Below, in pieces: positions 1 through 64,000 of a stretch of 64,000 bases of DNA; position 1 is the first letter of the stretch; each line of letters begins with the position of its first letter. The notes under the pieces are model-generated. The model was not told where the DNA came from and ran no database searches. It saw only the letters and a program-made list of their open reading frames with translations. The stretch lies in contig FN649758.1 of the NCBI GenBank assembly GCA_000310025.1, positions 446,261 to 510,260 on the forward strand. The letters are read 5' to 3'. A program made the position numbers and the translations under genes. This stretch comes from Ectocarpus siliculosus. Taxonomy: Eukaryota > Sar > Phaeophyceae > Ectocarpales > Ectocarpaceae.

Positions 1-265
1 AATGGTAGGGTACCATTTTAGGGACTTGGTCATCTGAGACTACTGTGTGCAGTAAGATTGGTTCCCTCCACCGCAGGAGAGGACACCCTCAGTTGCTGTT
101 TGGAGGGAAGAGAGAGACAGTCTTTAATGGGAGAGAGGCAGAGGCACGATAGAAAGGCCGCAGAAACGTGTCTGCGGGAAATGTGCTCTCTGCCAGTTTG
201 GTATCTCTCTCTTCCCTCGGGCGGTAGAAAATATCAATAAATGCAGTTCGAAAGAAAACAATAAA

Positions 266-1874
266 CAGTGGGTTTACTAGAATGGGTTGACGTTGTTGTC
301 GTTTTTTTTTTTTGTCCCATTGCACGGTTGACATTGTCAATTGCCAACGTTTCCCGGTATGGGTTTCCTTCCTGGCGGGGGTGTTGTCTGTTCTCGGGAC
401 GATATGTGCCGTGCGTATGTCAACATCGTGGTTCCGACTTCTTGTCAATATCTTGGTTCCGACGAAACCTTTTTTCCTTGTTGCGTCGTACACAGGGTAA
501 CGACGATATTTTACGATGCCCGATGCGGAGTTCGTGGTGAAGGTGTCGAGCGTGGATTTTCTATGGTGCTGTGTTTGGCTTCATATATTTTTTCACAACA
601 TCGTTTTTTGTGGCGTCATTACGTATGTTAGTGTTTCCTTCGTGGTTCTTCAGGACCGAGCCGAATAGTTCCGAATATGGGGCATATACAGCAAGGGGTA
701 AGGGATTCAAGTCGTGGCAGAAGCAACCCCGCCCCAAGAAGCGTAAGAGGGTTTCAACCACGTGGACGCGAGATGGTCACGACATACCGGGTTTCAAATC
801 GTCGCCGAAGCGAACCCGCAGGCCAAATGGCGTTCTGTTCCTTACTTTATCTCTCCCCGAGGTAGTATACACGCATTCGCGTGCGTGCACGTTCAGGTGA
901 CAAAAGCGTTTCAAACCATACCCGAAGCTTTCCCGCCCCGCGGCCCTCTTCATTGCGTCGTGGTTTCCCGTTTATTCCTTTGTCTAGGTGCAGATGTTTG
1001 ATACACTCGCGCCATCACCAAGTGAAATTCCCCCGTGGGTACCCATGGGTTCCCACAGAGAATGCCCATGGGTACCCATGGGTTCCCACAGGCAATGCCC
1101 ATGGGTACCCATGGGTTCCCATGGTATTGCCCGTGGGTACCCATGGGTTCCCATGGGTATTGCCCATGGGTACCCATGGTGACTCATGGCCACACACATG
1201 GTGACCCATGGGCACCCAAACTGATGCCTTACGCTAGCCCATGGTCGTCACCGTGGGTAGCGATCCATTGGTATCGGTGGTGTAGCACCCTACGGGTGCC
1301 GACGGGTATTCATGATGATCACCACGGGACCTATTCGTCCCGACTAAGGAAAGACGACACGTCTTGGAGCTTTGAAAACAACAAAACCCACCGTACCGTT
1401 TCAATCTGCAACAAGTAAGTATGATGAAGAGACCTGCCCAAGGCCCCAGCGTGCGCGTGCACTGTACGAAACACGGGAGATGCGACAACGCCCTCAGCGT
1501 CGCGCCGTGGATCTGGGTGAGCCTAGCGCCGTGGATCTGGGTGAGGCCACACTCACGCGCTTTCCTCCACGCCCACACCAAGCTTTAGATACCTTCCTTC
1601 CTTTCTGTACATTCTTGCGCCGAGCTGGAATAATGCTGGACTCACTAACTGCTGTGCTGTGAGCCTCCCACGGAACCTTGGGTGTACCAGCTCGCTGTGG
1701 CCGCGCCTTCGTCGACCCCGCCTAATCGATGTTTTAGAGTACGCTTAATCTTGGTACCCGTTGTGATCCCCGTGGTAGTGAAAGCCATTATGGTCCCCCT
1801 GGGGCGTGGGTGGCCGTGGGTACCCATGGGTACCCATGGGCACCCATGGGCACGAATAACGATAGTGTATATGA
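266..1874 (+). repeat. Left arm of a ~1.6-kb inverted repeat
   Basis: This arm is the reverse complement of 6823-8401. Homology starts at CAGTGGGTTTACTAG (266) and ends near the ATGA at 1874. The arms differ by scattered substitutions and small indels, for example around 1500-1620 against 7040-7160, so they are not a mirrored assembly copy. Open frames in the arm occur in both arms and show no recognisable domain. I see no transposase and no clear target duplication: the left flank ends ATAAA and the right flank begins TAGTA. Confidence 0.85.
1036..1195. repeat. GGGTACCC/CCCATGGG tandem array in the left arm
   Basis: About five units of roughly 33 bp are built from the palindromes GGGTACCC and CCCATGGG with a TTCCCACAG-type spacer. 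Because the unit length is a multiple of three and the motif is palindromic, most frames on both strands stay open and give low-complexity MGTHG/YPWVPM peptides. A short related run lies at 1813-1855. Confidence 0.85.
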
Positions 1875-1877
1875 TTG

Positions 1878-4800
1878 GGTGGTTTGGATATGGTAAGTCC
1901 GAGAAATGCCAATGTCGGGTTTAACGATCTGCCGGCCAGGGTGGGGGCAAGCAGTTGTTGAGCTGTCGACGTGACAATGCTCCGACACGGCCATCACATT
2001 GGTCCATCCTTCCGTGATATAGACTATACCGCTGTATCTGGCTCTGTACGTCGTGCGGGACTACAGACCAGCTGCGATCCTGGCCTCAGACGTAAGAGTT
2101 TGGGGTGAGGTTGAACAAGCACCCAAATGCATGCGCACAGCCGTGCTGCTGTACTACAGTAGTGACCATAGATTCGGTCCCCACGTTCATCCTCGAAAGG
2201 GCGACATAATGTCTCGTGCGGAGTAGAGATCAACATCATATCGACCAACTTAGTAGCTTTCGGCGGGAATGAGCAGTTCGGGTTCCGGCCGACGATGCTG
2301 ATCGAGAGTGCCGGCAAAGGGCTATGGTGACAGGTCCTTGTATGTCGTCTTTCTTCATTTCAAGGAATCCACTTCACTCTGTGATTACAACCCGTACGGT
2401 TGCTCCTAAACGTCGAACCGTCCATTGACCACAGAAGTTCGTCCGCAACGCCCCACTTACAACTCTCGAAAAACGGCCCTACAGCCGCACCGTCTACACA
2501 AAGCCAACGCCACGTCGTCGAGTGATGAATATCTGGATTCATACCATGGCCACAAACACAACCCAACTCCTGTGCAACTCCACGCACGGCTCAATGAGCA
2601 ACTCTGGCACATGTGCATGCGCGCGAACGGTGTATTAGGCTACCCTTCGGTACGACCGTTGTTGCCTCCTAATCAACGACAGCACTTTTGCCCTGCGGAA
2701 AAAATGCAGCGAGAGAAACAAGGAAAGCACCATCGTATTGATGTACATGTATACATATGTATATATTTGTAGTCCTCGCCCATGAGTCGACAAAACGGCG
2801 TTGTAGAGTAGTTGGAGCCCGTTGCCACTGCATTCTTCGCCTTAGGCCTTCGATACCACGACCTCTGCAACTGGGTTCTTCCAGCCGTAGTCTGCTTTCG
2901 AAAGGTCTCCCACACCATTAATGCCTCGGTGCACGTGGATGAAGCCCTCTGAACCAAGGCCATGGTTTTCCCTTGATTTAGGGCTCGCGGGACACGCCCG
3001 GCCCGGCATGCAGGTACACTTCTCGTTGTTTTTCTCGGTACCTTTGGGAAGGGGAAGGAAGAGCGGATGGCCCGTGAATCGATTCTCCGGTATTTTGTTT
3101 CATTCCCCTCGTGTGTGCGGTTGTCCGTCGTGCGGTCGTTTCGTCCACGTCCCAAATACCATTATTGGTGGGAATGGTTGCCACCAAGAATCGTTTCAAG
3201 CCACCCAGAGAATAGTTCTCGTTTTTCGATCCAGATCGGGGTATGTCGTAAAGCAGGTCACGACAGGGGGGTTTAAGTAGGATACGCAAGTGAAAGGTAT
3301 TCTTGTAGGCAATCGTGATGTGAATACAGAACATGATTTTCGATTATTCGGACGTCTAACTGCGGGACCACACGGGTCGGTGTCGACTATGGAGTATGGT
3401 CCTTGTGAAGAGCGACAGCTTCATGGCGATGACGTACGCGTTAGAAAAGTAGGCCTCATATTTCGGAATGGCGTGCGCGCGGAATCCGTGTCAGCTGTGT
3501 GAAACTCCCTTGTCCCTTACCGGCATCAAAGGCGGGGGGGAAGAGCTTGGACGGGTGCTTGTCGAGGAACTTGGATCCATCAATTCCCATGAAGGCGTCG
3601 TTGGTGTTGGCTGCGTCAACATTGGCAGTTTAATCGATTAGAATTTCGGGTTGTGAGCAGCTTCATTCGACACAGGAGTACAACCCATCTCGTAGGAGAA
3701 GGCCTGGGGGATTTCATGAAACGATGTCGAATCAGTGAGTGCAGCGAAATCGCTGAAAGCGATTGAGCGCGTACGAGCAGATGTAGCAAACGGGACGCAT
3801 GAGGCGGGGTAAGGCCGTGTTCGGCGATATTTGACGCCGATTGTAATGGTGGGATCACAGGAAAATTACCGTAGTCTGAAGCGGCGCCGTGCCACTGAGT
3901 TTCACACGTCCTGTAAAAATATACAGCCATGTGCCACCGGACTGTCTCCCTTCAGATCACCATCGGCAATTTGCCTGGACATCAACATTCACACGCCCAC
4001 AGGTTGTCCACACGGATTCAAGTTCAAATTTGCGACTTGCCGATAACGATGGGAATATGCGTCGTCTTCTGTGTTTCGGAAACTCACTGAGCTTGGCCAC
4101 CACCGAGTAGACAGGCTCCTTGCATTTGTCCGTGTCAAACGTGATTTCGCCATTCCATGTCTTCCCGGGCAAAAGGGGGCCCTCAGCCGCCGCAAAGCCA
4201 CAGAAGCCGCCCTCGCGTGTTGCGATCGCCTGTGCGTGCATCGCCCGCCGTTTTGAGAGGCGCGTAGAAACGGTGGAACGTGTGTGGGTTCCGCGTTCCG
4301 TAGAGGGAACAGCGGTATTGAAGTGTTCGGGTAGCTCCGGTGACAACACCATGCCACGCTCCGTATTGAGTCCCCCGTCCGAGCAAGAACACGGGGACAA
4401 ATAATCTCGATGGACGTTGAAAGTTCGACAGAATGAGAGGTAGGTACACATGTGAGAGCGACAACACCTACTTATCTAGACTGCCACGGCAATTGGCTGT
4501 TAGCGTGACGCGATGAATCCCTTGTGAAACCAACCAGCGACATACCATTATGTTCCGGTTGTTGCCGTCTTCTGCCATCAGCTTGATTGCGGGTCTCGCC
4601 TTCCCGCCCACGGGGAAAAGGTGACTACCCTGGTGAGTAAGAGGGAGAACGAGTGCGAGAGACGAAAAGTGTCACGCCGTTGCGGGGACTGCCGCCTGAA
4701 GCATTCATGGTTCGTTGGCAGGAGGTGAGGGCACAATATTCCAACGCAGCCCGTATATTCTCTCCACACATGGTCAGGGAATGCCTCGAGCAACACGAAG

Positions 4801-6819
4801 GACAAGTACATAGTGTTCAGGACCTGGGCACCTACCTTCTCATGCGCCACGATGATGGGGGGCGAGAAGTCCTGCTTGAAAGTCAAGTTCGTCACGCGAA
4901 CCTGTACGACGTTTGTTCATGGATTGTGTTTGGAGAGGGCGCGGCAGATAAGAACGTTGGCTGGGTACAGACATGAGAGGGAGGCGCTATCCTGACCGAG
5001 CTACGGGTTGAGGGGACAGATACCGGCACCGCCATCGACAGTGTTTGTTCAAGGCACTAATAGTTGTTGCTTCTAGCTTCAACAATGTGTGGACTGGGGG
5101 AGCTGCTGTACATTCTATGTCTCGACCCTCTGAGTACCTCGACGGACACTGATCGGCCTCCGCTATCTTCCTCACACACAACACGACCATGGCAGCTCGC
5201 CTTGTACGTCTTCATGCTGCTGCCGCTCGTCGAGCAACCGCTGGCGAGGGAGAGCATTGATGCCAAAGCGAGACCGAACGCGAAGTTGACCATCTTCCTC
5301 TTGACTGCTGTAGGTGTGATATGGTTGGCAGAATGAAGGAACAGAGGGAACAAAGGCGAAGACAGATGAGTGAGGCAGGTGATGGTGATGGGGATAGACT
5401 CGTCTGTCTCTTTGGCATATTCCACGTCGCTCACTGTGAATGCGGGTCTTGTGGAGCCAGAAAGCGCAAATCAACGTTCAGGCCTTGGTGCAGCCGAACA
5501 AAATGTATGTTCCTCAGCGTGTACGAACACACATATCGGCATGTGCTTCACGCGCGGGTGGATGTGCACATGTCAACACCACCTAGATCAGGAGACAGTG
5601 TCGTATTCCGACAAGTTGAAAACAACGCAACCCGCAGTCATCACTGCCTTCGGCGAGCGAAAATGAGATACGTTTGTCGTTTGCTGTCAAGCTCTTGCTC
5701 ACTTGCGAACCGCTGGCATACCCTCGAAGCGATTCGAACGGATCACTCATTGCGTGTACCGTGTACCACCCGCCTCACCTTTCCTTTGTCGTCGCGTGAT
5801 GTTCCACCTCGGTCGATTGTGGTGCGGGATGGCGATGCGGCTTGGGGTTTAGATGTGGTTGTGAGTCTCTGTTGTTTGTGACAGGTGGGGAAGGGTGAGG
5901 GCTCGAGGAGAGAGACTGGATCTTCCGTCGTGATCAAGATGGTTGAACCGATCGTCAGTGTGTCCCGTCATCCAAATGCATCGTTGAACTGACAACCGGA
6001 CGAATAGCGGAACTGTCAGTTTTGCCTCGCGATCGTTGAAGCGAGCCAACCCAGACGTCGACGACTTTCGATTGTGGGCCATACCCGTCTGAACGGTCCA
6101 CATTGTGCAATTACCGTTCACAGCTGGAAGACGCAGGAAATCGGTCCAAGCTTCAAGCCCGTCGGCCCTTGCCGTGAAAGTGACTTGATGATGTCAGACT
6201 CTCCGGACGACAGACAAGGCGGGGGTGTTTGGTCCCCGGATCATCGCCTCACTTTAGCTAGGCCACGTAAAACGTCTGCCGCACTCACCAAACTATTTGC
6301 TACCTTGGAGTATCGCCTGATCTCATCAAACATGAAAATAACACCCGAACGTGAAGGGTCCGTCTGTCGGGAGAATCATTCCACGTTCTCTGAGTATCGT
6401 CTGGCGCCTCAAACGTCAGGCGCATCGTGCCTTCGGAAAAACCAATGTGCCGATCTTACCCACTTCTCTAGAGGAGTCGCGCTGCGCTTGCTCCGTATCG
6501 ACACGTGAATGCCCCTCCTTGTCGCAAGGTGCCATGCTTCCGTCCCCGGGGGCAACCCGTAGAGGATTGGCATGCCGGCGCTCGATGCCGGTAGCATTTA
6601 TTGCCGGGCCGAAGGTTAAATGTGTCGACGACTTTAACACCTTGTGGAGCACTCTCTGTAGACAGGCGATGAAGCGGTGGCGCCGGCGAGTACCGAGCAT
6701 CGACTGTGACATCGACCGCCTTGGAAACCACAACCGCAAGGAACGGGCCGAGCGACAGTCCGATACAGTCGCGAAGACGCCATGAACCGGCGCTCAGCGA
6801 CCCCCTCGTAGGGAGAGCG
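1878..6819. repeat. Spondin segmental repeat, copy 1
   Basis: This 4.94-kb block lies between the inverted arms. It is collinear and almost identical with 35406-40352 and more distantly related to 41570-51345 (excluding the Copia insertion there). It holds a complete spondin-like gene on the minus strand, about 1.5 kb upstream of that gene and about 1 kb downstream of it. I see no other convincing gene in the block. Confidence 0.85.
2842..5293 (-). CDS. Secreted Spondin_N-domain protein, copy 1 (6 exons)
   Basis: Likely an extracellular protein with a Spondin_N fold. Exons on the minus strand are about 5293-5180, 4901-4836, 4629-4546, 4358-4088, 3610-3521 and 3041-2842. They join in phase into 274 residues without a stop. 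Exon 1 opens with the signal peptide MVNFAFGLALASMLSLASG. Exon 2 carries VRVTNLTFKQDFSPP and exon 3 LFPVGG...LMAEDGNN. Exon 4 carries PGKTWNGEITF, exon 5 TNDAFMGIDG and FDAG, and exon 6 TEKNNEK, a CTCMPGRAC cluster and EGFIHVHRG...WKNPVAEVVV. This motif order matches Spondin_N proteins, where such domains act in secreted or matrix proteins. Least certain are the exon 1 donor (GTGTGA after codon 38; an alternative GTACTC exists only in this copy) and the exon 4 acceptor. The pathway is unknown. Confidence 0.75.
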
Positions 6820-6822
6820 CAG

Positions 6823-8401
6823 TCATACACACTATCGTTATTCGTGTCCATGGGTACCCACGGCCACCCACGGCCCACGGGGGACCATAATGGCTTTCAC
6901 CACCACGGGGATCACAACGGGTACGAAGATTAAGCGTACTCTATAACATTGATTAGGCGGGGTCGACGAAGGCGCGGCCACAGCGAGCTGGTACACCCAA
7001 GGTTCCGTGGGAGGCTCACAGCACAGCAGTTAGTGAGTCCAGCACTATTCCAGCTCGGCGCCCGAATGTAAAGAAACAGAGGAAGGTATCTAAAGCCGAA
7101 TAAAAACAACTGAACTGGCTTGGTGTGGGCGTAGAGGAAAGCGCGGCAGTGTGCCCTCACCCAGGTCCACGGCGCGACGCTGAGGGCGTTGTCGCATCTC
7201 CCGTGTTTCGTACAGTGCACGCGCACGCCGAGGCCTTGGGCAGGTCTCTTCATCATACTTACTTGTTGCAGATTGAAACGGTACGGTGGGTTTTGTTGTT
7301 TTCAAAGCTCCAAGACGTGTCGTCTTTCCTTAGTCGGGACGAATAGGTCCCGTGGTGATCATCATGAATACCCGTCGGCACCCGTAGGGTGCTACGCCAC
7401 CGATACCAATGGATCGCTACCCACGGTTAACACCACGGGTGCCTGTGGCTACCCACGGAGACGACCATGGGCTAGCGTTAGGCATCAGTTTGGGTGCCCA
7501 TGGGTCACCATGTGTGTGGCCATGAGTCACCATGGGTACCCACGGGCAATACCCATGGGTACCCATGGGCATTGCCTGTGGGAACCCATGGGTACCCATT
7601 GGCATTCTCTGTGGGAACCCATGGGTACCCACGGGGGAATTTCACTTGGTGATGGCGCGAGTGTATCAAACATCTGCACCTAGACAAAGGAATAAACGGG
7701 AAACCACGACGCAATGAAGAGGGCCGCGGGGCGGGAAAGCTTCGGGTATGGTTTGAAACGCTTTTGTCACCTGAACGTGCACGCACGCGAATGCGTGTAT
7801 ACTACCTCGGGGAGAGATAAAGTAAGGAACAGAACGCCATTTGGCCTGCGGGTTCGCTTCGGCGACGATTTGAAACCCGGTATGTCGTGACCATCTCGCG
7901 TCCACGTGGTTGAAACCCTCTTACGCTTCTTGGGGCGGGGTTGCTTCTGCCACGACTTGAATCCCTTACCCCTTGCTGTATATGCCCCATATTCGGAACT
8001 ATTCGGCTCGGTCCTGAAGAACCACGAAGGAAACACTAACATACGTAATGACGCCACAAAAAACGATGTTGTGAAAAAATATATGAAGCCAAACACAGCA
8101 CCATAGAAAATCCACGCTCGACACCTTCACCACGAACTCCGCATCGGGCATCGTAAAATATCGTCGTTACCCTGTGTACGACGCAACAAGGAAAAAAGGT
8201 TTCGTCGGAACCAAGATATTGACAAGAAGTCGGAACCACGATGTTGACATACGCACGGCACATATCGTCCCGAGAACAGACAACACCCCCGCCAGGAAGG
8301 AAACCCATACCGGGAAACGTTGGCAATTGACAATGTCAACCGTGCAATGGGACAAAAAAAAAAAACGACAACAACGTCAACCCATTCTAGTAAACCCACT
8401 G
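6823..8401 (-). repeat. Right arm of the ~1.6-kb inverted repeat
   Basis: Reverse-complement partner of 266-1874, ending at CCCACTG (8401). It includes the mirror-image GGGTACCC array at about 7520-7640, which has fewer units than the left arm. Together the arms define an 8.1-kb unit around spondin copy 1, resembling a foldback element or a gene-capturing TIR element. Confidence 0.85.
7520..7640. repeat. GGGTACCC/CCCATGGG tandem array in the right arm
   Basis: Same palindromic units as 1036-1195 in inverted orientation, with at least one unit fewer. The copy-number difference between the arms indicates independent expansion or contraction. Confidence 0.8.
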
Positions 8402-8930
8402 TAGTAAGAAACGTCGCCGATCAAAGTGAGATGACGCAGCTAGATAAGAGGAAGCAACCAAACGGCTCGAATGTACGTAAAGCAGCCCCATTAGGCAGCG
8501 CGAATGGTGTAACCATAACCAAGTGCATCCTTCAGCCCATCACCCCAGGACATCTGTGCGGGTGGAATTCCTCTCTGCTAGGTAGAGAGCACCAGGGAAC
8601 TCGGATCGGGAATGTTGGCCCACTCTCGGCACACCGTAGGAGGACGAAAAAGATGGCAGCGGGAGCTGTGCGGTTCCTGACGTCTACAACCTGCCGTTCC
8701 GGATGTATGTGTTGTACGTGCTTCGCTAACGGTCAAAGGTCGGGTGCTGGGACACAGCTTTTTGGTGAGCAGGAGCTCGTTCTTGAAGCAGATGTTGTTG
8801 TCCAAGACGAAACCGTTCAGCACCTTTGGCATGCGCATGAGTACATGTGGAAACACTGGTCAGCAAGAGAGGCATGCGTTTCAGAACAAGTGTGGGTAGT
8901 TAACGTAGTTGGAGGTACTTAGCCTTAATG
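8402..8930 (-). other. Coding-like stretch downstream of KDZ-like remnant 1
   Basis: The minus strand stays open over 8578-8856 with a protein-like segment (FVLDNNICFKNELLLTKK). It lies downstream of the KDZ-like exons on the same strand and could be a C-terminal exon of that gene. I cannot place its splice sites or name a domain. Confidence 0.25.
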
Positions 8931-9059
8931 AATGAAACAACACGGAGTACGAGTGAGACAGCGAGTAAAATACATCAACGGGGGGCTGTAATGACGGTGT
9001 TAACCAGAAACTGGTACTGGTTCGACGCAGGGTGTATCTGACGCACCGCTTAGCCACCC

Positions 9060-10869
9060 GTTGTTGGACTCGGCGATGGAGGAGTTCCAGTAGAACTCGG
9101 GTGGGTCTTGCTGCAAGTTTCACATAAGAGGGTTGTTGTAGTCGTTTGGGTTGTTGAGGATAGAGCACGCAAGCTCCGTATGGCCCCGATAATGGAACCT
9201 GCCGGCGTCCACAGTAACGATATGCGCACAACACGGGTATTGGGTACGGCCGGGGTATGTGTTCGACGACGGTACTTCATTCCAAGTTGGAGTTCGGACA
9301 CACTGTACACGTCACCCCCAACGCCACGCAAACTACAACTTAGAACGCCCAACCTGCTGCTGTGAGTAACTTACTTACAGGGAGCACGCCCTACTTTAGG
9401 CCGAGGTGTACGTAGTCTCTCGTTGAATTGCCACGGGTGCTTTGGAAACACAGGCCCACTTGTCACGTACCGGTCGACGATCAGCATCGTTCCAACCCAG
9501 GACAGATCCCCTCGGCCGCTCAGGTAGCGGTCCAGAACGCAGGCCTTGTCGTAAAAGAGGATGGTCGGGCGTCGATCCTCATCGGGAAAAATATGTTTCA
9601 GGGCCGCGTCCACATCGGCACATCCTTCCGCCTCCAAGAGGGGCACTATCCCGCAGATGATCCCGCAAGACCAGCTCGCGGAAAGACTCCCCCAGCTGCT
9701 CTTCCTTCCTAGAATTACACGGAGCATCCTCATGTCCTCAGGCTATGTTGTCGGCACACACACGCACACAGTGACAAGGGAGGTAGGGGTTTGTGATGGT
9801 GCCGATCAATGTGGCTTAAATCCGGCTACTCCCATGCGCGCCAGATTCGTTATGATACACTCGATACCGCCACGTTCAAAATAGGTTAAACCCGAAGCCT
9901 GCGGTGTCAGGTGGGCTTCAATCGCAGGCCCTCCTACAGTGTATTCTTGGAGTACATGGTGATGTACACCCTCAACTGATGTTGGTGTGTGGACCTTCTG
10001 TCTCAAGTCCATGCGGTGTGACAAAAAACGTTCGCGTCGTCTGCCGGGCGCGTTCCGTCCTCGCCTGAGAACCCATGTCGGAGGGTTCATCCCGGCCGGA
10101 ACGCGCCTATTGTCCTGTAGCTGTGGTGGGGTTAGGAGTAGAGTGTAGGGTAAAATAGCTTGCGCTGTTGAAGGAAATACGTTGAGGTGGGTATTTCTCG
10201 CCCGTGAAGCAGAGGGGCAGTCGATGCAAAAGCCACGGCGCTTGTGCGAGAGTTTTTCGATTGGAACGTGCACACATCACGTACGGGAATACCTCTAACA
10301 TTTGTTTTTGCTGAAGCAAAAACGGCACCCCTATCGGAGCGGTTTTTCATAAAAAAAACTTCCAAAAATAAAGAACGCAAGGGGAAAGGAGTAACAGTTA
10401 TGGGGTGCTGTAAAACGGGCCAGATGAAGGAGGAGGACCCCAAGCAGCTCTGTACCTTCCAAGAACACTTCTTTTGACTCACGACGAAACAGGTAGTTGA
10501 GAAGCCCTCCCGAACCCTCTGGTGATGTAAAGACGATCCAATCACAGAGTATGCCACCGCCGCGATGGTTGTTTATGCAGAAACCCCACATCAAAAACGC
10601 TTCGTCGTAAATTGCTGTTTCGTCCTAAAGGCGGGTGGGCGTAGCATGCGTTGATTCTACGACACCTCCTGGTCCAAGAAGCGCGCTCGCTGTGCAGCAG
10701 TCCACGTAACCTCCCGGTTCCTTCTGTTGAACTCGTCCTCCTGCGCCTTGTGTGCTGTGCACGTTAGCCTGTTGTCCTCGCGATTGTTTCCGCAGGGCGG
10801 TTGTGCGACCCAGAACGCGCATTTGTGCCCGTGTACAGCAGCGTGGTCCTCGCAGTATCTGTCATTCAA
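9060..10869 (-). pseudogene. KDZ-like transposase remnant 1
   Basis: Exon-like blocks on the minus strand resemble KDZ (Kyakuja-Dileera-Zisupton) transposases with cysteine clusters. A block at about 10857-10667 holds YCEDHA, a cysteine cluster and LTCTAHKAQEDEF. Exon 9708-9471 holds CGIICGI, ILFYDKAC and MLIVDR and ends at a GTACGT donor. Exon 9198 downward joins in phase as DRFHYRGH and continues ELACS. It then holds NSSIAESNNGWL, like the N..AEQ..W segment of KDZ proteins. An in-frame TGA lies at about 9123, between LNNPNDYNNPLM and QDPPEFYW, so the copy looks broken. KDZ enzymes are DDE-type cut-and-paste transposases. Family assignment rests on motif resemblance only, and the N-terminal exons were not resolved. 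Confidence 0.5.
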
Positions 10870-11299
10870 AGATCACAAAAGATCACGAAAAGACCTCGGC
10901 GTATCTTGATTATTGTTGCCTTCCTACGATACGCAGTTTGTGTTGGTTGTCGTTTGACTGGTCTCGCAGTGTATGGAAGACGTAGCTGGTTACGTTATGC
11001 ATGCTGTTGGTGAGCCTCTGTGTCACGAAAACCTCAGCCATCGATCTAGCGTTGTACAAGCGGCACCCCTTACTATCCCAGAAAGCTAATCGACGGCGCA
11101 GCTGCCATCGTTTTTCCTCATACCGATACGTCGATTAACGCGTGTCTCAGCAAGCATGATGAACTTGGGCATGACGCTTCCATTCAGGTAGCTTTAGCGA
11201 CACGTATTTAACGTTGGTTGTGGTGATGATGCACGAATACGTGCAGTCTAGCGGCAAGGGCTTGGGACAGGGCTTCGGACGGGGTTCCCACATTATCGT

Positions 11300-11617
11300 G
11301 TAAATGGATTCACTGTTATAACAGTGAAATTCACTATTATAATAGTGAATGCCACTGTTATAACAGTGAACGGTCACTCTTACAACGGTGAGGAGCACTC
11401 TTATAGAAGTGAGGAGCACTCTTACAACAGCGACTATCACTTTCATAAGAGTGACGTCACTTGTATAAAAGTGATAGTCACTTTTACAATAGTGATACTG
11501 ACTGTTGTAAACGTCACTCCCCCCCACCATGAAAGTGAAAGCCACACTCACTTTCACAGACACTCCTACAACAGTCAAATCACTATTATGAGAGTCATTT
11601 CACGGTATGAAAGTGAA
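11300..11617. repeat. Array 1 of 21-bp-period palindromic units
   Basis: Fourteen or so units approximate CACTNTTATAANAGTG, an imperfect 16-bp palindrome centred on TTATAA. They are spaced about 21 bp apart in the first part of the array. The unit sequence varies but pairing within units is often kept. The array lies just upstream of KDZ-like remnant 1. Its left border (GTTCCCACATTATCGTG...GATTCACTG, 11284-11313) is shared in inverted form with array 2 at about 28500. Confidence 0.85.
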
Positions 11618-11800
11618 TGACGCATGGTGCCGCCATCCACGCCTTTTTGGAAGCGACGCAGAGAAGGGAAAAGGAACCTTCCCACCATATATTAGAGGCC
11701 TAGAGCAACAACATCCTATAGAAAGGTAGCACGATGTTCTGTGGTGCGCGGGCGCGGCGGAATGCGTCGAAACACACCAGACTGCGAATGCCAACACCCG

Positions 11801-11950
11801 TCAGGTGTGCATGACTTCGCGAACGTACGGGCAGTCGAGGCATGCACCCACCACGTCCGGGTAGGTGATCAGCATCCCGGCAGTGAGCCGAATGCCCTTC
11901 TTGCGCCATTCCTCGTGCTTGGGAGGTATAAACTTATCCCCGTGCTTTTT
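11801..11950 (-). other. Unassigned exon-like stretch
   Basis: After an acceptor-like CTCTTCAG the minus strand reads a protein-like stretch with PPKHEEWRKKGIRLTAGML and ACLDCPYVREVMHT, then TGA at 11801. The composition looks coding. I recognise no domain and could not connect it to another exon. The remaining 11640-12500 sequence shows no gene. Confidence 0.3.
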
Positions 11951-12112
11951 CTGAAGAGACCACAGACCAACGCAACAAGGTTGTAACCGGGCGGCGGGGT
12001 GTGGGGGTGGGGGGGGGCGGCGGAGTGGTCAAACGAAGGCTGGCGACACCGGTTGGCTGCTCGTTCTTGTTTGAACCGACGGGGGCTTGGTTCACCTAAG
12101 CTTCAAACCGCA

Positions 12113-12216
12113 CCCGTGATCCGTGGCATCCTCTACGTACGGGCTGCAGCAGTGCGCTACAAAGCCCGTGATCCGTGGCATCCTCTACGTACTGGCCTGC
12201 AGCAGTGCGCTCAAAA
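12113..12216. repeat. 52-bp tandem duplication
   Basis: A block starting CCCGTGATCCGTGGCATCC (12113) is repeated at 12165 with few changes. Confidence 0.8.
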
Positions 12217-12510
12217 GGGTGGTCATGATGTATGCGACCGCACACCACACGCATATCTTATCACGCCGCAGCATGCTGCTAACCTTCGGTTCGGCTCCAC
12301 TCATGATGCCACGAAGGACGGGATGGGCCTCGAAGGTATGTGGGATCCTCCGCACGAGCTTGTGAGGAAGACACCGAGCATGCGATCTCCACGACGTCTT
12401 GCGCCAGGAGCCTCCGCACCACTTGCGCGAAAGTGAAGGGAGCACCGCGAAAGAAAAAGTAAGGGGGGGGTCGGTTTACGCGGGCGTGCACGAGGCCCCC
12501 AGTTGCACCG

Positions 12511-12692
12511 CTTTTCTCGATGCTTTCGAAATTTGTCATCATTTTGCGTACCCCCTTTGCTCGCCAAGGGGGAGGGGAAAAGAGCGAAGACCAGGCAGGG
12601 CAACACACCACACACGCCCCCGGTCTACTCCTTACGATCAGTATAAACATCAGCCACCCAACGGACAGAAATATATAAGAACTCTGTCTGCC
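12511..12692. repeat. Direct repeat A, outer copy
   Basis: About 182 bp starting CTTTTCTCGATGC. It is nearly identical with 13479-13658; the main differences are one substitution and a 2-bp indel after ATATATAA. Confidence 0.9.
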
Positions 12693-13268
12693 ACCCTGCA
12701 TGATAACCACACCAATTTGTTCATACTGAAACCACGAGAGAACCCCACAAGGCCCATCAACATTAACATCGCCACTCGGCGAAACACTCGGGCCACCAAG
12801 AAAAAACCATTTTCCCGTCTCTCGCTACTCTCTGTTCCCCTGACACTCCATCGCACTGCAGAAAAAAACACACATGTCGCCAGGACCCCACGTACAATTA
12901 ATCATATAATATGTACGGGTGTCCACCAATCAATCAGACTCGTAAGGCACACAACGGGGAAGCGCGCAGCACCAACGCAGCCACACACAGCAGCCAAGAG
13001 TGCACTCCCCCAACCGTGCAACGGTCCGATACACACACCAACATGCGTCCTGCATATATGAACCTGAAGTAAATGCGATACACACACATCCCATTAAAAA
13101 AAAAATGAAATGGGACGAGCACCTCGGAACCGCGCCCAGCACAGGCACACGCGACCCCGACTGCGGCTACACAGTGAATCCCCCCGACAGGCAATCACAT
13201 TGGACACAACGCCGCCGCTCCGATTTCCATGTCCACTGACACCCCCAAAAGCAAGAGTGGGTGGGTGG

Positions 13269-13658
13269 GAAAAAGAAATGTCACGGCAGAAACAACCCTT
13301 GGCCACCACAAGCACACACACGTGCTCTCGCTCGCCCGCGGTAAACACGGCGAAGCGAGTATACTGAAAACAGGAATCAACACACTCGTCCACTTCCTGC
13401 TTTCTTATTGGCCAGCGGTTTATTTCTGCCGCTCCTCACAAAACGCAGATTTCCCTTACTTCGTCAGTCAATCTTTCGCTTTTCTCGATGCTTTCGAAAT
13501 TTGTCATCATTTTGCGTACCCCCTTTGCTCGCCAAGGGGGAGGGGAAAAGAGCGAAGACCAGGCAGGGCAACACACCACACACACCCCCGGTCTACTCCT
13601 TACGATCAGTATAAACATCAGCCACCCAACGGACAGAAATATATAAACTCTGTCTGCC
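13269..13658. repeat. Internal fused repeat B+A
   Basis: Repeat B (13269-13479) runs directly into repeat A (from 13479), overlapping by one C at TTTCGCTTTT. B recurs at 15527-15737 and A at 12511-12692. A fused copy of two halves found separately at the two ends is what a circular intermediate or template switch would leave. Confidence 0.85.
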
Positions 13659-13847
13659 CCCAAACCTAAGGCTGGTGCGCCATACTGATCCCCCCCCCCC
13701 CTTTTTTCATGCGCAACATATATCGCATACATGTATGCAAAACACGCTATATGTACGACACACAATATATACGGCATACACAATGTACAGCAAAATAACA
13801 TCGGTACGACAAGGACCTCGACATACGCCACGCGCCACAGAACCCCT

Positions 13848-15248
13848 TCACACGTCACCCCATCGGGTACCCTGCCCTGGCTGTGTAGTCACCTTCTCCT
13901 TGTTCGCCAACACCTCTGACACCCACGAAGCATCACCCCCAACATTCCGAACGTAACACTGGTAACTACTCTCCCCCGACCATCGCCCTTCTCTACGAAG
14001 AAACTTCGGCGATGCACCCCCCGCCGCCAAGAAAGTTGCGCCCCCAATACGAAGGGAGTGCAGCGCGTACTCCTCGGGCTGCAAACCCGCCAACGCAACC
14101 ACTTGGCGAAGGGCCACAACAGCCTGACACTTAGTCCACATGGCCCACTGGCCCCGACCAACACCAAAAGCCACTAGAGGCGCATGCGAAGGCAGAAACG
14201 TATACAGAGAAAGCAGCTCCACCATGACATCCACTGCACCACCCCCTCGGTCGACTCCACGGCACGGACCTTGCCGTGTACGCGTACAAACCGCCCCTTT
14301 CCGAAACTGGTCCCCTTTGGACGAACGAAAACGCACCTCCACGCGATCGGCCAACGGCCACTGCGCCGACTGCAAGAGCTGGACCGCCCCCTGAAAAAAC
14401 GCCTCGTCCCCCCGACGCAACCCATGAACCTCATGCATGGACAATTTCGACACCGCAAACATCTCAGATGCTCGCGTCAGAAAGAAGAAAGAGGCACTCA
14501 GCGCAAGAAACAAAACACGCCCGCCTACGCCCCATTGAGGCACCAACGAACTCCCCTGTTGCAACATCGCCCAAGACACCGGCCGCCGCAACCGCTGCTG
14601 TGTTCCCACGTCGGCATGCCCCTGCGCCGCTCCACGTAAAGCACAACGAATCAGCGGATGCCGCGTATCAAGCTCCCCTTCACCCGACACACTATGGAAA
14701 AACTTAACAGCGGACAGGTGACTAGCAATCGTCGAATTTTGCAGGCCCAAAACGGAAAAACCATACGCGACGTACTCAACCAATTGAGCAACGACATCAC
14801 GCGGAACAGTCTCAGCAGCAATCAACACCGGCCGATACACAACGGCCACACGATGTTTCACCCAGCCTCCAAAAAGGCCCAGGTAAGTTCGTTCAGACGT
14901 TCGCGCAAGTGACTGGCGGACGAGGCTGGCCCCAGCACGGCAGAGCACATCTCTTGCCCGGCTCAATTCAACTCCACTTCCTGGTAGCAACGAATAGACA
15001 GCTCCGGGCACACACGCCCCTCGATCGACGCCCACGCCCGCCGCCGCCAACGCCGCGGCCCCAAGCGCTCGGGAACCCAGCCTTGCTGTCTCATCTACGC
15101 TCACACCAGCCACCGCAGACGACCCACCAGGGCCCTCCACGGATAAACCAGCCATGCCGTCGGTCCGCCGTGCCGCAACCACGCTGACCGCCGACCCCGC
15201 CGCGGCGGCGGCCCCAGCTGTTGCGTCTTGCTGCTGATGTTGAAGTTG

Positions 15249-15291
<43 letters not shown>

Positions 15292-15641
15292 GGCTGCTGC
15301 TGCGGCTGCTGCTGTTGCTGCGGCGGCGGGCCCTGCTGGTCCTGCTGGGCTGCCAACGCCATTGCGGCAGCCGCGCCCGCCACCGCAGCAGAGGGAGGGG
15401 CGCCGCCACCACCGCTGCTGCCGCCGCCGTCGGCGATGGAGTCATCCACCGACGTACGAATCCCGTCGGCAGCAATCGGCAGGCCCTTCCGCGATTTGGA
15501 TTCAAAGTCATATCGCCCCGGAGACAGAAAAAGAAACGTCACGGCAGAAACAACCCTTGGCCACCACAAGCACACACACGTGCTCTCGCTCGCCCGCGGT
15601 AAACACGGCGAAGCGAGTATACTGAAAACAGGAATCAACAC
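13848..15641 (-). CDS. Tyrosine recombinase with poly-Q leader and in-frame TAG
   Basis: The core frame (15182-13848, 444 residues) has tyrosine recombinase marks: arginine in LTRASEM (R237), HSLRIGG (H375, R378), GRWSGES (W401 in the second His/Trp position) and a YQCYVR nucleophile (probably Y410). These enzymes cut and rejoin DNA through a 3'-phosphotyrosine link. The same frame is open upstream to a methionine at 15641, through a glycine/alanine-rich part and a glutamine tract. It is interrupted only by a TAG (15251-15249) where the CAG run ends, so the leader and core are about 598 codons if the stop is read through or is recent. The leader starts inside repeat B. It is not a cellular XerC/D: it lies in a repeat-flanked element. 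Confidence 0.75.
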
Positions 15642-15737
15642 ACTCGTCCACTTCCTGCTTTCTTATTGGCCAGCGGTTTATTTCTGCCGCTTCTCACAGA
15701 ACGCAGATTTCCCTTACTTCGTCAGTCAATCTTTCGC
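15527..15737. repeat. Direct repeat B, outer copy
   Basis: A 211-bp copy of 13269-13479 with a few substitutions (for example AATGTCACGG against AACGTCACGG). It contains the first methionine (15641) of the open frame leading into the recombinase. Confidence 0.9.
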
Positions 15738-15746
15738 ATTGCACCG

Positions 15747-16160
15747 CAAAGGCAGCAGACAGGCCCCGCGCTGCGCGGGAGGAAGCTCCCGCGGCGTATA
15801 CGTCTTCTGACTGTTGGAGAGGGACGCACTTCCCCGGGCTCATCTTGGGTGCCTGTTGCTGGACTGCCATTGTCGGGTGAGGCGTGTTCGCTGCACTTTG
15901 GTAAGCAGCACTCCACGACTACGTTGTACCTGTACAATAGAGAGATGGACATGCTGTAGCGGCCAGTAGCGGCGATACAGGGTTAGGAGTATCGCAAGCT
16001 GATCGTCGAACGCGACGTGAATCTTGATCTGTGTGAAACGTGCCTCGCGTGTTGCACGTTGGCCGGTCTCGTCCCGAGGGAGTGCACCCCAACCAGCCGC
16101 ACCGTCGCAGCTTTTGCGCTCGAGTTTCGTACACACCAGCCTGCACACCAGCCTGTTGAT
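15747..16160. other. Spacer between the YR element and KDZ-like remnant 2
   Basis: I see no gene here. Frames are short and carry no domain. The first bases repeat the TTGCACCG flank of the YR element. Confidence 0.5.
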
Positions 16161-18996
16161 GCTTCTAAAAACTAAAGAAGAAACTGGCGACGGTGCCGCA
16201 GGTGCCCGACGTCAGTGCCTCCTCGCCGTACCTCGTAGTCCACAAATTGACTGACGCACACGCCCTCCACGTGCACGCTACCAACAGGTTGCCGTCGTCG
16301 ACATGCACAACACTCGGAGGGTGTCTCATCAGCTTAACCCTGTCTAGCTCAACATTCGACACGCACGCCACGCACGTTTTGTTGGCCCAAACCTGGCCAA
16401 ACAATCCAACATTCGCTTCGCACATGCCCGTCGTCAACTTCGCCTCTGTTGGCACGCCGCAGACGGTGTTGTGCCCCCCGGACTTGATCCAGACATGAGT
16501 TTTTTCAACCTGGCGGATATCCTTCTTCAGGAGGGTGGTTTGTTTCATGGCACGCCCACTCTAGACATATTGGTTCTGGTCGTTGCGTGTCAGCAGCAAT
16601 CCAATCTACGTCAAGACGTCAATAACAACCCGACGAGCCTGACCATGAGTAGGGCAGCAACATGACTTGTCCGTAGCGCAGTACCAGGCCCTAGTCGACT
16701 TGTGTGACAATGGGGGGGGCGTAGGGGACGTATTCTCGGCGTATCAGAGATCTCTTCCCAACGGTTCGCAAGCTGCTGCAGGATTTGTAGCGAGATCGGT
16801 GCAGTATGCTGGAGTGTTCTGCCCGAATGAGTCTTGCGACGACGTAGCCATGACAGTGACATTTCTCCAATCGACGTTTTATGGGGTGGACGAGTGCTAC
16901 CCTATGCGGCACTATGTCAAGACTTGTCGAGAGTGCGGGTCCAGTTACTACCTGAACAAACGCCGTCAGAGTGGTCCGAATGGCACAACCTGGCACGTTT
17001 TCTACCCCTGGGACCAAGGCATGCCCGAAGAAATCAGCAACAAGTCCGGGAAGTGCGTTCTGTCCGTGGCGTTCCTGATGCAAGTCGCTCTTACTCTGTC
17101 GAGGATGAGGTGGGTTCAGAAAGTGTCCCCGATATTGACACAAGGGGTACATCCAGACGGGACGCTGTTTTGTCATTGGACCTCGACTTTCGCCCACCGC
17201 AAGTTGCGTTTTTTGTTCGGCGTAACTTTTGTCCCACTGGTGCAGCTATCCCCCCTCGCTCGCAAACTCGTCCCTTGCCTCTGCCTGCAAGCTTTTATTT
17301 CTATCGTTGACACTGCGTTGACGTCCGCTGACACTGTCCCCTCGTACCCCCTCGTTTCTCGTATCCCCTCGGTTTGTCGCCGACCTCATGTCAAACAACC
17401 CCCCCAACCAGAGTCGGCTTCACTGCCATCTGCAACGTCTGCAACGATACAGTCTTGCGTGATCGAGGGCACGGATCGCCACCGCTGGCGGTTGACACGC
17501 TCCTGGAGTGTTGGTCGCTCCTGGCGACTCTGAAAATGGCGCAAGGCGTAGGTGCGTATCTGCATTGCATTGTCGCGGGCGTGGCCATCACAACACTGCT
17601 GGGATACGCATGCCAGTACCCGTCTCGACTGTTTCACAGGGTAGAGCACTCGCTGTGTCGGCGGATAGACGGTGGTGCCGTGTTGGTGTACCTTGTTGGC
17701 ATCCGAATGAAACGGGACCACCAAATGTGGCAAGTTTTGGTTGTCCATCGCACTCGAAGCTGGTTTCCCTTTGCTTCGCCATCGTTGGATGATGCTCATT
17801 GCACACTATTCTCTGTTTTCCGTATTGCTGCAGCTTGACTGCGCTCCCCTGACTTCCTTGTGCGATTTATTGCGACAAAGGTCCCCGGCTAACCTTCCCG
17901 CCGGAAGGGTTGACCCTTGTCGTGGGGAACCCAAGGTTGGTATGGGTCCGAGACATCGACGGGGAACAAAGCGGGGCAAATCATTGGAAGGGTCTCCGTG
18001 AGTTGATGGCGGATCAAAACGAGGGTTTCTGGGAGAACGTGGCTTGGCACAGGCACAGCTGCGACCTCTGCCGCCAAACACTCGAGGTCGACGGGCAGCT
18101 GTGTTCCATTAAAGCGGCTGTGATCGACGGCATCACCAACACCCGGGGGGCCTGCTGTGCGGTGCATGAGTGCCCCCATGATCTGCCCAACCTCAGTGGG
18201 GCCAGGTGAGGAGTAAGAAATCGGGTACGTCGCCGATTTGCGAGTGTACTTCATGAATACATACCTAACAGGGACTCCGGAATTCGCGGTTGCGCTTTGC
18301 GCGATGCTGTTGGTAGGGAGACGTATTTCAGACATGTATCGGTGGTTTGCTGTCGCTCATGAGCTCCGTTACGCGCTTCGGCGGTAAGCAGTTTATCTTT
18401 TGGCGGTTGCAGCAAGTCCAACACTACGCTAAGTAAGTTGTTAAACTGTATCGTTTCATACGTTTCGTGTTATCTGTGTTCCCTTATGCCACTCTCCTTG
18501 AGCGGTGTGTACCCTGTTATTCGCACGTCTGACGTGTAGGCGTGCATGCATGCCTCGAACGCCGTCTCTTATGTCGACTACTACAGCCTGCACTTCCCAG
18601 CACTTGCATCCTGCGAATTAAGCCCCCATCCTTGCCGTCGCAACCGACACTGCCGCCCCCGCCTGTTCTCTAACAAACCCAAGGTTTTGCGAGCACCACG
18701 CTCCTATCTACGAACATCGCTGCACCGTTACCTCCCCCGAGTGCCTCAACGACCATGAGGATGGGAGCTTGGCCTGCGCAGATCACGCTGACATGGAAAG
18801 GCGGTGGGAAATTTTCAACAACTTCGGAGACTACCGGCGCAAGCAAAGGATGCGGACTGCTGGCATCGAAGTGGAGGTATGTCCGACGTACGCCCTTCCT
18901 GGTACACAACTTATATAATCTGTTGGTGTTTGTGATGTTTTCAACCAGCAGGGCGTGTGTCTGTCTATCGGGCGTGTGTCTGTCTATCGGCGTGCC
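16160..18996 (+). pseudogene. KDZ-like transposase remnant 2, 5' part
   Basis: Plus-strand exon-like blocks resemble cysteine-cluster modules of KDZ transposases. Around 16800-17110 it reads CPNESC, then HYVKTCRECGSSYYLNKRR, TWHVFYPWD and FLMQVALTL, like the CxC5 module. At 17930-18209 it reads DIDGEQSG, HSCDLCRQTLEVDGQL, AAVIDGITNTRGACCAVHEC, like CxC6. At about 18691-18876 it reads HRCTVTSPECLNDHEDGSL, CADHADMERRWEIF and FGDYRRKQRM, ending at a GTATGT donor. The Copia insertion at 18997 falls in the intron after this donor. 17200-17860 has no assigned exon. It is paralogous to remnants 1 and 3. Confidence 0.5.
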
Positions 18997-19248
18997 TGTT
19001 TGTCGGCCGTACTCCGCGTACTTATCGGGTATTGTTCGTGTAGTGTATTAACTTCAGACGGTGAGGCACCGCCCGTACCCAGGGCGCTGTCGTGCTTAGA
19101 AAGGAGGAGTAGCAGCAGGGCTGCTGCACACAACAAAAGGGGGCCCCGGTGCATCATCACCGTACCTACCTAAAAGGTTCTACACCATCTGCGTCACACT
19201 TGTATGTACGGCTAACATATCCAAACCATGTCCGTAGACCCACGAACA
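18997..19248 (-). repeat. 3' LTR of Copia 1
   Basis: Bounded by TGTT...AACA on the plus strand. In element orientation it starts TGTTCGTGG after the polypurine tract AACCAGGGAGGG (19249-19260, reverse strand). Confidence 0.9.
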
Positions 19249-19558
19249 CCCTCCCTGGTTCTTCACGCAAGTGACTAACCATCAGTGGGGCAAAAACACC
19301 CCGGATACATCAATAAAATGCCAATACGGTGGTCGAGGGGAAACCCGGCGCCCGGGCAAAACCCCTCGAAAATAAACCCCATCCAACACAAACCATTGCT
19401 ATCACGGCGGATCACAACGGCCGCACTTATCAGGAAGGCCAAGGCGAAGACAAGAATGCGAGGCAAGCCTCCTACTCCTGCCAATGGGACACAGCCCGCG
19501 ACAGTAATGCATCTTTCCCCGCATGGTATACATGACCTTCCCCAAGCGCTAAAAAATC

Positions 19559-21570
19559 CTACAGAAGCTCCGGCAAATTCATCAGCTTTTTCCGGTGGTA
19601 CTGCAGGTTGCTCTTGCTAAGAGCCTTGGTGAGCATGTCTGCATGTTGCTCCGACGTCGACACAAACTTGATCGAGATGTCACCCGACCTAAACAATCCA
19701 CGAATGAAGTGGTACCGCACGTCGATGTGCTTGCTACGCGCTGAGCTAAGGGGGTTCTGCACCAAGGCCATGGCCCCCTGATTGTCCTCAAGGACCTGAA
19801 TGCTACCGCCACTGGTCTCTGGGGCAATAAACGAGAGCACTGCACGCACAAACAAAGCTTCTTTCACACCCTCTCCTGCAGCAATGTACTCTGCCTCCGT
19901 AGACGACAAAGATATGATAGCTTGCGTCTTGCTACCGTGGCTGATGACGGTTCCTCCAACCGTTGTTGCCAGCCCTGACACCGAACGTCTATCCTCAGCG
20001 TCGGCGTAGCTAGCGTCCACGTCCACCGCCAGCCCCAGCCCCGATCCCCGTTTATAGGTGATCCCGAGGTCCCTCGTCTCTTTGAGGTAGGCGAGGATCT
20101 TCCGTATCGCCTTCCAGTGCCTCTCGGCAGGGGCATGGGCGTGGCGCGCTACCGCACGCACAGCGAACGAGATGTCCGGGCGCGAGAACGTCGACACCCA
20201 CATCATGCTGCCGATGGCCTCCCTCACCGGCCACTCCCCTCCACTTTCGTCATCTCGCTTCGGCCCTAGGTCGGCACCAGGGGAAGCAGGGATGGGGGAG
20301 GTCGATTGCACATCAAAGCGATTCACGATGCTGTCAATGTACGCGGTTTGGGAGATTCTAAGGGTCCCAGCCTCTAGGTCTCTCTCAACGGCACACCCGT
20401 CGAACCACACACACTCTCCAAGGTCTTTGGTGGGGAATGCCTTGTTGAGGGAAGCGAGCAACTCCTTGCAATCATCATCAGACCCAGCCACCAAAAGGTC
20501 ATCCACATAAATCACGATAATCATCACCACGACATCGTCTTTCATCTTGCGGAAGACGCACGGGTCCGCCTTGCACTGCTCGAACCCGTTTTCTACAAGC
20601 GTGTCGGCAGCGTGGTACCCCCACTGCCTGCCGCTCTGCTTCAAGCCGTAAATAGCACGCTCAGCCTTCACAACTTTGTGGGATTTTTCCCCGCACCCCG
20701 CGGGGAGCCTCAAGAACACATCCTCGTCTAACTTAGCGTGTTTAAACGCCTGCTTGACATCCCAGTGGTTGAGTTTCAATGATTTCTCATTGGCTACCGC
20801 AAGCATCAGTTTAATGGATGCGGATGATGGGCAAGGGGAGGATGAGTAGAAGTAGTCCACATTCGGAATTTGCGAAAAACCCCTAGCGACCAGACGCGCT
20901 TTGAACTTCTCGATTTTCCCCTCCTTGTTCGTCTTCCAAGTAAAACGCCACTTAGAACTCACAGGTCTACGCCCCTCTGGCGTACCGTCTACGAATGAAA
21001 ACGTTCCCGTGTCCAAGTGCCCATCGAACTCTTCCCTCATGGCCTGTTCCCACCCCTCTCTGTACACAGACTTGGAAACGCCGGCTACGGTCATGGGGGG
21101 GGATTCAACGTCACTCGGACGCTTGCCTATGGGGGATTCTGTACTCAGCTCGGTCGACGCCAGGGCCCTCACGAAGGCGTCTGGAGAGTTGAGCACGAGG
21201 TCCTCCGCTCCCAGCAGGAAGTCCTCGGCCTCTTGGCGCGCGATGTTGGCCTCCTCCGCGCGCTCGCACAGCAGCGCTTGCACCGCCCTCGCCTCTAGCC
21301 CTTCCACCACGTCGACCACACACGCGAGCATCCAGTGGGTGTACTCCTCCGTGCTGTTGATGGGCAGGGTGGGCAGCCCGGCCGCCGATGCATGGCGGGC
21401 GAGCAGACCTTCGGCACTCGTTGACGACTCGTACCTCGTGTTCCGGCGAGGGTTCTCCCTGAGTCGGCGGCTGGTGAGTTCGGCCGGCTCGCCAAAGCGG
21501 GCGAGCCTCCGTTCCTCGGGCCCGCGGAGCGCCGGAATATCCGTGTCGCTGCCGCTGTCGCTGCCGCCAC

Positions 21571-21613
<43 letters not shown>

Positions 21614-21955
21614 GCCGCCACCGCGGCTGCTGCTGCTGCTGCTTGCTGCGGCGGTCGTCCTCGCCGCCGCCCACATCGGCCATCCCGGTCGACGTGGTAG
21701 ATGGGGCGACGCTCGCGCCCTCCCTGCTCGAGGGGGCGCCATCGCCAGCGTCGCCCGCGCCCGACTCCTGGGGCGCGGCCGGCGGCGGCGCCGGCGCATC
21801 GCGCGCGGGCGGCTCCGCGGGCCCCGGGTTTGCCGTCGTGTCAAGGTGGAAACCTCCATCCTTAGGTTCTCCCTCCGCCCTCCCTCCACCGTGGCATGAC
21901 GCACCCCCCCCGCCCTCGTGCTCCCCAGTCGTGAGCTCCTCGTCCTCCTCTGCAA
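19559..21955 (-). CDS. Copia 1 reverse transcriptase-RNase H polyprotein part
   Basis: A 798-residue open frame. The first ~150 residues are low complexity (R/S/G) because the frame crosses a CAG/CTG tract at 21565-21650. The true upstream reading frame is the overlapping one at 22205-21111, which supplies YEMWHG and the integrase C-terminus. Copia reverse transcriptase follows: WRFTWKTNKEGKIEKFKARLV, DVKQAF, the LYGLKQ-like IYGLKQS and the catalytic IYVDDLLVAG. RNase H has DVDASYADAEDRRSVSG, SLSSTEAEY, EDNQGAM and KHIDVRYHFIR. RT and RNase H look intact and would copy element RNA into DNA. Confidence 0.85.
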
Positions 21956-23390
21956 TGGGAGGCAGCGGCTGGGGGTGCGCGGTCGGGACGGTGGGCACAG
22001 ATTGCCAGGTGAAGTTGCGAGTGGTGATCGCTTGGCGTTTTTCGTTCAGGATGCGCACGCAATCACGGTTTGTGTTGATTCCAGGGCCGAGGTAAAAACA
22101 CTTTTTTGCTTTCGGCTCTGACTTGTGCGTGCGCTTGACCTTGGATACGGCGGGTTTGAGGAACGGGTACGTCGCCTCTGGGGGAGGTGGGTGCCCGTGC
22201 CACATTTCGTACGGCGATTTCTTGTCCGGGTTGGATGTGGTGGAGGTGCAGTTCAGGGCGTTGCATGCCCAAGCTGTGGCTTCGGCCCAAAGGGAGGGGT
22301 AGCTTGGTGCTTCGGGGTAAAGAATCGGCGCTTGTATGCGGGCGGCTAGTGCTGCATCCTTTATCAGTCCCAGTGCTCTCTCAGCTACACCGTTGTATTC
22401 TGGGCTGTATGCGGGGGTGAACTCCTGCTTGATGCAATACTTGCGGCACAGCTTTCCGAACTCTCCTCGAAAAACTCTCCTCCGTTGTCAGACCGCACGA
22501 CCATGACCTCGGATGGGGCTCCGTCTGCCCTGTTTTCCGCTAGGTATCTCCCGAATGCCTCTGCAGCGTCTGACTTGTTTTTCAAGAAGTAGACGCGATT
22601 CCACCTCGTGCAGTCATCCCTTACAATGAGAGTGTACCACTTCCCCCCCAAGCTCTGCACCCTTGCCTTCCCACTCAAATCCACGAAAACTCTCTGCAGT
22701 TCTTAACTGCTCGGGTTGACGTCCTGTTGGGGATGGGCTTGGATAGCCCCTTTGCCGTCGAGCACCCCATGCACTCCCGGAGCTGGCCCACCAGCGTCAC
22801 TCCTTGCTGCTTCGCCGTGTTCTTCAGCAGCACCTCGTGGGAGTGGCCGTGCGCGCAGTGGAAGTCGTTGATGTCAACGGGGGTGCGGTTCGCTTTCGCG
22901 ATACCAGGAGCAATGATGGCACAGGCTAGTTCCCTACCCGACTCTATGCGGTGACCAGTCTGAACGAACAGGTCCCCCCATAGAGGGAAGTACACCTACT
23001 CCCCCCCACCAACGAACACCTCCAACTCGTGCTCGTCTGCGGCTAAGCGGCCCTTGGTTTGTTTCAAGAGGGCTGTGAGGGACACGAGGTTGTAGTTGAG
23101 CTCTGGCACATGAGCGACCCGTTTCAACAACAGGTCTGTGGTCCCAACGCGAGAACCGATGGTCACCCTCACGTCGCCATACCCTACGATGGCGAAGGCT
23201 TGCTTCCCTGCGGCGACACTCAAACGTCGATCGCACTCATGGTAGTTGTCGAACGCGTTAGCGCTCGGGAACATGTGGTTGGTTGCGCCGGTATCGGCCA
23301 CAAACCTTTCTTGCCTGGCCTGCTCTACACCCCCTCGATCAACGACTCTGTTCCACTCGCCTGTGAAGTCACGGACCACTAGCGCCTCCT
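21111..23390 (-). pseudogene. Copia 1 integrase region, frameshifted
   Basis: The integrase is spread over at least three frames. A zinc-binding part reads FHCAHGHSHE and CMGCSTAKG, then runs to a stop after REFSWI. Re-entry by frameshift gives DLSGKARVQSLGG, LIVRDDCTRW and VRSDNGGEFFE. A further shift is needed before the frame with YEMWHG and FLKPA at 22205. The DDE core is recognisable but cannot be read as one protein in this copy. Some shifts may be sequencing errors near the gap. Confidence 0.75.
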
Positions 23391-23394
23391 CTGC
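22676..23394. repeat. Gap-flank duplicate, left copy (probable assembly artefact)
   Basis: These 719 bases appear again at 23882-24600 directly on the other side of the N run, apparently without a difference. An exact duplicate abutting a scaffold gap is best explained as unmerged contig ends. It creates a false tandem copy of the protease/integrase start. Confidence 0.9.
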
Positions 23395-23881
23395 NNNNNN
23401 NNNNNNNNNNNNNNNNNNNNNNNNNNNNNNNNNNNNNNNNNNNNNNNNNNNNNNNNNNNNNNNNNNNNNNNNNNNNNNNNNNNNNNNNNNNNNNNNNNNN
23501 NNNNNNNNNNNNNNNNNNNNNNNNNNNNNNNNNNNNNNNNNNNNNNNNNNNNNNNNNNNNNNNNNNNNNNNNNNNNNNNNNNNNNNNNNNNNNNNNNNNN
23601 NNNNNNNNNNNNNNNNNNNNNNNNNNNNNNNNNNNNNNNNNNNNNNNNNNNNNNNNNNNNNNNNNNNNNNNNNNNNNNNNNNNNNNNNNNNNNNNNNNNN
23701 NNNNNNNNNNNNNNNNNNNNNNNNNNNNNNNNNNNNNNNNNNNNNNNNNNNNNNNNNNNNNNNNNNNNNNNNNNNNNNNNNNNNNNNNNNNNNNNNNNNN
23801 NNNNNNNNNNNNNNNNNNNNNNNNNNNNNNNNNNNNNNNNNNNNNNNNNNNNNNNNNNNNNNNNNNNNNNNNNNNNNNNNN
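23395..23881. other. Assembly gap (487 N)
   Basis: Run of N inside Copia 1. Open frames spanning it are not real. Confidence 1.
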
Positions 23882-24600
23882 CAAATCCACGAAAACTCTC
23901 TGCAGTTCTTAACTGCTCGGGTTGACGTCCTGTTGGGGATGGGCTTGGATAGCCCCTTTGCCGTCGAGCACCCCATGCACTCCCGGAGCTGGCCCACCAG
24001 CGTCACTCCTTGCTGCTTCGCCGTGTTCTTCAGCAGCACCTCGTGGGAGTGGCCGTGCGCGCAGTGGAAGTCGTTGATGTCAACGGGGGTGCGGTTCGCT
24101 TTCGCGATACCAGGAGCAATGATGGCACAGGCTAGTTCCCTACCCGACTCTATGCGGTGACCAGTCTGAACGAACAGGTCCCCCCATAGAGGGAAGTACA
24201 CCTACTCCCCCCCACCAACGAACACCTCCAACTCGTGCTCGTCTGCGGCTAAGCGGCCCTTGGTTTGTTTCAAGAGGGCTGTGAGGGACACGAGGTTGTA
24301 GTTGAGCTCTGGCACATGAGCGACCCGTTTCAACAACAGGTCTGTGGTCCCAACGCGAGAACCGATGGTCACCCTCACGTCGCCATACCCTACGATGGCG
24401 AAGGCTTGCTTCCCTGCGGCGACACTCAAACGTCGATCGCACTCATGGTAGTTGTCGAACGCGTTAGCGCTCGGGAACATGTGGTTGGTTGCGCCGGTAT
24501 CGGCCACAAACCTTTCTTGCCTGGCCTGCTCTACACCCCCTCGATCAACGACTCTGTTCCACTCGCCTGTGAAGTCACGGACCACTAGCGCCTCCTCTGC
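23882..24600. repeat. Gap-flank duplicate, right copy
   Basis: Identical partner of 22676-23394. This copy continues directly into gag, so it is the one joined to the element's 5' half. Confidence 0.9.
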
Positions 24601-26063
24601 CACGTCCAGTGCGGTGGCGTCCAAGACCGGCATCTCCACCGCGAGCACCGCCTGCTCGGACGAGCACGTGCTCTTGTCGTGTCCGTAGCCCAGGCACTTC
24701 TCGCATCGCAGGGGCTCGGGCTTGGTACAGGCGGCCGCCTGGTGACCCTTCTCTCCGCACCGGAAGCAGCGGCCGTGCATGCTACTTGCACCGCCGCCGC
24801 CGCCTCCGCCGCTGTTGCCACCACCACCGCCCCCACCGCCCTTGCTGCCACCGCCATTCCCCTTCTGGCCGCCACCACCGCCGCCGCCACCCTTGTTGCG
24901 GCCGCCGCTGCTGCGGCCGGGCGCTCCACCCCTGCTGTTACCGTCGCTCGCGAGGAAAGCATGCTCCGCCTTGTGCTGGCCCTTCGGGGCCTTCCTCCCC
25001 TCCGGGAGGCTCGCGTGCACCGTGCTTACGATCCTGACGATCTCGCCCCTGTCCAGCTTTGTCGCCGTCTCCAACAGGAACTTCGCTTGTTGGTACTCGG
25101 GTGGAAGCGAGTCGACGAAGTGTGCGAGGACAAATGGTGTGTCAGCGTTGAGCCCCTTTTCGCGTAGGCGCATGTATATCTGCTCGAGCTTGCTTAGGTG
25201 CTCGATTGGATTGCTGCTGCTGTGTGCCGGGATCGAGAAGCGGAACATCTCTTTCATCAGGGCTTGTTTGGATCCCTGCGACTCGGGGTCGTAAACTTTT
25301 TCAAGCTCCGTAAGGACCCCCTTCGCCGTCACACAACCACTGACGACCGCTTTGTCGGTTTCTTTCACCACGGCGGTAGTGATGAAGTGGAACGCGGCGA
25401 GCCCACGTGCGACCTCGCTCCTAGTGTAGCGCAAGTCGTTGTAAAGTGTGGAGGTGGGCATATTCGGGTCGCCCACGGGGGCATGTCTCTCAGTACTCCC
25501 GATGAATTGACCGTCTAGTTCCACGGTCTTAGCGGCCTGGATGAAAGCTTTTCGCCACGTGCTAAATCCACTGCTGCGACCCCCCTCAAGGCGAGGGGCC
25601 ACCACGTTCACTTTCTTCGAGTGATTGAAGCTATCGATGTAATCACCGTTACCACGAGTTGCGGGTATCTCACCTGGGGGGTTTAACCCCCTCGCTTCCC
25701 CGCGGTCAGCTCCTACGCCAGGCCCCACTCTCGCTGGAACCCCAGGACTCGCTCCCGGTATGTTGTCCCAGCGGCTTTCCCGCGGGTGATTTGGCCCATC
25801 ACGGGCCGCTTCCCGGGAAAATGCCCCGCCCCCCTCTGACGGCAAGGACTCTCTCTGGCTTGGGACGGCAGCACCGCCGCCCCTACTGGCATCGCCCGCC
25901 ACGGCGTCGCCAGGCTCCTTCCTCTTAGCTCCATTACTATGCTCATCAGCTGCGATAACTGGCCCTCCAGTCTCGCAATCGCCGGGTCCTCGGCGTGTTG
26001 CTGTTGCATGGCTGAGGTCTCTTCCCCCAGCCCTTCGACCGAACCGCTGTCCGACACAGCCAT
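24202..26063 (-). pseudogene. Copia 1 gag and protease
   Basis: Gag probably starts at 26063 (MAVSDSGSVEGLG) and shifts frame near 25900 into the long frame 25902-24202 (566 residues). That frame has a UBN2-type gag core (FSTWRKAF, PIEHLSKLEQIYMRL), a Gly-rich stretch, the CCHC knuckle CFRCGEKGHQAAAC and the protease motif FVADTGATNHMF. It ends at a TAG right after a run of G (GGTGGGGGGGAGTAG). The next frame carries on as VYFPLWGDLF, so a shift at the G run would fuse gag-protease to integrase. Confidence 0.8.
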
Positions 26064-26105
26064 CTCCCGATGCGGCTATTCCTCGAGGGACAAAGAACTC
26101 TAGAG

Positions 26106-26359
26106 TGTTTGTCGGCCGTACTCCGCGTACTTATCGGGTATTGTTTGTGTAGTGTATTAACTTCAGACGGTGAGGCAACGCCCGTACCCAGGGCGCTGTC
26201 GTGCTCAGAAAGGAGGAGTAGCAGCAGGGCTGCTGCACACAACAAAAGGGGGCCCCGGTGCATCATCACCGTACCCCTACTTAAAAGGTTCTACACCATC
26301 TGCGTCACACTTGTATGTACGGCTAACATATCCAAACCATGTCCGTAGACCCACGAACA
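26106..26359 (-). repeat. 5' LTR of Copia 1
   Basis: 254 bp, TGTT...AACA on the plus strand, followed by target duplication GTGCC (26360-26364). It differs from 18997-19248 by a few substitutions and a 2-bp length difference. Confidence 0.9.
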
Positions 26360-26364
26360 GTGCC

Positions 26365-27410
26365 ATCGCCTTCGAGGAACCTATGACTCGTCCCAAAAAG
26401 GTTTGCCTTTCCTTCCGTGAATAGCGGCCTCGAGTCCGACGGCGGTAGTACATGCGTACATGCGTACAACCCTGAACCTGGTAGAATATGTTGAACGGCA
26501 CAGAGAGTTTGCATGACCTGAACCTGGTAAAATATGTTGAACGGCAAAGAGAGTTTGCATGTTGTGTCCATACCTGCCTGTGCTGAAGCGCCGATTACTG
26601 AACGTCCGCTCGAAACACAACACTTTGTTTTGACCCGTCGATATTCCCTGTTGCTGCCTGTCCACCCCGCCTGACGACATCAAACTCTTGCGAGTGATGT
26701 TTTCAAGGCACAACTCATACGGTCATCTGGTGGGCACCCTCAACTGCGGTATATTTTCGGGAATCTCTGCTCTTGCAGCTCACGAGGGCATGGAGTGCGT
26801 GTGCGCGGCCTTGGATCTAATGTGGCCTGACCCTCTCTCCAGGCCTGGAATCCTGTTTTACGACCTCGCGTGCCGGCTCCTGGAATACCGCCTCTTGCAC
26901 CCTCACCTGGGCTGGCTAATGTGTCGCTACATCGTGGACAGGTTGTTATATGTAACTGTTAGTTCCCTTTTTTCCCGTGCCACCGATGACGTGTCTACTC
27001 GTTTTGCTGAGCTCCAGGTAGGGGACCAATACCAATAGCGGGTGTGTTGTACCTCTGTAGTTGGTCATATCTACTTCACATGGGGCTTGCCTATCATGTT
27101 TTGTCACCGTTTATCAACCTGTTCGCGAACCGGGTCCTAGCCCAACCGCTGCATCTGACCGCGACCTACACGGCGACCTACAAGTACCACTGCTAACGTT
27201 TCCCTTGCCGCGTTCGTGTGTTCCGCCGACCCCTTTTGTCATGGTCATTGATCTTCGGCTTCCTCTTGCTGTGGCGTCCTCAAGATTCAACTTCCGGTCT
27301 CACAATGAGGTACGAGTGACATTTCCTTCTACACAACCGAAAGAGTGAACGCGTGGGAAACAATGTTCCAACTTTACTTTGACTACCGTAAGTATCGGAT
27401 GTGCGGACGC
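26365..27410 (+). pseudogene. KDZ-like transposase remnant 2, 3' part
   Basis: Continuation of the gene cut by Copia 1. After an acceptor-like TTTTCAAG an exon (about 26708-26951) reads RHNSYGHLVGTLNCGIF, then ILFYDLACRLLEYRL and CRYIVDR. It is parallel to the exon of remnant 1 with CGIICGI, ILFYDKAC and MLIVDR. It ends at a GTTGTT donor in the same place in the motif. I could not place the following FHYRGH-type exon. At about 27350-27420 another block (AWETMFQLYFDYRKYRM) resembles the WEIF..FGDYRRKQRM block at 18800, so a second partial copy may be fused here. 26470-26562 is a 47-bp tandem duplication. Confidence 0.45.
26470..26562. repeat. 47-bp tandem duplication
   Basis: ACCTGGTAGAATATGTTGAA and the following ~27 bp are repeated immediately with four or so changes, inside the intron-like part of KDZ-like remnant 2. 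Confidence 0.75.
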
Positions 27411-27844
27411 CTTTGAAAGTCCTGGTCAGATTCTTATTGCAAAGGCGTGCGGAGACCGCGATACCTGTGCGGAAAGTCAATTAAATATTTGGAACTCGCT
27501 TTTTCTCCGCGCACCCTGTGCGGAAACCCCGACCGACATGTGCGGGGACCCCGATGCTTACGGTAGCTAACCTTGCTTCGCCACCCCGTCATGTAACTTC
27601 GATTGCCTCGTGCCCTGGGACTCGTGTTGCGATATACTGTGACAGATTAACTGCCCAATCTTCAATTCGCCGGAGGCCCGCGACGATCCCACGCTCTGGG
27701 GGACAAGCCCCGAAGGACAGGAAGAATTTCGGTGGAACTCAAGTCGGGCGGAAAGCAGCAACAGCTGGCTTGAAGGTAGAGCGGCAAAATGTACATGTGT
27801 GCTCACCCACCCTCTTGTCTTTTGTGTTGACCCCGGAAAAAGAA

Positions 27845-28510
27845 TTCACTTTTTATAATTGTTGGTTCACTTTTATAACAGTTAGTTCACTTTTGTAACA
27901 AGTGATTCTCACTTTCATAACAGAGACTTGGCGTTTCCCTGGCGACGGCACAACAGGGTGTTTTCATTAATGCGAGACAGCACACACGAAACGTCCAGGG
28001 TATACCTGTTCTTGTGCGATCTGGTCTGTCTCTTGTCTTCCGACTGTCTTGCCAACATGCACGCCCACCCCAAAATCAAAGTCATTTTTACCGCCTGGCT
28101 GTTAAAGGTGACTTGCACGACAGTCGTTTTACTTTCATAAAAGTCCCCAAACTGACTGTTAGTAATGTGCACCCACCTCACTTTCATAAGAGTCAGCTGA
28201 CTGTAACAACAGTGTTTGAACCGACACCTCACTTTCATAATGGTCAGCTGACAGTCGTTTCACTTTTATGAAAGTCCCCAATCTGACTGTTAGTAATGTG
28301 CACCCACCTCACTTTCATAAGAGTCAGCTGACTGTTATAACAGTGTGTGAACTGACACCTCACTTTCATAAGAGGTAGCTGACTCTTATGAAAGTGAATG
28401 AACTGACTGTCATAACAGTGAAATGACGATGACTGTTATTGGAGTGAGCCGACTGTTACAGCAGTCAATTCACTGTTATAACAGTCAAATATTCCCATTT
28501 ATATCAGTGA
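27845..28510. repeat. Array 2 of CACTNTTATAANAGTG-type palindromic units
   Basis: Same family as array 1 but longer and more diverged. Units such as CACTTTCATAAGAGTCAGCTGAC alternate with unique pieces. A ~90-bp subunit with ACTGTTAGTAATGTGCACCC appears twice (28150 and 28280). The right border (CAGTGAATCCATATACAAG, then ATTATGTGGGAGCCC) is the inverse of the left border of array 1. The array separates KDZ-like remnants 2 and 3. Confidence 0.85.
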
Positions 28511-28955
28511 ATCCATATACAAGATTATGTGGGAGCCCTTCGGACGAGGGTTAGCTACTAGGGAATCGTGCTCAACCGTGTCTTCGCTCGACACTAAGTT
28601 GCAACGTACCTCTGCGTGTAGTGTAGCCCTTCAATGTCACGGTCATACTTGTAGAAAGAGCACTGGCTTGTGAAGGCGCGGAACGCTTGAAGGAGAGGGT
28701 GGTGTCGAGTTATATTTTGTGGGATCAACAGGCGTTACAAACAACGTTCATGGTTGGTCTGCGCGTGAGCTGGGCAAACAGGAAAAATTCCGGGAACCAT
28801 GCGACAACAAAGGAGTGTGTGTACGGGGACGTTCAAGTAACACTTAGCGCCCCCACCCACGGCACCTCGAAAGGCAGGTCCATGTAAAACACACGGCAGG
28901 GCCAACTAACGGCGAGAACATCGAAATGCGCCTAACAAAGTCCCGGCAATACGCA

Positions 28956-30027
28956 TCATTTAAGAATAATATCATCTACCCGCCGCTGTGCAACGTTTGG
29001 CAGTGTTTGGAGCGGACGAACCCAAACCGACGAGCGGAAGGTATGGATAGCGGCGACGAAGTATGAAACTGTTTTGCGACACCAGAATAAAACGAGCCAA
29101 GAGTAAGGCATTCTCCACCGAAAAAAACACTTGCAGACCTTGAAGTATCGCGTGGACGTATTGCCGTCTATCGCGGCCGCCTGCGTCCAGAAGTCCTGTC
29201 CCTCTATGGGAGTGTATTTCCGGCACTGATCACAAGCGTGATCTACCCACGGGGAGTCCCTCCAGTACCTGTCGTTGAGCTCCTCCTCGACACGACGTAG
29301 CCCCGCGCAATTATTGCATCCTGACTGCTCACCTCTCTCATCAAACACATCGAAAGCCTTGGGATCCCTTGGCTTGAGTGCCTGGCCCGGCAATGCGTAC
29401 CACTTGTGTGGACCTTGCACGCACTCATACCGCAGAAAGTTTGAGTAACGGCAAGCAAGACGAAGAACTTGAGTCAGCTGCCAGCACGATAGCTGAAGGC
29501 GACTCGCCATCGGTTGTCGGTTCTGTGTGAATAACCCTCCGTGCTGTTGAGGACGCGCGGTCGTTCGTGTAACCGCTAAGGCTTGTCAAACATCTCCCAC
29601 CCCCGGTAGGTGTCCCACCCCTTGCGTAATGACAGAGGAAAGACAAGAAGAAACAAACGATTGACTACTGCCAAATAAAAGGCTCGTACGCATGTCCCCT
29701 GCCGGCGCTCCCTTATCCTTCCTACGAGAAGTTTCTGCTAACCTGTACGCGGTCGGATTGGGGATTGGGTACTAATTTTTGTTCGCCGTCGATGGAAAAT
29801 GCGTTCCAATGCGGGGAGAGGTCTGCTGTGTTGTCACAACGGAATACAACATGTTGCAGTAAGGGGACAACGCAACTTTCTTACCGACATAATTTGCGGC
29901 CTCAAGCACGGCGTATATCTCCCAGCACTGCAGGAGCTCTGAACCCAGGAGGCGCAACTCCCAGCCGCCGCCGACGTCCGCGGCGGCCGTGTTGGAGTGC
30001 AGTTCAGCGTAGGAGTTGAAGCCCGCC
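28956..30027 (-). pseudogene. KDZ-like transposase remnant 3
   Basis: The minus-strand frame at 29510-28956 carries FDVFDERGEQSGCNNC, DRYWRDSPWVDHACDQC, RKYTPIEGQDFWTQAAAIDG and NTSTRYFKV. It is a clear paralogue of the CxC6-like block of remnant 2 (DGEQSG, HSCDLCRQTLEVDGQL, AAVIDGITNTRG). Upstream on the same strand, 30027-29885 is exon-like: an acceptor CTGACAG, then NSYAELHSNTAAADVGGGWE and LLQCWEIYAVLEAANYV, then a GTAAGA donor. I cannot prove the two blocks belong together. No catalytic-core exon is visible before array 2, so the copy appears truncated. Confidence 0.4.
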
Positions 30028-30052
30028 CTGTCAGATATGCAACGTAGCAGCG

Positions 30053-31285
30053 ATGTATGCCACAGTAACCCACAGAGGGATGCTGGATCCTCTCCTCAGG
30101 AGTACCCTAGGCGACGAAATTTACCAGGGGCCGACATACGATAGAGAATTGGTAGAGTCGCTAACCAAGCTGAAGCCATCGACTGCGGTTGCGATTACTT
30201 GGTCGGCATGTACGTCCGCCCCTTCTTTTAACAAGTTCCACGACAACATGCACGGTGTCAGGATGCTGTCGATTTCCGCGGACTTATGGTCCGCTAGCGG
30301 GCAATCACATGTTCGCATGTTGCCGCCGAGTCACTTGCGTGTATTTCGGGCCAAGGATTTGTTCGATTCGCCCATGGACGGAGTGGTGTGGCCGGTCACC
30401 GTTGAGGTGATGTCGTTCGGATCAGGCTGCGAGAGCCGCTTCAACCAGCCACTCGAAAGTATCAGTATGCCTCCTAATTTGAAGCAAGAAAGCACATTCA
30501 ACAGGTCCATCGAAGGTGTGACTTTCGTAGATTCCATCGAGGACATTCGTCTAGGAGGATGCTTCAACCACCCAATCGCCGCAGTCCGGTGGCCCAGTAG
30601 CTTGCAACGTTTGGCGTTTGGTACGTGCTTTGACCAGCCGTTGACCGGCTATCATTGGCCGGATGCATTGATCGCTCTGACGGCCGGTGATGCGTTCCAG
30701 CAGAACCTGCTAGGCGTTATCTGGCCTGGTTCGCTGCAGTATCTCACCTTGGGGGGTGCGTGGAACGGGGGGCTGAGGCCTCCTGTGGTACTCCCTGCCA
30801 CGCTCAAGGTCCTACGGTTGGGGGGGAGTTTCAACAGCCCAATACAAAGCATGCAGTTGCCTGAGGGGCTGTATGAGGTGTTGTTCGCCTTAAAATTTAA
30901 CCAGAAGGTTGATGCCGTTCATTGGCCCAGGAACTTGCATGGAGTTGTGCTCCCGGATGATTTCGACGACATGGTTTCCGTAGAACGCACTAAGTGGCCG
31001 TCCACGCTAGAAGCTTTCGAGTTTGGGTCAGGCTGCGGGTGGCGTGTAAGCGACACCACTTGGCCTACGAGCCTAAAGACGTTGGTGCTTGGGGGTAAGT
31101 TCAACACGAAGGGTTACACCTTGCAGTGGCCGCCTGGATTGAAGTCGCTTGCCTTCGGGGGATCATTCAATCACTCTCGAGTCATGTTGGGCTCCTACCC
31201 TGAAGGAGTTGTCGTTTGGCAAACGCTTCCAATAACCACTGTCAGGCGTACGTTGGCCGAGAGCTATAGTCGAACTGAGGTTTGA
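30053..31285 (+). CDS. FNIP-like repeat protein (410 aa, single exon)
   Basis: Intronless open frame. From about residue 110 to 390 it consists of ~22-23-residue repeats of the form WPxSLxxLxFGxxFNxPIxxV. Examples are WPSSLQRLAFGTCFDQPL, WPGSLQYLTLGGAWN and WPPGLKSLAFGGSFNH. These resemble FNIP/IP22 repeats of Dictyostelium and some algae, a leucine-rich-repeat-like beta array thought to serve protein binding. The first ~110 residues have no recognisable domain. There is no signal peptide or membrane segment. The start at 30053 is the first methionine; a second at 30080 (MLDPLL) is possible. The protein may be cytoplasmic and its partner is unknown. Its intact frame between decayed transposons suggests selection or a recent copy. 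Confidence 0.75.
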   Translation: MYATVTHRGMLDPLLRSTLGDEIYQGPTYDRELVESLTKLKPSTAVAITWSACTSAPSFNKFHDNMHGVRMLSISADLWSASGQSHVRMLPPSHLRVFRAKDLFDSPMDGVVWPVTVEVMSFGSGCESRFNQPLESISMPPNLKQESTFNRSIEGVTFVDSIEDIRLGGCFNHPIAAVRWPSSLQRLAFGTCFDQPLTGYHWPDALIALTAGDAFQQNLLGVIWPGSLQYLTLGGAWNGGLRPPVVLPATLKVLRLGGSFNSPIQSMQLPEGLYEVLFALKFNQKVDAVHWPRNLHGVVLPDDFDDMVSVERTKWPSTLEAFEFGSGCGWRVSDTTWPTSLKTLVLGGKFNTKGYTLQWPPGLKSLAFGGSFNHSRVMLGSYPEGVVVWQTLPITTVRRTLAESYSRTEV

Positions 31286-32360
31286 CGGCATGTCCACAGG
31301 TGACGGTTTTACGTGTGGTTGCATGTGGCCAAGGTCGCTGAAGAGGGTTCAGTTTAGAGATGCATCTTTGACTCGTTGAAAGGATAAACACTTGAAGCGC
31401 GCAGTACTATGCGGGGAAATGCCTGGTGGTGGCCAGCTCCATACTTCGTGATGAATGATCGTGGTTTTGTAGACCAGGGCACTCGAGCCCGCTCTGGCAC
31501 GGTGGGGTGAAGAGGTTTACGAATGGCGCCCCGTGCATGTTCCGAAGCGGGGTATTCCCTGGTTTTCTTTGTGGGACTTCAGTCGTTCGTGTTGTGCCAC
31601 GTTTGTTTCTCGCAGTTTTTTGGCGTTTTCAATCGAAGTATGGAACGACTTATTACCATCATCGGGTCCTCATGGGTTTTTCTCTCTCGCAGTTGTTTAG
31701 TGTTTTCAATCGAAGTATGTAACGACTTACTACCATCAGCGGGTCCTCCAAGGTTATTCTCTGCCACAATGGAAGTAACATCCTTGCGGCTGCCCGCTTC
31801 ATTTACAGTGGTCGTTACCTGTTGCCATGTTCTCGTATACCGTGTATCGGCAAGAGCGTCCGCGGGTGTGTTTTCGGTGAGAGGCTTCAAGGTGACGACA
31901 ACCGCGTACGTACATGACCATTTTTGAACGGCCTTCCCGGGTTTCTATTGGTGGGGTCCAACTTGGTATGGCGACAGTACTCCCATTTTCGTCGTGAGAC
32001 GTATACGACACTTTTCATTGTACGCAGAGTAGAGAGCTGGGGCAGCATGCATCCCCACGACGCCGTCGATGCGCCATCAAAGCAACCAGGTGAAGCTAAT
32101 CGTGGGACCATGGGAAGAAAGACACGGTGGGGTGAGGCAGTAGATAATATCGGTGCAACAAGCGGGGGCATCGGTCAGTATCGTGCAGACCCTGTAGGCA
32201 GTCCTGGCGATCGTGGTGGCGAGCGATGACGAGGAGCTGGATGTAGCACGTGAGGCCTTGTGAGAAGAGGCGGAGGAAATACACCATAGCCGCGCGAGTC
32301 ACTGCGCGCGCTCCATCCACACACAACACCAGCAGCAGGAGATGGTGAAGATGGCACCAT
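31286..32360. other. Intergenic, no gene seen
   Basis: Short frames only. It contains a ~75-bp-period duplication at 31628-31748 in which TTTTCAATCGAAGTATG and the following ~28 bp occur twice, each time preceded by CTCGCAGTT. The 3' end of the FNIP-like transcript would lie here. Confidence 0.5.
31628..31748. repeat. ~75-bp tandem duplication
   Basis: TTTTCAATCGAAGTATG..AACGACTTA.TACCATCA.CGGGTCCTC occurs at about 31628 and 31702 with few mismatches. Confidence 0.75.
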
Positions 32361-32960
32361 TGCAGCAGCGTGGAAGGGTGGACTCACAGAAAACCGGCCG
32401 AAAGGCCGTGTGCCCATAGCCGCGACGGAAGGGGCGTGGGGGGGCAACATTCAGAGAACACGGCGAGACGGTCGTGTGCCCACAGCCGCGACGGAAGGGG
32501 CGCGGGAGGGCAACAAGCAAAACAGCCCCGTGACGCGCAGCAAGGAGCGTGGGGGGGGGCATCATACTAAAAACAATAATTGAGGCCCATAGCTGCGACG
32601 GGAGGGGCGCGGGAGGGCAACAACCAAATAACACGGCGGGAGGGCCGTGTGCTCGCAGCTGCGACGGGAGGGGCGCCGGAGGGCAACAACCAAATAACAC
32701 GGCGGGAGGGCCGTGTGCTCGCAGCCGCGACGGGAGGGGCGCGGGAGGGCAACAACCAAATAACACGGCGGGAGGGCCGTGTGCCCATAGCTGCGACGGA
32801 AGGGGCGCGGGAGGGCAACAACCAAATAACACGGCGGGAGGGCCGTGTGCTCGCAGCTGCGACGGGAGGGGCGCGGGAGGGCACCAACAAAATAACACGG
32901 CGGGAGGGCCATGTGCTCGCAGCCGCGACGGGAGGGGCGCGGGAGGGCAACAAAAAAAAA
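32360..32960. repeat. 66-bp GC-rich minisatellite
   Basis: Units of 66 bp contain GCGACGGGAGGGGCGCGGGA, GGGCAACAACCAAATAACAC and GGCGGGAGGGCCGTGTGC. Starts are visible at 32591, 32657 and 32723 and onward, six regular copies to 32960 plus degenerate copies back to 32360. Since 66 is divisible by three, several frames on both strands remain open for 120-250 codons; these are repeat artefacts. 32970-33090 continues with more degenerate GGCGCGxCGGAAGGGGCGTG units. Confidence 0.9.
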
Positions 32961-33089
32961 AAATCTAAGGCCCCATGGCGCGTCGGACGGGGCGTGAGGG
33001 GGGGAGAAAATCGAAGCAGCCCCGTGGCGCGCCGGAAAGGGCGTGAGGGCGAACCCCGCGGCACGTCGGAAGGGGCGTGGGGGGGAGGG

Positions 33090-34020
33090 TACTTGCCTCG
33101 TGATGCTAAAACGGGAACTCCTTTTCTGGCGAGGCTACAGGCCGGGACGAGCGCTGGGAGGGGAGCAACACGCATCACAATGCTGGATTGGCGCTTCTTT
33201 CTTGACGGTATTTGGTGTTTGATGGTATTCGTAGCGAAGTTGGTGATCCTCGTTAGTTGTCATGAGTGCACTTTGGTTGAAGAGCCAGGGAGGGTGTTCC
33301 GTGTTTCTCGGGAGGCGTTCGCGTCCACATGTTCAGTATTTTCCTGGTAGTCATTTGGTTGAAACTTCTTGATTGCCGCCAAGTGGGGCCGTTCTCTAGG
33401 TTGCAAAATGTGCAGGAATCTGGGATACTGTTGGAACCGCTGAAGGAACGTATGAGGGAAAATTGGGACATCAGTGTTGTACGTCGACGAGAACAGAGGA
33501 TTGTCGAAAAATGCATGCCGGTTGTGTGTCGCTCAGCAAGTGTTGGATGACTGCCTTATGCCCCGGTGCGCTGTGTTACGTCAGCGAGGGGGGGCGGGCG
33601 ATTTCGATGTTTGTCTGATGTTTGTTTGAAGAACAGATAGTAGCGCAGCCGCATGGTAGTTGTTTGAACCAACTCCTCAGGATAGTCTTACGCTATTGCT
33701 CACCAAGAATTGAGATAGGCCGTTGTTGGAAACAGAGTTATGATCTTGGTACGTCATGCAGGAAGAATATGATAGCACGCCGCCCACGTTTGTAGATATA
33801 GAATCCGAGCGTGGATCCTGGCGCGACTGGTATTATGCATGTATTGATCTTGCTCTGGTAGCGCAACAGTGACAGTATCTGGTGGAACGGTGAATATTGG
33901 TGGGGGTTTTGACCCGGAGGCCGGGTTTCCCCGTGTTATTTTTTCGCGTTGGTTTTTTGTCCGTTTGGGTTTTCGTCACATCCGGCGTGTGCATGCCCAC
34001 TAGTGGTTAGTTACTAGCGT
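33090..34020. other. Intergenic with LTR-like debris
   Basis: No gene seen. AGAGCCAGGGAGGGTGTTCCG at 33280-33300 matches the polypurine tract/LTR start of the Copia elements and is probably a truncated element end. Confidence 0.4.
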
Positions 34021-34036
34021 AAAGAACCAGGGAGGG

Positions 34037-34276
34037 TGTTCGTGTGTGCATGAGCGGATGAGAATATTCCAACGGGACTGTAGGAATTGGCTACGCAGAT
34101 AGGAATTGATAGTCCCCTGGGTTGGTTTCATTGTTGATCCACGGGGCTCGACCCTGCGGGAGTGCTTGCTGTGTCGTGGCACTCTCTCTCTCCCGCCGCG
34201 TCCTGATCGTGTCTGCTGTCCTAAATACAAGTGATACCATCATCTTCAACACACTTACAAGGGTATACTAACAACA
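34037..34276 (+). repeat. Probable truncated Copia 3' end (LTR-like)
   Basis: AAAGAACCAGGGAGGG (34021-34036) followed by TGTTCGTGTG matches the polypurine tract and LTR start of Copia 1 and Copia 2. A plausible LTR end is CTAACAACA (34276), giving about 240 bp. No second LTR or coding part is present. Confidence 0.45.
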
Positions 34277-34279
34277 CAC

Positions 34280-35070
34280 ACATATATGATCTACGTTATT
34301 ACCAAAGTTGGGTGCACACGCTCAGCCTAGTTGAACTGCTGCGCAGCGTATCACCGTGCCCGCCGCAAAGTCTAAAAGGCCAACGGTGCTGTCGTTGGAC
34401 TCTACGGTGACGCTTGGGGCGGCAGCAGCAATGGAATCAGCATGATGTACAAGTTGTGGCCATGAACAAAAGCGGAGAGTCGAGTTATTCGCTGTTGGTA
34501 CGTACACCAAGGCTGTGAACTGCGACCGGGGCGGCAACTCACGCGCGCTAACCCTCACGCCCCCCCGATACCCCTTCGCTGGGGGGGACGCGACCCCGAC
34601 CATAATGCCATGTGACTAGAGTAGCGTTTCCGGCTACCTGTCCTTGGTAGCTGATGACCTTCCGCTTGAAATACATGCTCTGGGATCTTTGCACTTTGTA
34701 TACACACATTTCCTCCGTCCGTCGTGCCTTGAAATATGTTGCAACGTGATGGATCATCGCCATTCTTTGTCATGGGCGGAAAGCATAGCGCAGGTATGCA
34801 GCCAGTTTTCGCGAGGTTGAGCGGTAATAAGGACAGGCGCCGCAGATGAATGGCTTACGAGTACCAGCCATGCGCAGTGTTGCATCGCGTTACCCGCTGT
34901 GTTGCCCCCGAGAAAGAAGCGCGAGAAAAGAGAGTGACTGCCGAGAGGATTTTAATACCGTATGCGTAAGTGTCCACAAACATGCGTACGTATGCATACA
35001 TCTAACAGAGAAGAGTTTTGCCATTTCCACCGTGGCTACCCATCGTTGCCCAGGAATACTCATGGAGAAT
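34280..35070. other. Intergenic, no gene seen
   Basis: Frames up to 93 codons without domain or splice support. Confidence 0.5.
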
Positions 35071-35076
35071 GGCCGC

Positions 35077-35155
35077 CCATGGGTATACCCATATGTACCC
35101 ATGGGAACCATGCCCATGGGTCATGGGTATTCCCATGGGTACACATGGGCACGAA
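35077..35155. repeat. GGGTAYCC/CCCATGGG cluster near copy 2
   Basis: A short relative of the array in the inverted arms, ending in ATGGGCACGAATTAGGATAA. Its end resembles the inner end of the left arm (ATGGGCACGAATAACGATAG, 1847-1866). This suggests copy 2 was once bordered by a related arm. Confidence 0.7.
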
Positions 35156-35193
35156 TTAGGATAATATACAACACCCCGTGGAGGTTAATATCG

Positions 35194-35311
35194 CTTCCAT
35201 GGAAGTGCCGTTTTGCCTTTCCGTGCAGGAAGTACAAAATGTGTAGCTTCCATCGAAGCGGTCAGCTTCCCAACCAACTTCCATGGAAGCCCATTTATGC
35301 TTCCATCGAAG
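35194..35311. repeat. Four CTTCCATSGAAG palindromes
   Basis: CTTCCATGGAAG (35194, 35278) and CTTCCATCGAAG (35247, 35300) alternate within 118 bp. It sits between the GGGTAYCC cluster and spondin copy 2 and is absent from copy 1. Confidence 0.8.
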
Positions 35312-35405
35312 CTGTACACATTTGTCAAATAGTGCGGGAGATCGGGGGCCGTTTTCCGTTCCACTCTAGGAAGGAAAGAGCAGCCCGTCCGTTGTTGGGC
35401 AGAAT

Positions 35406-38400
35406 GGTGGTTTGGATATGGTAAGTCCGAGAAATGCCAATGTCGGGTTTAACGTTCTGCCGGCCAGGGTGGGGGCAAGCAGTTGTTGAGCTGTCGACGT
35501 GACAATGCTCCGACACGGCCATCACATTGGTCTATCCTTCCGTGATAAAGACTATACCGCTGTATCTGGCTCTGTACGTCGTGCGAGACTACAGACCAGC
35601 TGCGATCCTGGCCTCAGACGTAAGAGTTTGGGGTGAGGTTGAACAAGCACCCAAATGCATGCGCACAGCCGTGCTGCTGTATTGCAGTAGTGACCATAGA
35701 TTCGGTCCCCACGTTCATCCTCGAAAGGGCGACATAATGTCTCGTGCGGAGTAGAGATCAACATCATATCGACCAACTTGGTAGCTTTCGGCGGGAATGA
35801 GCAATTCGGGTTCCGGCCGACGATGCGGATCGAGAGGGCGTGCAAAGAGCTACGGTCACAGGTCCTTGTACGTCGTCTTTCTTCATTTCAAGGAATCCAC
35901 TTCACTCTGTGATTACAACCCGTACGGTTGCTCCTAAACGTCGAACCGTCCATTGACCACAGAAGTTCGTCCGCAACGCCCCACTTACAACTCTCGAAAA
36001 ACGGCCCTACAGCCGCACCGTCTACACAAAGCCAACGACACGTCGTCGAGTGATGAATACCTGGATTCATACCATGGCCACAAACACAACCCAACAACTC
36101 CTGTGCAACTCCACGCACGGCTCAACGAGCAACTCTGGTACATGTGCATGCGCGCGAATGGTGTAAGTCTACCCTTCGGTACGACCGTTACCTCCTAATC
36201 AACGACAGCACTTTTGCCCTGCGGAAAAAATGCAGCCAGAGAAACAAGGAAAGCACCATCGTATTGATGTACATGTATATATGTATATAAGTACATGTAG
36301 TCCTCGCCCATGCGTCGACTAAACGGCGTTGTAGAGTAGTTGGAGCCCGTTGCCACTGCATTCTTCGCCTTAGGCCTTCGATACCACGACCTCTGCAACT
36401 GGGTTCTTCCAGCCGTAGTCTGCTTTCGAAAGGTCTCCCACACCATTAATGCCTCGGTGCACGTGGATGAAGCCCTCTGAACCAAGGCCATGGTTTTCCC
36501 TTGATTTAGGGCTTGCGGGACACGCCCGGCCCGGCATGCAGGTACACTTCTCGTTGTTTTTCTCGGTACCTTTGGGAGGGGGAAGGAAGAACGGAGGGCC
36601 CGTGAATCGATTCTCCGGTATTTTGTTTCATTCCCCTCGTGTGTGCGGTTGTCCGTCGTGCGGTCGTTTCGTCCATGTCCCAAATACCATTATTGGTGGG
36701 AATGGTTGCCACCAAGAATCGTTTCAAGCCACCCAGAGAATAGTTCTCGTTTTTCGATCCAGATCGGGGTATGTCGTAAAGTAGGTCACGACAGGGGGGT
36801 TTATGTGGGATACGCAAGTGAACGTATTCTTGTAGGCAATCGTGATGTGAATACAGAACATGATTTTCGATTATTCGGACGTCTAACTGCGGGACCACAC
36901 GGGTCGGTGTCGACTATGGAGTATGGTCCTTGTGAAGAGCGACAGCTTCATGGCGATGACGTACGCGTTAGAAAAGTAGGCCTCATATTTCGGAATGGCG
37001 TGCGCGCGGAATCCGTGTCAGCTGTGTGAAACTCCCTGGTCCCTTACCGGCATCAAAGGCGGGGGGGAAGAGCTTGGACGGGTACTTGTCGAGGAACTTG
37101 GATCCATCAATTCCCATGAAGGCATCGTTGGTGTTGGCTGCGTCAACACAGGCAGTTTAATCGATTAGAATTTCGGGTTGTGAGCAGCTTCATTCGACAG
37201 AAGGAGTACACCCATCTCGTAGGAGAAGGCCTGGGGGATTTCATGAAACGATGTCGAATCAGTGAGTGCAGCGAAATCGCTGAAAGCGATTGAGCGCGTG
37301 CGAGCAGATGTAGCAAACGGGACGCATGAGGCGGGGTGAGGCGGTGTTCGGCGATATTTGACGCCGATTGTAATGGTGGGATCACAGGAAAATTACCGTA
37401 GTCTGAAGCGGCGCCGTGCCACTGAGTTTCACACGTCCTGTACAAAAATAAGGCCATGTGCCACCGGACTGTCTCCCTTCAGATCACCATCGGCAATTTG
37501 CCTGGACATCAACATTCACACGCCCACAGGTTGTCCACACGGATTCAAGTTCAAATTTGCGACTTGCCGATAACGATGGGTATATGCGTCGTCTTCTGTG
37601 TTTCGGAAACTCACTGAGCTTGGCCACCACCGAGTAGACAGGCTCCTTGCATTTGTCCGTGTCAAACGTGATTTCGCCATTCCATGTCTTCCCGGGCAAA
37701 AGGGGGCCCTCAGCCGCCGCAAAGCCACAGAAGCCGCCCTCGCGTGTTGCGATCGCCTGTGCGTGCATCGCCCGCCGTTTTGAGAGGCGCGTAGAAACGG
37801 TGGAACGTGTGTGGGTTCCGCGTTCCGTAGAGGGAACAGCGGGTATTGAAGTGTTCGGGTAGCTCCGGTGACAACACCATGCCACGCTCCGTATTGAGTC
37901 CCCCGTCCGAGCAAGAACACGGATACAAATAATCTCGATGGACGTTGAAAGTTCGAAAGAATGAGAGGTAGGTACACATGTGAGAGCGACAACACCTACT
38001 TATCTAGACTGCCACGGCAATTGGCTGTTAGCGTGACGCGATGAATCCCTTGTGAAACCAACCAGCGACATACCATTATGTTCCGGTTGTTGCCGTCTTC
38101 TGCCATCCGCTTGATTGCGGGTCTCGCCTTCCCGCCCACGGGGAAAAGGTGACTACCCTGGTGAGTAAGAGGGAGAACGAGTGCGAGAGACGAAAAGTGT
38201 CACGCCGTTGCGGGGACTGCCGCCTGAAGCATTCATGGTTCGTTGGCAGAAGGTGAGGGCACAATATTCCAACGCAGCCCGTATATTCTCTCCACACAGT
38301 CACCGGACTGGTCGGGGATTGCCTCGAGCAACACGAAGGACAAGTACATAGTGTTCAGGACCTGGGCACCTACCTTCTCATGCGCCACGATGATGGGGGG

Positions 38401-40352
38401 CGAGAAGTCCTGCTTGAAAGTCAAGTTCGTCACGCGAACCTGTACGACGTTTGTTCATGGATTGTGTTTGGAGAGGGCGCGGCAGATAAGAACGTTGGCT
38501 GGGTACAGACATGAGAGGGAGGCGCTATCGTGACCGAGCTACGGGTTGAGGGGACGATACCGGCACCGCCATCGACAGTGTTTGTTCAAGGCACTAGTTG
38601 TTGCTTCTAGCTTCAACAATGTGTGGACTGGGGGAGCTGCTGTACATTCTATGTCTCGACCCTCTGAGTAGCTCGACGTACACTGATCGGCCTCCGCTAT
38701 CTTCCTCACACACAACACGACCATGGCAGCTCGCCTTGTACGTCCTCATGCTGCTGCCGCTTGTCGAGCAACCACTGGCGAGGGAGAGCATTGATGCCAA
38801 AGCGAGATCGAACGCGAAGTTGACCATCTTCCTCTTGACTGCTGTAGGTGTGATATGGTTGGCAGAATGAAGGAACAGAGGGGACAAAGGCGAAGACAGA
38901 TGAGTGAGGCAGATGATGGTGATGGGGGTAGACTCGTCTGTCTCTTTGGCATATTCCACGTCGCTCACTGTGAATGCGGGTCTTGTGGAGCCAGAAAGCG
39001 CAAATCAACGTTCAGGCCTTGGTGCAGCCGAACAAAATGTATGTTCCTCAGCGTGTACGAACACACATATCGGCATGTGCTTCACGCGCGGGTGGATGTG
39101 CACATGTCAACACCGCCTGGATCAGGAGACAGTGTCGTATTCCGACAAGTTGAAAACAACGCAACCCGCAGTCATCACTGCCTTCGGCGAGCGAAAATGG
39201 GATACGTTTGTCGTTTGCTGTCAAGCTCTTGCTCACTTGCGAACCGCTGGCACACCCTCGAAGCGATTCGAACGGATCACTCATTGCGTGTACCGTGTAC
39301 CACCCGCCTCACCTTTCCTTTGTCGTCGCGTGATGTTCCACCTCGGTCGATTGTGGTGCGGGATGGCGATGCGGCTTGGGGTTTAGATGTGGTTGTGAGT
39401 CTCTGTTGTTTGTGACAGGTGGGGAAAGGTGAGGGCTCGAGGAGAGAGGCTGGATCTTCCGTCGTGATCAAGATGGTTGAACCGATCGTCAGTGTGTCCC
39501 GTCATCCAAATGCATCGTTGAACTGACAACCGGACGAATAGCGGAACTGTCAGTTTTGCCTCGCGATCGTTGAAGCGAGCCAGCCAAGACGTCGACGACT
39601 TTCGATTGTGGACCATACCCGTCTGAACGGTCCACATTGTGCAATTACCGTTCACAGCTGGAAGACGCAGGAAATCGGTCCAAGATTCAAGCCCGTCGGC
39701 CCTTACCGTGAAAGTGACTTGATGATGTCAGACTCTCCGGGCCACAGACAAGGCGGGGGGGTGTGGTCCCCGGATTATCGCCTCACTTTAGCTAGGCTAC
39801 ACGTAAGACGTCTGCCGCACTCACCAAACTATTTGCTACCTTGGAGTATCGCCTGATCTCATCACACATGAAAATAACACCCGAACGTGAAGGGTCCGTC
39901 TGTCGGGAGAACCATTCCACGTTCTCTGAGTATCGTCTGGCGCCTCAAACGTCTGGCGCATCGTGCCTTCGGAAAAACCAATGTGCCGATCTTACCAACT
40001 TCTCTAGAGGAGTTGCGCTGCGCTTGCTCCGTATCGACACGTGAATGCCCCTCCTTGTCGTGAGGTGCCATGCTTCCGTCCCCAGGGGCAACCAGTAGAG
40101 TTGTGGCATGCCGGCGCTCGATGCCGGTAGCATTTAATGCCGGGCCGAAGGTTAAATTTGTCGACTTTAACACCTTGTGGATCACTCTCTGTAGACAGGC
40201 GATGAAGAGGTGGCGCCGGCGAGTACCGAGCATCGACTGTGACATCGACCGCCTTGGAAACCACAACGGCAAGGAACGGGCCGAGCGACAGTCCGATACA
40301 GTCGCGAAGACGCCATGAACCGGCGCTCAGCGACCCCCTTGTAGGGAGAGCG
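35406..40352. repeat. Spondin segmental repeat, copy 2
   Basis: 4.95 kb collinear with 1878-6819 in the same orientation, differing only by scattered substitutions and small indels. It lacks the long inverted arms of copy 1. Confidence 0.9.
36370..38827 (-). pseudogene. Spondin_N-domain protein, copy 2 (frameshifted)
   Basis: Exons correspond to copy 1: 38827-38714, 38439-38374, 38157-38074, 37886-37615, 37137-37048 and 36569-36370. All splice signals used in copy 1 are present. Exon 4 has one extra G in a G run (37841-37843; GGG against GG in copy 1). This shifts the frame after HFNT and leads to a stop about 42 codons later. The signal peptide has G7D. Unless the extra base is a sequencing error, the encoded protein would lose the C-terminal half including TNDAF and the IHVHRG segment. 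Confidence 0.75.
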
Positions 40353-40960
40353 GCGACCCCCCTCGTACATGTAGCATAACGTCGCCGTGGCTGGCAAACT
40401 GAGGGATACTTGTGGTCGTGAATTCGAACGAACGTTGCCCCTGCTGAAGTACAAGCATGCCGCTTAACCGGGCACGTATATGTAGCTCTATGCAGTCATC
40501 GGTTGGGTGAAGCGACCCCATTGTCGAAACCAGAAATCATATCTGTGTACTTACTTCACTTTGACCACCTACCGGATGGCGAAGGTGCTTGGACTTTGTG
40601 TCGGGCGGGCGAACCCAAGAGCAGGTTTTTCGATTTTTGGCACCCAAGGACGTACCCTCATCACTACTGTACGTACCACTGATATATTGAACGCTGGCAG
40701 GGAGTGTAAGGTGCACGGGATACCACGACTCAATGCCCGGGCCAACTCGGCCCCAAGCGGAGTGTCTGCTGCTTCATGTCCAGCACCCGAACACGAAGTG
40801 GCCGGGTCCTCCCCAACACCACGCTGCAGTATTTGACGCGCTGGGCCGAACTACTAACGACTCGACATTCATTCGTTGAGGAGGCGAGTGAATGGTGATG
40901 TTTTCCGGTCAAAAGAATGTGTCTGTTGTTTTGGCAGAATCATCTACATAACACATATGT
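40353..40960. other. Spacer, no gene seen
   Basis: Short frames without domains lie between copy 2 and the hairpin element. Confidence 0.5.
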
Positions 40961-40964
40961 CAGA

Positions 40965-41033
40965 GTTATAAGATAAAATTAGACAATCTAATCAGTCAAC
41001 GTTGACAGATCAGATGGTCTAATTTTATCGTAT
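40965..41033. repeat. AT-rich palindrome left of the hairpin
   Basis: TTATAAGATAAAATTAGAC...GTCTAATTTTATCGTATAA is an imperfect palindrome centred on GTCAACGTTGAC. Confidence 0.8.
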
Positions 41034-41404
41034 AAAAGATATGCTCAGAGCTCGTTAGCACCCGGCCGGATCACTTGGGGTTAAGCTTTTTAATCACTGG
41101 GATAGAGAGTAGGAATCTCCGGGGACGGACCTCTTGCCACGCGTTGCTGTTTTGATAAACAAATGGCGGTACTTGTGTAAGTGGTTGACTCAGTGGTCTA
41201 ATGGTCAGAGCCTTCTTACACAAGGTTCCACGCACGGGTTCGAATCCCAGTGGTCCACTTACACAAGAACCGCCATTTGTTTACCAAACAGCAGCGTCTG
41301 GCGAGGGGTCCGTCCCCGGAGATCCCTACTCTCGATCCCAGTGATTAAAAAGCTTAACCCCAAGTGATCCGGCCGGGTGCTAACGAGCTCTGAGCATATC
41401 TTTT
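41034..41404. repeat. Long hairpin (~150-bp arms) with tRNA-like tip
   Basis: The left arm 41034-41184 pairs with the right arm 41255-41404 with about 10-15 mismatches. Both arms share AAAGATATGCTCAGAGCTCG, CCGGCCGGATCACTTGGGG and CTTGTGTAAGTGG. The 70-nt loop is the body of a tRNA-like sequence whose acceptor-like ends are the last paired bases. It is flanked by AT-rich palindromes, and a fragment of the arm (CAACGCGTGGCAAGAGG) recurs at 41449-41465. No coding capacity. It behaves like a foldback/MITE-type unit. Confidence 0.85.
41181..41258 (+). tRNA. tRNA-like sequence (possible degenerate tRNA-Val, UAC)
   Basis: There is a good B box (GGGTTCGAATCCC) and an A-box-like TGGTCTAATGG. An anticodon-type hairpin CCTT-CTTACAC-AAGG would place UAC (valine) at the anticodon. 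The ends GTGG/CCAC pair. The acceptor stem has mismatches after four pairs, the T stem pairs only GGG/CCC, and the D loop is overlong. It is more likely tRNA-derived than a working tRNA gene. Confidence 0.35.
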
Positions 41405-41467
41405 ATAAAATAAAATTAGACCATCTAATAAGTCAACATGTTATCTTCAACGCGTGGCAAGAGGAAT

Positions 41468-41550
41468 ATCTTTTATAAAATAAAATAAGACCATCTGATA
41501 AGTCAACGTTGACTGATCAGATGGTCTAATTTTATCTTATAAGAGTTGCA
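41468..41550. repeat. AT-rich palindrome right of the hairpin
   Basis: Second copy of the palindrome at 40965-41033, again centred on GTCAACGTTGAC. A half copy at 41401-41440 lies between it and the hairpin. Confidence 0.8.
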
Positions 41551-42542
41551 TTCCATGACGGGGTTGAATTTCAGCTGGCCAGCGCAGGGGAAAGCAAGGA
41601 TTAATTAGAGCTGCCGACTTGACAACCGTTGTAGTCGTCTCGCCTCCCCTTCGTGATACTCATGGCTGTACGTGACTCCGTCCATCTTACGGGTCCAGAC
41701 CAGCTGCAATCCTGGCCTCAACGTGGACCCGGTATGTGACGGAACACCAGCATACTCTGCGGGCTCAGCTTTGTCGGCCCCCTACACCTGTTGCACCGGA
41801 CTTGCATGCACACGGTCATCGCAAGGTATTTGTAGAGTAGCGCTACCAAAGAGCTGCTCTTCATATTCATTATCGAAAGGACGGACACAATGTCTACTCG
41901 CGTAGATGAGTAAAGTCCATCATCGTGTCGACCACTTGTTGGCATTGGGCGGGGTTGACGTGGTCCGACTTCAAGCCCATAGTCCAATGCCGATTGAAAC
42001 GCAGGTGCAAAGAGCTACGGTGACAACGTCGATTTACGGTTTGCTTCAAATTCACAGCATCTCACTTTCACTCCTATGCGTGCTCTACAACCCGAACGGC
42101 ACGCTGCGGGACGACGAACCATCCATGGACCGCAGAACTTCGTCTGCAACGCCCGACCTACAGACCTAACCTGATCTACAGCAGCAGCACTGTCTACGCA
42201 CAAGCCAACGCCACATCGTGGAAGATTCTTATTTATTGAAACCATGACCACACACGGCGCCTGCCTCCAACCCCCACGTTCGGCACAAACGGCAATGTTG
42301 TCCTACACATGTATTGCATGCGTGAATGGTACCGATCCCTTCGACGGTTTCCTCCGAATCAACGACGGGCAGCACTTGCCCTGCAGGACACGACAGCCAG
42401 AACACAAGGGAACCACCACCGGACATATGAAGTCTAAAAGCGCCCATGGTCGACCACGTGACGTTGTATGCATACTCTACGCTGCCCCGACAGGCTGTAA
42501 CACCACAAGTAATTGAAGCACTTTTCCGCTCCCCTCTTCGCC

Positions 42543-45040
42543 TTAGGCCTTGGAGACCACAACAACCGCCACCGGATTTTGCCAGCCGTAGTCTTTGGAG
42601 AGATCTCCAATGCCTTGGAAACCTCGGTGCACGTGGATGAAGCCCTCTGAGTTTCTGCCGTGACGTTCACGGGCGTCCCTGGTTCCCTTGGGGCATGCCC
42701 GGCCCGGCATGCAGGTACACTTCTCGTTGTTCGTCTCGGAACCTTTGGGAGGGGGCAGGGCGACAAAGGTGTCGTGACTGGGGTCTCCGGTTTGGTCTCA
42801 CTTCGTGTGCTCGAGCTTTTCTACCAGTAGTGGGCAATTCTTGTGTTTATTGGGTCTCATTACACTGTATTAGCGAGAGGGGATCTCGACTGCTTCTCCC
42901 TGGGGTGGAGAACCGATGCAAGCTCCCCAGAGAATACACTCACTAGCCCGGATCGGGACGTGTTGGTAATCACAGCACGACAAGGGACATGCGGTCCAGG
43001 TCCACGTGTGACACGTACACGCAGACTGTGGCGTGAACACACAACACGTGATGTGAACACACAATAACATCAGACAGGTATGTGAACGTTTTGAAGAGGA
43101 ACAGACGCTGTAGGTTGCAACTGTGGAGAATTTTGTTTGGCGAGAGCGACAGCATCATGGCCGTGTCGCGTAAGCTTCCGACAAGAGCTCATGCTTCCGA
43201 TTCACGTGCGCGATAACTTGGTTGCAACTGTGTGTGAAACGTTCCTGTTCCTTACCGGCATCAAAGGCGGGGGGAAAGTGCTTGGACGGGCAACTACCCG
43301 CGGGGAATTTGGAACCAGCAATGCCCATGAAGGCGTCGTTGGTGTTGTCTGCGCAAAGTTCACAAGACAGTTGCGACGATCGGAACGTGGGTTGTGTTTT
43401 TGAACTGATTCGTCTAACACAGGTTTGAGCACACACACCATTTCGCAGAACGAGGACGGGGGGAGGGGCGCACAGTATTGACAGGCGATTGCATCAATGA
43501 GTTCTGCGCGATCCCCGGGAATGGTGAAGGGTACCTATGTTGTAGACTCGACCCATCACGCGGGGTGAGGCGGTGTTCGGTCAGGTTTGACGAAAATGGT
43601 AGGTCGAACCACAGGTCAAACGTTCTGAAGGGGCACCGTGCCACTGAAATCCACAAGCCACTACTGAGACAAGGCCACATTCCACCGGGAATCCCCTTCC
43701 CAGATCGGCGGGTTGCACCTCATTCGCAACATTCACACGCCCCCAGGTTTTTCATATGGATCGAAGTTCACTTTCCTGAATCGACTTATCGATGGGTACC
43801 TGCGTTGTCTTCTGTGTTACGGAAACTCACCGAGCTTGGCCACCACCGAGTAGACGGGGTCCTTGCACTTGTTCGCGTCAAATTGGATTTTGCCCTCCCA
43901 TGTCTTCCCGGGAAAGATTAAACCCTTGCTCTCGGGTGCGGCAAAGCCACAGAAGCCGCGCTCGCGTGTTGCGATGTTCTGAGCGTGCATCGCCCGCCGT
44001 TTTGAGAGGGGCGTAGAAACGGCGGAGCGTTTACGGGTGTTGCGTTTTGTAGCGGGAACAGCGGTATTGAAGTGTTTTAGTAGCTCTGGTGACAACACCA
44101 TGCCGTGCTCCGTATTGAGTTCGGCCCGAGCAAGAACACGGGGAAAAATCTCGATGGACAATGGACGTTGAAAGTTTGGCAGAATGAGAGGTTGGTACAC
44201 ATGTGAGAGGGAGGACCACCTGCTTATCTAGAGTACCACGGCAATTGGCTGTTGGCGTGACCCGATGAATCCCTTGTCAAACCAAACCAGCGGCATACCT
44301 GTACATTCCCGCTTAAGCCCTCTTCTGCCAGCATGCTGATTGCGTTTCTCGCCTTCGCGCCCTCGGAGAAAAGGGGTCGACTACCCTGGTGAGCAAGAGG
44401 GAGAACGGGTGCGAGAGACGAAAATTGGTTCTCGCGCCGTTGCAGGGGCTGGCACGTGAAGTATTCATGGCTCGTTGGCAGGAGGTCGGGGCAACCTATT
44501 CCAAGCCCGCCCAAAATATTCTCCCCACACAATCACCGGACTGGTCGGGGATTGCCTCGAGCCAGGTACATGGTGTTCAGGACCTGGGCACCTACCTTCT
44601 CATGCGCCACGATGATGGCGGCCGAGAAGTCCTGCTTGAAGGTCAAGTTCGTCACGCGAACCTGCACGACGTTGTTGGTTGGTGTGTGGAGAGGGCGCGG
44701 CGGATAAGAACGTTGGCTGGGTACAGACATGAGAGGGAGGTGCTAACGTGACCAAGCTACAGGTTATGGGGATAGCTACCGGCGACGCCATCGACAGCGC
44801 TCGTTCAAGGCACTTTGCTTTGCCTCTAGCTGCAATAATCTCTGGATTGGGGGGACTGCACCATGTCTCGGCTCTCTTGAGTAGCTCGACAGTCACTGAT
44901 TGGCCTCCTCTTTCTTCCTCACACACAACACGACCATGGCAGCTCGCCTTGTATGTCTGCATGCGGCTGCCTCTCATCTTGCTACCGCTGGCGAGGGAGA
45001 GCATTGATGCCAAAGCGAGACCGAACGCGAACTTGACCAT
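42543..45040 (-). CDS. Secreted Spondin_N-domain protein, copy 3 (6 exons)
   Basis: Exons are 45040-44927, 44661-44596, 44385-44299, 44107-43831, 43348-43256 and 42742-42543. They join in phase to 278 residues without a stop. It has the signal peptide MVKFAFGLALASMLSLASG, VRVTNLTFKQDFSAA, LFSEGAKARNAISMLAEEG, PGKTWEGKIQFDANKC, NTNDAFMGIAG and a final EGFIHVHRGFQGIGDL...WQNPVAVVVV. Indels relative to copy 1 (+3, +6 and +3 nt) are all multiples of three. Together with exon conservation above intron level, this argues for past or present selection on the protein. The 5' LTR of Copia 2 lies 80 bp upstream of the ATG in the opposite direction and may have cut off or replaced the promoter. Confidence 0.75.
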
Positions 45041-45119
45041 CTTCCTCTTGACTGTTGTAGGTGTGATACGGTTGGCAGAATGAAGGAACAAGGGGAACAA
45101 GGCGAAGACAGGTGAGTGA

Positions 45120-45452
45120 TGTTCGTGATTATTGCTGCTGTGTGTCAACAGAGTAGCGCAGAACACTGACAGGAAGTTCAAATAACGGGACTGTCGTTTG
45201 GTAGGAATGTTTCTAGGAATGTTCTTCGTGGATGGTGTTCTCGGTATGTCGGATGGTTCATAGACCCGAGCGTGTTCTCGGTATGTCGGATAGTACATTG
45301 GTCCGAGTTCCATGTTTTGTGTGTTGGTCGAGCGACATGGCTGATGCCGCGGTGCTCGCGCACCCAGCTCACTCCACCTTTTGACCTGTTCTCCTGATCC
45401 AAGGTCTCATCAATACAACATCTTTTCCCCAGAAGCCACGAGTTTACCAACA
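45120..45452 (+). repeat. 5' LTR of Copia 2
   Basis: TGTTCGTGATT...TTTACCAACA. It contains an internal repeat of CGGTATGTCGGAT about 40 bp apart. Confidence 0.95.
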
Positions 45453-45536
45453 CGCTATAGCGAACCAGTCGACTGCTGTTTGTCCCCTTGGACTGTACGT
45501 CAAGACTGAACGGAGGAAGATTGATCACCTTGCTTC

Positions 45537-46590
45537 GTGATGAGTGGGCCTGCTGGGGATCATGTGGATGACCCACCTCTGGGTTATTCGCAGGATGTTA
45601 TTGGTGGTGAGAGACTGGATTCGATTGAGACACTGTTGTCCCAGCTCACCAGCATAATCAAGTCGCTTGTTGGGCAACGAGGTGATCAGGTGGAGTCCTC
45701 TGTTTCATTTGCTGCTGCGCCGGGAAGCGGCGGAACAGAGTATGCTGGTGTGCATCAATCGGATGTCACTGGCAGGACTGTGGGAGGTACGGACAGTAGT
45801 GTCCAAGGCTTTGGCATGTCCAGCATGTGGGTTGGGAGTAGTAGTCTTGCAGACTCAGGCTTGAACCTTCGTGTAATTGTTGTTTGTCGTTCCTCTGCTG
45901 GTGGTAGAGCCAGCGGCGGAACCGACGCCGGTTGGCATCCTGTAAATGCTACTGGCAGGACTGCGGGAGGTAAGGGCAGCAGTGCCCAAGTCCTTGGCAT
46001 GTCCAGCGTGAGAGTTGGGAGTAGTAGTCTTCTAGACTCAGACTTGAACCCTCATGCATCTGCTGTAAATCGTCCCTCTGCTGGTGCTGCAAGCTTTGGT
46101 TCGATTGGAACTGTTAGTGGGGCTTCGGGTAGTAGCCAGTCTTTCGGTTCGGGAATGGTTAGTGGGACTTTAGGTAGTCAGTCTTCCATTCCGGGAATGG
46201 TTAGTGGGGCTTTAGGTAGCCAGTCTTCCATTCCGCCCCCATCTACTCCATCGAGTGAGTGGTGGGGATGTGTCGCCAGTGGAAACACATATATTCCTGG
46301 GGTCGGCATTAATAACACAGGAGAAAACTTGGGTAGGAGTCCTTTTCAAAGTTCCCAAAGCTTCTGTTTTTGACGGGACGGACGTGTCGTATCCGTCGTG
46401 GTCACAATTGTTTCTACTGAGTGCCCACAACAATAATCTGTATGAGGCTTTTGTTTCTGTGCTACATGTAGAGATTTCGATTGCAAGCATTGAATTCGAT
46501 CTGACCCCCTGGGTAGAGAAAGGATACAACATACATCGGGTGTGCTGTGCCAGACTGAGATATCAAGGTGGATTTTGTTCGACTGTTTGA
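45537..46590 (+). pseudogene. Copia 2 gag remnant
   Basis: A 278-residue frame (45537-46373), rich in Ser/Gly with repeated MSGALGSQSS-like units, shifts to a second frame (to 46590). That frame carries the gag start motif VFDGTDVSYPSWSQLFLLSA. It then stops. Compared with Copia 1, the rest of gag, the zinc knuckle and the protease motif are absent, suggesting an internal deletion near 46590-46860. Confidence 0.7.
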
Positions 46591-46699
46591 GTAAGAACTC
46601 TCTCAATACCATGGCTAGGCATGCAGGTTCCCCGCAGCAAGTCATTTCGAGTGTTGAAAAATCACTTTCTACCCTTGAACCAGAGCACTGTCTGGAACC

Positions 46700-47597
46700 T
46701 TGGAGTTGGTGTCTGTGACTGCTGACGTGAGTTTCTGTAGAGTTGGAGCATGTATTGCAATCTCCCAACTTGGGATATCACCTCTTTTTCTCCCAGCGCA
46801 GATATTGGTGGTGAGTCATGGAATTACCTTGCTTGGTGGTCCTGATGGTGTGATGACTGTTTTCGACGGACATACTATTTTTCAGAGCTTCGATGGCATG
46901 CTATTTAAGACTGCGTATCGTCTTGAAGATGAATCTGTTGGTTCGGTGTTAACTGCCCTCACTCCTTCAAACCCCAAGCATGAATCTAAGATGGATGTGA
47001 ACGAGTTTCGAAACATTTATGCTCATTCGCATGAGGGATTGCTTCGTACAACTGCAAAGCGACTAGGTATCGAGTTGACCGGTAAAATGCATGCTTGTAC
47101 GGGATGTTCGATGTCGAAGGCATTTCAAGAAAGGGATTGCTCATGAAACAAAATGCAGATCAGACAAAAAGTTGTGCAGAGTTTTTGTTGACCTGGGAGG
47201 GCGGAAGGACGTTGCGTCCGTAGGGGGTAAACATTACCCCATGATAGTGAAGGATGATTTCACAAGACGCACATGGATGTATTTCCTGAAAAGTAAATCA
47301 GACGCTGCGAGTGCTTTCCGGAGTTTCCTTGCAAGTGTGCGTGCTGATGGTATCCCATCATTGGTTGAGATTGTTAGATCTGACAATGGGGGGGAGTTTT
47401 TCGGAGGAGAATTTGCGTCCGTGTGCAACGAGCTCTTGATTAAGCAAGAGTTCACCCCGGCTTACAGTCCCCAATACAACGGTGTTGCAGAGCGTGGTTT
47501 GGGATTGATTGAGGCGGCGGCAATGGCTGCTCGTATTCAGGCAAAAGTTTTGTTTGGGCATGTGCAATTACCTAAGACTGATAAGACTATGGGCTGA
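46700..47597 (+). pseudogene. Copia 2 integrase, frameshifted
   Basis: The frame 46700-47146 has the zinc-binding part FRNIYAHSHEG and CTGCSMSKA, then shifts into 47091-47597. That frame holds VFVDLGGRKDVASVGG, MIVKDDFTRR, VRSDNGGEFFGGEF and YSPQYNGVAERGLGLIEAA, so the D, D and E of the catalytic triad are visible. A further 1-nt shift at about 47575 is needed to enter the reverse transcriptase frame. Confidence 0.8.
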
Positions 47598-50121
47598 GGC
47601 GATGCATTGGGCTTGCGAAGCAATCAACCACACAGCTTGTTCCGCTAACCCCGACAGTAAGTCACCGTATGAGATGTGGCATGGTGAAGCTAGTCATGCT
47701 AGACCGTATCCGTTTTTGAAACCGGCGTACTGTAGGTGGCAGCGTCCGTCTAAGCTGCTACCGAAGGGTGAGGCTTGCTTTTATGTCGGTCCTTCGAGAG
47801 ACCACCCGCGTGACTGTCATAGAGTACTTACGAGGGCTGGAACTATTCAGGAAACGAGGAATGTAACATGGGAAGCGTTGCCGTCACAACTCCCTCCACT
47901 GCAACCGTCTCTCTTGCCGATAGAGGTTGCAGAGCAGGGAGGGGAGGAACGTGACGACGATGTAGAAGCTGAGGTATGGCCGCTTTTAGGAAGAGGAGTT
48001 CCCCACATTCTTTTGCGACGTGATGTCTCTGGTGGAACAATCGATGAGGTTGGCAGTGTTGATGCAGGCAGTGTAGGTCAACCCCCCTCTATGCCATCTT
48101 CGCCCGCGATTAATTCCCCTAGTAGCGCAGCTCCCCCTGTGTCTTCTCCAGCAGACGAGTTCACCGATGAGGGGGGGCAGGGAGGGCCGGAGACAGGGCA
48201 GACAGAATCGGCGGGTCCGGGAGGGCAGGAGGTAGAGTCGGAGAGTCAGGAAGGTTTGGATCAAGAGTTGGTTGAGCCGGGAGGGCAGGAGGTACAATCG
48301 GAGGCATTTCCCCCTGCTACGCACGTACCATCCAATCGTCGTGCGCGGCATGAGCTTGCTAGTTACAACACTGCTATGAATGAGAATGTTGAAGTCAGAG
48401 AAGGCAGAACCCGTGCGCAAACTCGGGCAGTAAATCAGCAGAGCGTACCCGGCCTCATGGCCACTCTAGGACCCATCTCCGCATCAGATATAATATTGGC
48501 ACTCTTAGTCGAACAGAGAGCATCTGATGCAATGGAATTGCCGAAAGTACTAATTCAAGATGTAGAGTCAGAACCGGGTAGCTATCAAGAAGCCCGCCAA
48601 TCAAAGTATTCTACGATTTGGGACGAAGCCATGTCTGTAGAATTTGAAGGCTTGTTAAGAGCAGGAACGTTTGCGTTAGCAGTAAAGGCTCCGATAGGCT
48701 GTAACGTGATAGATGCTAGATGGGTCTACAAATGGAAAGCAGATGAAACAGGTAAGATAGTGAAGGCCAAGGCTAGGCTTGTAGCGAAGGGCTTCAAGCA
48801 GAAGTATGGTGTGGATTATCTTGAGACTTTCTCGCCTACTGCAAATGCTGCATCGATTCGTTTGTTGGTAGCATTGGCGTGCAAGTATGATTTGGAATTT
48901 CTTCACTTTGACATTGAGCAAGCGTTTGTTCAGTCGGAATTGGATCACGAGGTGTTCATGAAGTTGCCTCCTGGCTGTGAGTCGATGACAGGAAAGGTAG
49001 TCCGTTTAGACAAGAGTTTGTATGGACTGAGACAGGCATCTAGAACATTTCACAAGAGACTTGTGTCGGACCTGAAGAGGATTGGTTTCGAACAGTCTCT
49101 GTCTGACCCCTGCGTTCTTCGTTTCATGATGGGAGACGAGGTGTTGGGTATGATTGCGATTCATGTGGATGACATTCTGTATGCAGGAATTGAGAGGCTT
49201 GCCAAGATGGTTGTGGATCCGCTAGGTGACTCTCTCCCCACGAAGAATTTGGGCGAGGTCAAGTTCTTTCTTGGTTGCGCATTCGTTCGCGACCGCAAGG
49301 CTGGTACGATTGAGATGTCTCAAGAGAGTTACATCAGGAGTGTTCTCGAGAGATTCAATGTTTGTCGCACCAGCTCGATCCCTGCTTCCCCTGTTAGTGA
49401 TTACAGGTCCGTGATGGAGGATGAGGGGGCAGGAGATGTGCCGTTCCGAGAGGTGGTGGGGAGCCTGGTGTGGATCGCCAACCAGACAAGGCCCGACATC
49501 TCAAATGCTGTGCGGGCGGTGGCGAGGCACTCTCACGAGCCAAAGAAGAGCCACTGGAAGGCGGCCCAGAAGATTCTGAATTATCTTCTGGAGACGGCAC
49601 ATCTAACTTTGAAGTACAAGCAGGACACTATGGTAGACGTAGGCACGTTGGTGTACGTAGACGCAGACTTCGCCAGTAAGGCCACTGACCGTAGATCAGT
49701 TTCGGGAGCACTAGTTCTTGTAGCTGACTGTCTTGTTGCTTGGATTTCTAGGACGCAGAAATGTGTCACACTTTCAACAACTGAAGCAGAGTATGTTGCG
49801 ATGGGTGACGGTGTGAAAGAGGCTCTGTTTGTCAATGGAATGCTCGAGTTCTTGAGGCCTAGTGAGAAGCTTGGTAAGATTCAGGTACGCGAGGATAACG
49901 AGGGTGCGATTGCACTTGCTGAGAATCCACTTAGTTCGTGTAACAGTAAGCACATTGACGTGAGGCACCATTTTCTTAGGAATTTGACAGAGGAGGGAGT
50001 GTTGGAAATCAGTCATGTCTCTAGCGAAGGACAGCATGCGGACATCCTGACGAAGGCTCTGCCGAAAGATCTTTTTGAAGTTCATCGTAGTTTTGCTCTA
50101 GGCTCAAGATCTGAGAAGTAG
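47590..50121 (+). CDS. Copia 2 reverse transcriptase-RNase H
   Basis: Open frame without stop, usable from about 47590 (LWAEAMHWACEAINHTA, YEMWHG). An acidic/Pro-Ser linker follows. Copia reverse transcriptase has WVYKWKADETGKIVKAKARL, DIEQAF, LYGLRQ and the catalytic IHVDDILYAG (His in place of the usual Tyr before VDD). RNase H has VYVDADFASKATDRRSVSGA, LSTTEAEY, EDNEGAI, KHIDVRHHFLR and GQHADILTKALP. It copies element RNA into DNA in virus-like particles. With gag and integrase broken, this copy would need proteins from a relative to move. Confidence 0.85.
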   Translation, partial: WAEAMHWACEAINHTACSANPDSKSPYEMWHGEASHARPYPFLKPAYCRWQRPSKLLPKGEACFYVGPSRDHPRDCHRVLTRAGTIQETRNVTWEALPSQLPPLQPSLLPIEVAEQGGEERDDDVEAEVWPLLGRGVPHILLRRDVSGGTIDEVGSVDAGSVGQPPSMPSSPAINSPSSAAPPVSSPADEFTDEGGQGGPETGQTESAGPGGQEVESESQEGLDQELVEPGGQEVQSEAFPPATHVPSNRRARHELASYNTAMNENVEVREGRTRAQTRAVNQQSVPGLMATLGPISASDIILALLVEQRASDAMELPKVLIQDVESEPGSYQEARQSKYSTIWDEAMSVEFEGLLRAGTFALAVKAPIGCNVIDARWVYKWKADETGKIVKAKARLVAKGFKQKYGVDYLETFSPTANAASIRLLVALACKYDLEFLHFDIEQAFVQSELDHEVFMKLPPGCESMTGKVVRLDKSLYGLRQASRTFHKRLVSDLKRIGFEQSLSDPCVLRFMMGDEVLGMIAIHVDDILYAGIERLAKMVVDPLGDSLPTKNLGEVKFFLGCAFVRDRKAGTIEMSQESYIRSVLERFNVCRTSSIPASPVSDYRSVMEDEGAGDVPFREVVGSLVWIANQTRPDISNAVRAVARHSHEPKKSHWKAAQKILNYLLETAHLTLKYKQDTMVDVGTLVYVDADFASKATDRRSVSGALVLVADCLVAWISRTQKCVTLSTTEAEYVAMGDGVKEALFVNGMLEFLRPSEKLGKIQVREDNEGAIALAENPLSSCNSKHIDVRHHFLRNLTEEGVLEISHVSSEGQHADILTKALPKDLFEVHRSFALGSRSEK

Positions 50122-50204
50122 AGGTCTGAGTCGTGTTTTCTTTTTGTTTGTTGTTTTTCTGATATATATTTGATCTGGTCGAAGACAACAGCCCCAAGGG
50201 AGGG

Positions 50205-50537
50205 TGTTCGTGATTATTGCTGCTGTGTGTCAACAGAGTAGCGCAGAACACTGACAGGAAGTTCAAATAACGGGACTGTCGTTTGGTAGGAATGTTTCTA
50301 GGAATGTTCTTCGTGGATGGTGTTCTCGGTATGTCGGATGGTTCATAGACCCGAGCGTGTTCTCGGTATGTCGGATAGTACATTGGTCCGAGTTCCATGT
50401 TTTGTGTGTTGGTCGAGCGACATGGCTGATGCCGCGGTGCTCGCGCACCCAGCTCACTCCACCTTTTGACCTGTTCTCCTGATCCAAGGTCTCATCAATA
50501 CAACATCTTTTCCCCAGAAGCCACGAGTTTACCAACA
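50205..50537 (+). repeat. 3' LTR of Copia 2
   Basis: 333 bp, apparently identical with 45120-45452, followed by target duplication AGTGA. Confidence 0.95.
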
Positions 50538-51345
50538 AGTGAGGCAGGCGGCGGGGACGGACTCGCCTGTCTCAAATTGGCATGTTCCACGCCGTTCACT
50601 GAATGTGTACAGGTCTTGTCGAGCCAGAAAGCACCAACCAACGTTCAGCCCTTCGTTCAGCCGAACAATACGTTCTTCAGCGTGTACATGCATCGGCATA
50701 CGTCCCGCGAGCTGACGGATGTTCATGTCAACACCACCTGGATGAGACAGTATTGTGCTCTGGCAGGTCGGCAACAACGCAACCCTCACTCATTGCCTTG
50801 GGCGAACGAAAATGGGATACTTCTGTCTTGTATGTCAATCTCTTGCTCACTTGCGAACCACACCCTGGAAGCGATTCGAACGGATTGTTCATTGTGTGTA
50901 CCGTGCAGCACCCGCCTCACCAATTTTGTCGTTGGGTGATGTTCCACCTGAGTTGATGCTGGTGCGGGATGGCGATGCGGCTTGGGGGTTGAGGTGTGGT
51001 TGTGAGTCTCTGCTGTTTGTGACAGGTGGGAAAGGGTGAGGGTTCGAGGAGAGAGGCTGGATCTTCCGTCGTGATCAAGATGGTTGAACCGATCATCAGT
51101 CAGTGTGTCCCGTCGTCCAAATGCCTCGTTGAACCGACATCGGGACGAATAGCGGAACTGTCCGTTTTGCCTCCCGTTGAAGCGAGCCAAGACGTCTTTG
51201 AGTTTAGAATGTGAACCTCATCCTTTTGAACGGTCCCATGTGGCAATTTTCTTTCATAACTGAATATTCAATCAGGCAATTCGTTCAGGCTCAAACCCGT
51301 TGGCGCTCGCCGTGAAATTGTATTCTCAGGCTCTCCGGATGACGA

Positions 51346-53288
51346 CAGACGAGGGGCGGGCGTCCGACAAATCCACACCACTCCTTCGCCTCCTCTCGAA
51401 AGAACACAAGAGCTCGAAGCACCTGTCCAATTTCCACACCAACCTCGTCGTACTTCTCCGTCCCCACATCCATCGTTCACGTTCTGGCCACCCGTCCTAC
51501 CGGTGGGGCAATCTTTGCCCCTACAACTGTAGCAGTATTTAGTAGTCTATCGATTGTTTGCAAAATTGAATTCGCGGACAAAAGCAATGTATACAAGGAC
51601 GACTTGGTTAATCGTTTCGGTCCCAATGTGGCCTTTTATCGAATATGCAATAGGAATGGATCGAGTGGAATGTACGCAAATATACAGTAGTCGAAGGTGG
51701 ATCTCAAAGACGCTACCCCAAGAAAGCGTACCCGTCATACGGTAATACGGACCTCTGTTGTACAGATACCCTGCGTACCATGGCACCCCGCCAGTTCAAC
51801 CGTTACGAATTACGAATAGAGACGGTAAATGAGAGAGAGCGGAACCCTTTCTAATATGAGGACACCAAGTGACCAAGTGGACCCAACGTTCGGGGTGTCC
51901 AGCAAAGGACACATGACAGAACGGAGACATGGGTGAGCGCACCCACCGATTGATCAAAAGGACGCGGAGGGCTCGCAGAGTGCACGCAGACACACACAAA
52001 GCACTTTATGACGAAGCTCGTTCGAGTATGGACTCTTCATGGAGGATTGCCCATATACGAGAAAGGACGGCTTCCACTTTTCGCAATCCACCAGATTCCG
52101 TCATAAAAGCACTCTGTGATCCTCGAGAAGAAGCTTTTGTGCCAAGAAATGGATACGTATTTTTCTCGATCGACATGCTAGCGGCTATCGCGCAAAGTCC
52201 TGCGGTCGTTGGTTCCAGTTTCCCTGACTCCGTCGTCCGACGTCAGGTACTCCGCACATGGTCCCAGAGGATACATCAGCGATCCAGTAGGAACTTGGTG
52301 AGTGACACCGTGAAACTCACGCCAACGCGGGTTCTCTGTTCTGCATTATATACGCCATTGACGGAGCGCGCATTCGCATGCCTGTGCGAATAGTGGACCG
52401 GTGGCGCTGCCACTACCGTAAAGTGAAGCATGCGGCACAAAAGCCGGGGCGTAGCTCCTGTACATGAAAATTTGGCGCCATCCGAACTGTGAGCACTCGT
52501 GCAAGCCAAATACAAACAAAAATAAGACTTGCAATCCATGACCGTGAGAGGAACCATGTAACATCGGTCACGTGTGCTGTCGCCGTTTGTTTGTTGCTGA
52601 CTTTGCGCGTAGCCAGTATGTTGCTTGTTTCCGACTTTCGCTCGCGCGCTGCCAAAAGCATGCTGTTTGTTCATGATTTCGCGCTTGTTGTCAAAGGGTA
52701 ACCACCCTACTTTGATGCATGTGCCGCAAGTAGGTACGACGATCGAACGCCATCCGGGTACACTGTACATTTCGTTCGCTACCCCCAGCGTCGAACAGCA
52801 GCACAAACTGGTGAACGCCGCAGCCACCACATACCACGCCACAGGTGGAACAGAAACCGGCACGTGAACAACCGAAAAACACCAGCATGTATGAGAGCAC
52901 TCTAACGACGCAGAGGGCTAGCCTGCTGCCTCTTGACCTTGCTACATACAACGGGCTGAGCTAGACCTGGTTCCGAACCAAAAAAAGGCCTGCCCTGCAT
53001 CGGGAACTGCTCGAGACAACGAGCAAGGAAACAATTACGGCAAGATTAAGGCGGTCTCCAGACACTCCAGAGTTGGCTTGATCCTCCAATAATCGAGTTC
53101 CCCCGCACCAAATGACCGGCACGACGTTGCGCACTCTGTCATTGCAGGCTGCATGCTTGCCTAAAAAGAGCCTGGGCACACGATGAGCCCTGAGCACGCT
53201 TGCCAATGCCCCCTGACCACAACGAACGAACAATGGCCTTTGCGAAAAACGGGACCATCCTTCCCGAGCCAAGCCGGTCAAGGCGGGG
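51346..53288. other. Mostly non-coding; one unassigned 154-codon ORF
   Basis: The plus-strand frame 51929-52393 (MGERTHRLIKRTRRARRV...) is basic at its start and has no domain I recognise. No splice or homology support. The remainder shows no gene. The 3' UTR of UBC9 should enter from the right (below 53289). Confidence 0.35.
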
Positions 53289-56200
53289 TCACGTGGACGG
53301 TATATTTTTCTGGGCTTCAAGACGTACGCGTCGCTTGTACTCTTCCTTGTTGGTCCTGCCGCCCCACCAAGCCATGAAGGGGGGAAAAGGGTACCAATGT
53401 GTGGCGACGTTAGTATGGAGCAGACGTTGCAAACAACGCACAGAACCACTTCCCCGCAGTCCAATATGTACGTGCACCGTGGTGAGGTTGGCCAAGGAAT
53501 AAATCTATCTCTGGTGGATCAGCCCCGGAGCCACGTGATTTCCCGTCAGTCGTCACGCTTCTGGGCCTACAGGGAGCACTTGCGGTAAAATATCTAAGAC
53601 GGCGGTATCTCCCCCCAGTCAGAAATAACGCCTTCCACCCCTGAAAACCAGACACATAATGTGCGTACGCGTGAGAAGAGGACATAAGGCTTTGTGGGTG
53701 CTACCCAACGACCTCGAACTTGAACCGAAATGACATGTAGTGCTAATACTCACACGAACAGCTGGTAGGCCTCTGACTGGGCCGGGCTGTTGGGATTGGG
53801 GGTGTCGAACAGGTCGTGGATACCCAAGAGCATCTGCTTGATGGTGATGGCTGGCCTCCACCCTTCGTCCTCGTCCAGAATGCTGGAAGCGCCCACCAAA
53901 CATTGCAAACGGACAGGACGCGGAACAGCACGCGACGCAAAGCGACGCCAACAAGAGTCACGAGCCCATCTCGCAACGGAGGGATCCACAACAAAAACGG
54001 TTGCAAGTCGCAAGGCTTCTTGTGGGTTCTTTCGTCGTGCTTCCTCGCCTTTCGGCTAGCTTGTGACCTCGAAACACCAGTTCGTCCGGCTGGGTCATGA
54101 AGCACAAGGCAAAGACGGAGGAGATGGAGATATGAGAACCCTTCTCTTCGTGCTAAGACAACAACAACAAAAATGCAACCATGATACATTTGCAACGAAT
54201 CAACCAGGTCTGTTTAGCCTGCTTTGGTGGTGATGGCCGCAACCCACCTCTAGGCCTCTTTCGAAGCGCGATGCATCGTCAAAAAACGATGGACAGGAAA
54301 CATGCGTCTTGCACGCCTCGCCCAGATCGATGGCGTTGACTTCGTGTGTTGCTCACCTCAGGCAGATTGTTCCCGATGGGTAGACGTTGGGGTGGAAAAG
54401 CGGAGGGACAAACTTGCACTTTGGCGGCTGAGAGAAGTGAAAGATAGAAGGTCCGACCGATGGTATGCACGAAAGACGGATGGGCGGGGGAACGGGAGGG
54501 ATGTTGAGCCATAGGCACATGCTCCAGGGACCCCGTCCTCGGAGAAAGACAAAAAAAAGAAAATCGGATCTGCCCAACTTTTGGCTTTCTTGGGGCAACG
54601 ACCTCGTAACCGCATGCCTGCCGAGTCGGAGCGCGTTCTCGATTTCTACTTGAGCCAACCAAGACAGTGGCGTGCTCCTTGCAGTATTATCTACGAGGCA
54701 TCATTTCCACCGCCCGAACCTATCTTTCCCCAACAGGAGGGAACCAACGGTGTAGGAGTTGAGCAGATGCATATTAGGACGACTGTGGAATACTGCGACA
54801 ACCGCAAAAAAGACAAGACAACAGGATTTAGACGTGATTTGCTCAATGCATTAGGTGACCAACGAAAAGTACCAGTCTCTTCTGGGCGGGTTGCACACCG
54901 TAACGGCACCGTTGCGGAGCCTTTCGGGGACAACGAGACTTAGGGTAGAGTATATTGCGCGGGATTCAGGGTGGAAACGGCGAAATAATGCCGATCAAAG
55001 AGAGCATAAACGCTCAGGATTATGACTAACCTTGGAAGGGTAGTCTTCGGTAAACTCCATTGTCACGGTATACAGACCTCCGGCCCAATCGGTGTCCGCC
55101 TGTTCGGGAGGGCGGGGTACGGAGCAAGGGGGAAAATGTCGACGGAATGAAAGCCACCGGTGTGTACTTCCAGCACTCCAACATGACGGGGGCCCCAACT
55201 ACATGTGATACCTTGTAAACAATACCAGGTTGGACATATCCCCCAACTGTGAAACATGTCCGATTTTGCTAAATCTGCAGTGAGGAAAGCCGGGTAATAA
55301 CGGCAGTCGGTGTGGGGGAAGGAACGTGAGCGTTTGATACTCGTTACAAGGTACTTCGAATTATGCATTCTAGCTTACCGGGCCAGGTAGGCCGCACTCC
55401 CAACGCAGGAGGTCTGTAGAACTGTCATCCTTGAGCATGGGCTTCGCGTGAAACCCCTGCGCGAGCGTCGGCCACCGCAAGCGGGCGTGGTACGCAGCAT
55501 GCATGTCGGACGGACAGCGAATACAAGGCGGGGCGACAGGATAAACAGAAAATCATCAAGACCCCGAAACCACAAAGTACACACATAAGGAGAACTCCAA
55601 ACAAATATTTTCCGAGACAACTCATTAGCCACCAAAGTTTTCACTTCCGACAGAGGCCCCACTCTGTACAACGCTTCAGACTATTCATTCGTTGCCAGCA
55701 TTCGCGAGGCAAATAATGACCGAGGAAAGTTGTGCTTGTGTCCCGCCCGGTACGGTACATAATCGTGGCGAAATAGAGAGTCGACGCCGCCTTTGCACAA
55801 TGCTCCGCCCACATCTTCCACCACCGTCAAGGGCGGTGCGGACGCCAATGTTCGCACCGGCATCCGCAAGAAACTCCGCGAGACTGTCACTCTCTTTTGC
55901 TTAAAAGGTATGGACCTCCTCTTGGATGACACTTTCGTTCCGACCTTACGAAGAACCGGCTTCGCGGAATTACTTGTTTCGAAAGTGAATGCGCGTCATC
56001 ACCACGCACATACGGGCACTTCGTGCAAGGCATGGTACATACATGCGCGCTATGGACTCCGTGTTGTAGACTGACCGTGCAGCACCATGTGCCAATTTGC
56101 GTGCGGGCAAGCGGGCGAACGTCTGTCTCTTTCGGAGTTGAGAAGAAAGGACAACTTGCCGTATTCCGAGAATCAATAAACTGTAGGGGTGGGGACTGGA

Positions 56201-58172
56201 CCAGTAGGTACTGACAGTATTCCTGTACTGGACGGTTTCCTTGGACTGGCTCAGAGGGATGCCAGTACAGCCAGTACTTCAATATGTTACGTACGTCCCA
56301 CATTATGCCTCCTAAACCACACGCAAACCCACCAAAATGCGCGGCATGAGAGGGTGAGAGAGGAGCGCAAGCACGAAGCATACACGCCCGCACTCGAGGG
56401 AAGGTGCAACCGTGCGATCGATGGACGAATTTGTCACTAGCAGCGATGTGCCTGCTCGTTGTGTCACCAACAGCGCAAGTTGCGCAAGTTGAGAAGTTGC
56501 TGATATTTTTCAGGCGCGGGGGGGTCGGTCAAGTACAAGTGAGGAGGTTGATGGAGCTACGGCAGGCAGGGTAGATTGCAAAAAAAAATGATTTTCTTTC
56601 GTGGCTTTCAGCCAGGATGTGTTGTTGAAGGAAAATGAGCACCACCTTGATGAAAAATGAGCACCACCTTGATGAAAAATGAGCACCACCTTGTGAAGGT
56701 TTTCAAGTTGAAGATGGTTTGGAAGCAGCTACAGGGTGAACATCTTAAGTCGGATGCGTGTGTGACACCCAACCAAAAGCTACATGCTAAATCCGATGCG
56801 TGTTGTCACACCCAACCAAAGCCAGTTCTCCTTGTACTGGCGCTGCGCGCCAGTCCCCAACCCTAATAAACTGGCTCTTCGCACACGGCAATCCTTTGTA
56901 CTTCCATCATTCTGTGGGAAATGTTTGATGTCCGTGCAGTAAAAAAATCAGCCCCACAGCTTTAGTATAAGCAAACTTGCGCGCAGAACAGGCAGTGGCA
57001 CAAACATAGTCGCAATGTCGTGTGCATGTATGTGCCCCGGGGCTAAATGCTACGACCTTAACCAATTACTAGCATTTTCTTCGAACCATGACCATCATTT
57101 CAATCATACCAGGTATGGCGACTTCGAGCTGTGCACCTGCTTCTTTCTCTCCCTGTTGTGGTGTGTATATATGTACCCAGTATGCACGCACCCACCACAC
57201 GACCCGCCATGCACTGCTCTGAATGGGAACACAGCTGTAACACCCACACGGGTTTCCGCCATCGTTACAGCAGTAGTGAGTCCCGCGTGGAATGCAGGCC
57301 ATGCTTACCACCTGGTACTATTTATCATACATGTGACCCTAAACTAACTCTGAGAGGATGCGGGGGGAGTTATACCCCGTCCGGGCCTTGTTAGCCTCCA
57401 GTAGTATCATCCACGGGTATCGAAAAAAGTGGTGGCGTTGGGGCTGTCTCGCTGTCTCTTCGAGAGCTTCCAAAAACTACCATTTGTGATCTTGTGGCAT
57501 CCTCTCTCGTCGTCGTCGTGGAGTAGAAAATCGCGCGGTAACCAGGGGGGGGGTGGTATCTCACGCAACCTACGGCACTATACGCAAGCGATCCATCGCA
57601 AACACAAAGCTCGGGACAAGGTGCAGCACCTCCCAGGATTGTTACCATCATCGGATACGGCAGCTCTCTACACACAGGCAGCGCAGTACAAAGACAAACA
57701 GTCGGCGGTACTGTTACTTCTTGTTGGCGGCGAATTATTTGGCTCTTTGTTGAGGGATCGGGGGCTGTCCCTCAGCACCGAAATCAAAAGAAAAACCAAC
57801 ACCATGACTCAAGAACGTGCCGTTTCTGTATAGCGGGGCAATCCAGTGGTGTTTAGAAACCAGCACGTGCCTCACCGACACTACACTAGGCCGTATCGCG
57901 ACGTAGTCGCGGCTCGCGCCGCTTGCCGCCGTTTCTCTCGCCCATTTTCAAAAAACGCAAATTCGTTGATCATATGTATATGTACCCCCCCGAGAAACGC
58001 ACACCGAAAGAGAGAGGCAGAGAGATAGAGAGGCATGGCTGCATCGTTGGATAGCGTAGAGACGGAGCCATGCACAGCAGCAAACCCAGCACAGTACTTT
58101 ACTCACAACGGGGTGGTCCCTGCGCCAAGCCTTTCGCTCCTCCCGCAACCTCGCCTCAGCGATTCCGCTCAT
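53289..58172 (-). CDS. UBC9: SUMO-conjugating enzyme E2 UBC9 (6 exons)
   Basis: The E2 enzyme takes SUMO from the E1 and passes it to lysines of target proteins, mainly in the nucleus. Exons on the minus strand are 58172-58107, 55456-55379, 55099-55031, 54427-54357, 53882-53754 and 53355-53289. They join in phase to 159 residues (human UBC9 has 158). Visible are the N-terminal [21 protein letters not shown], then [16 protein letters not shown] and [35 protein letters not shown] follows, with the HPN motif at 83-85 and catalytic Cys at 93, the same numbers as in human UBC9. Then come [25 protein letters not shown] (Ser127 as in budding yeast) and the last exon [15 protein letters not shown]. 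All introns are GT-AG. Intron 1 is 2.65 kb and repeat-bearing. The five-residue loop typical of UBC9 is partly replaced by GPADTDW. Confidence 0.95.
56634..56700. repeat. Threefold 22-bp repeat in UBC9 intron 1
   Basis: AAATGAGCACCACCTTGATG occurs three times in tandem (the last copy truncated). A second local duplication with CGATGCGTG...CACCCAACCAAA lies at 56752-56820. Confidence 0.85.
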
Positions 58173-59729
58173 TTTGCTTTCCCCGTCTTGCCCGCCGAGA
58201 TGCGTCTCACTTGTCGGCAGTGCGCCGCCGATGAACACCACTGACCAGCCGTGCGGCACGCCCTTTCACGACTCTTCGGATTGGATGGATGATCGCGTGT
58301 CGGTAAGCAAGATGGCTTGTAGAAGTCTCCAGCAACCAAGACAGGTCTATACTGCTGCTGTAGTTCTACAGTAGAGGCTTCAAGGCTTAGGCGCGGGGCT
58401 CCGCAGCTGGGGTAGAGAATGAGTAATGAGGTTACTGTTGTTCCAGTTCAGCGTACCTCCCTAGCGGACACGCAACACGTCAACCTGCCGTCGCTGGCAC
58501 TACCTAAAATAGGAAGTAGTTGGAGCTTGACGCTCTTTATGTTGACTTGCTCCTCTCTACTGCAAGGGGGGAGGGGTTCTGGCTCAAAGGCTGTGCCAAT
58601 TTACTACTGCGGAAGTGCTCGAGGGGAAAAGACGAAAAGACACGCAGCAGCGCGAGAGGTAGATTGAGAGAGAAAGGCTAAACAGCAACATCTGTCATCG
58701 CTGCTGGACCCGAATAGGATCATCCCGGGCATCACCAGCAGTCCGCGGGTAAGCCGTGTCTCCACTTGCAGCTAGTCGGATGCACCAGTGATTGCACTAT
58801 GTGTGCATATTTGGTGAGGCGGGAAGAACCGTGTCGCCGCCCTTTTTTGTGACGATGCTCTCGCGTTTGTTTGCAGCGCGCGCTGCACGCATACGTACTC
58901 TCGAGCCGACATCAGCAGATGTCCCGCTGCCTGCTGTGTTATTTGGTGGCGGGTGCTTGTAGGGAATCGGAGGCATACAGAGCGCAGAATTGCTACTTAG
59001 AGGGGGCAGTGTAGGGTAAACAATGCCAAGCTTTGGTGTTGGTGCCCTATTCTTCCCCGAGGAAACGCATGGTGTGGGTCCGCACGTGGAGTCTACATCT
59101 ACATAAGCACTTCGTACCATACAAGTTAGAGTAAAATGTTTGCGATACAACCAAAATACAATCACCGGGCCTCGTGTTGTGGTAATAAAGTAATGGTTGT
59201 ATACGTTTTTAGTGGGAAGAAATAACAAAGGAGTAAATGGCCGCCGACCAGCAACCTACAACACATTGACATGTTCCTGTTTGTTCGAATATTGAATGTT
59301 GCGGCTCTGATTGGGCAACCAACGTTTTCTTCGAAAACCCCCGCACACACACCTTCGACTTCGCATCGTGTTTGGGTTGCTGCGGCTGCGGCTGCTGCTC
59401 GAAACTAATCAATAATTTGATCGCCTTTGAGCTGCTGCACATCCGCGGGAGCTGTATGTGAGGTACAGCGATCCCTCGCTGTTCGTTGCGTGTCGATTCA
59501 ATAACCCGCCTGATGCTTTATCTACACCTACCGACACAGGTTTTCAAGGTCCCAATGGAGGATTGAAAGCGGGACAACTCTTGGCCGGCATTTACTGTTA
59601 ACACTTTTCAAGGCGCACTTGGAGGGAGGCGTGCTGGACATAAACGCAATCCTTCTCCTTGCTCCGAACAAGGGGGGCACGCAGACCGCAGACCGAAGCG
59701 GGGCGTCCCTCAGTCCTTCAATCTAAGCC
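58173..59729. other. Divergent intergenic region between UBC9 and the APP1-like gene
   Basis: 1.56 kb holding both 5' regions. Frames up to 143 codons lack domains or splice support. No clear core promoter element was identified. Confidence 0.5.
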
Positions 59730-62700
59730 ATGCCTATGGGCGAGGACCCACGGCATGGGCTGCTTGTGGCGCTGGTGGTGGGCCTGGTCGGCGTGCTGCT
59801 CCTGATCTTCGCGGCGCTGGCGGTTGCCCCCGTGCTCGTGATCGTGCTGGGGCTGATGACGTACGTGGTGTGGTGGTACGTGTCACGGGAAGACACCTCC
59901 TACATGCACCACGCGCAGGTGCGTTGCTGTTGTCCTGTTTTGCTGCTAATTTCTCTCCTGGGATGTAGACCCCCCTCTATTTAGTGCTTGAGCTGCGGGT
60001 TTTTTGTGTGTTGGTATCGCAACGGCAAGAGCTTGGTAAATTGTGTGCTGCTGTGTCGAGCGCCAAACGCATGGACGAAAAGAGTGTGTTGGTTCTGTCT
60101 AGCTTGGTCGTCGATAGGGGATAGGGAGCATCACCGCTTTCTATCAGCAGGGAAGACTGAATTGGGTTACCCTCTCCGCAACAACTACACAATGGCAGTA
60201 CAGTAGTAGATCCGGCCGCAACGCCGCATTTTTCCCTGGCATTTGATGTGTTCGCTCAAACGTGAGACTTTCTATTCATCGAGCTGTGGTACCGAGCATC
60301 GGTTCTGAAGATGCTATTTCAGGTGCTGGTCTCTTAAAAGAGCAGACTGCAAATATTGCAGTTTTGTGCTTGGCGCAGCCATGCTTTCCGAGAGATTTCG
60401 GTGCCTAACATGCTGTGAAATCCAAGTCGTTGTCACGTTCCCGAACGAATGCGGTTCAATCTGTACAAAGTCCTTGTCTACACACTGCTCTCACGCCCTT
60501 GTCTTGGTATTGTTCTGCCGGTGGTGCTCTTCTAGGAACACGAGAACCGGTTCTGGACTACGGTGGCGTTTTGCTTCTCGGGGGCACTGGTGTTCGTTCA
60601 TGACAGTCCCGTGGCCTTGGGGCAATGGTCCCCCGTGCTGGGGTTCCTTTTCGTCATGATGTTCACCTTCTCGGTGCACAGCTACGATCGACAGGTGTGT
60701 GTGTGCGTGTCCTCGTGCCGAGAGGGAGACTGAGGGAGAGATGGGACCCAGAGAGGTATATACAGGCAGAGGAGGAGAGGAGGGGTGGATGGGAAGAGTA
60801 AACTCATAGCACAAAGAGATTTATTCACTCGAGTTGGGCGTTGTACATTCGAGTTGGACGTTGTACAAAGCCTCGTAAGCGTGTCGGACAGCGGCGCTTG
60901 GGTCCCGGCCGATTACCCTTCCGCCCGAGCTTCGCGGCCCCCCGGCGGGCCCTGTCCCTCCCCTGCTCACACCCGCCGCCCTCGGCGTGCTCGTTCGCGT
61001 TCCCAGCTCCACCGGTCGAGAATCGGGCGTGCGCCCAACTTTCGGCCATCGGTGGAAAGCAGCACCATGCTCCACAGCAGCGTTCAGGATAAGTGTCGGC
61101 GTATCTCCTTGTGCCTCAGCAAGCTCGACAACCGGCTCGTGGCAACCAACCTCAACCACATGCTCTGGGCGGACATGGTGAGCTAAATAGGCTTTTTTCT
61201 GTGCAAGCTATGTGGGACCTCCTGACATGCGCTACATAGGGCAGCTCCACGTGTTTCGGGAAGCCAGACCCCTGATTTGGACGAGCTGCATGCATGCGGG
61301 TGTCCAGGGGGACGTATTCGTTCGTTGCCACCTAAGGGTATCGTGACGAGGTTACCGTCCGATCGGCCCCTGAGAGTGTTGCGATGTTTTATCCCCGTCC
61401 AAAGCCACCCAAAGCCCTCTCGAAGGCGTATGCCGCTCCTCTGTCTGAGATAGTTGCAATGCAACAAACTCTTCTTCGTCGAGCATGCTAGTCCTGACCT
61501 GGTGCTGACAGAGTGATTGCGGTGTTGGCCTGGAGGCGTCAAAACCGTTTTCATATATCTGCTTTTGAAACGAATCATTCATTTTTTTGTTCTCACTCAC
61601 AGGTGCAAAACTTGGAGAAGGAGATCGTGAACATCCTCAGCGATGCAGACCCGTCGGAGCTGAACTACATGCTGCCCAAGATCGGGCTAGGCCTGCTGTT
61701 CTACAAGGTCAAGGACCACGCGCCAATCAACCTGCACAGGACCAGACTGCTCAACGTGCTCGCCGACAACCGCATATCGGTGAGACGCGTTTTCGTAGGC
61801 GCGCGGGGGGGGGGGGGGAAGTTTGACTGCTTGGTGGGGGAGGGATCCTGGCTATACATTCGAGCGTCGGTGGTTGGTGCCTGGAAGCATCGGTGGGGAG
61901 GATAGGGGTAGAAGGGAATGACTCCACGGTTCGCGAATGCTTCCCGGTGTCTGACTTTTCCCACACAGCAGTGAGAGGTGCGCCTTCGTGTCGCCTTGTA
62001 CGATGCAAAATTGCTACGAAAGCCGCGAAGAAGGCTGGGTGCTCAAAAGAGGAATTCGTTTTTGAGGCTCTCACGGAGTGCGCGTTCCGCGTGTACCGAA
62101 GGTTTTCCGCCCGTGACCCCCTGCAAGGCACTGACTCGCTGCCGCACGCCCCCATAGACCTTCGCGAATGAAACTGTTAACTGTTTGTGCATGTACCGCT
62201 GTGCAGGACCTTAACGTGACATCGCGAGCTCTCGTGCTCGACGCTCTCCAGCAGCTAAAGCTTTCTGCGCACAAAGACAGGTGAGCGTTGTTTGCTTCCA
62301 TGTAATAGATAGTTTCGATGTTGTCGTTGTGGTCGTTCTTTACTGTGCATGTGATTTGTTTTTTGCTTTTGCCTCCCGTGTGTTTGATGGTTTCGATGAT
62401 GCCGTTGTTGTCCTTTACAGGGTGTGTGTGTTTTTTTTGTTTTTTTCGGCTCCGTGTGTTTGATGGGTTCGTTGTTGTCCTTGTTTTACTCTTACGGCGG
62501 TATGCGACGGAATAAACCTCGGCGGTTCCTTGCGTGAGTATCGACGCACCCAACACTTTCGCCACAAAGCTCGCCGATCACTCGGGGTCCCAGACGCTAT
62601 CTCTCCCTGTCTCGCCGCACTGCTGTGGTAAAACTTTCCACGTGTTTAGCGAGGCGTACGCGAAGAAAATAATCTTGAAGACGAAAGGAGACGACTTGTC

Positions 62701-64000
62701 GGAGCTCAAGAGCCTCACCGACGCGAAGGGCGACATCCACTCCATACACAAGCTCGTCTATCGCGACATTAAGGACGTGGCTGTCAGAGAGGAGGTGCGA
62801 ACGACGTCGATTGACTCAACCAGCAGCATACTCGTGTAATCGTGGTGTTGGCAGAGTCGCGCGAATATCATTTAGCTGTGGAAACAGTGTGCGCGCACAT
62901 CAACACAACAGTGGTGGGGAAATGTGCGGTCTTTGCGTCTGCCACGTTGTTCTCCAGAGCTATTTCCAGGGGTTGATTCGACGTCTAGGTTTTGGACGAC
63001 CAGAGGTTATCATCCTGTGCCCGTGCGTGCTGGCGCGCTCTCTGTCGGGATGTCGAGACGTGACGATAGCGGCGTAACTGACGACGGGAACAGTGCAGTT
63101 CACAGTTGACCCGGATTTCCCAATCGACCATAGAGCTTTGGCGCTGGGAGTCGTGCGAATCGCTGCCGCTGTAAATGCCAACAGCTTCAAAGTAACAACA
63201 ACAACAACAACAGCAACAACAACTTCGGGCCGCTCAAGCTCCAAGAATACGGCCGAAGGAGTTATAAATGGCGCGTTTCATGAAATCTACGTATGGCATA
63301 TTGTCATGTGACGAAATCAATTTGGAAAATGATTTTTTCCACCCGAACGAGGATTTTTGAAACAGAACCGATGCCAGCAATATCAAGGAAAGAAAATGCC
63401 GGGCGTTTTGTCGCGTGCCAGGTGCTGAAGCACATCGCCAACCAGGCGAAGGTGCAGGCGGCGCACATGCGACTCGGAACCCGCACGGGGAGCAGGCGCA
63501 GCGGGAAGGCGTGGCGCAAGATCCTGTCCGACGTCGACGACACGCTAACCTCGTCAGGTAAGCGTTTCTGCTCGTGGTGCCTGAATTCATGGAAGTATGT
63601 GTTTGTTGGAGTTTGCTGCACTTCACTACTGTCTTGAAGGAGCCGGGGCAGCAAAGGCGGCGCCCACCACAACGACTGCTTCAGAGTTAGTTATCCGCAC
63701 CCCATACAGTTGTTTTTTGGTGTTTCGGTGAGGGTTGAGGTCTTATGGTGTATGCACCGAGGACGGTGTGTGTTGGTTTGGTGTGCCGTGTCGACGACTC
63801 GGACGCATGCATAAGATACTCTGAAACCTTTGGTGGAGCTTGTTACCTCTTGCCTCTTGTCCATTCTTACTTTTTGCACTTTAGCCTTGGGTATGCATGT
63901 GAGAGAGAGAGAGAGAGGAGAGAAGCTGAGACAGCGACTGACACAAACATACAGAGACAGACAGACAGACATAGGAAGCGGGGGGGGGGGGGGGGGGGGG
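59730..64000 (+). CDS. Membrane protein with HAD-type DVDDT motif (APP1/DUF2183-like), 3' incomplete
   Basis: Exons are 59730-59918, 60536-60694, 61007-61177, 61603-61779, 62207-62280, 62650-62794 and 63422-63557, all GT-AG and in phase (about 350 residues). Exon 1 encodes a long hydrophobic stretch (LLVALVVGLVGVLLLIFAAL, then more). Exon 2 adds a second hydrophobic region (VLGFLFVMMFTF). Exons 3-6 form a charged helical part (LEKEIVNILSDADPSELNYM). Exon 7 ends with WRKILSDVDDTLTSSG, where DVDDT fits HAD motif I (DxDxT) of the APP1 phosphatidate phosphatase/DUF2183 family. If so, it would remove phosphate from a lipid or similar substrate at a membrane. The next exon may start at 63640 (after TGTCTTGAAG), but its donor is unclear and the gene continues beyond the window. 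The APP1 assignment rests on one motif. Confidence 0.6.
63901..64000. repeat. GA/CAGA microsatellite and terminal G run
   Basis: (GA)n at 63901-63922, ACAGACAGACAGAC at 63954-63970 and a G homopolymer up to the window end. The G run may mark a sequencing limit. Confidence 0.85.

Follow-up and report, generated by a model that had tools for sequence, protein, structure and literature searches.

The window, as we call the whole stretch of 64,000 nucleotides analysed here, carries an element of 3226 bp (12512..15737, coding strand minus) that very probably derives from a Ngaro-like tyrosine-recombinase (YR) retrotransposon by internal deletion and is non-autonomous. This reading follows from full-length relatives that lie between the same repeats, from the clade of defective copies in which the window copy falls, and from a loss of the reverse transcriptase (RT) and RNase H (RH) stretch that a 201-base search found in the window copy only. 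The original prediction had offered a deletion derivative mobilised by a relative as one option, and this fits what we found, because relatives with RT-like, RH-like and YR frames are present in the same genome and the window copy groups with defective ones. A new class, another of its suggestions, is ruled out by the full-length relatives in the same genome.

Layout and recombinase of the window element

The ends of the element are taken from five uninterrupted sites and from the ends of other copies, and they lie nine bases inside the bounds first proposed (12503..15746). The predicted B-YR-AB-A layout is real, with both repeat pairs and the abutment of inner A and inner B recovered by repeat comparison, which aligned 12509-12678 with 13477-13646 for B and 13269-13482 with 15527-15740 for A. 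On the minus strand, the outer copy of repeat B (12512..12681) is the element's 3' end in the coding direction and agrees with the inner copy of B (13480..13649) at 166/170 positions; the outer copy of repeat A (15527..15737) is the 5' end, and the inner copy of A (13269..13479), which adjoins inner B at 13479/13480, equals it at 148/150 positions over the final 150 bp. The B pair spans ~170 bp at ~99% identity and the A pair ~211 bp at ~98%, and judged by these lengths and by identities of 98-99% the repeats lie far beyond chance. The inner border at 13479/13480, CTTTCGC|TTTTCTC, consists of the two outer ends of the element joined to each other, as would be expected of a circle junction. A circle junction at such a border belongs to the published model for the group, in the DIRS-1 account (PMC5633606).

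An open frame of 466 codons (13848..15248, minus strand) fuses the end of a Gag-like N-terminal part to a tyrosine recombinase, as read from the frame itself, its motifs and weak Cre/Tre profile matches. Alignment places the catalytic-type residues, all on the minus strand, at 14472-14474 (R), 14316-14318 (K), 14058-14060 (H), 14049-14051 (R), 13980-13982 (W) and 13953-13955 (Y), and these six residues of the R-K-HxxR-W-Y series are invariant across four sequences (the window, L047, L051 and the YR in L044), down to 38% identity. When a profile of these four YRs was compared with the PDB, all 17 matches at E up to 10 fell on the HS-R...W...Y stretch and were Cre or Tre, the best with an E of 0.017. 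The L051 and L044 recombinases also gave sub-threshold integrase or tyrosine-recombinase matches in NCBIfam and PHROGs. The YR search against Pfam returned a sub-threshold, unrelated match only (Cel124_C), the single-sequence search of the window YR against the PDB led nowhere, and an AlphaFold model of the window YR alone failed (mean pLDDT 33). The recombinase is called from motifs together with the weak Cre matches, and the putative RT and RNase H of the relatives from motifs only. Related YRs were also seen at C460:212740-213819 and C241:79233-80312, within open frames of 1112 and 1341 codons and in frame with the neighbouring sequence.

Full-length relatives and the defective clade

A query with the A-B border found at least 53 genome matches (40 of 94 candidates scored), and 20 stretches with relatives were fetched for comparison. 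L035 (6568 bp) and L037 (6733 bp) are complete from outer end to outer end, and the order in the full-length relatives is A-[Gag-like, RT-like, RH-like, YR]-B-A-spacer-B. The search for full-length relatives that had been proposed thus yielded copies of ~6.6-6.7 kb with Gag-, RT- and RNase H-like frames and a recombinase frame between the same repeats. The RT-like frame of L035 contains the motifs IDVREAFRQV, FGWRSSP and YYVDDG and its RH-like frame FADASKTAFGAY, LRGDNEASVAW and HVPGVLNSLADGISR; both sets are read through in this copy, and we take them to stand for RT and RNase H. YVDD is present in 7/7 copies examined (L035, L036, L037, L041, L042, L046 and L047). The absence of reverse transcriptase noted originally consequently holds for the window copy but not for the family, which has relatives with an RT-like frame. 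The YR frame has 392 codons in L036, L037, L046 and L047 and is cut short in L035; it overlaps the RH-like frame in the relatives, including L035. In the copies compared the Gag-like, RT-like and RH-like frames are out of one register, and the Gag-like frame of L035 shows a sub-threshold CCCH finger. Profile searches recognised little of these frames: the RT-like frame had no Pfam or NCBIfam match above the cut-off and no convincing PDB match by sequence, with one irrelevant match from an RT profile, and the RH-like frame had only a sub-threshold Pao peptidase match in Pfam. An RVT_1 search of the genome (150 of 1041 candidates scored) gave matches that are not tied to the Ngaro-like family described here.

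Deletion borders were placed on L035, counted from base 1601. By this reference the window copy is without about 789-2052 and 2178-4236, so that most of gag and all of RT/RH are gone, and it retains both outer ends, the inner A|B border and the open recombinase frame. The approximate border of the gag-body loss (789/2052) lies at 15106..15109 on the minus strand and is common to L031, L032, L034, L039, L040 and L049; the gag body is absent from L031, L032 and L034, and L033 is truncated before it. A further loss (2909/3273), shared by L031-L034, L039 and L040, takes out the YVDD codons: L031-L034 are all without the 363 bp that hold YVDD, and in L039 and L040 the stretch is present twice, with the other copy (2936/3194) retaining these codons. 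In a tree of 17 recombinase stretches the window copy joins L033 with support of 98/93, within an L031-L034 clade supported at 100/100, and on this evidence the window copy belongs to a clade of copies that were already defective. The repeat pairs of L032 are identical (170/170 for B and 150/150 for A), and defective members therefore seem to have moved recently, presumably helped in trans.

Several other derivatives were observed in passing. L048 (4895-5286) and L050 (2689-3061) are reduced to a minimal B-A form, 392 and 373 bp long, and the borders of L048, L050, L038, L044 and L043 begin near the end of A; borders of this type look like the product of joining short cDNAs to A. In L047 and L049 there is only one B and the inner A is missing, which is what recombination between the two B copies would be expected to leave.

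Loss of the RT/RH stretch

The loss specific to the window copy is joined at 14980..14981 (minus strand), and the missing stretch measures 1862 bp in L031, a member of the same clade. Copies that keep the stretch show a splice-like pattern (CAG|GT...AG|G) at its borders, the unspliced kin reading CAG|GTGATG...GGCAG|G, and across the junction in the window copy the reading passes from Gag-frame codons into the YR frame unshifted. We consider it probable, by a modest degree, that the window copy lost RT/RH through reverse transcription of a spliced RNA. About evenly balanced is the wider proposal that the recombinase of the family is made from a spliced RNA joining the Gag/pol N-terminus to the YR frame, of which the window copy would be a fossil: the spliced message would have been copied into DNA, circularised at the A|B border and integrated by a recombinase from the same family. 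A spliced leader would account for the ATT that L037 has in place of ATG beside the acceptor and, in the YR frame of L051, from a subfamily at ~69% DNA identity, for the lack of an ATG in the first 64 codons after the upstream stop. Other features carry little weight in this question. A pattern search found CAG|GT and GCAG|GAAG in 12/12 fetched copies spanning both sites, but these copies are ~95% alike, so the shared pattern adds little; and the acceptor CAG is kept in L051 but lies within the RH-like frame (Trp-Gln), so its conservation says nothing for splicing.

The loss could also be an ordinary DNA deletion through the 4-bp CAGG microhomology at the junction, or a template jump by RT, with the GT...AG appearance arising by chance, and to this we give a smaller though still substantial probability. 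Nine deletion borders were inspected, and the eight others do not fit GT-AG against L035, as a plain deletion would lead one to expect; splicing was accordingly rejected for the shared deletions 789/2052, 2909/3273 and 2936/3194 and for the borders of L038, L044, L043, L048 and L050. The single joined place points the same way: a 201-base query matched whole only in the window, with no second joined RT/RH junction (37/37 candidates scored, in a DNA search that can miss copies), and its halves matched at 18 places for the recombinase side and 13 for the Gag side, every Gag-side match being 1.9-3.1 kb away from one of those on the recombinase side, while at five diverged places the match covers part of the recombinase side. 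Against chance stands the rarity of the pattern among equivalent microhomologies. When all pairs 300-4000 bases apart that share a microhomology of exactly 4 bp were counted, with a consensus chosen after the border was seen, GT..AG was allowed by 503/33,188 in L031 and by 524/34,205 in L032, and AG|GTRA..YAG by 17/33,188 and 15/34,205, respectively. The in-frame fusion of Gag to YR and the start codons of L037 and L051 likewise argue against a plain deletion. Whichever way it arose, the loss may have occurred either before or after insertion. No report of splicing in a YR retrotransposon was found in the literature searched, at the level of titles and abstract openings; if splicing is true, it would offer an explanation for the expression of the overlapping recombinase frame in elements of this kind.

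An autonomous, recombinase-only DNA element of the Crypton kind, using its own YR, is highly improbable as an explanation of the window copy. The window copy resembles a Crypton in having a YR and no RT, and in favour of this reading its YR frame is open and neither the inner A|B border nor either outer end has been lost; yet it descends from RT-bearing relatives, the 201-base search found no second copy of the window form, the Gag start and the glutamine tract are in different frames, and a TAG within that tract (15249..15251, minus strand) ends the Gag-like frame. Cryptons are not known to have split direct repeats or an RT-bearing parent, and the window copy has both, so a Crypton was rejected as its class.

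Insertion sites

TTGCACCG stands just outside the window element at both edges (12503-12510 and 15739-15746), and this had been taken as an 8-bp target duplication produced by a staggered cut. A 200-base query across the site found it uninterrupted in nine other genomic places (C113, C241, C151, C9, C10, C16, C158, C6 and C472), while the window locus matched as two halves. Five of the nine were read (C113, C151, C9, C10 and C241), and in all five contigs the empty locus reads CAGTTGCACCGCATTGCACCGCAA, with TTGCACCGC and ATTGCACCGC in tandem; C9 has one base changed just past the 10-bp tandem. In the window the left half of this tandem, TTGCACCGC, lies at 12503..12511 and the right half, ATTGCACCGC, at 15738..15747. 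Compared with these sites, the element sits exactly between TTGCACCGC and ATTGCACCGC, with no base gained or lost. C113, a paralogous contig without the insertion, matches the right flank for ~1.5 kb at 97% identity and the left flank in pieces (~490 bases at 87% and 98 bases at 97%), and its empty site reads CAGTTGCACCGCATTGCACCGCAAAGG. A genome search of the surroundings showed that 17600-18400 and 9900-10700 of the window are also repeats and that a query with 23600-24400 matched a Copia repeat; the surroundings are repetitive, and C113 is therefore one among several paralogous places.

Since the tandem is found in the uninterrupted sites, it is older than the insertion. The duplicated TTGCACCG is thus present as predicted, but it did not originate by insertion, and a staggered cut with target duplication has a vanishingly small probability, its one support being the edges themselves. 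It would be saved only if the uninterrupted copies were precise excisions that had left the duplication behind. The apparent contradiction of a tyrosine recombinase producing a target duplication is removed.

Other insertions of the family lead to the same result. The joined flanks of eight out of nine copies (L031, L032, L035, L037, L038, L047, L049 and L050) were used to search for empty sites, which were found for three, with one empty copy read for each: L031 (C100), L038 (C48) and L037 (window 34037-34149, minus strand). For L031 and L038 the junctions agree exactly with the empty copy, no base having been duplicated or removed. L037 has CGC at its left junction where the empty copy has CTC, again with no duplication, and further single differences occur in the same comparison; it is as if an overlap had taken the element's base, or the change may be a plain difference between repeat copies. 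Other copies and empty sites had been named as the check on the predicted duplication, and copies lacking a TTGCACCG-like duplication as evidence against it; both were found. For L032 and L035, all 40 candidates scored (of 122) were targets of L031; for the remaining copies (40 of 145 candidates scored) the search gave half-matches only (L047), the own locus only (L049), or the own locus together with a short neighbouring piece (L050). Empty sites are now given for four insertions of one Ngaro-like family.

Among the flanks from 21 sources, T is the second base of the right flank in 13/13 recognised right ends (T frequency in the window 0.231), and no position of the left flank is invariant among 17 recognised left ends. 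A T at the second base downstream is a possible target rule, of the form N|NT. Insertion without duplication is not universal in the family, because L033, a 5'-truncated copy, has the 4-bp CACC at both ends and the window's own unoccupied sequence has CACC once; L033 perhaps followed a different insertion route. The same copy (4426-8148 of the fetched L033 stretch, from C113), the closest relative of the window copy, lies ~95 bases from the same site in the paralogous repeat, in the opposite orientation.

The window holds other repeats and frames. A Copia-type element at 19559-25902 (minus strand; RVT_2, Pol_BBD twice and a sub-threshold gag) contains a direct repeat (22676-23194 = 23882-24400, at a spacing of 1206 bases) that is found in at least 38 further genomic places (40 of 98 candidates scored), and a second Copia-type RVT_2 frame of 870 codons lies at 47509-50121 on the plus strand. 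Short palindromic units (CACT..TATA..AGTGA) form an array over 11311-11516, most of them spaced ~21 bases apart, and a 410-codon frame with FNIP repeats lies at 30053-31285 on the plus strand.

Proposed origin and comparison with known systems

For the window element, we propose that its RNA would have been reverse-transcribed by the proteins of a full-length relative and the cDNA closed into a circle with the junction CTTTCGC|TTTTCTC, which a recombinase of the family would then have exchanged with an N|NT target that matched it poorly. With the same modest preference as above, the RNA would have been spliced beforehand, from a donor in the N-terminal stretch of pol to an acceptor where the recombinase frame begins.

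The family fits the Ngaro-like group by its repeats and the order of its frames, and also in lacking a methyltransferase domain and in inserting without duplicating the target. Read on the minus strand, the window copy has split direct repeats in the order A1-[ORFs]-B1A2B2 and a tyrosine recombinase with R, K, HxxR, W/H and Y. The window copy has no RT or RNase H; in the full-length relatives both are recognised, by motif only, on the YR strand and upstream of the YR frame. L035 has no methyltransferase domain between RH and YR, and the overlap of these two frames leaves no room for one; a PAT-like assignment was rejected on this ground. Ngaro-like elements are not known to duplicate their target on insertion, and here the window copy, L031 and L038 are exact and L037 has one base changed, the truncated L033 being the exception. 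A DIRS1-like assignment was also rejected, as A and B are direct repeats and the repeat listing holds no inverted terminal pair with an inner complementary region.

Among described systems, the Ngaro elements of Cafeteria burkhardae, as presented in PMC8547959, have the arrangement A1-[ORFs]-B1A2B2 with Gag-like/RT/RH followed by YR, and deletion variants without ORF1 and isolated repeats have already been described for them. The Ectocarpus family is similar in its split direct repeats, in the order of its frames and in having such variants and isolated repeats in the same genome; it differs in that the RT there is reported as PF00078 whereas the RT-like frame here has no Pfam match. Further differences from Ngaro are the missing RT/RH of the window copy and the sub-threshold CCCH finger of L035. 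In the definitions of PMC4157794, Ngaro-like inner repeats lie downstream of YR, and the PAT-like elements (Pat1, Toc, Kangaroo) share split direct repeats and a YR with our family but differ in their methyltransferase domain. VIPER/TATE, as described in PMC6681497, have A1 ... B1A2B2 repeats and three frames, similar to the elements found here, but are known from kinetoplastids. For Ectocarpus itself, the survey in PMC12477816 gives 15 DIRS/Ngaro families and 5 PAT-like families, a genome rich in YR retrotransposons, and similarly we find at least 107 YR matches in the genome (105 of 603 candidates scored), of which 80 show 41-46% identity.
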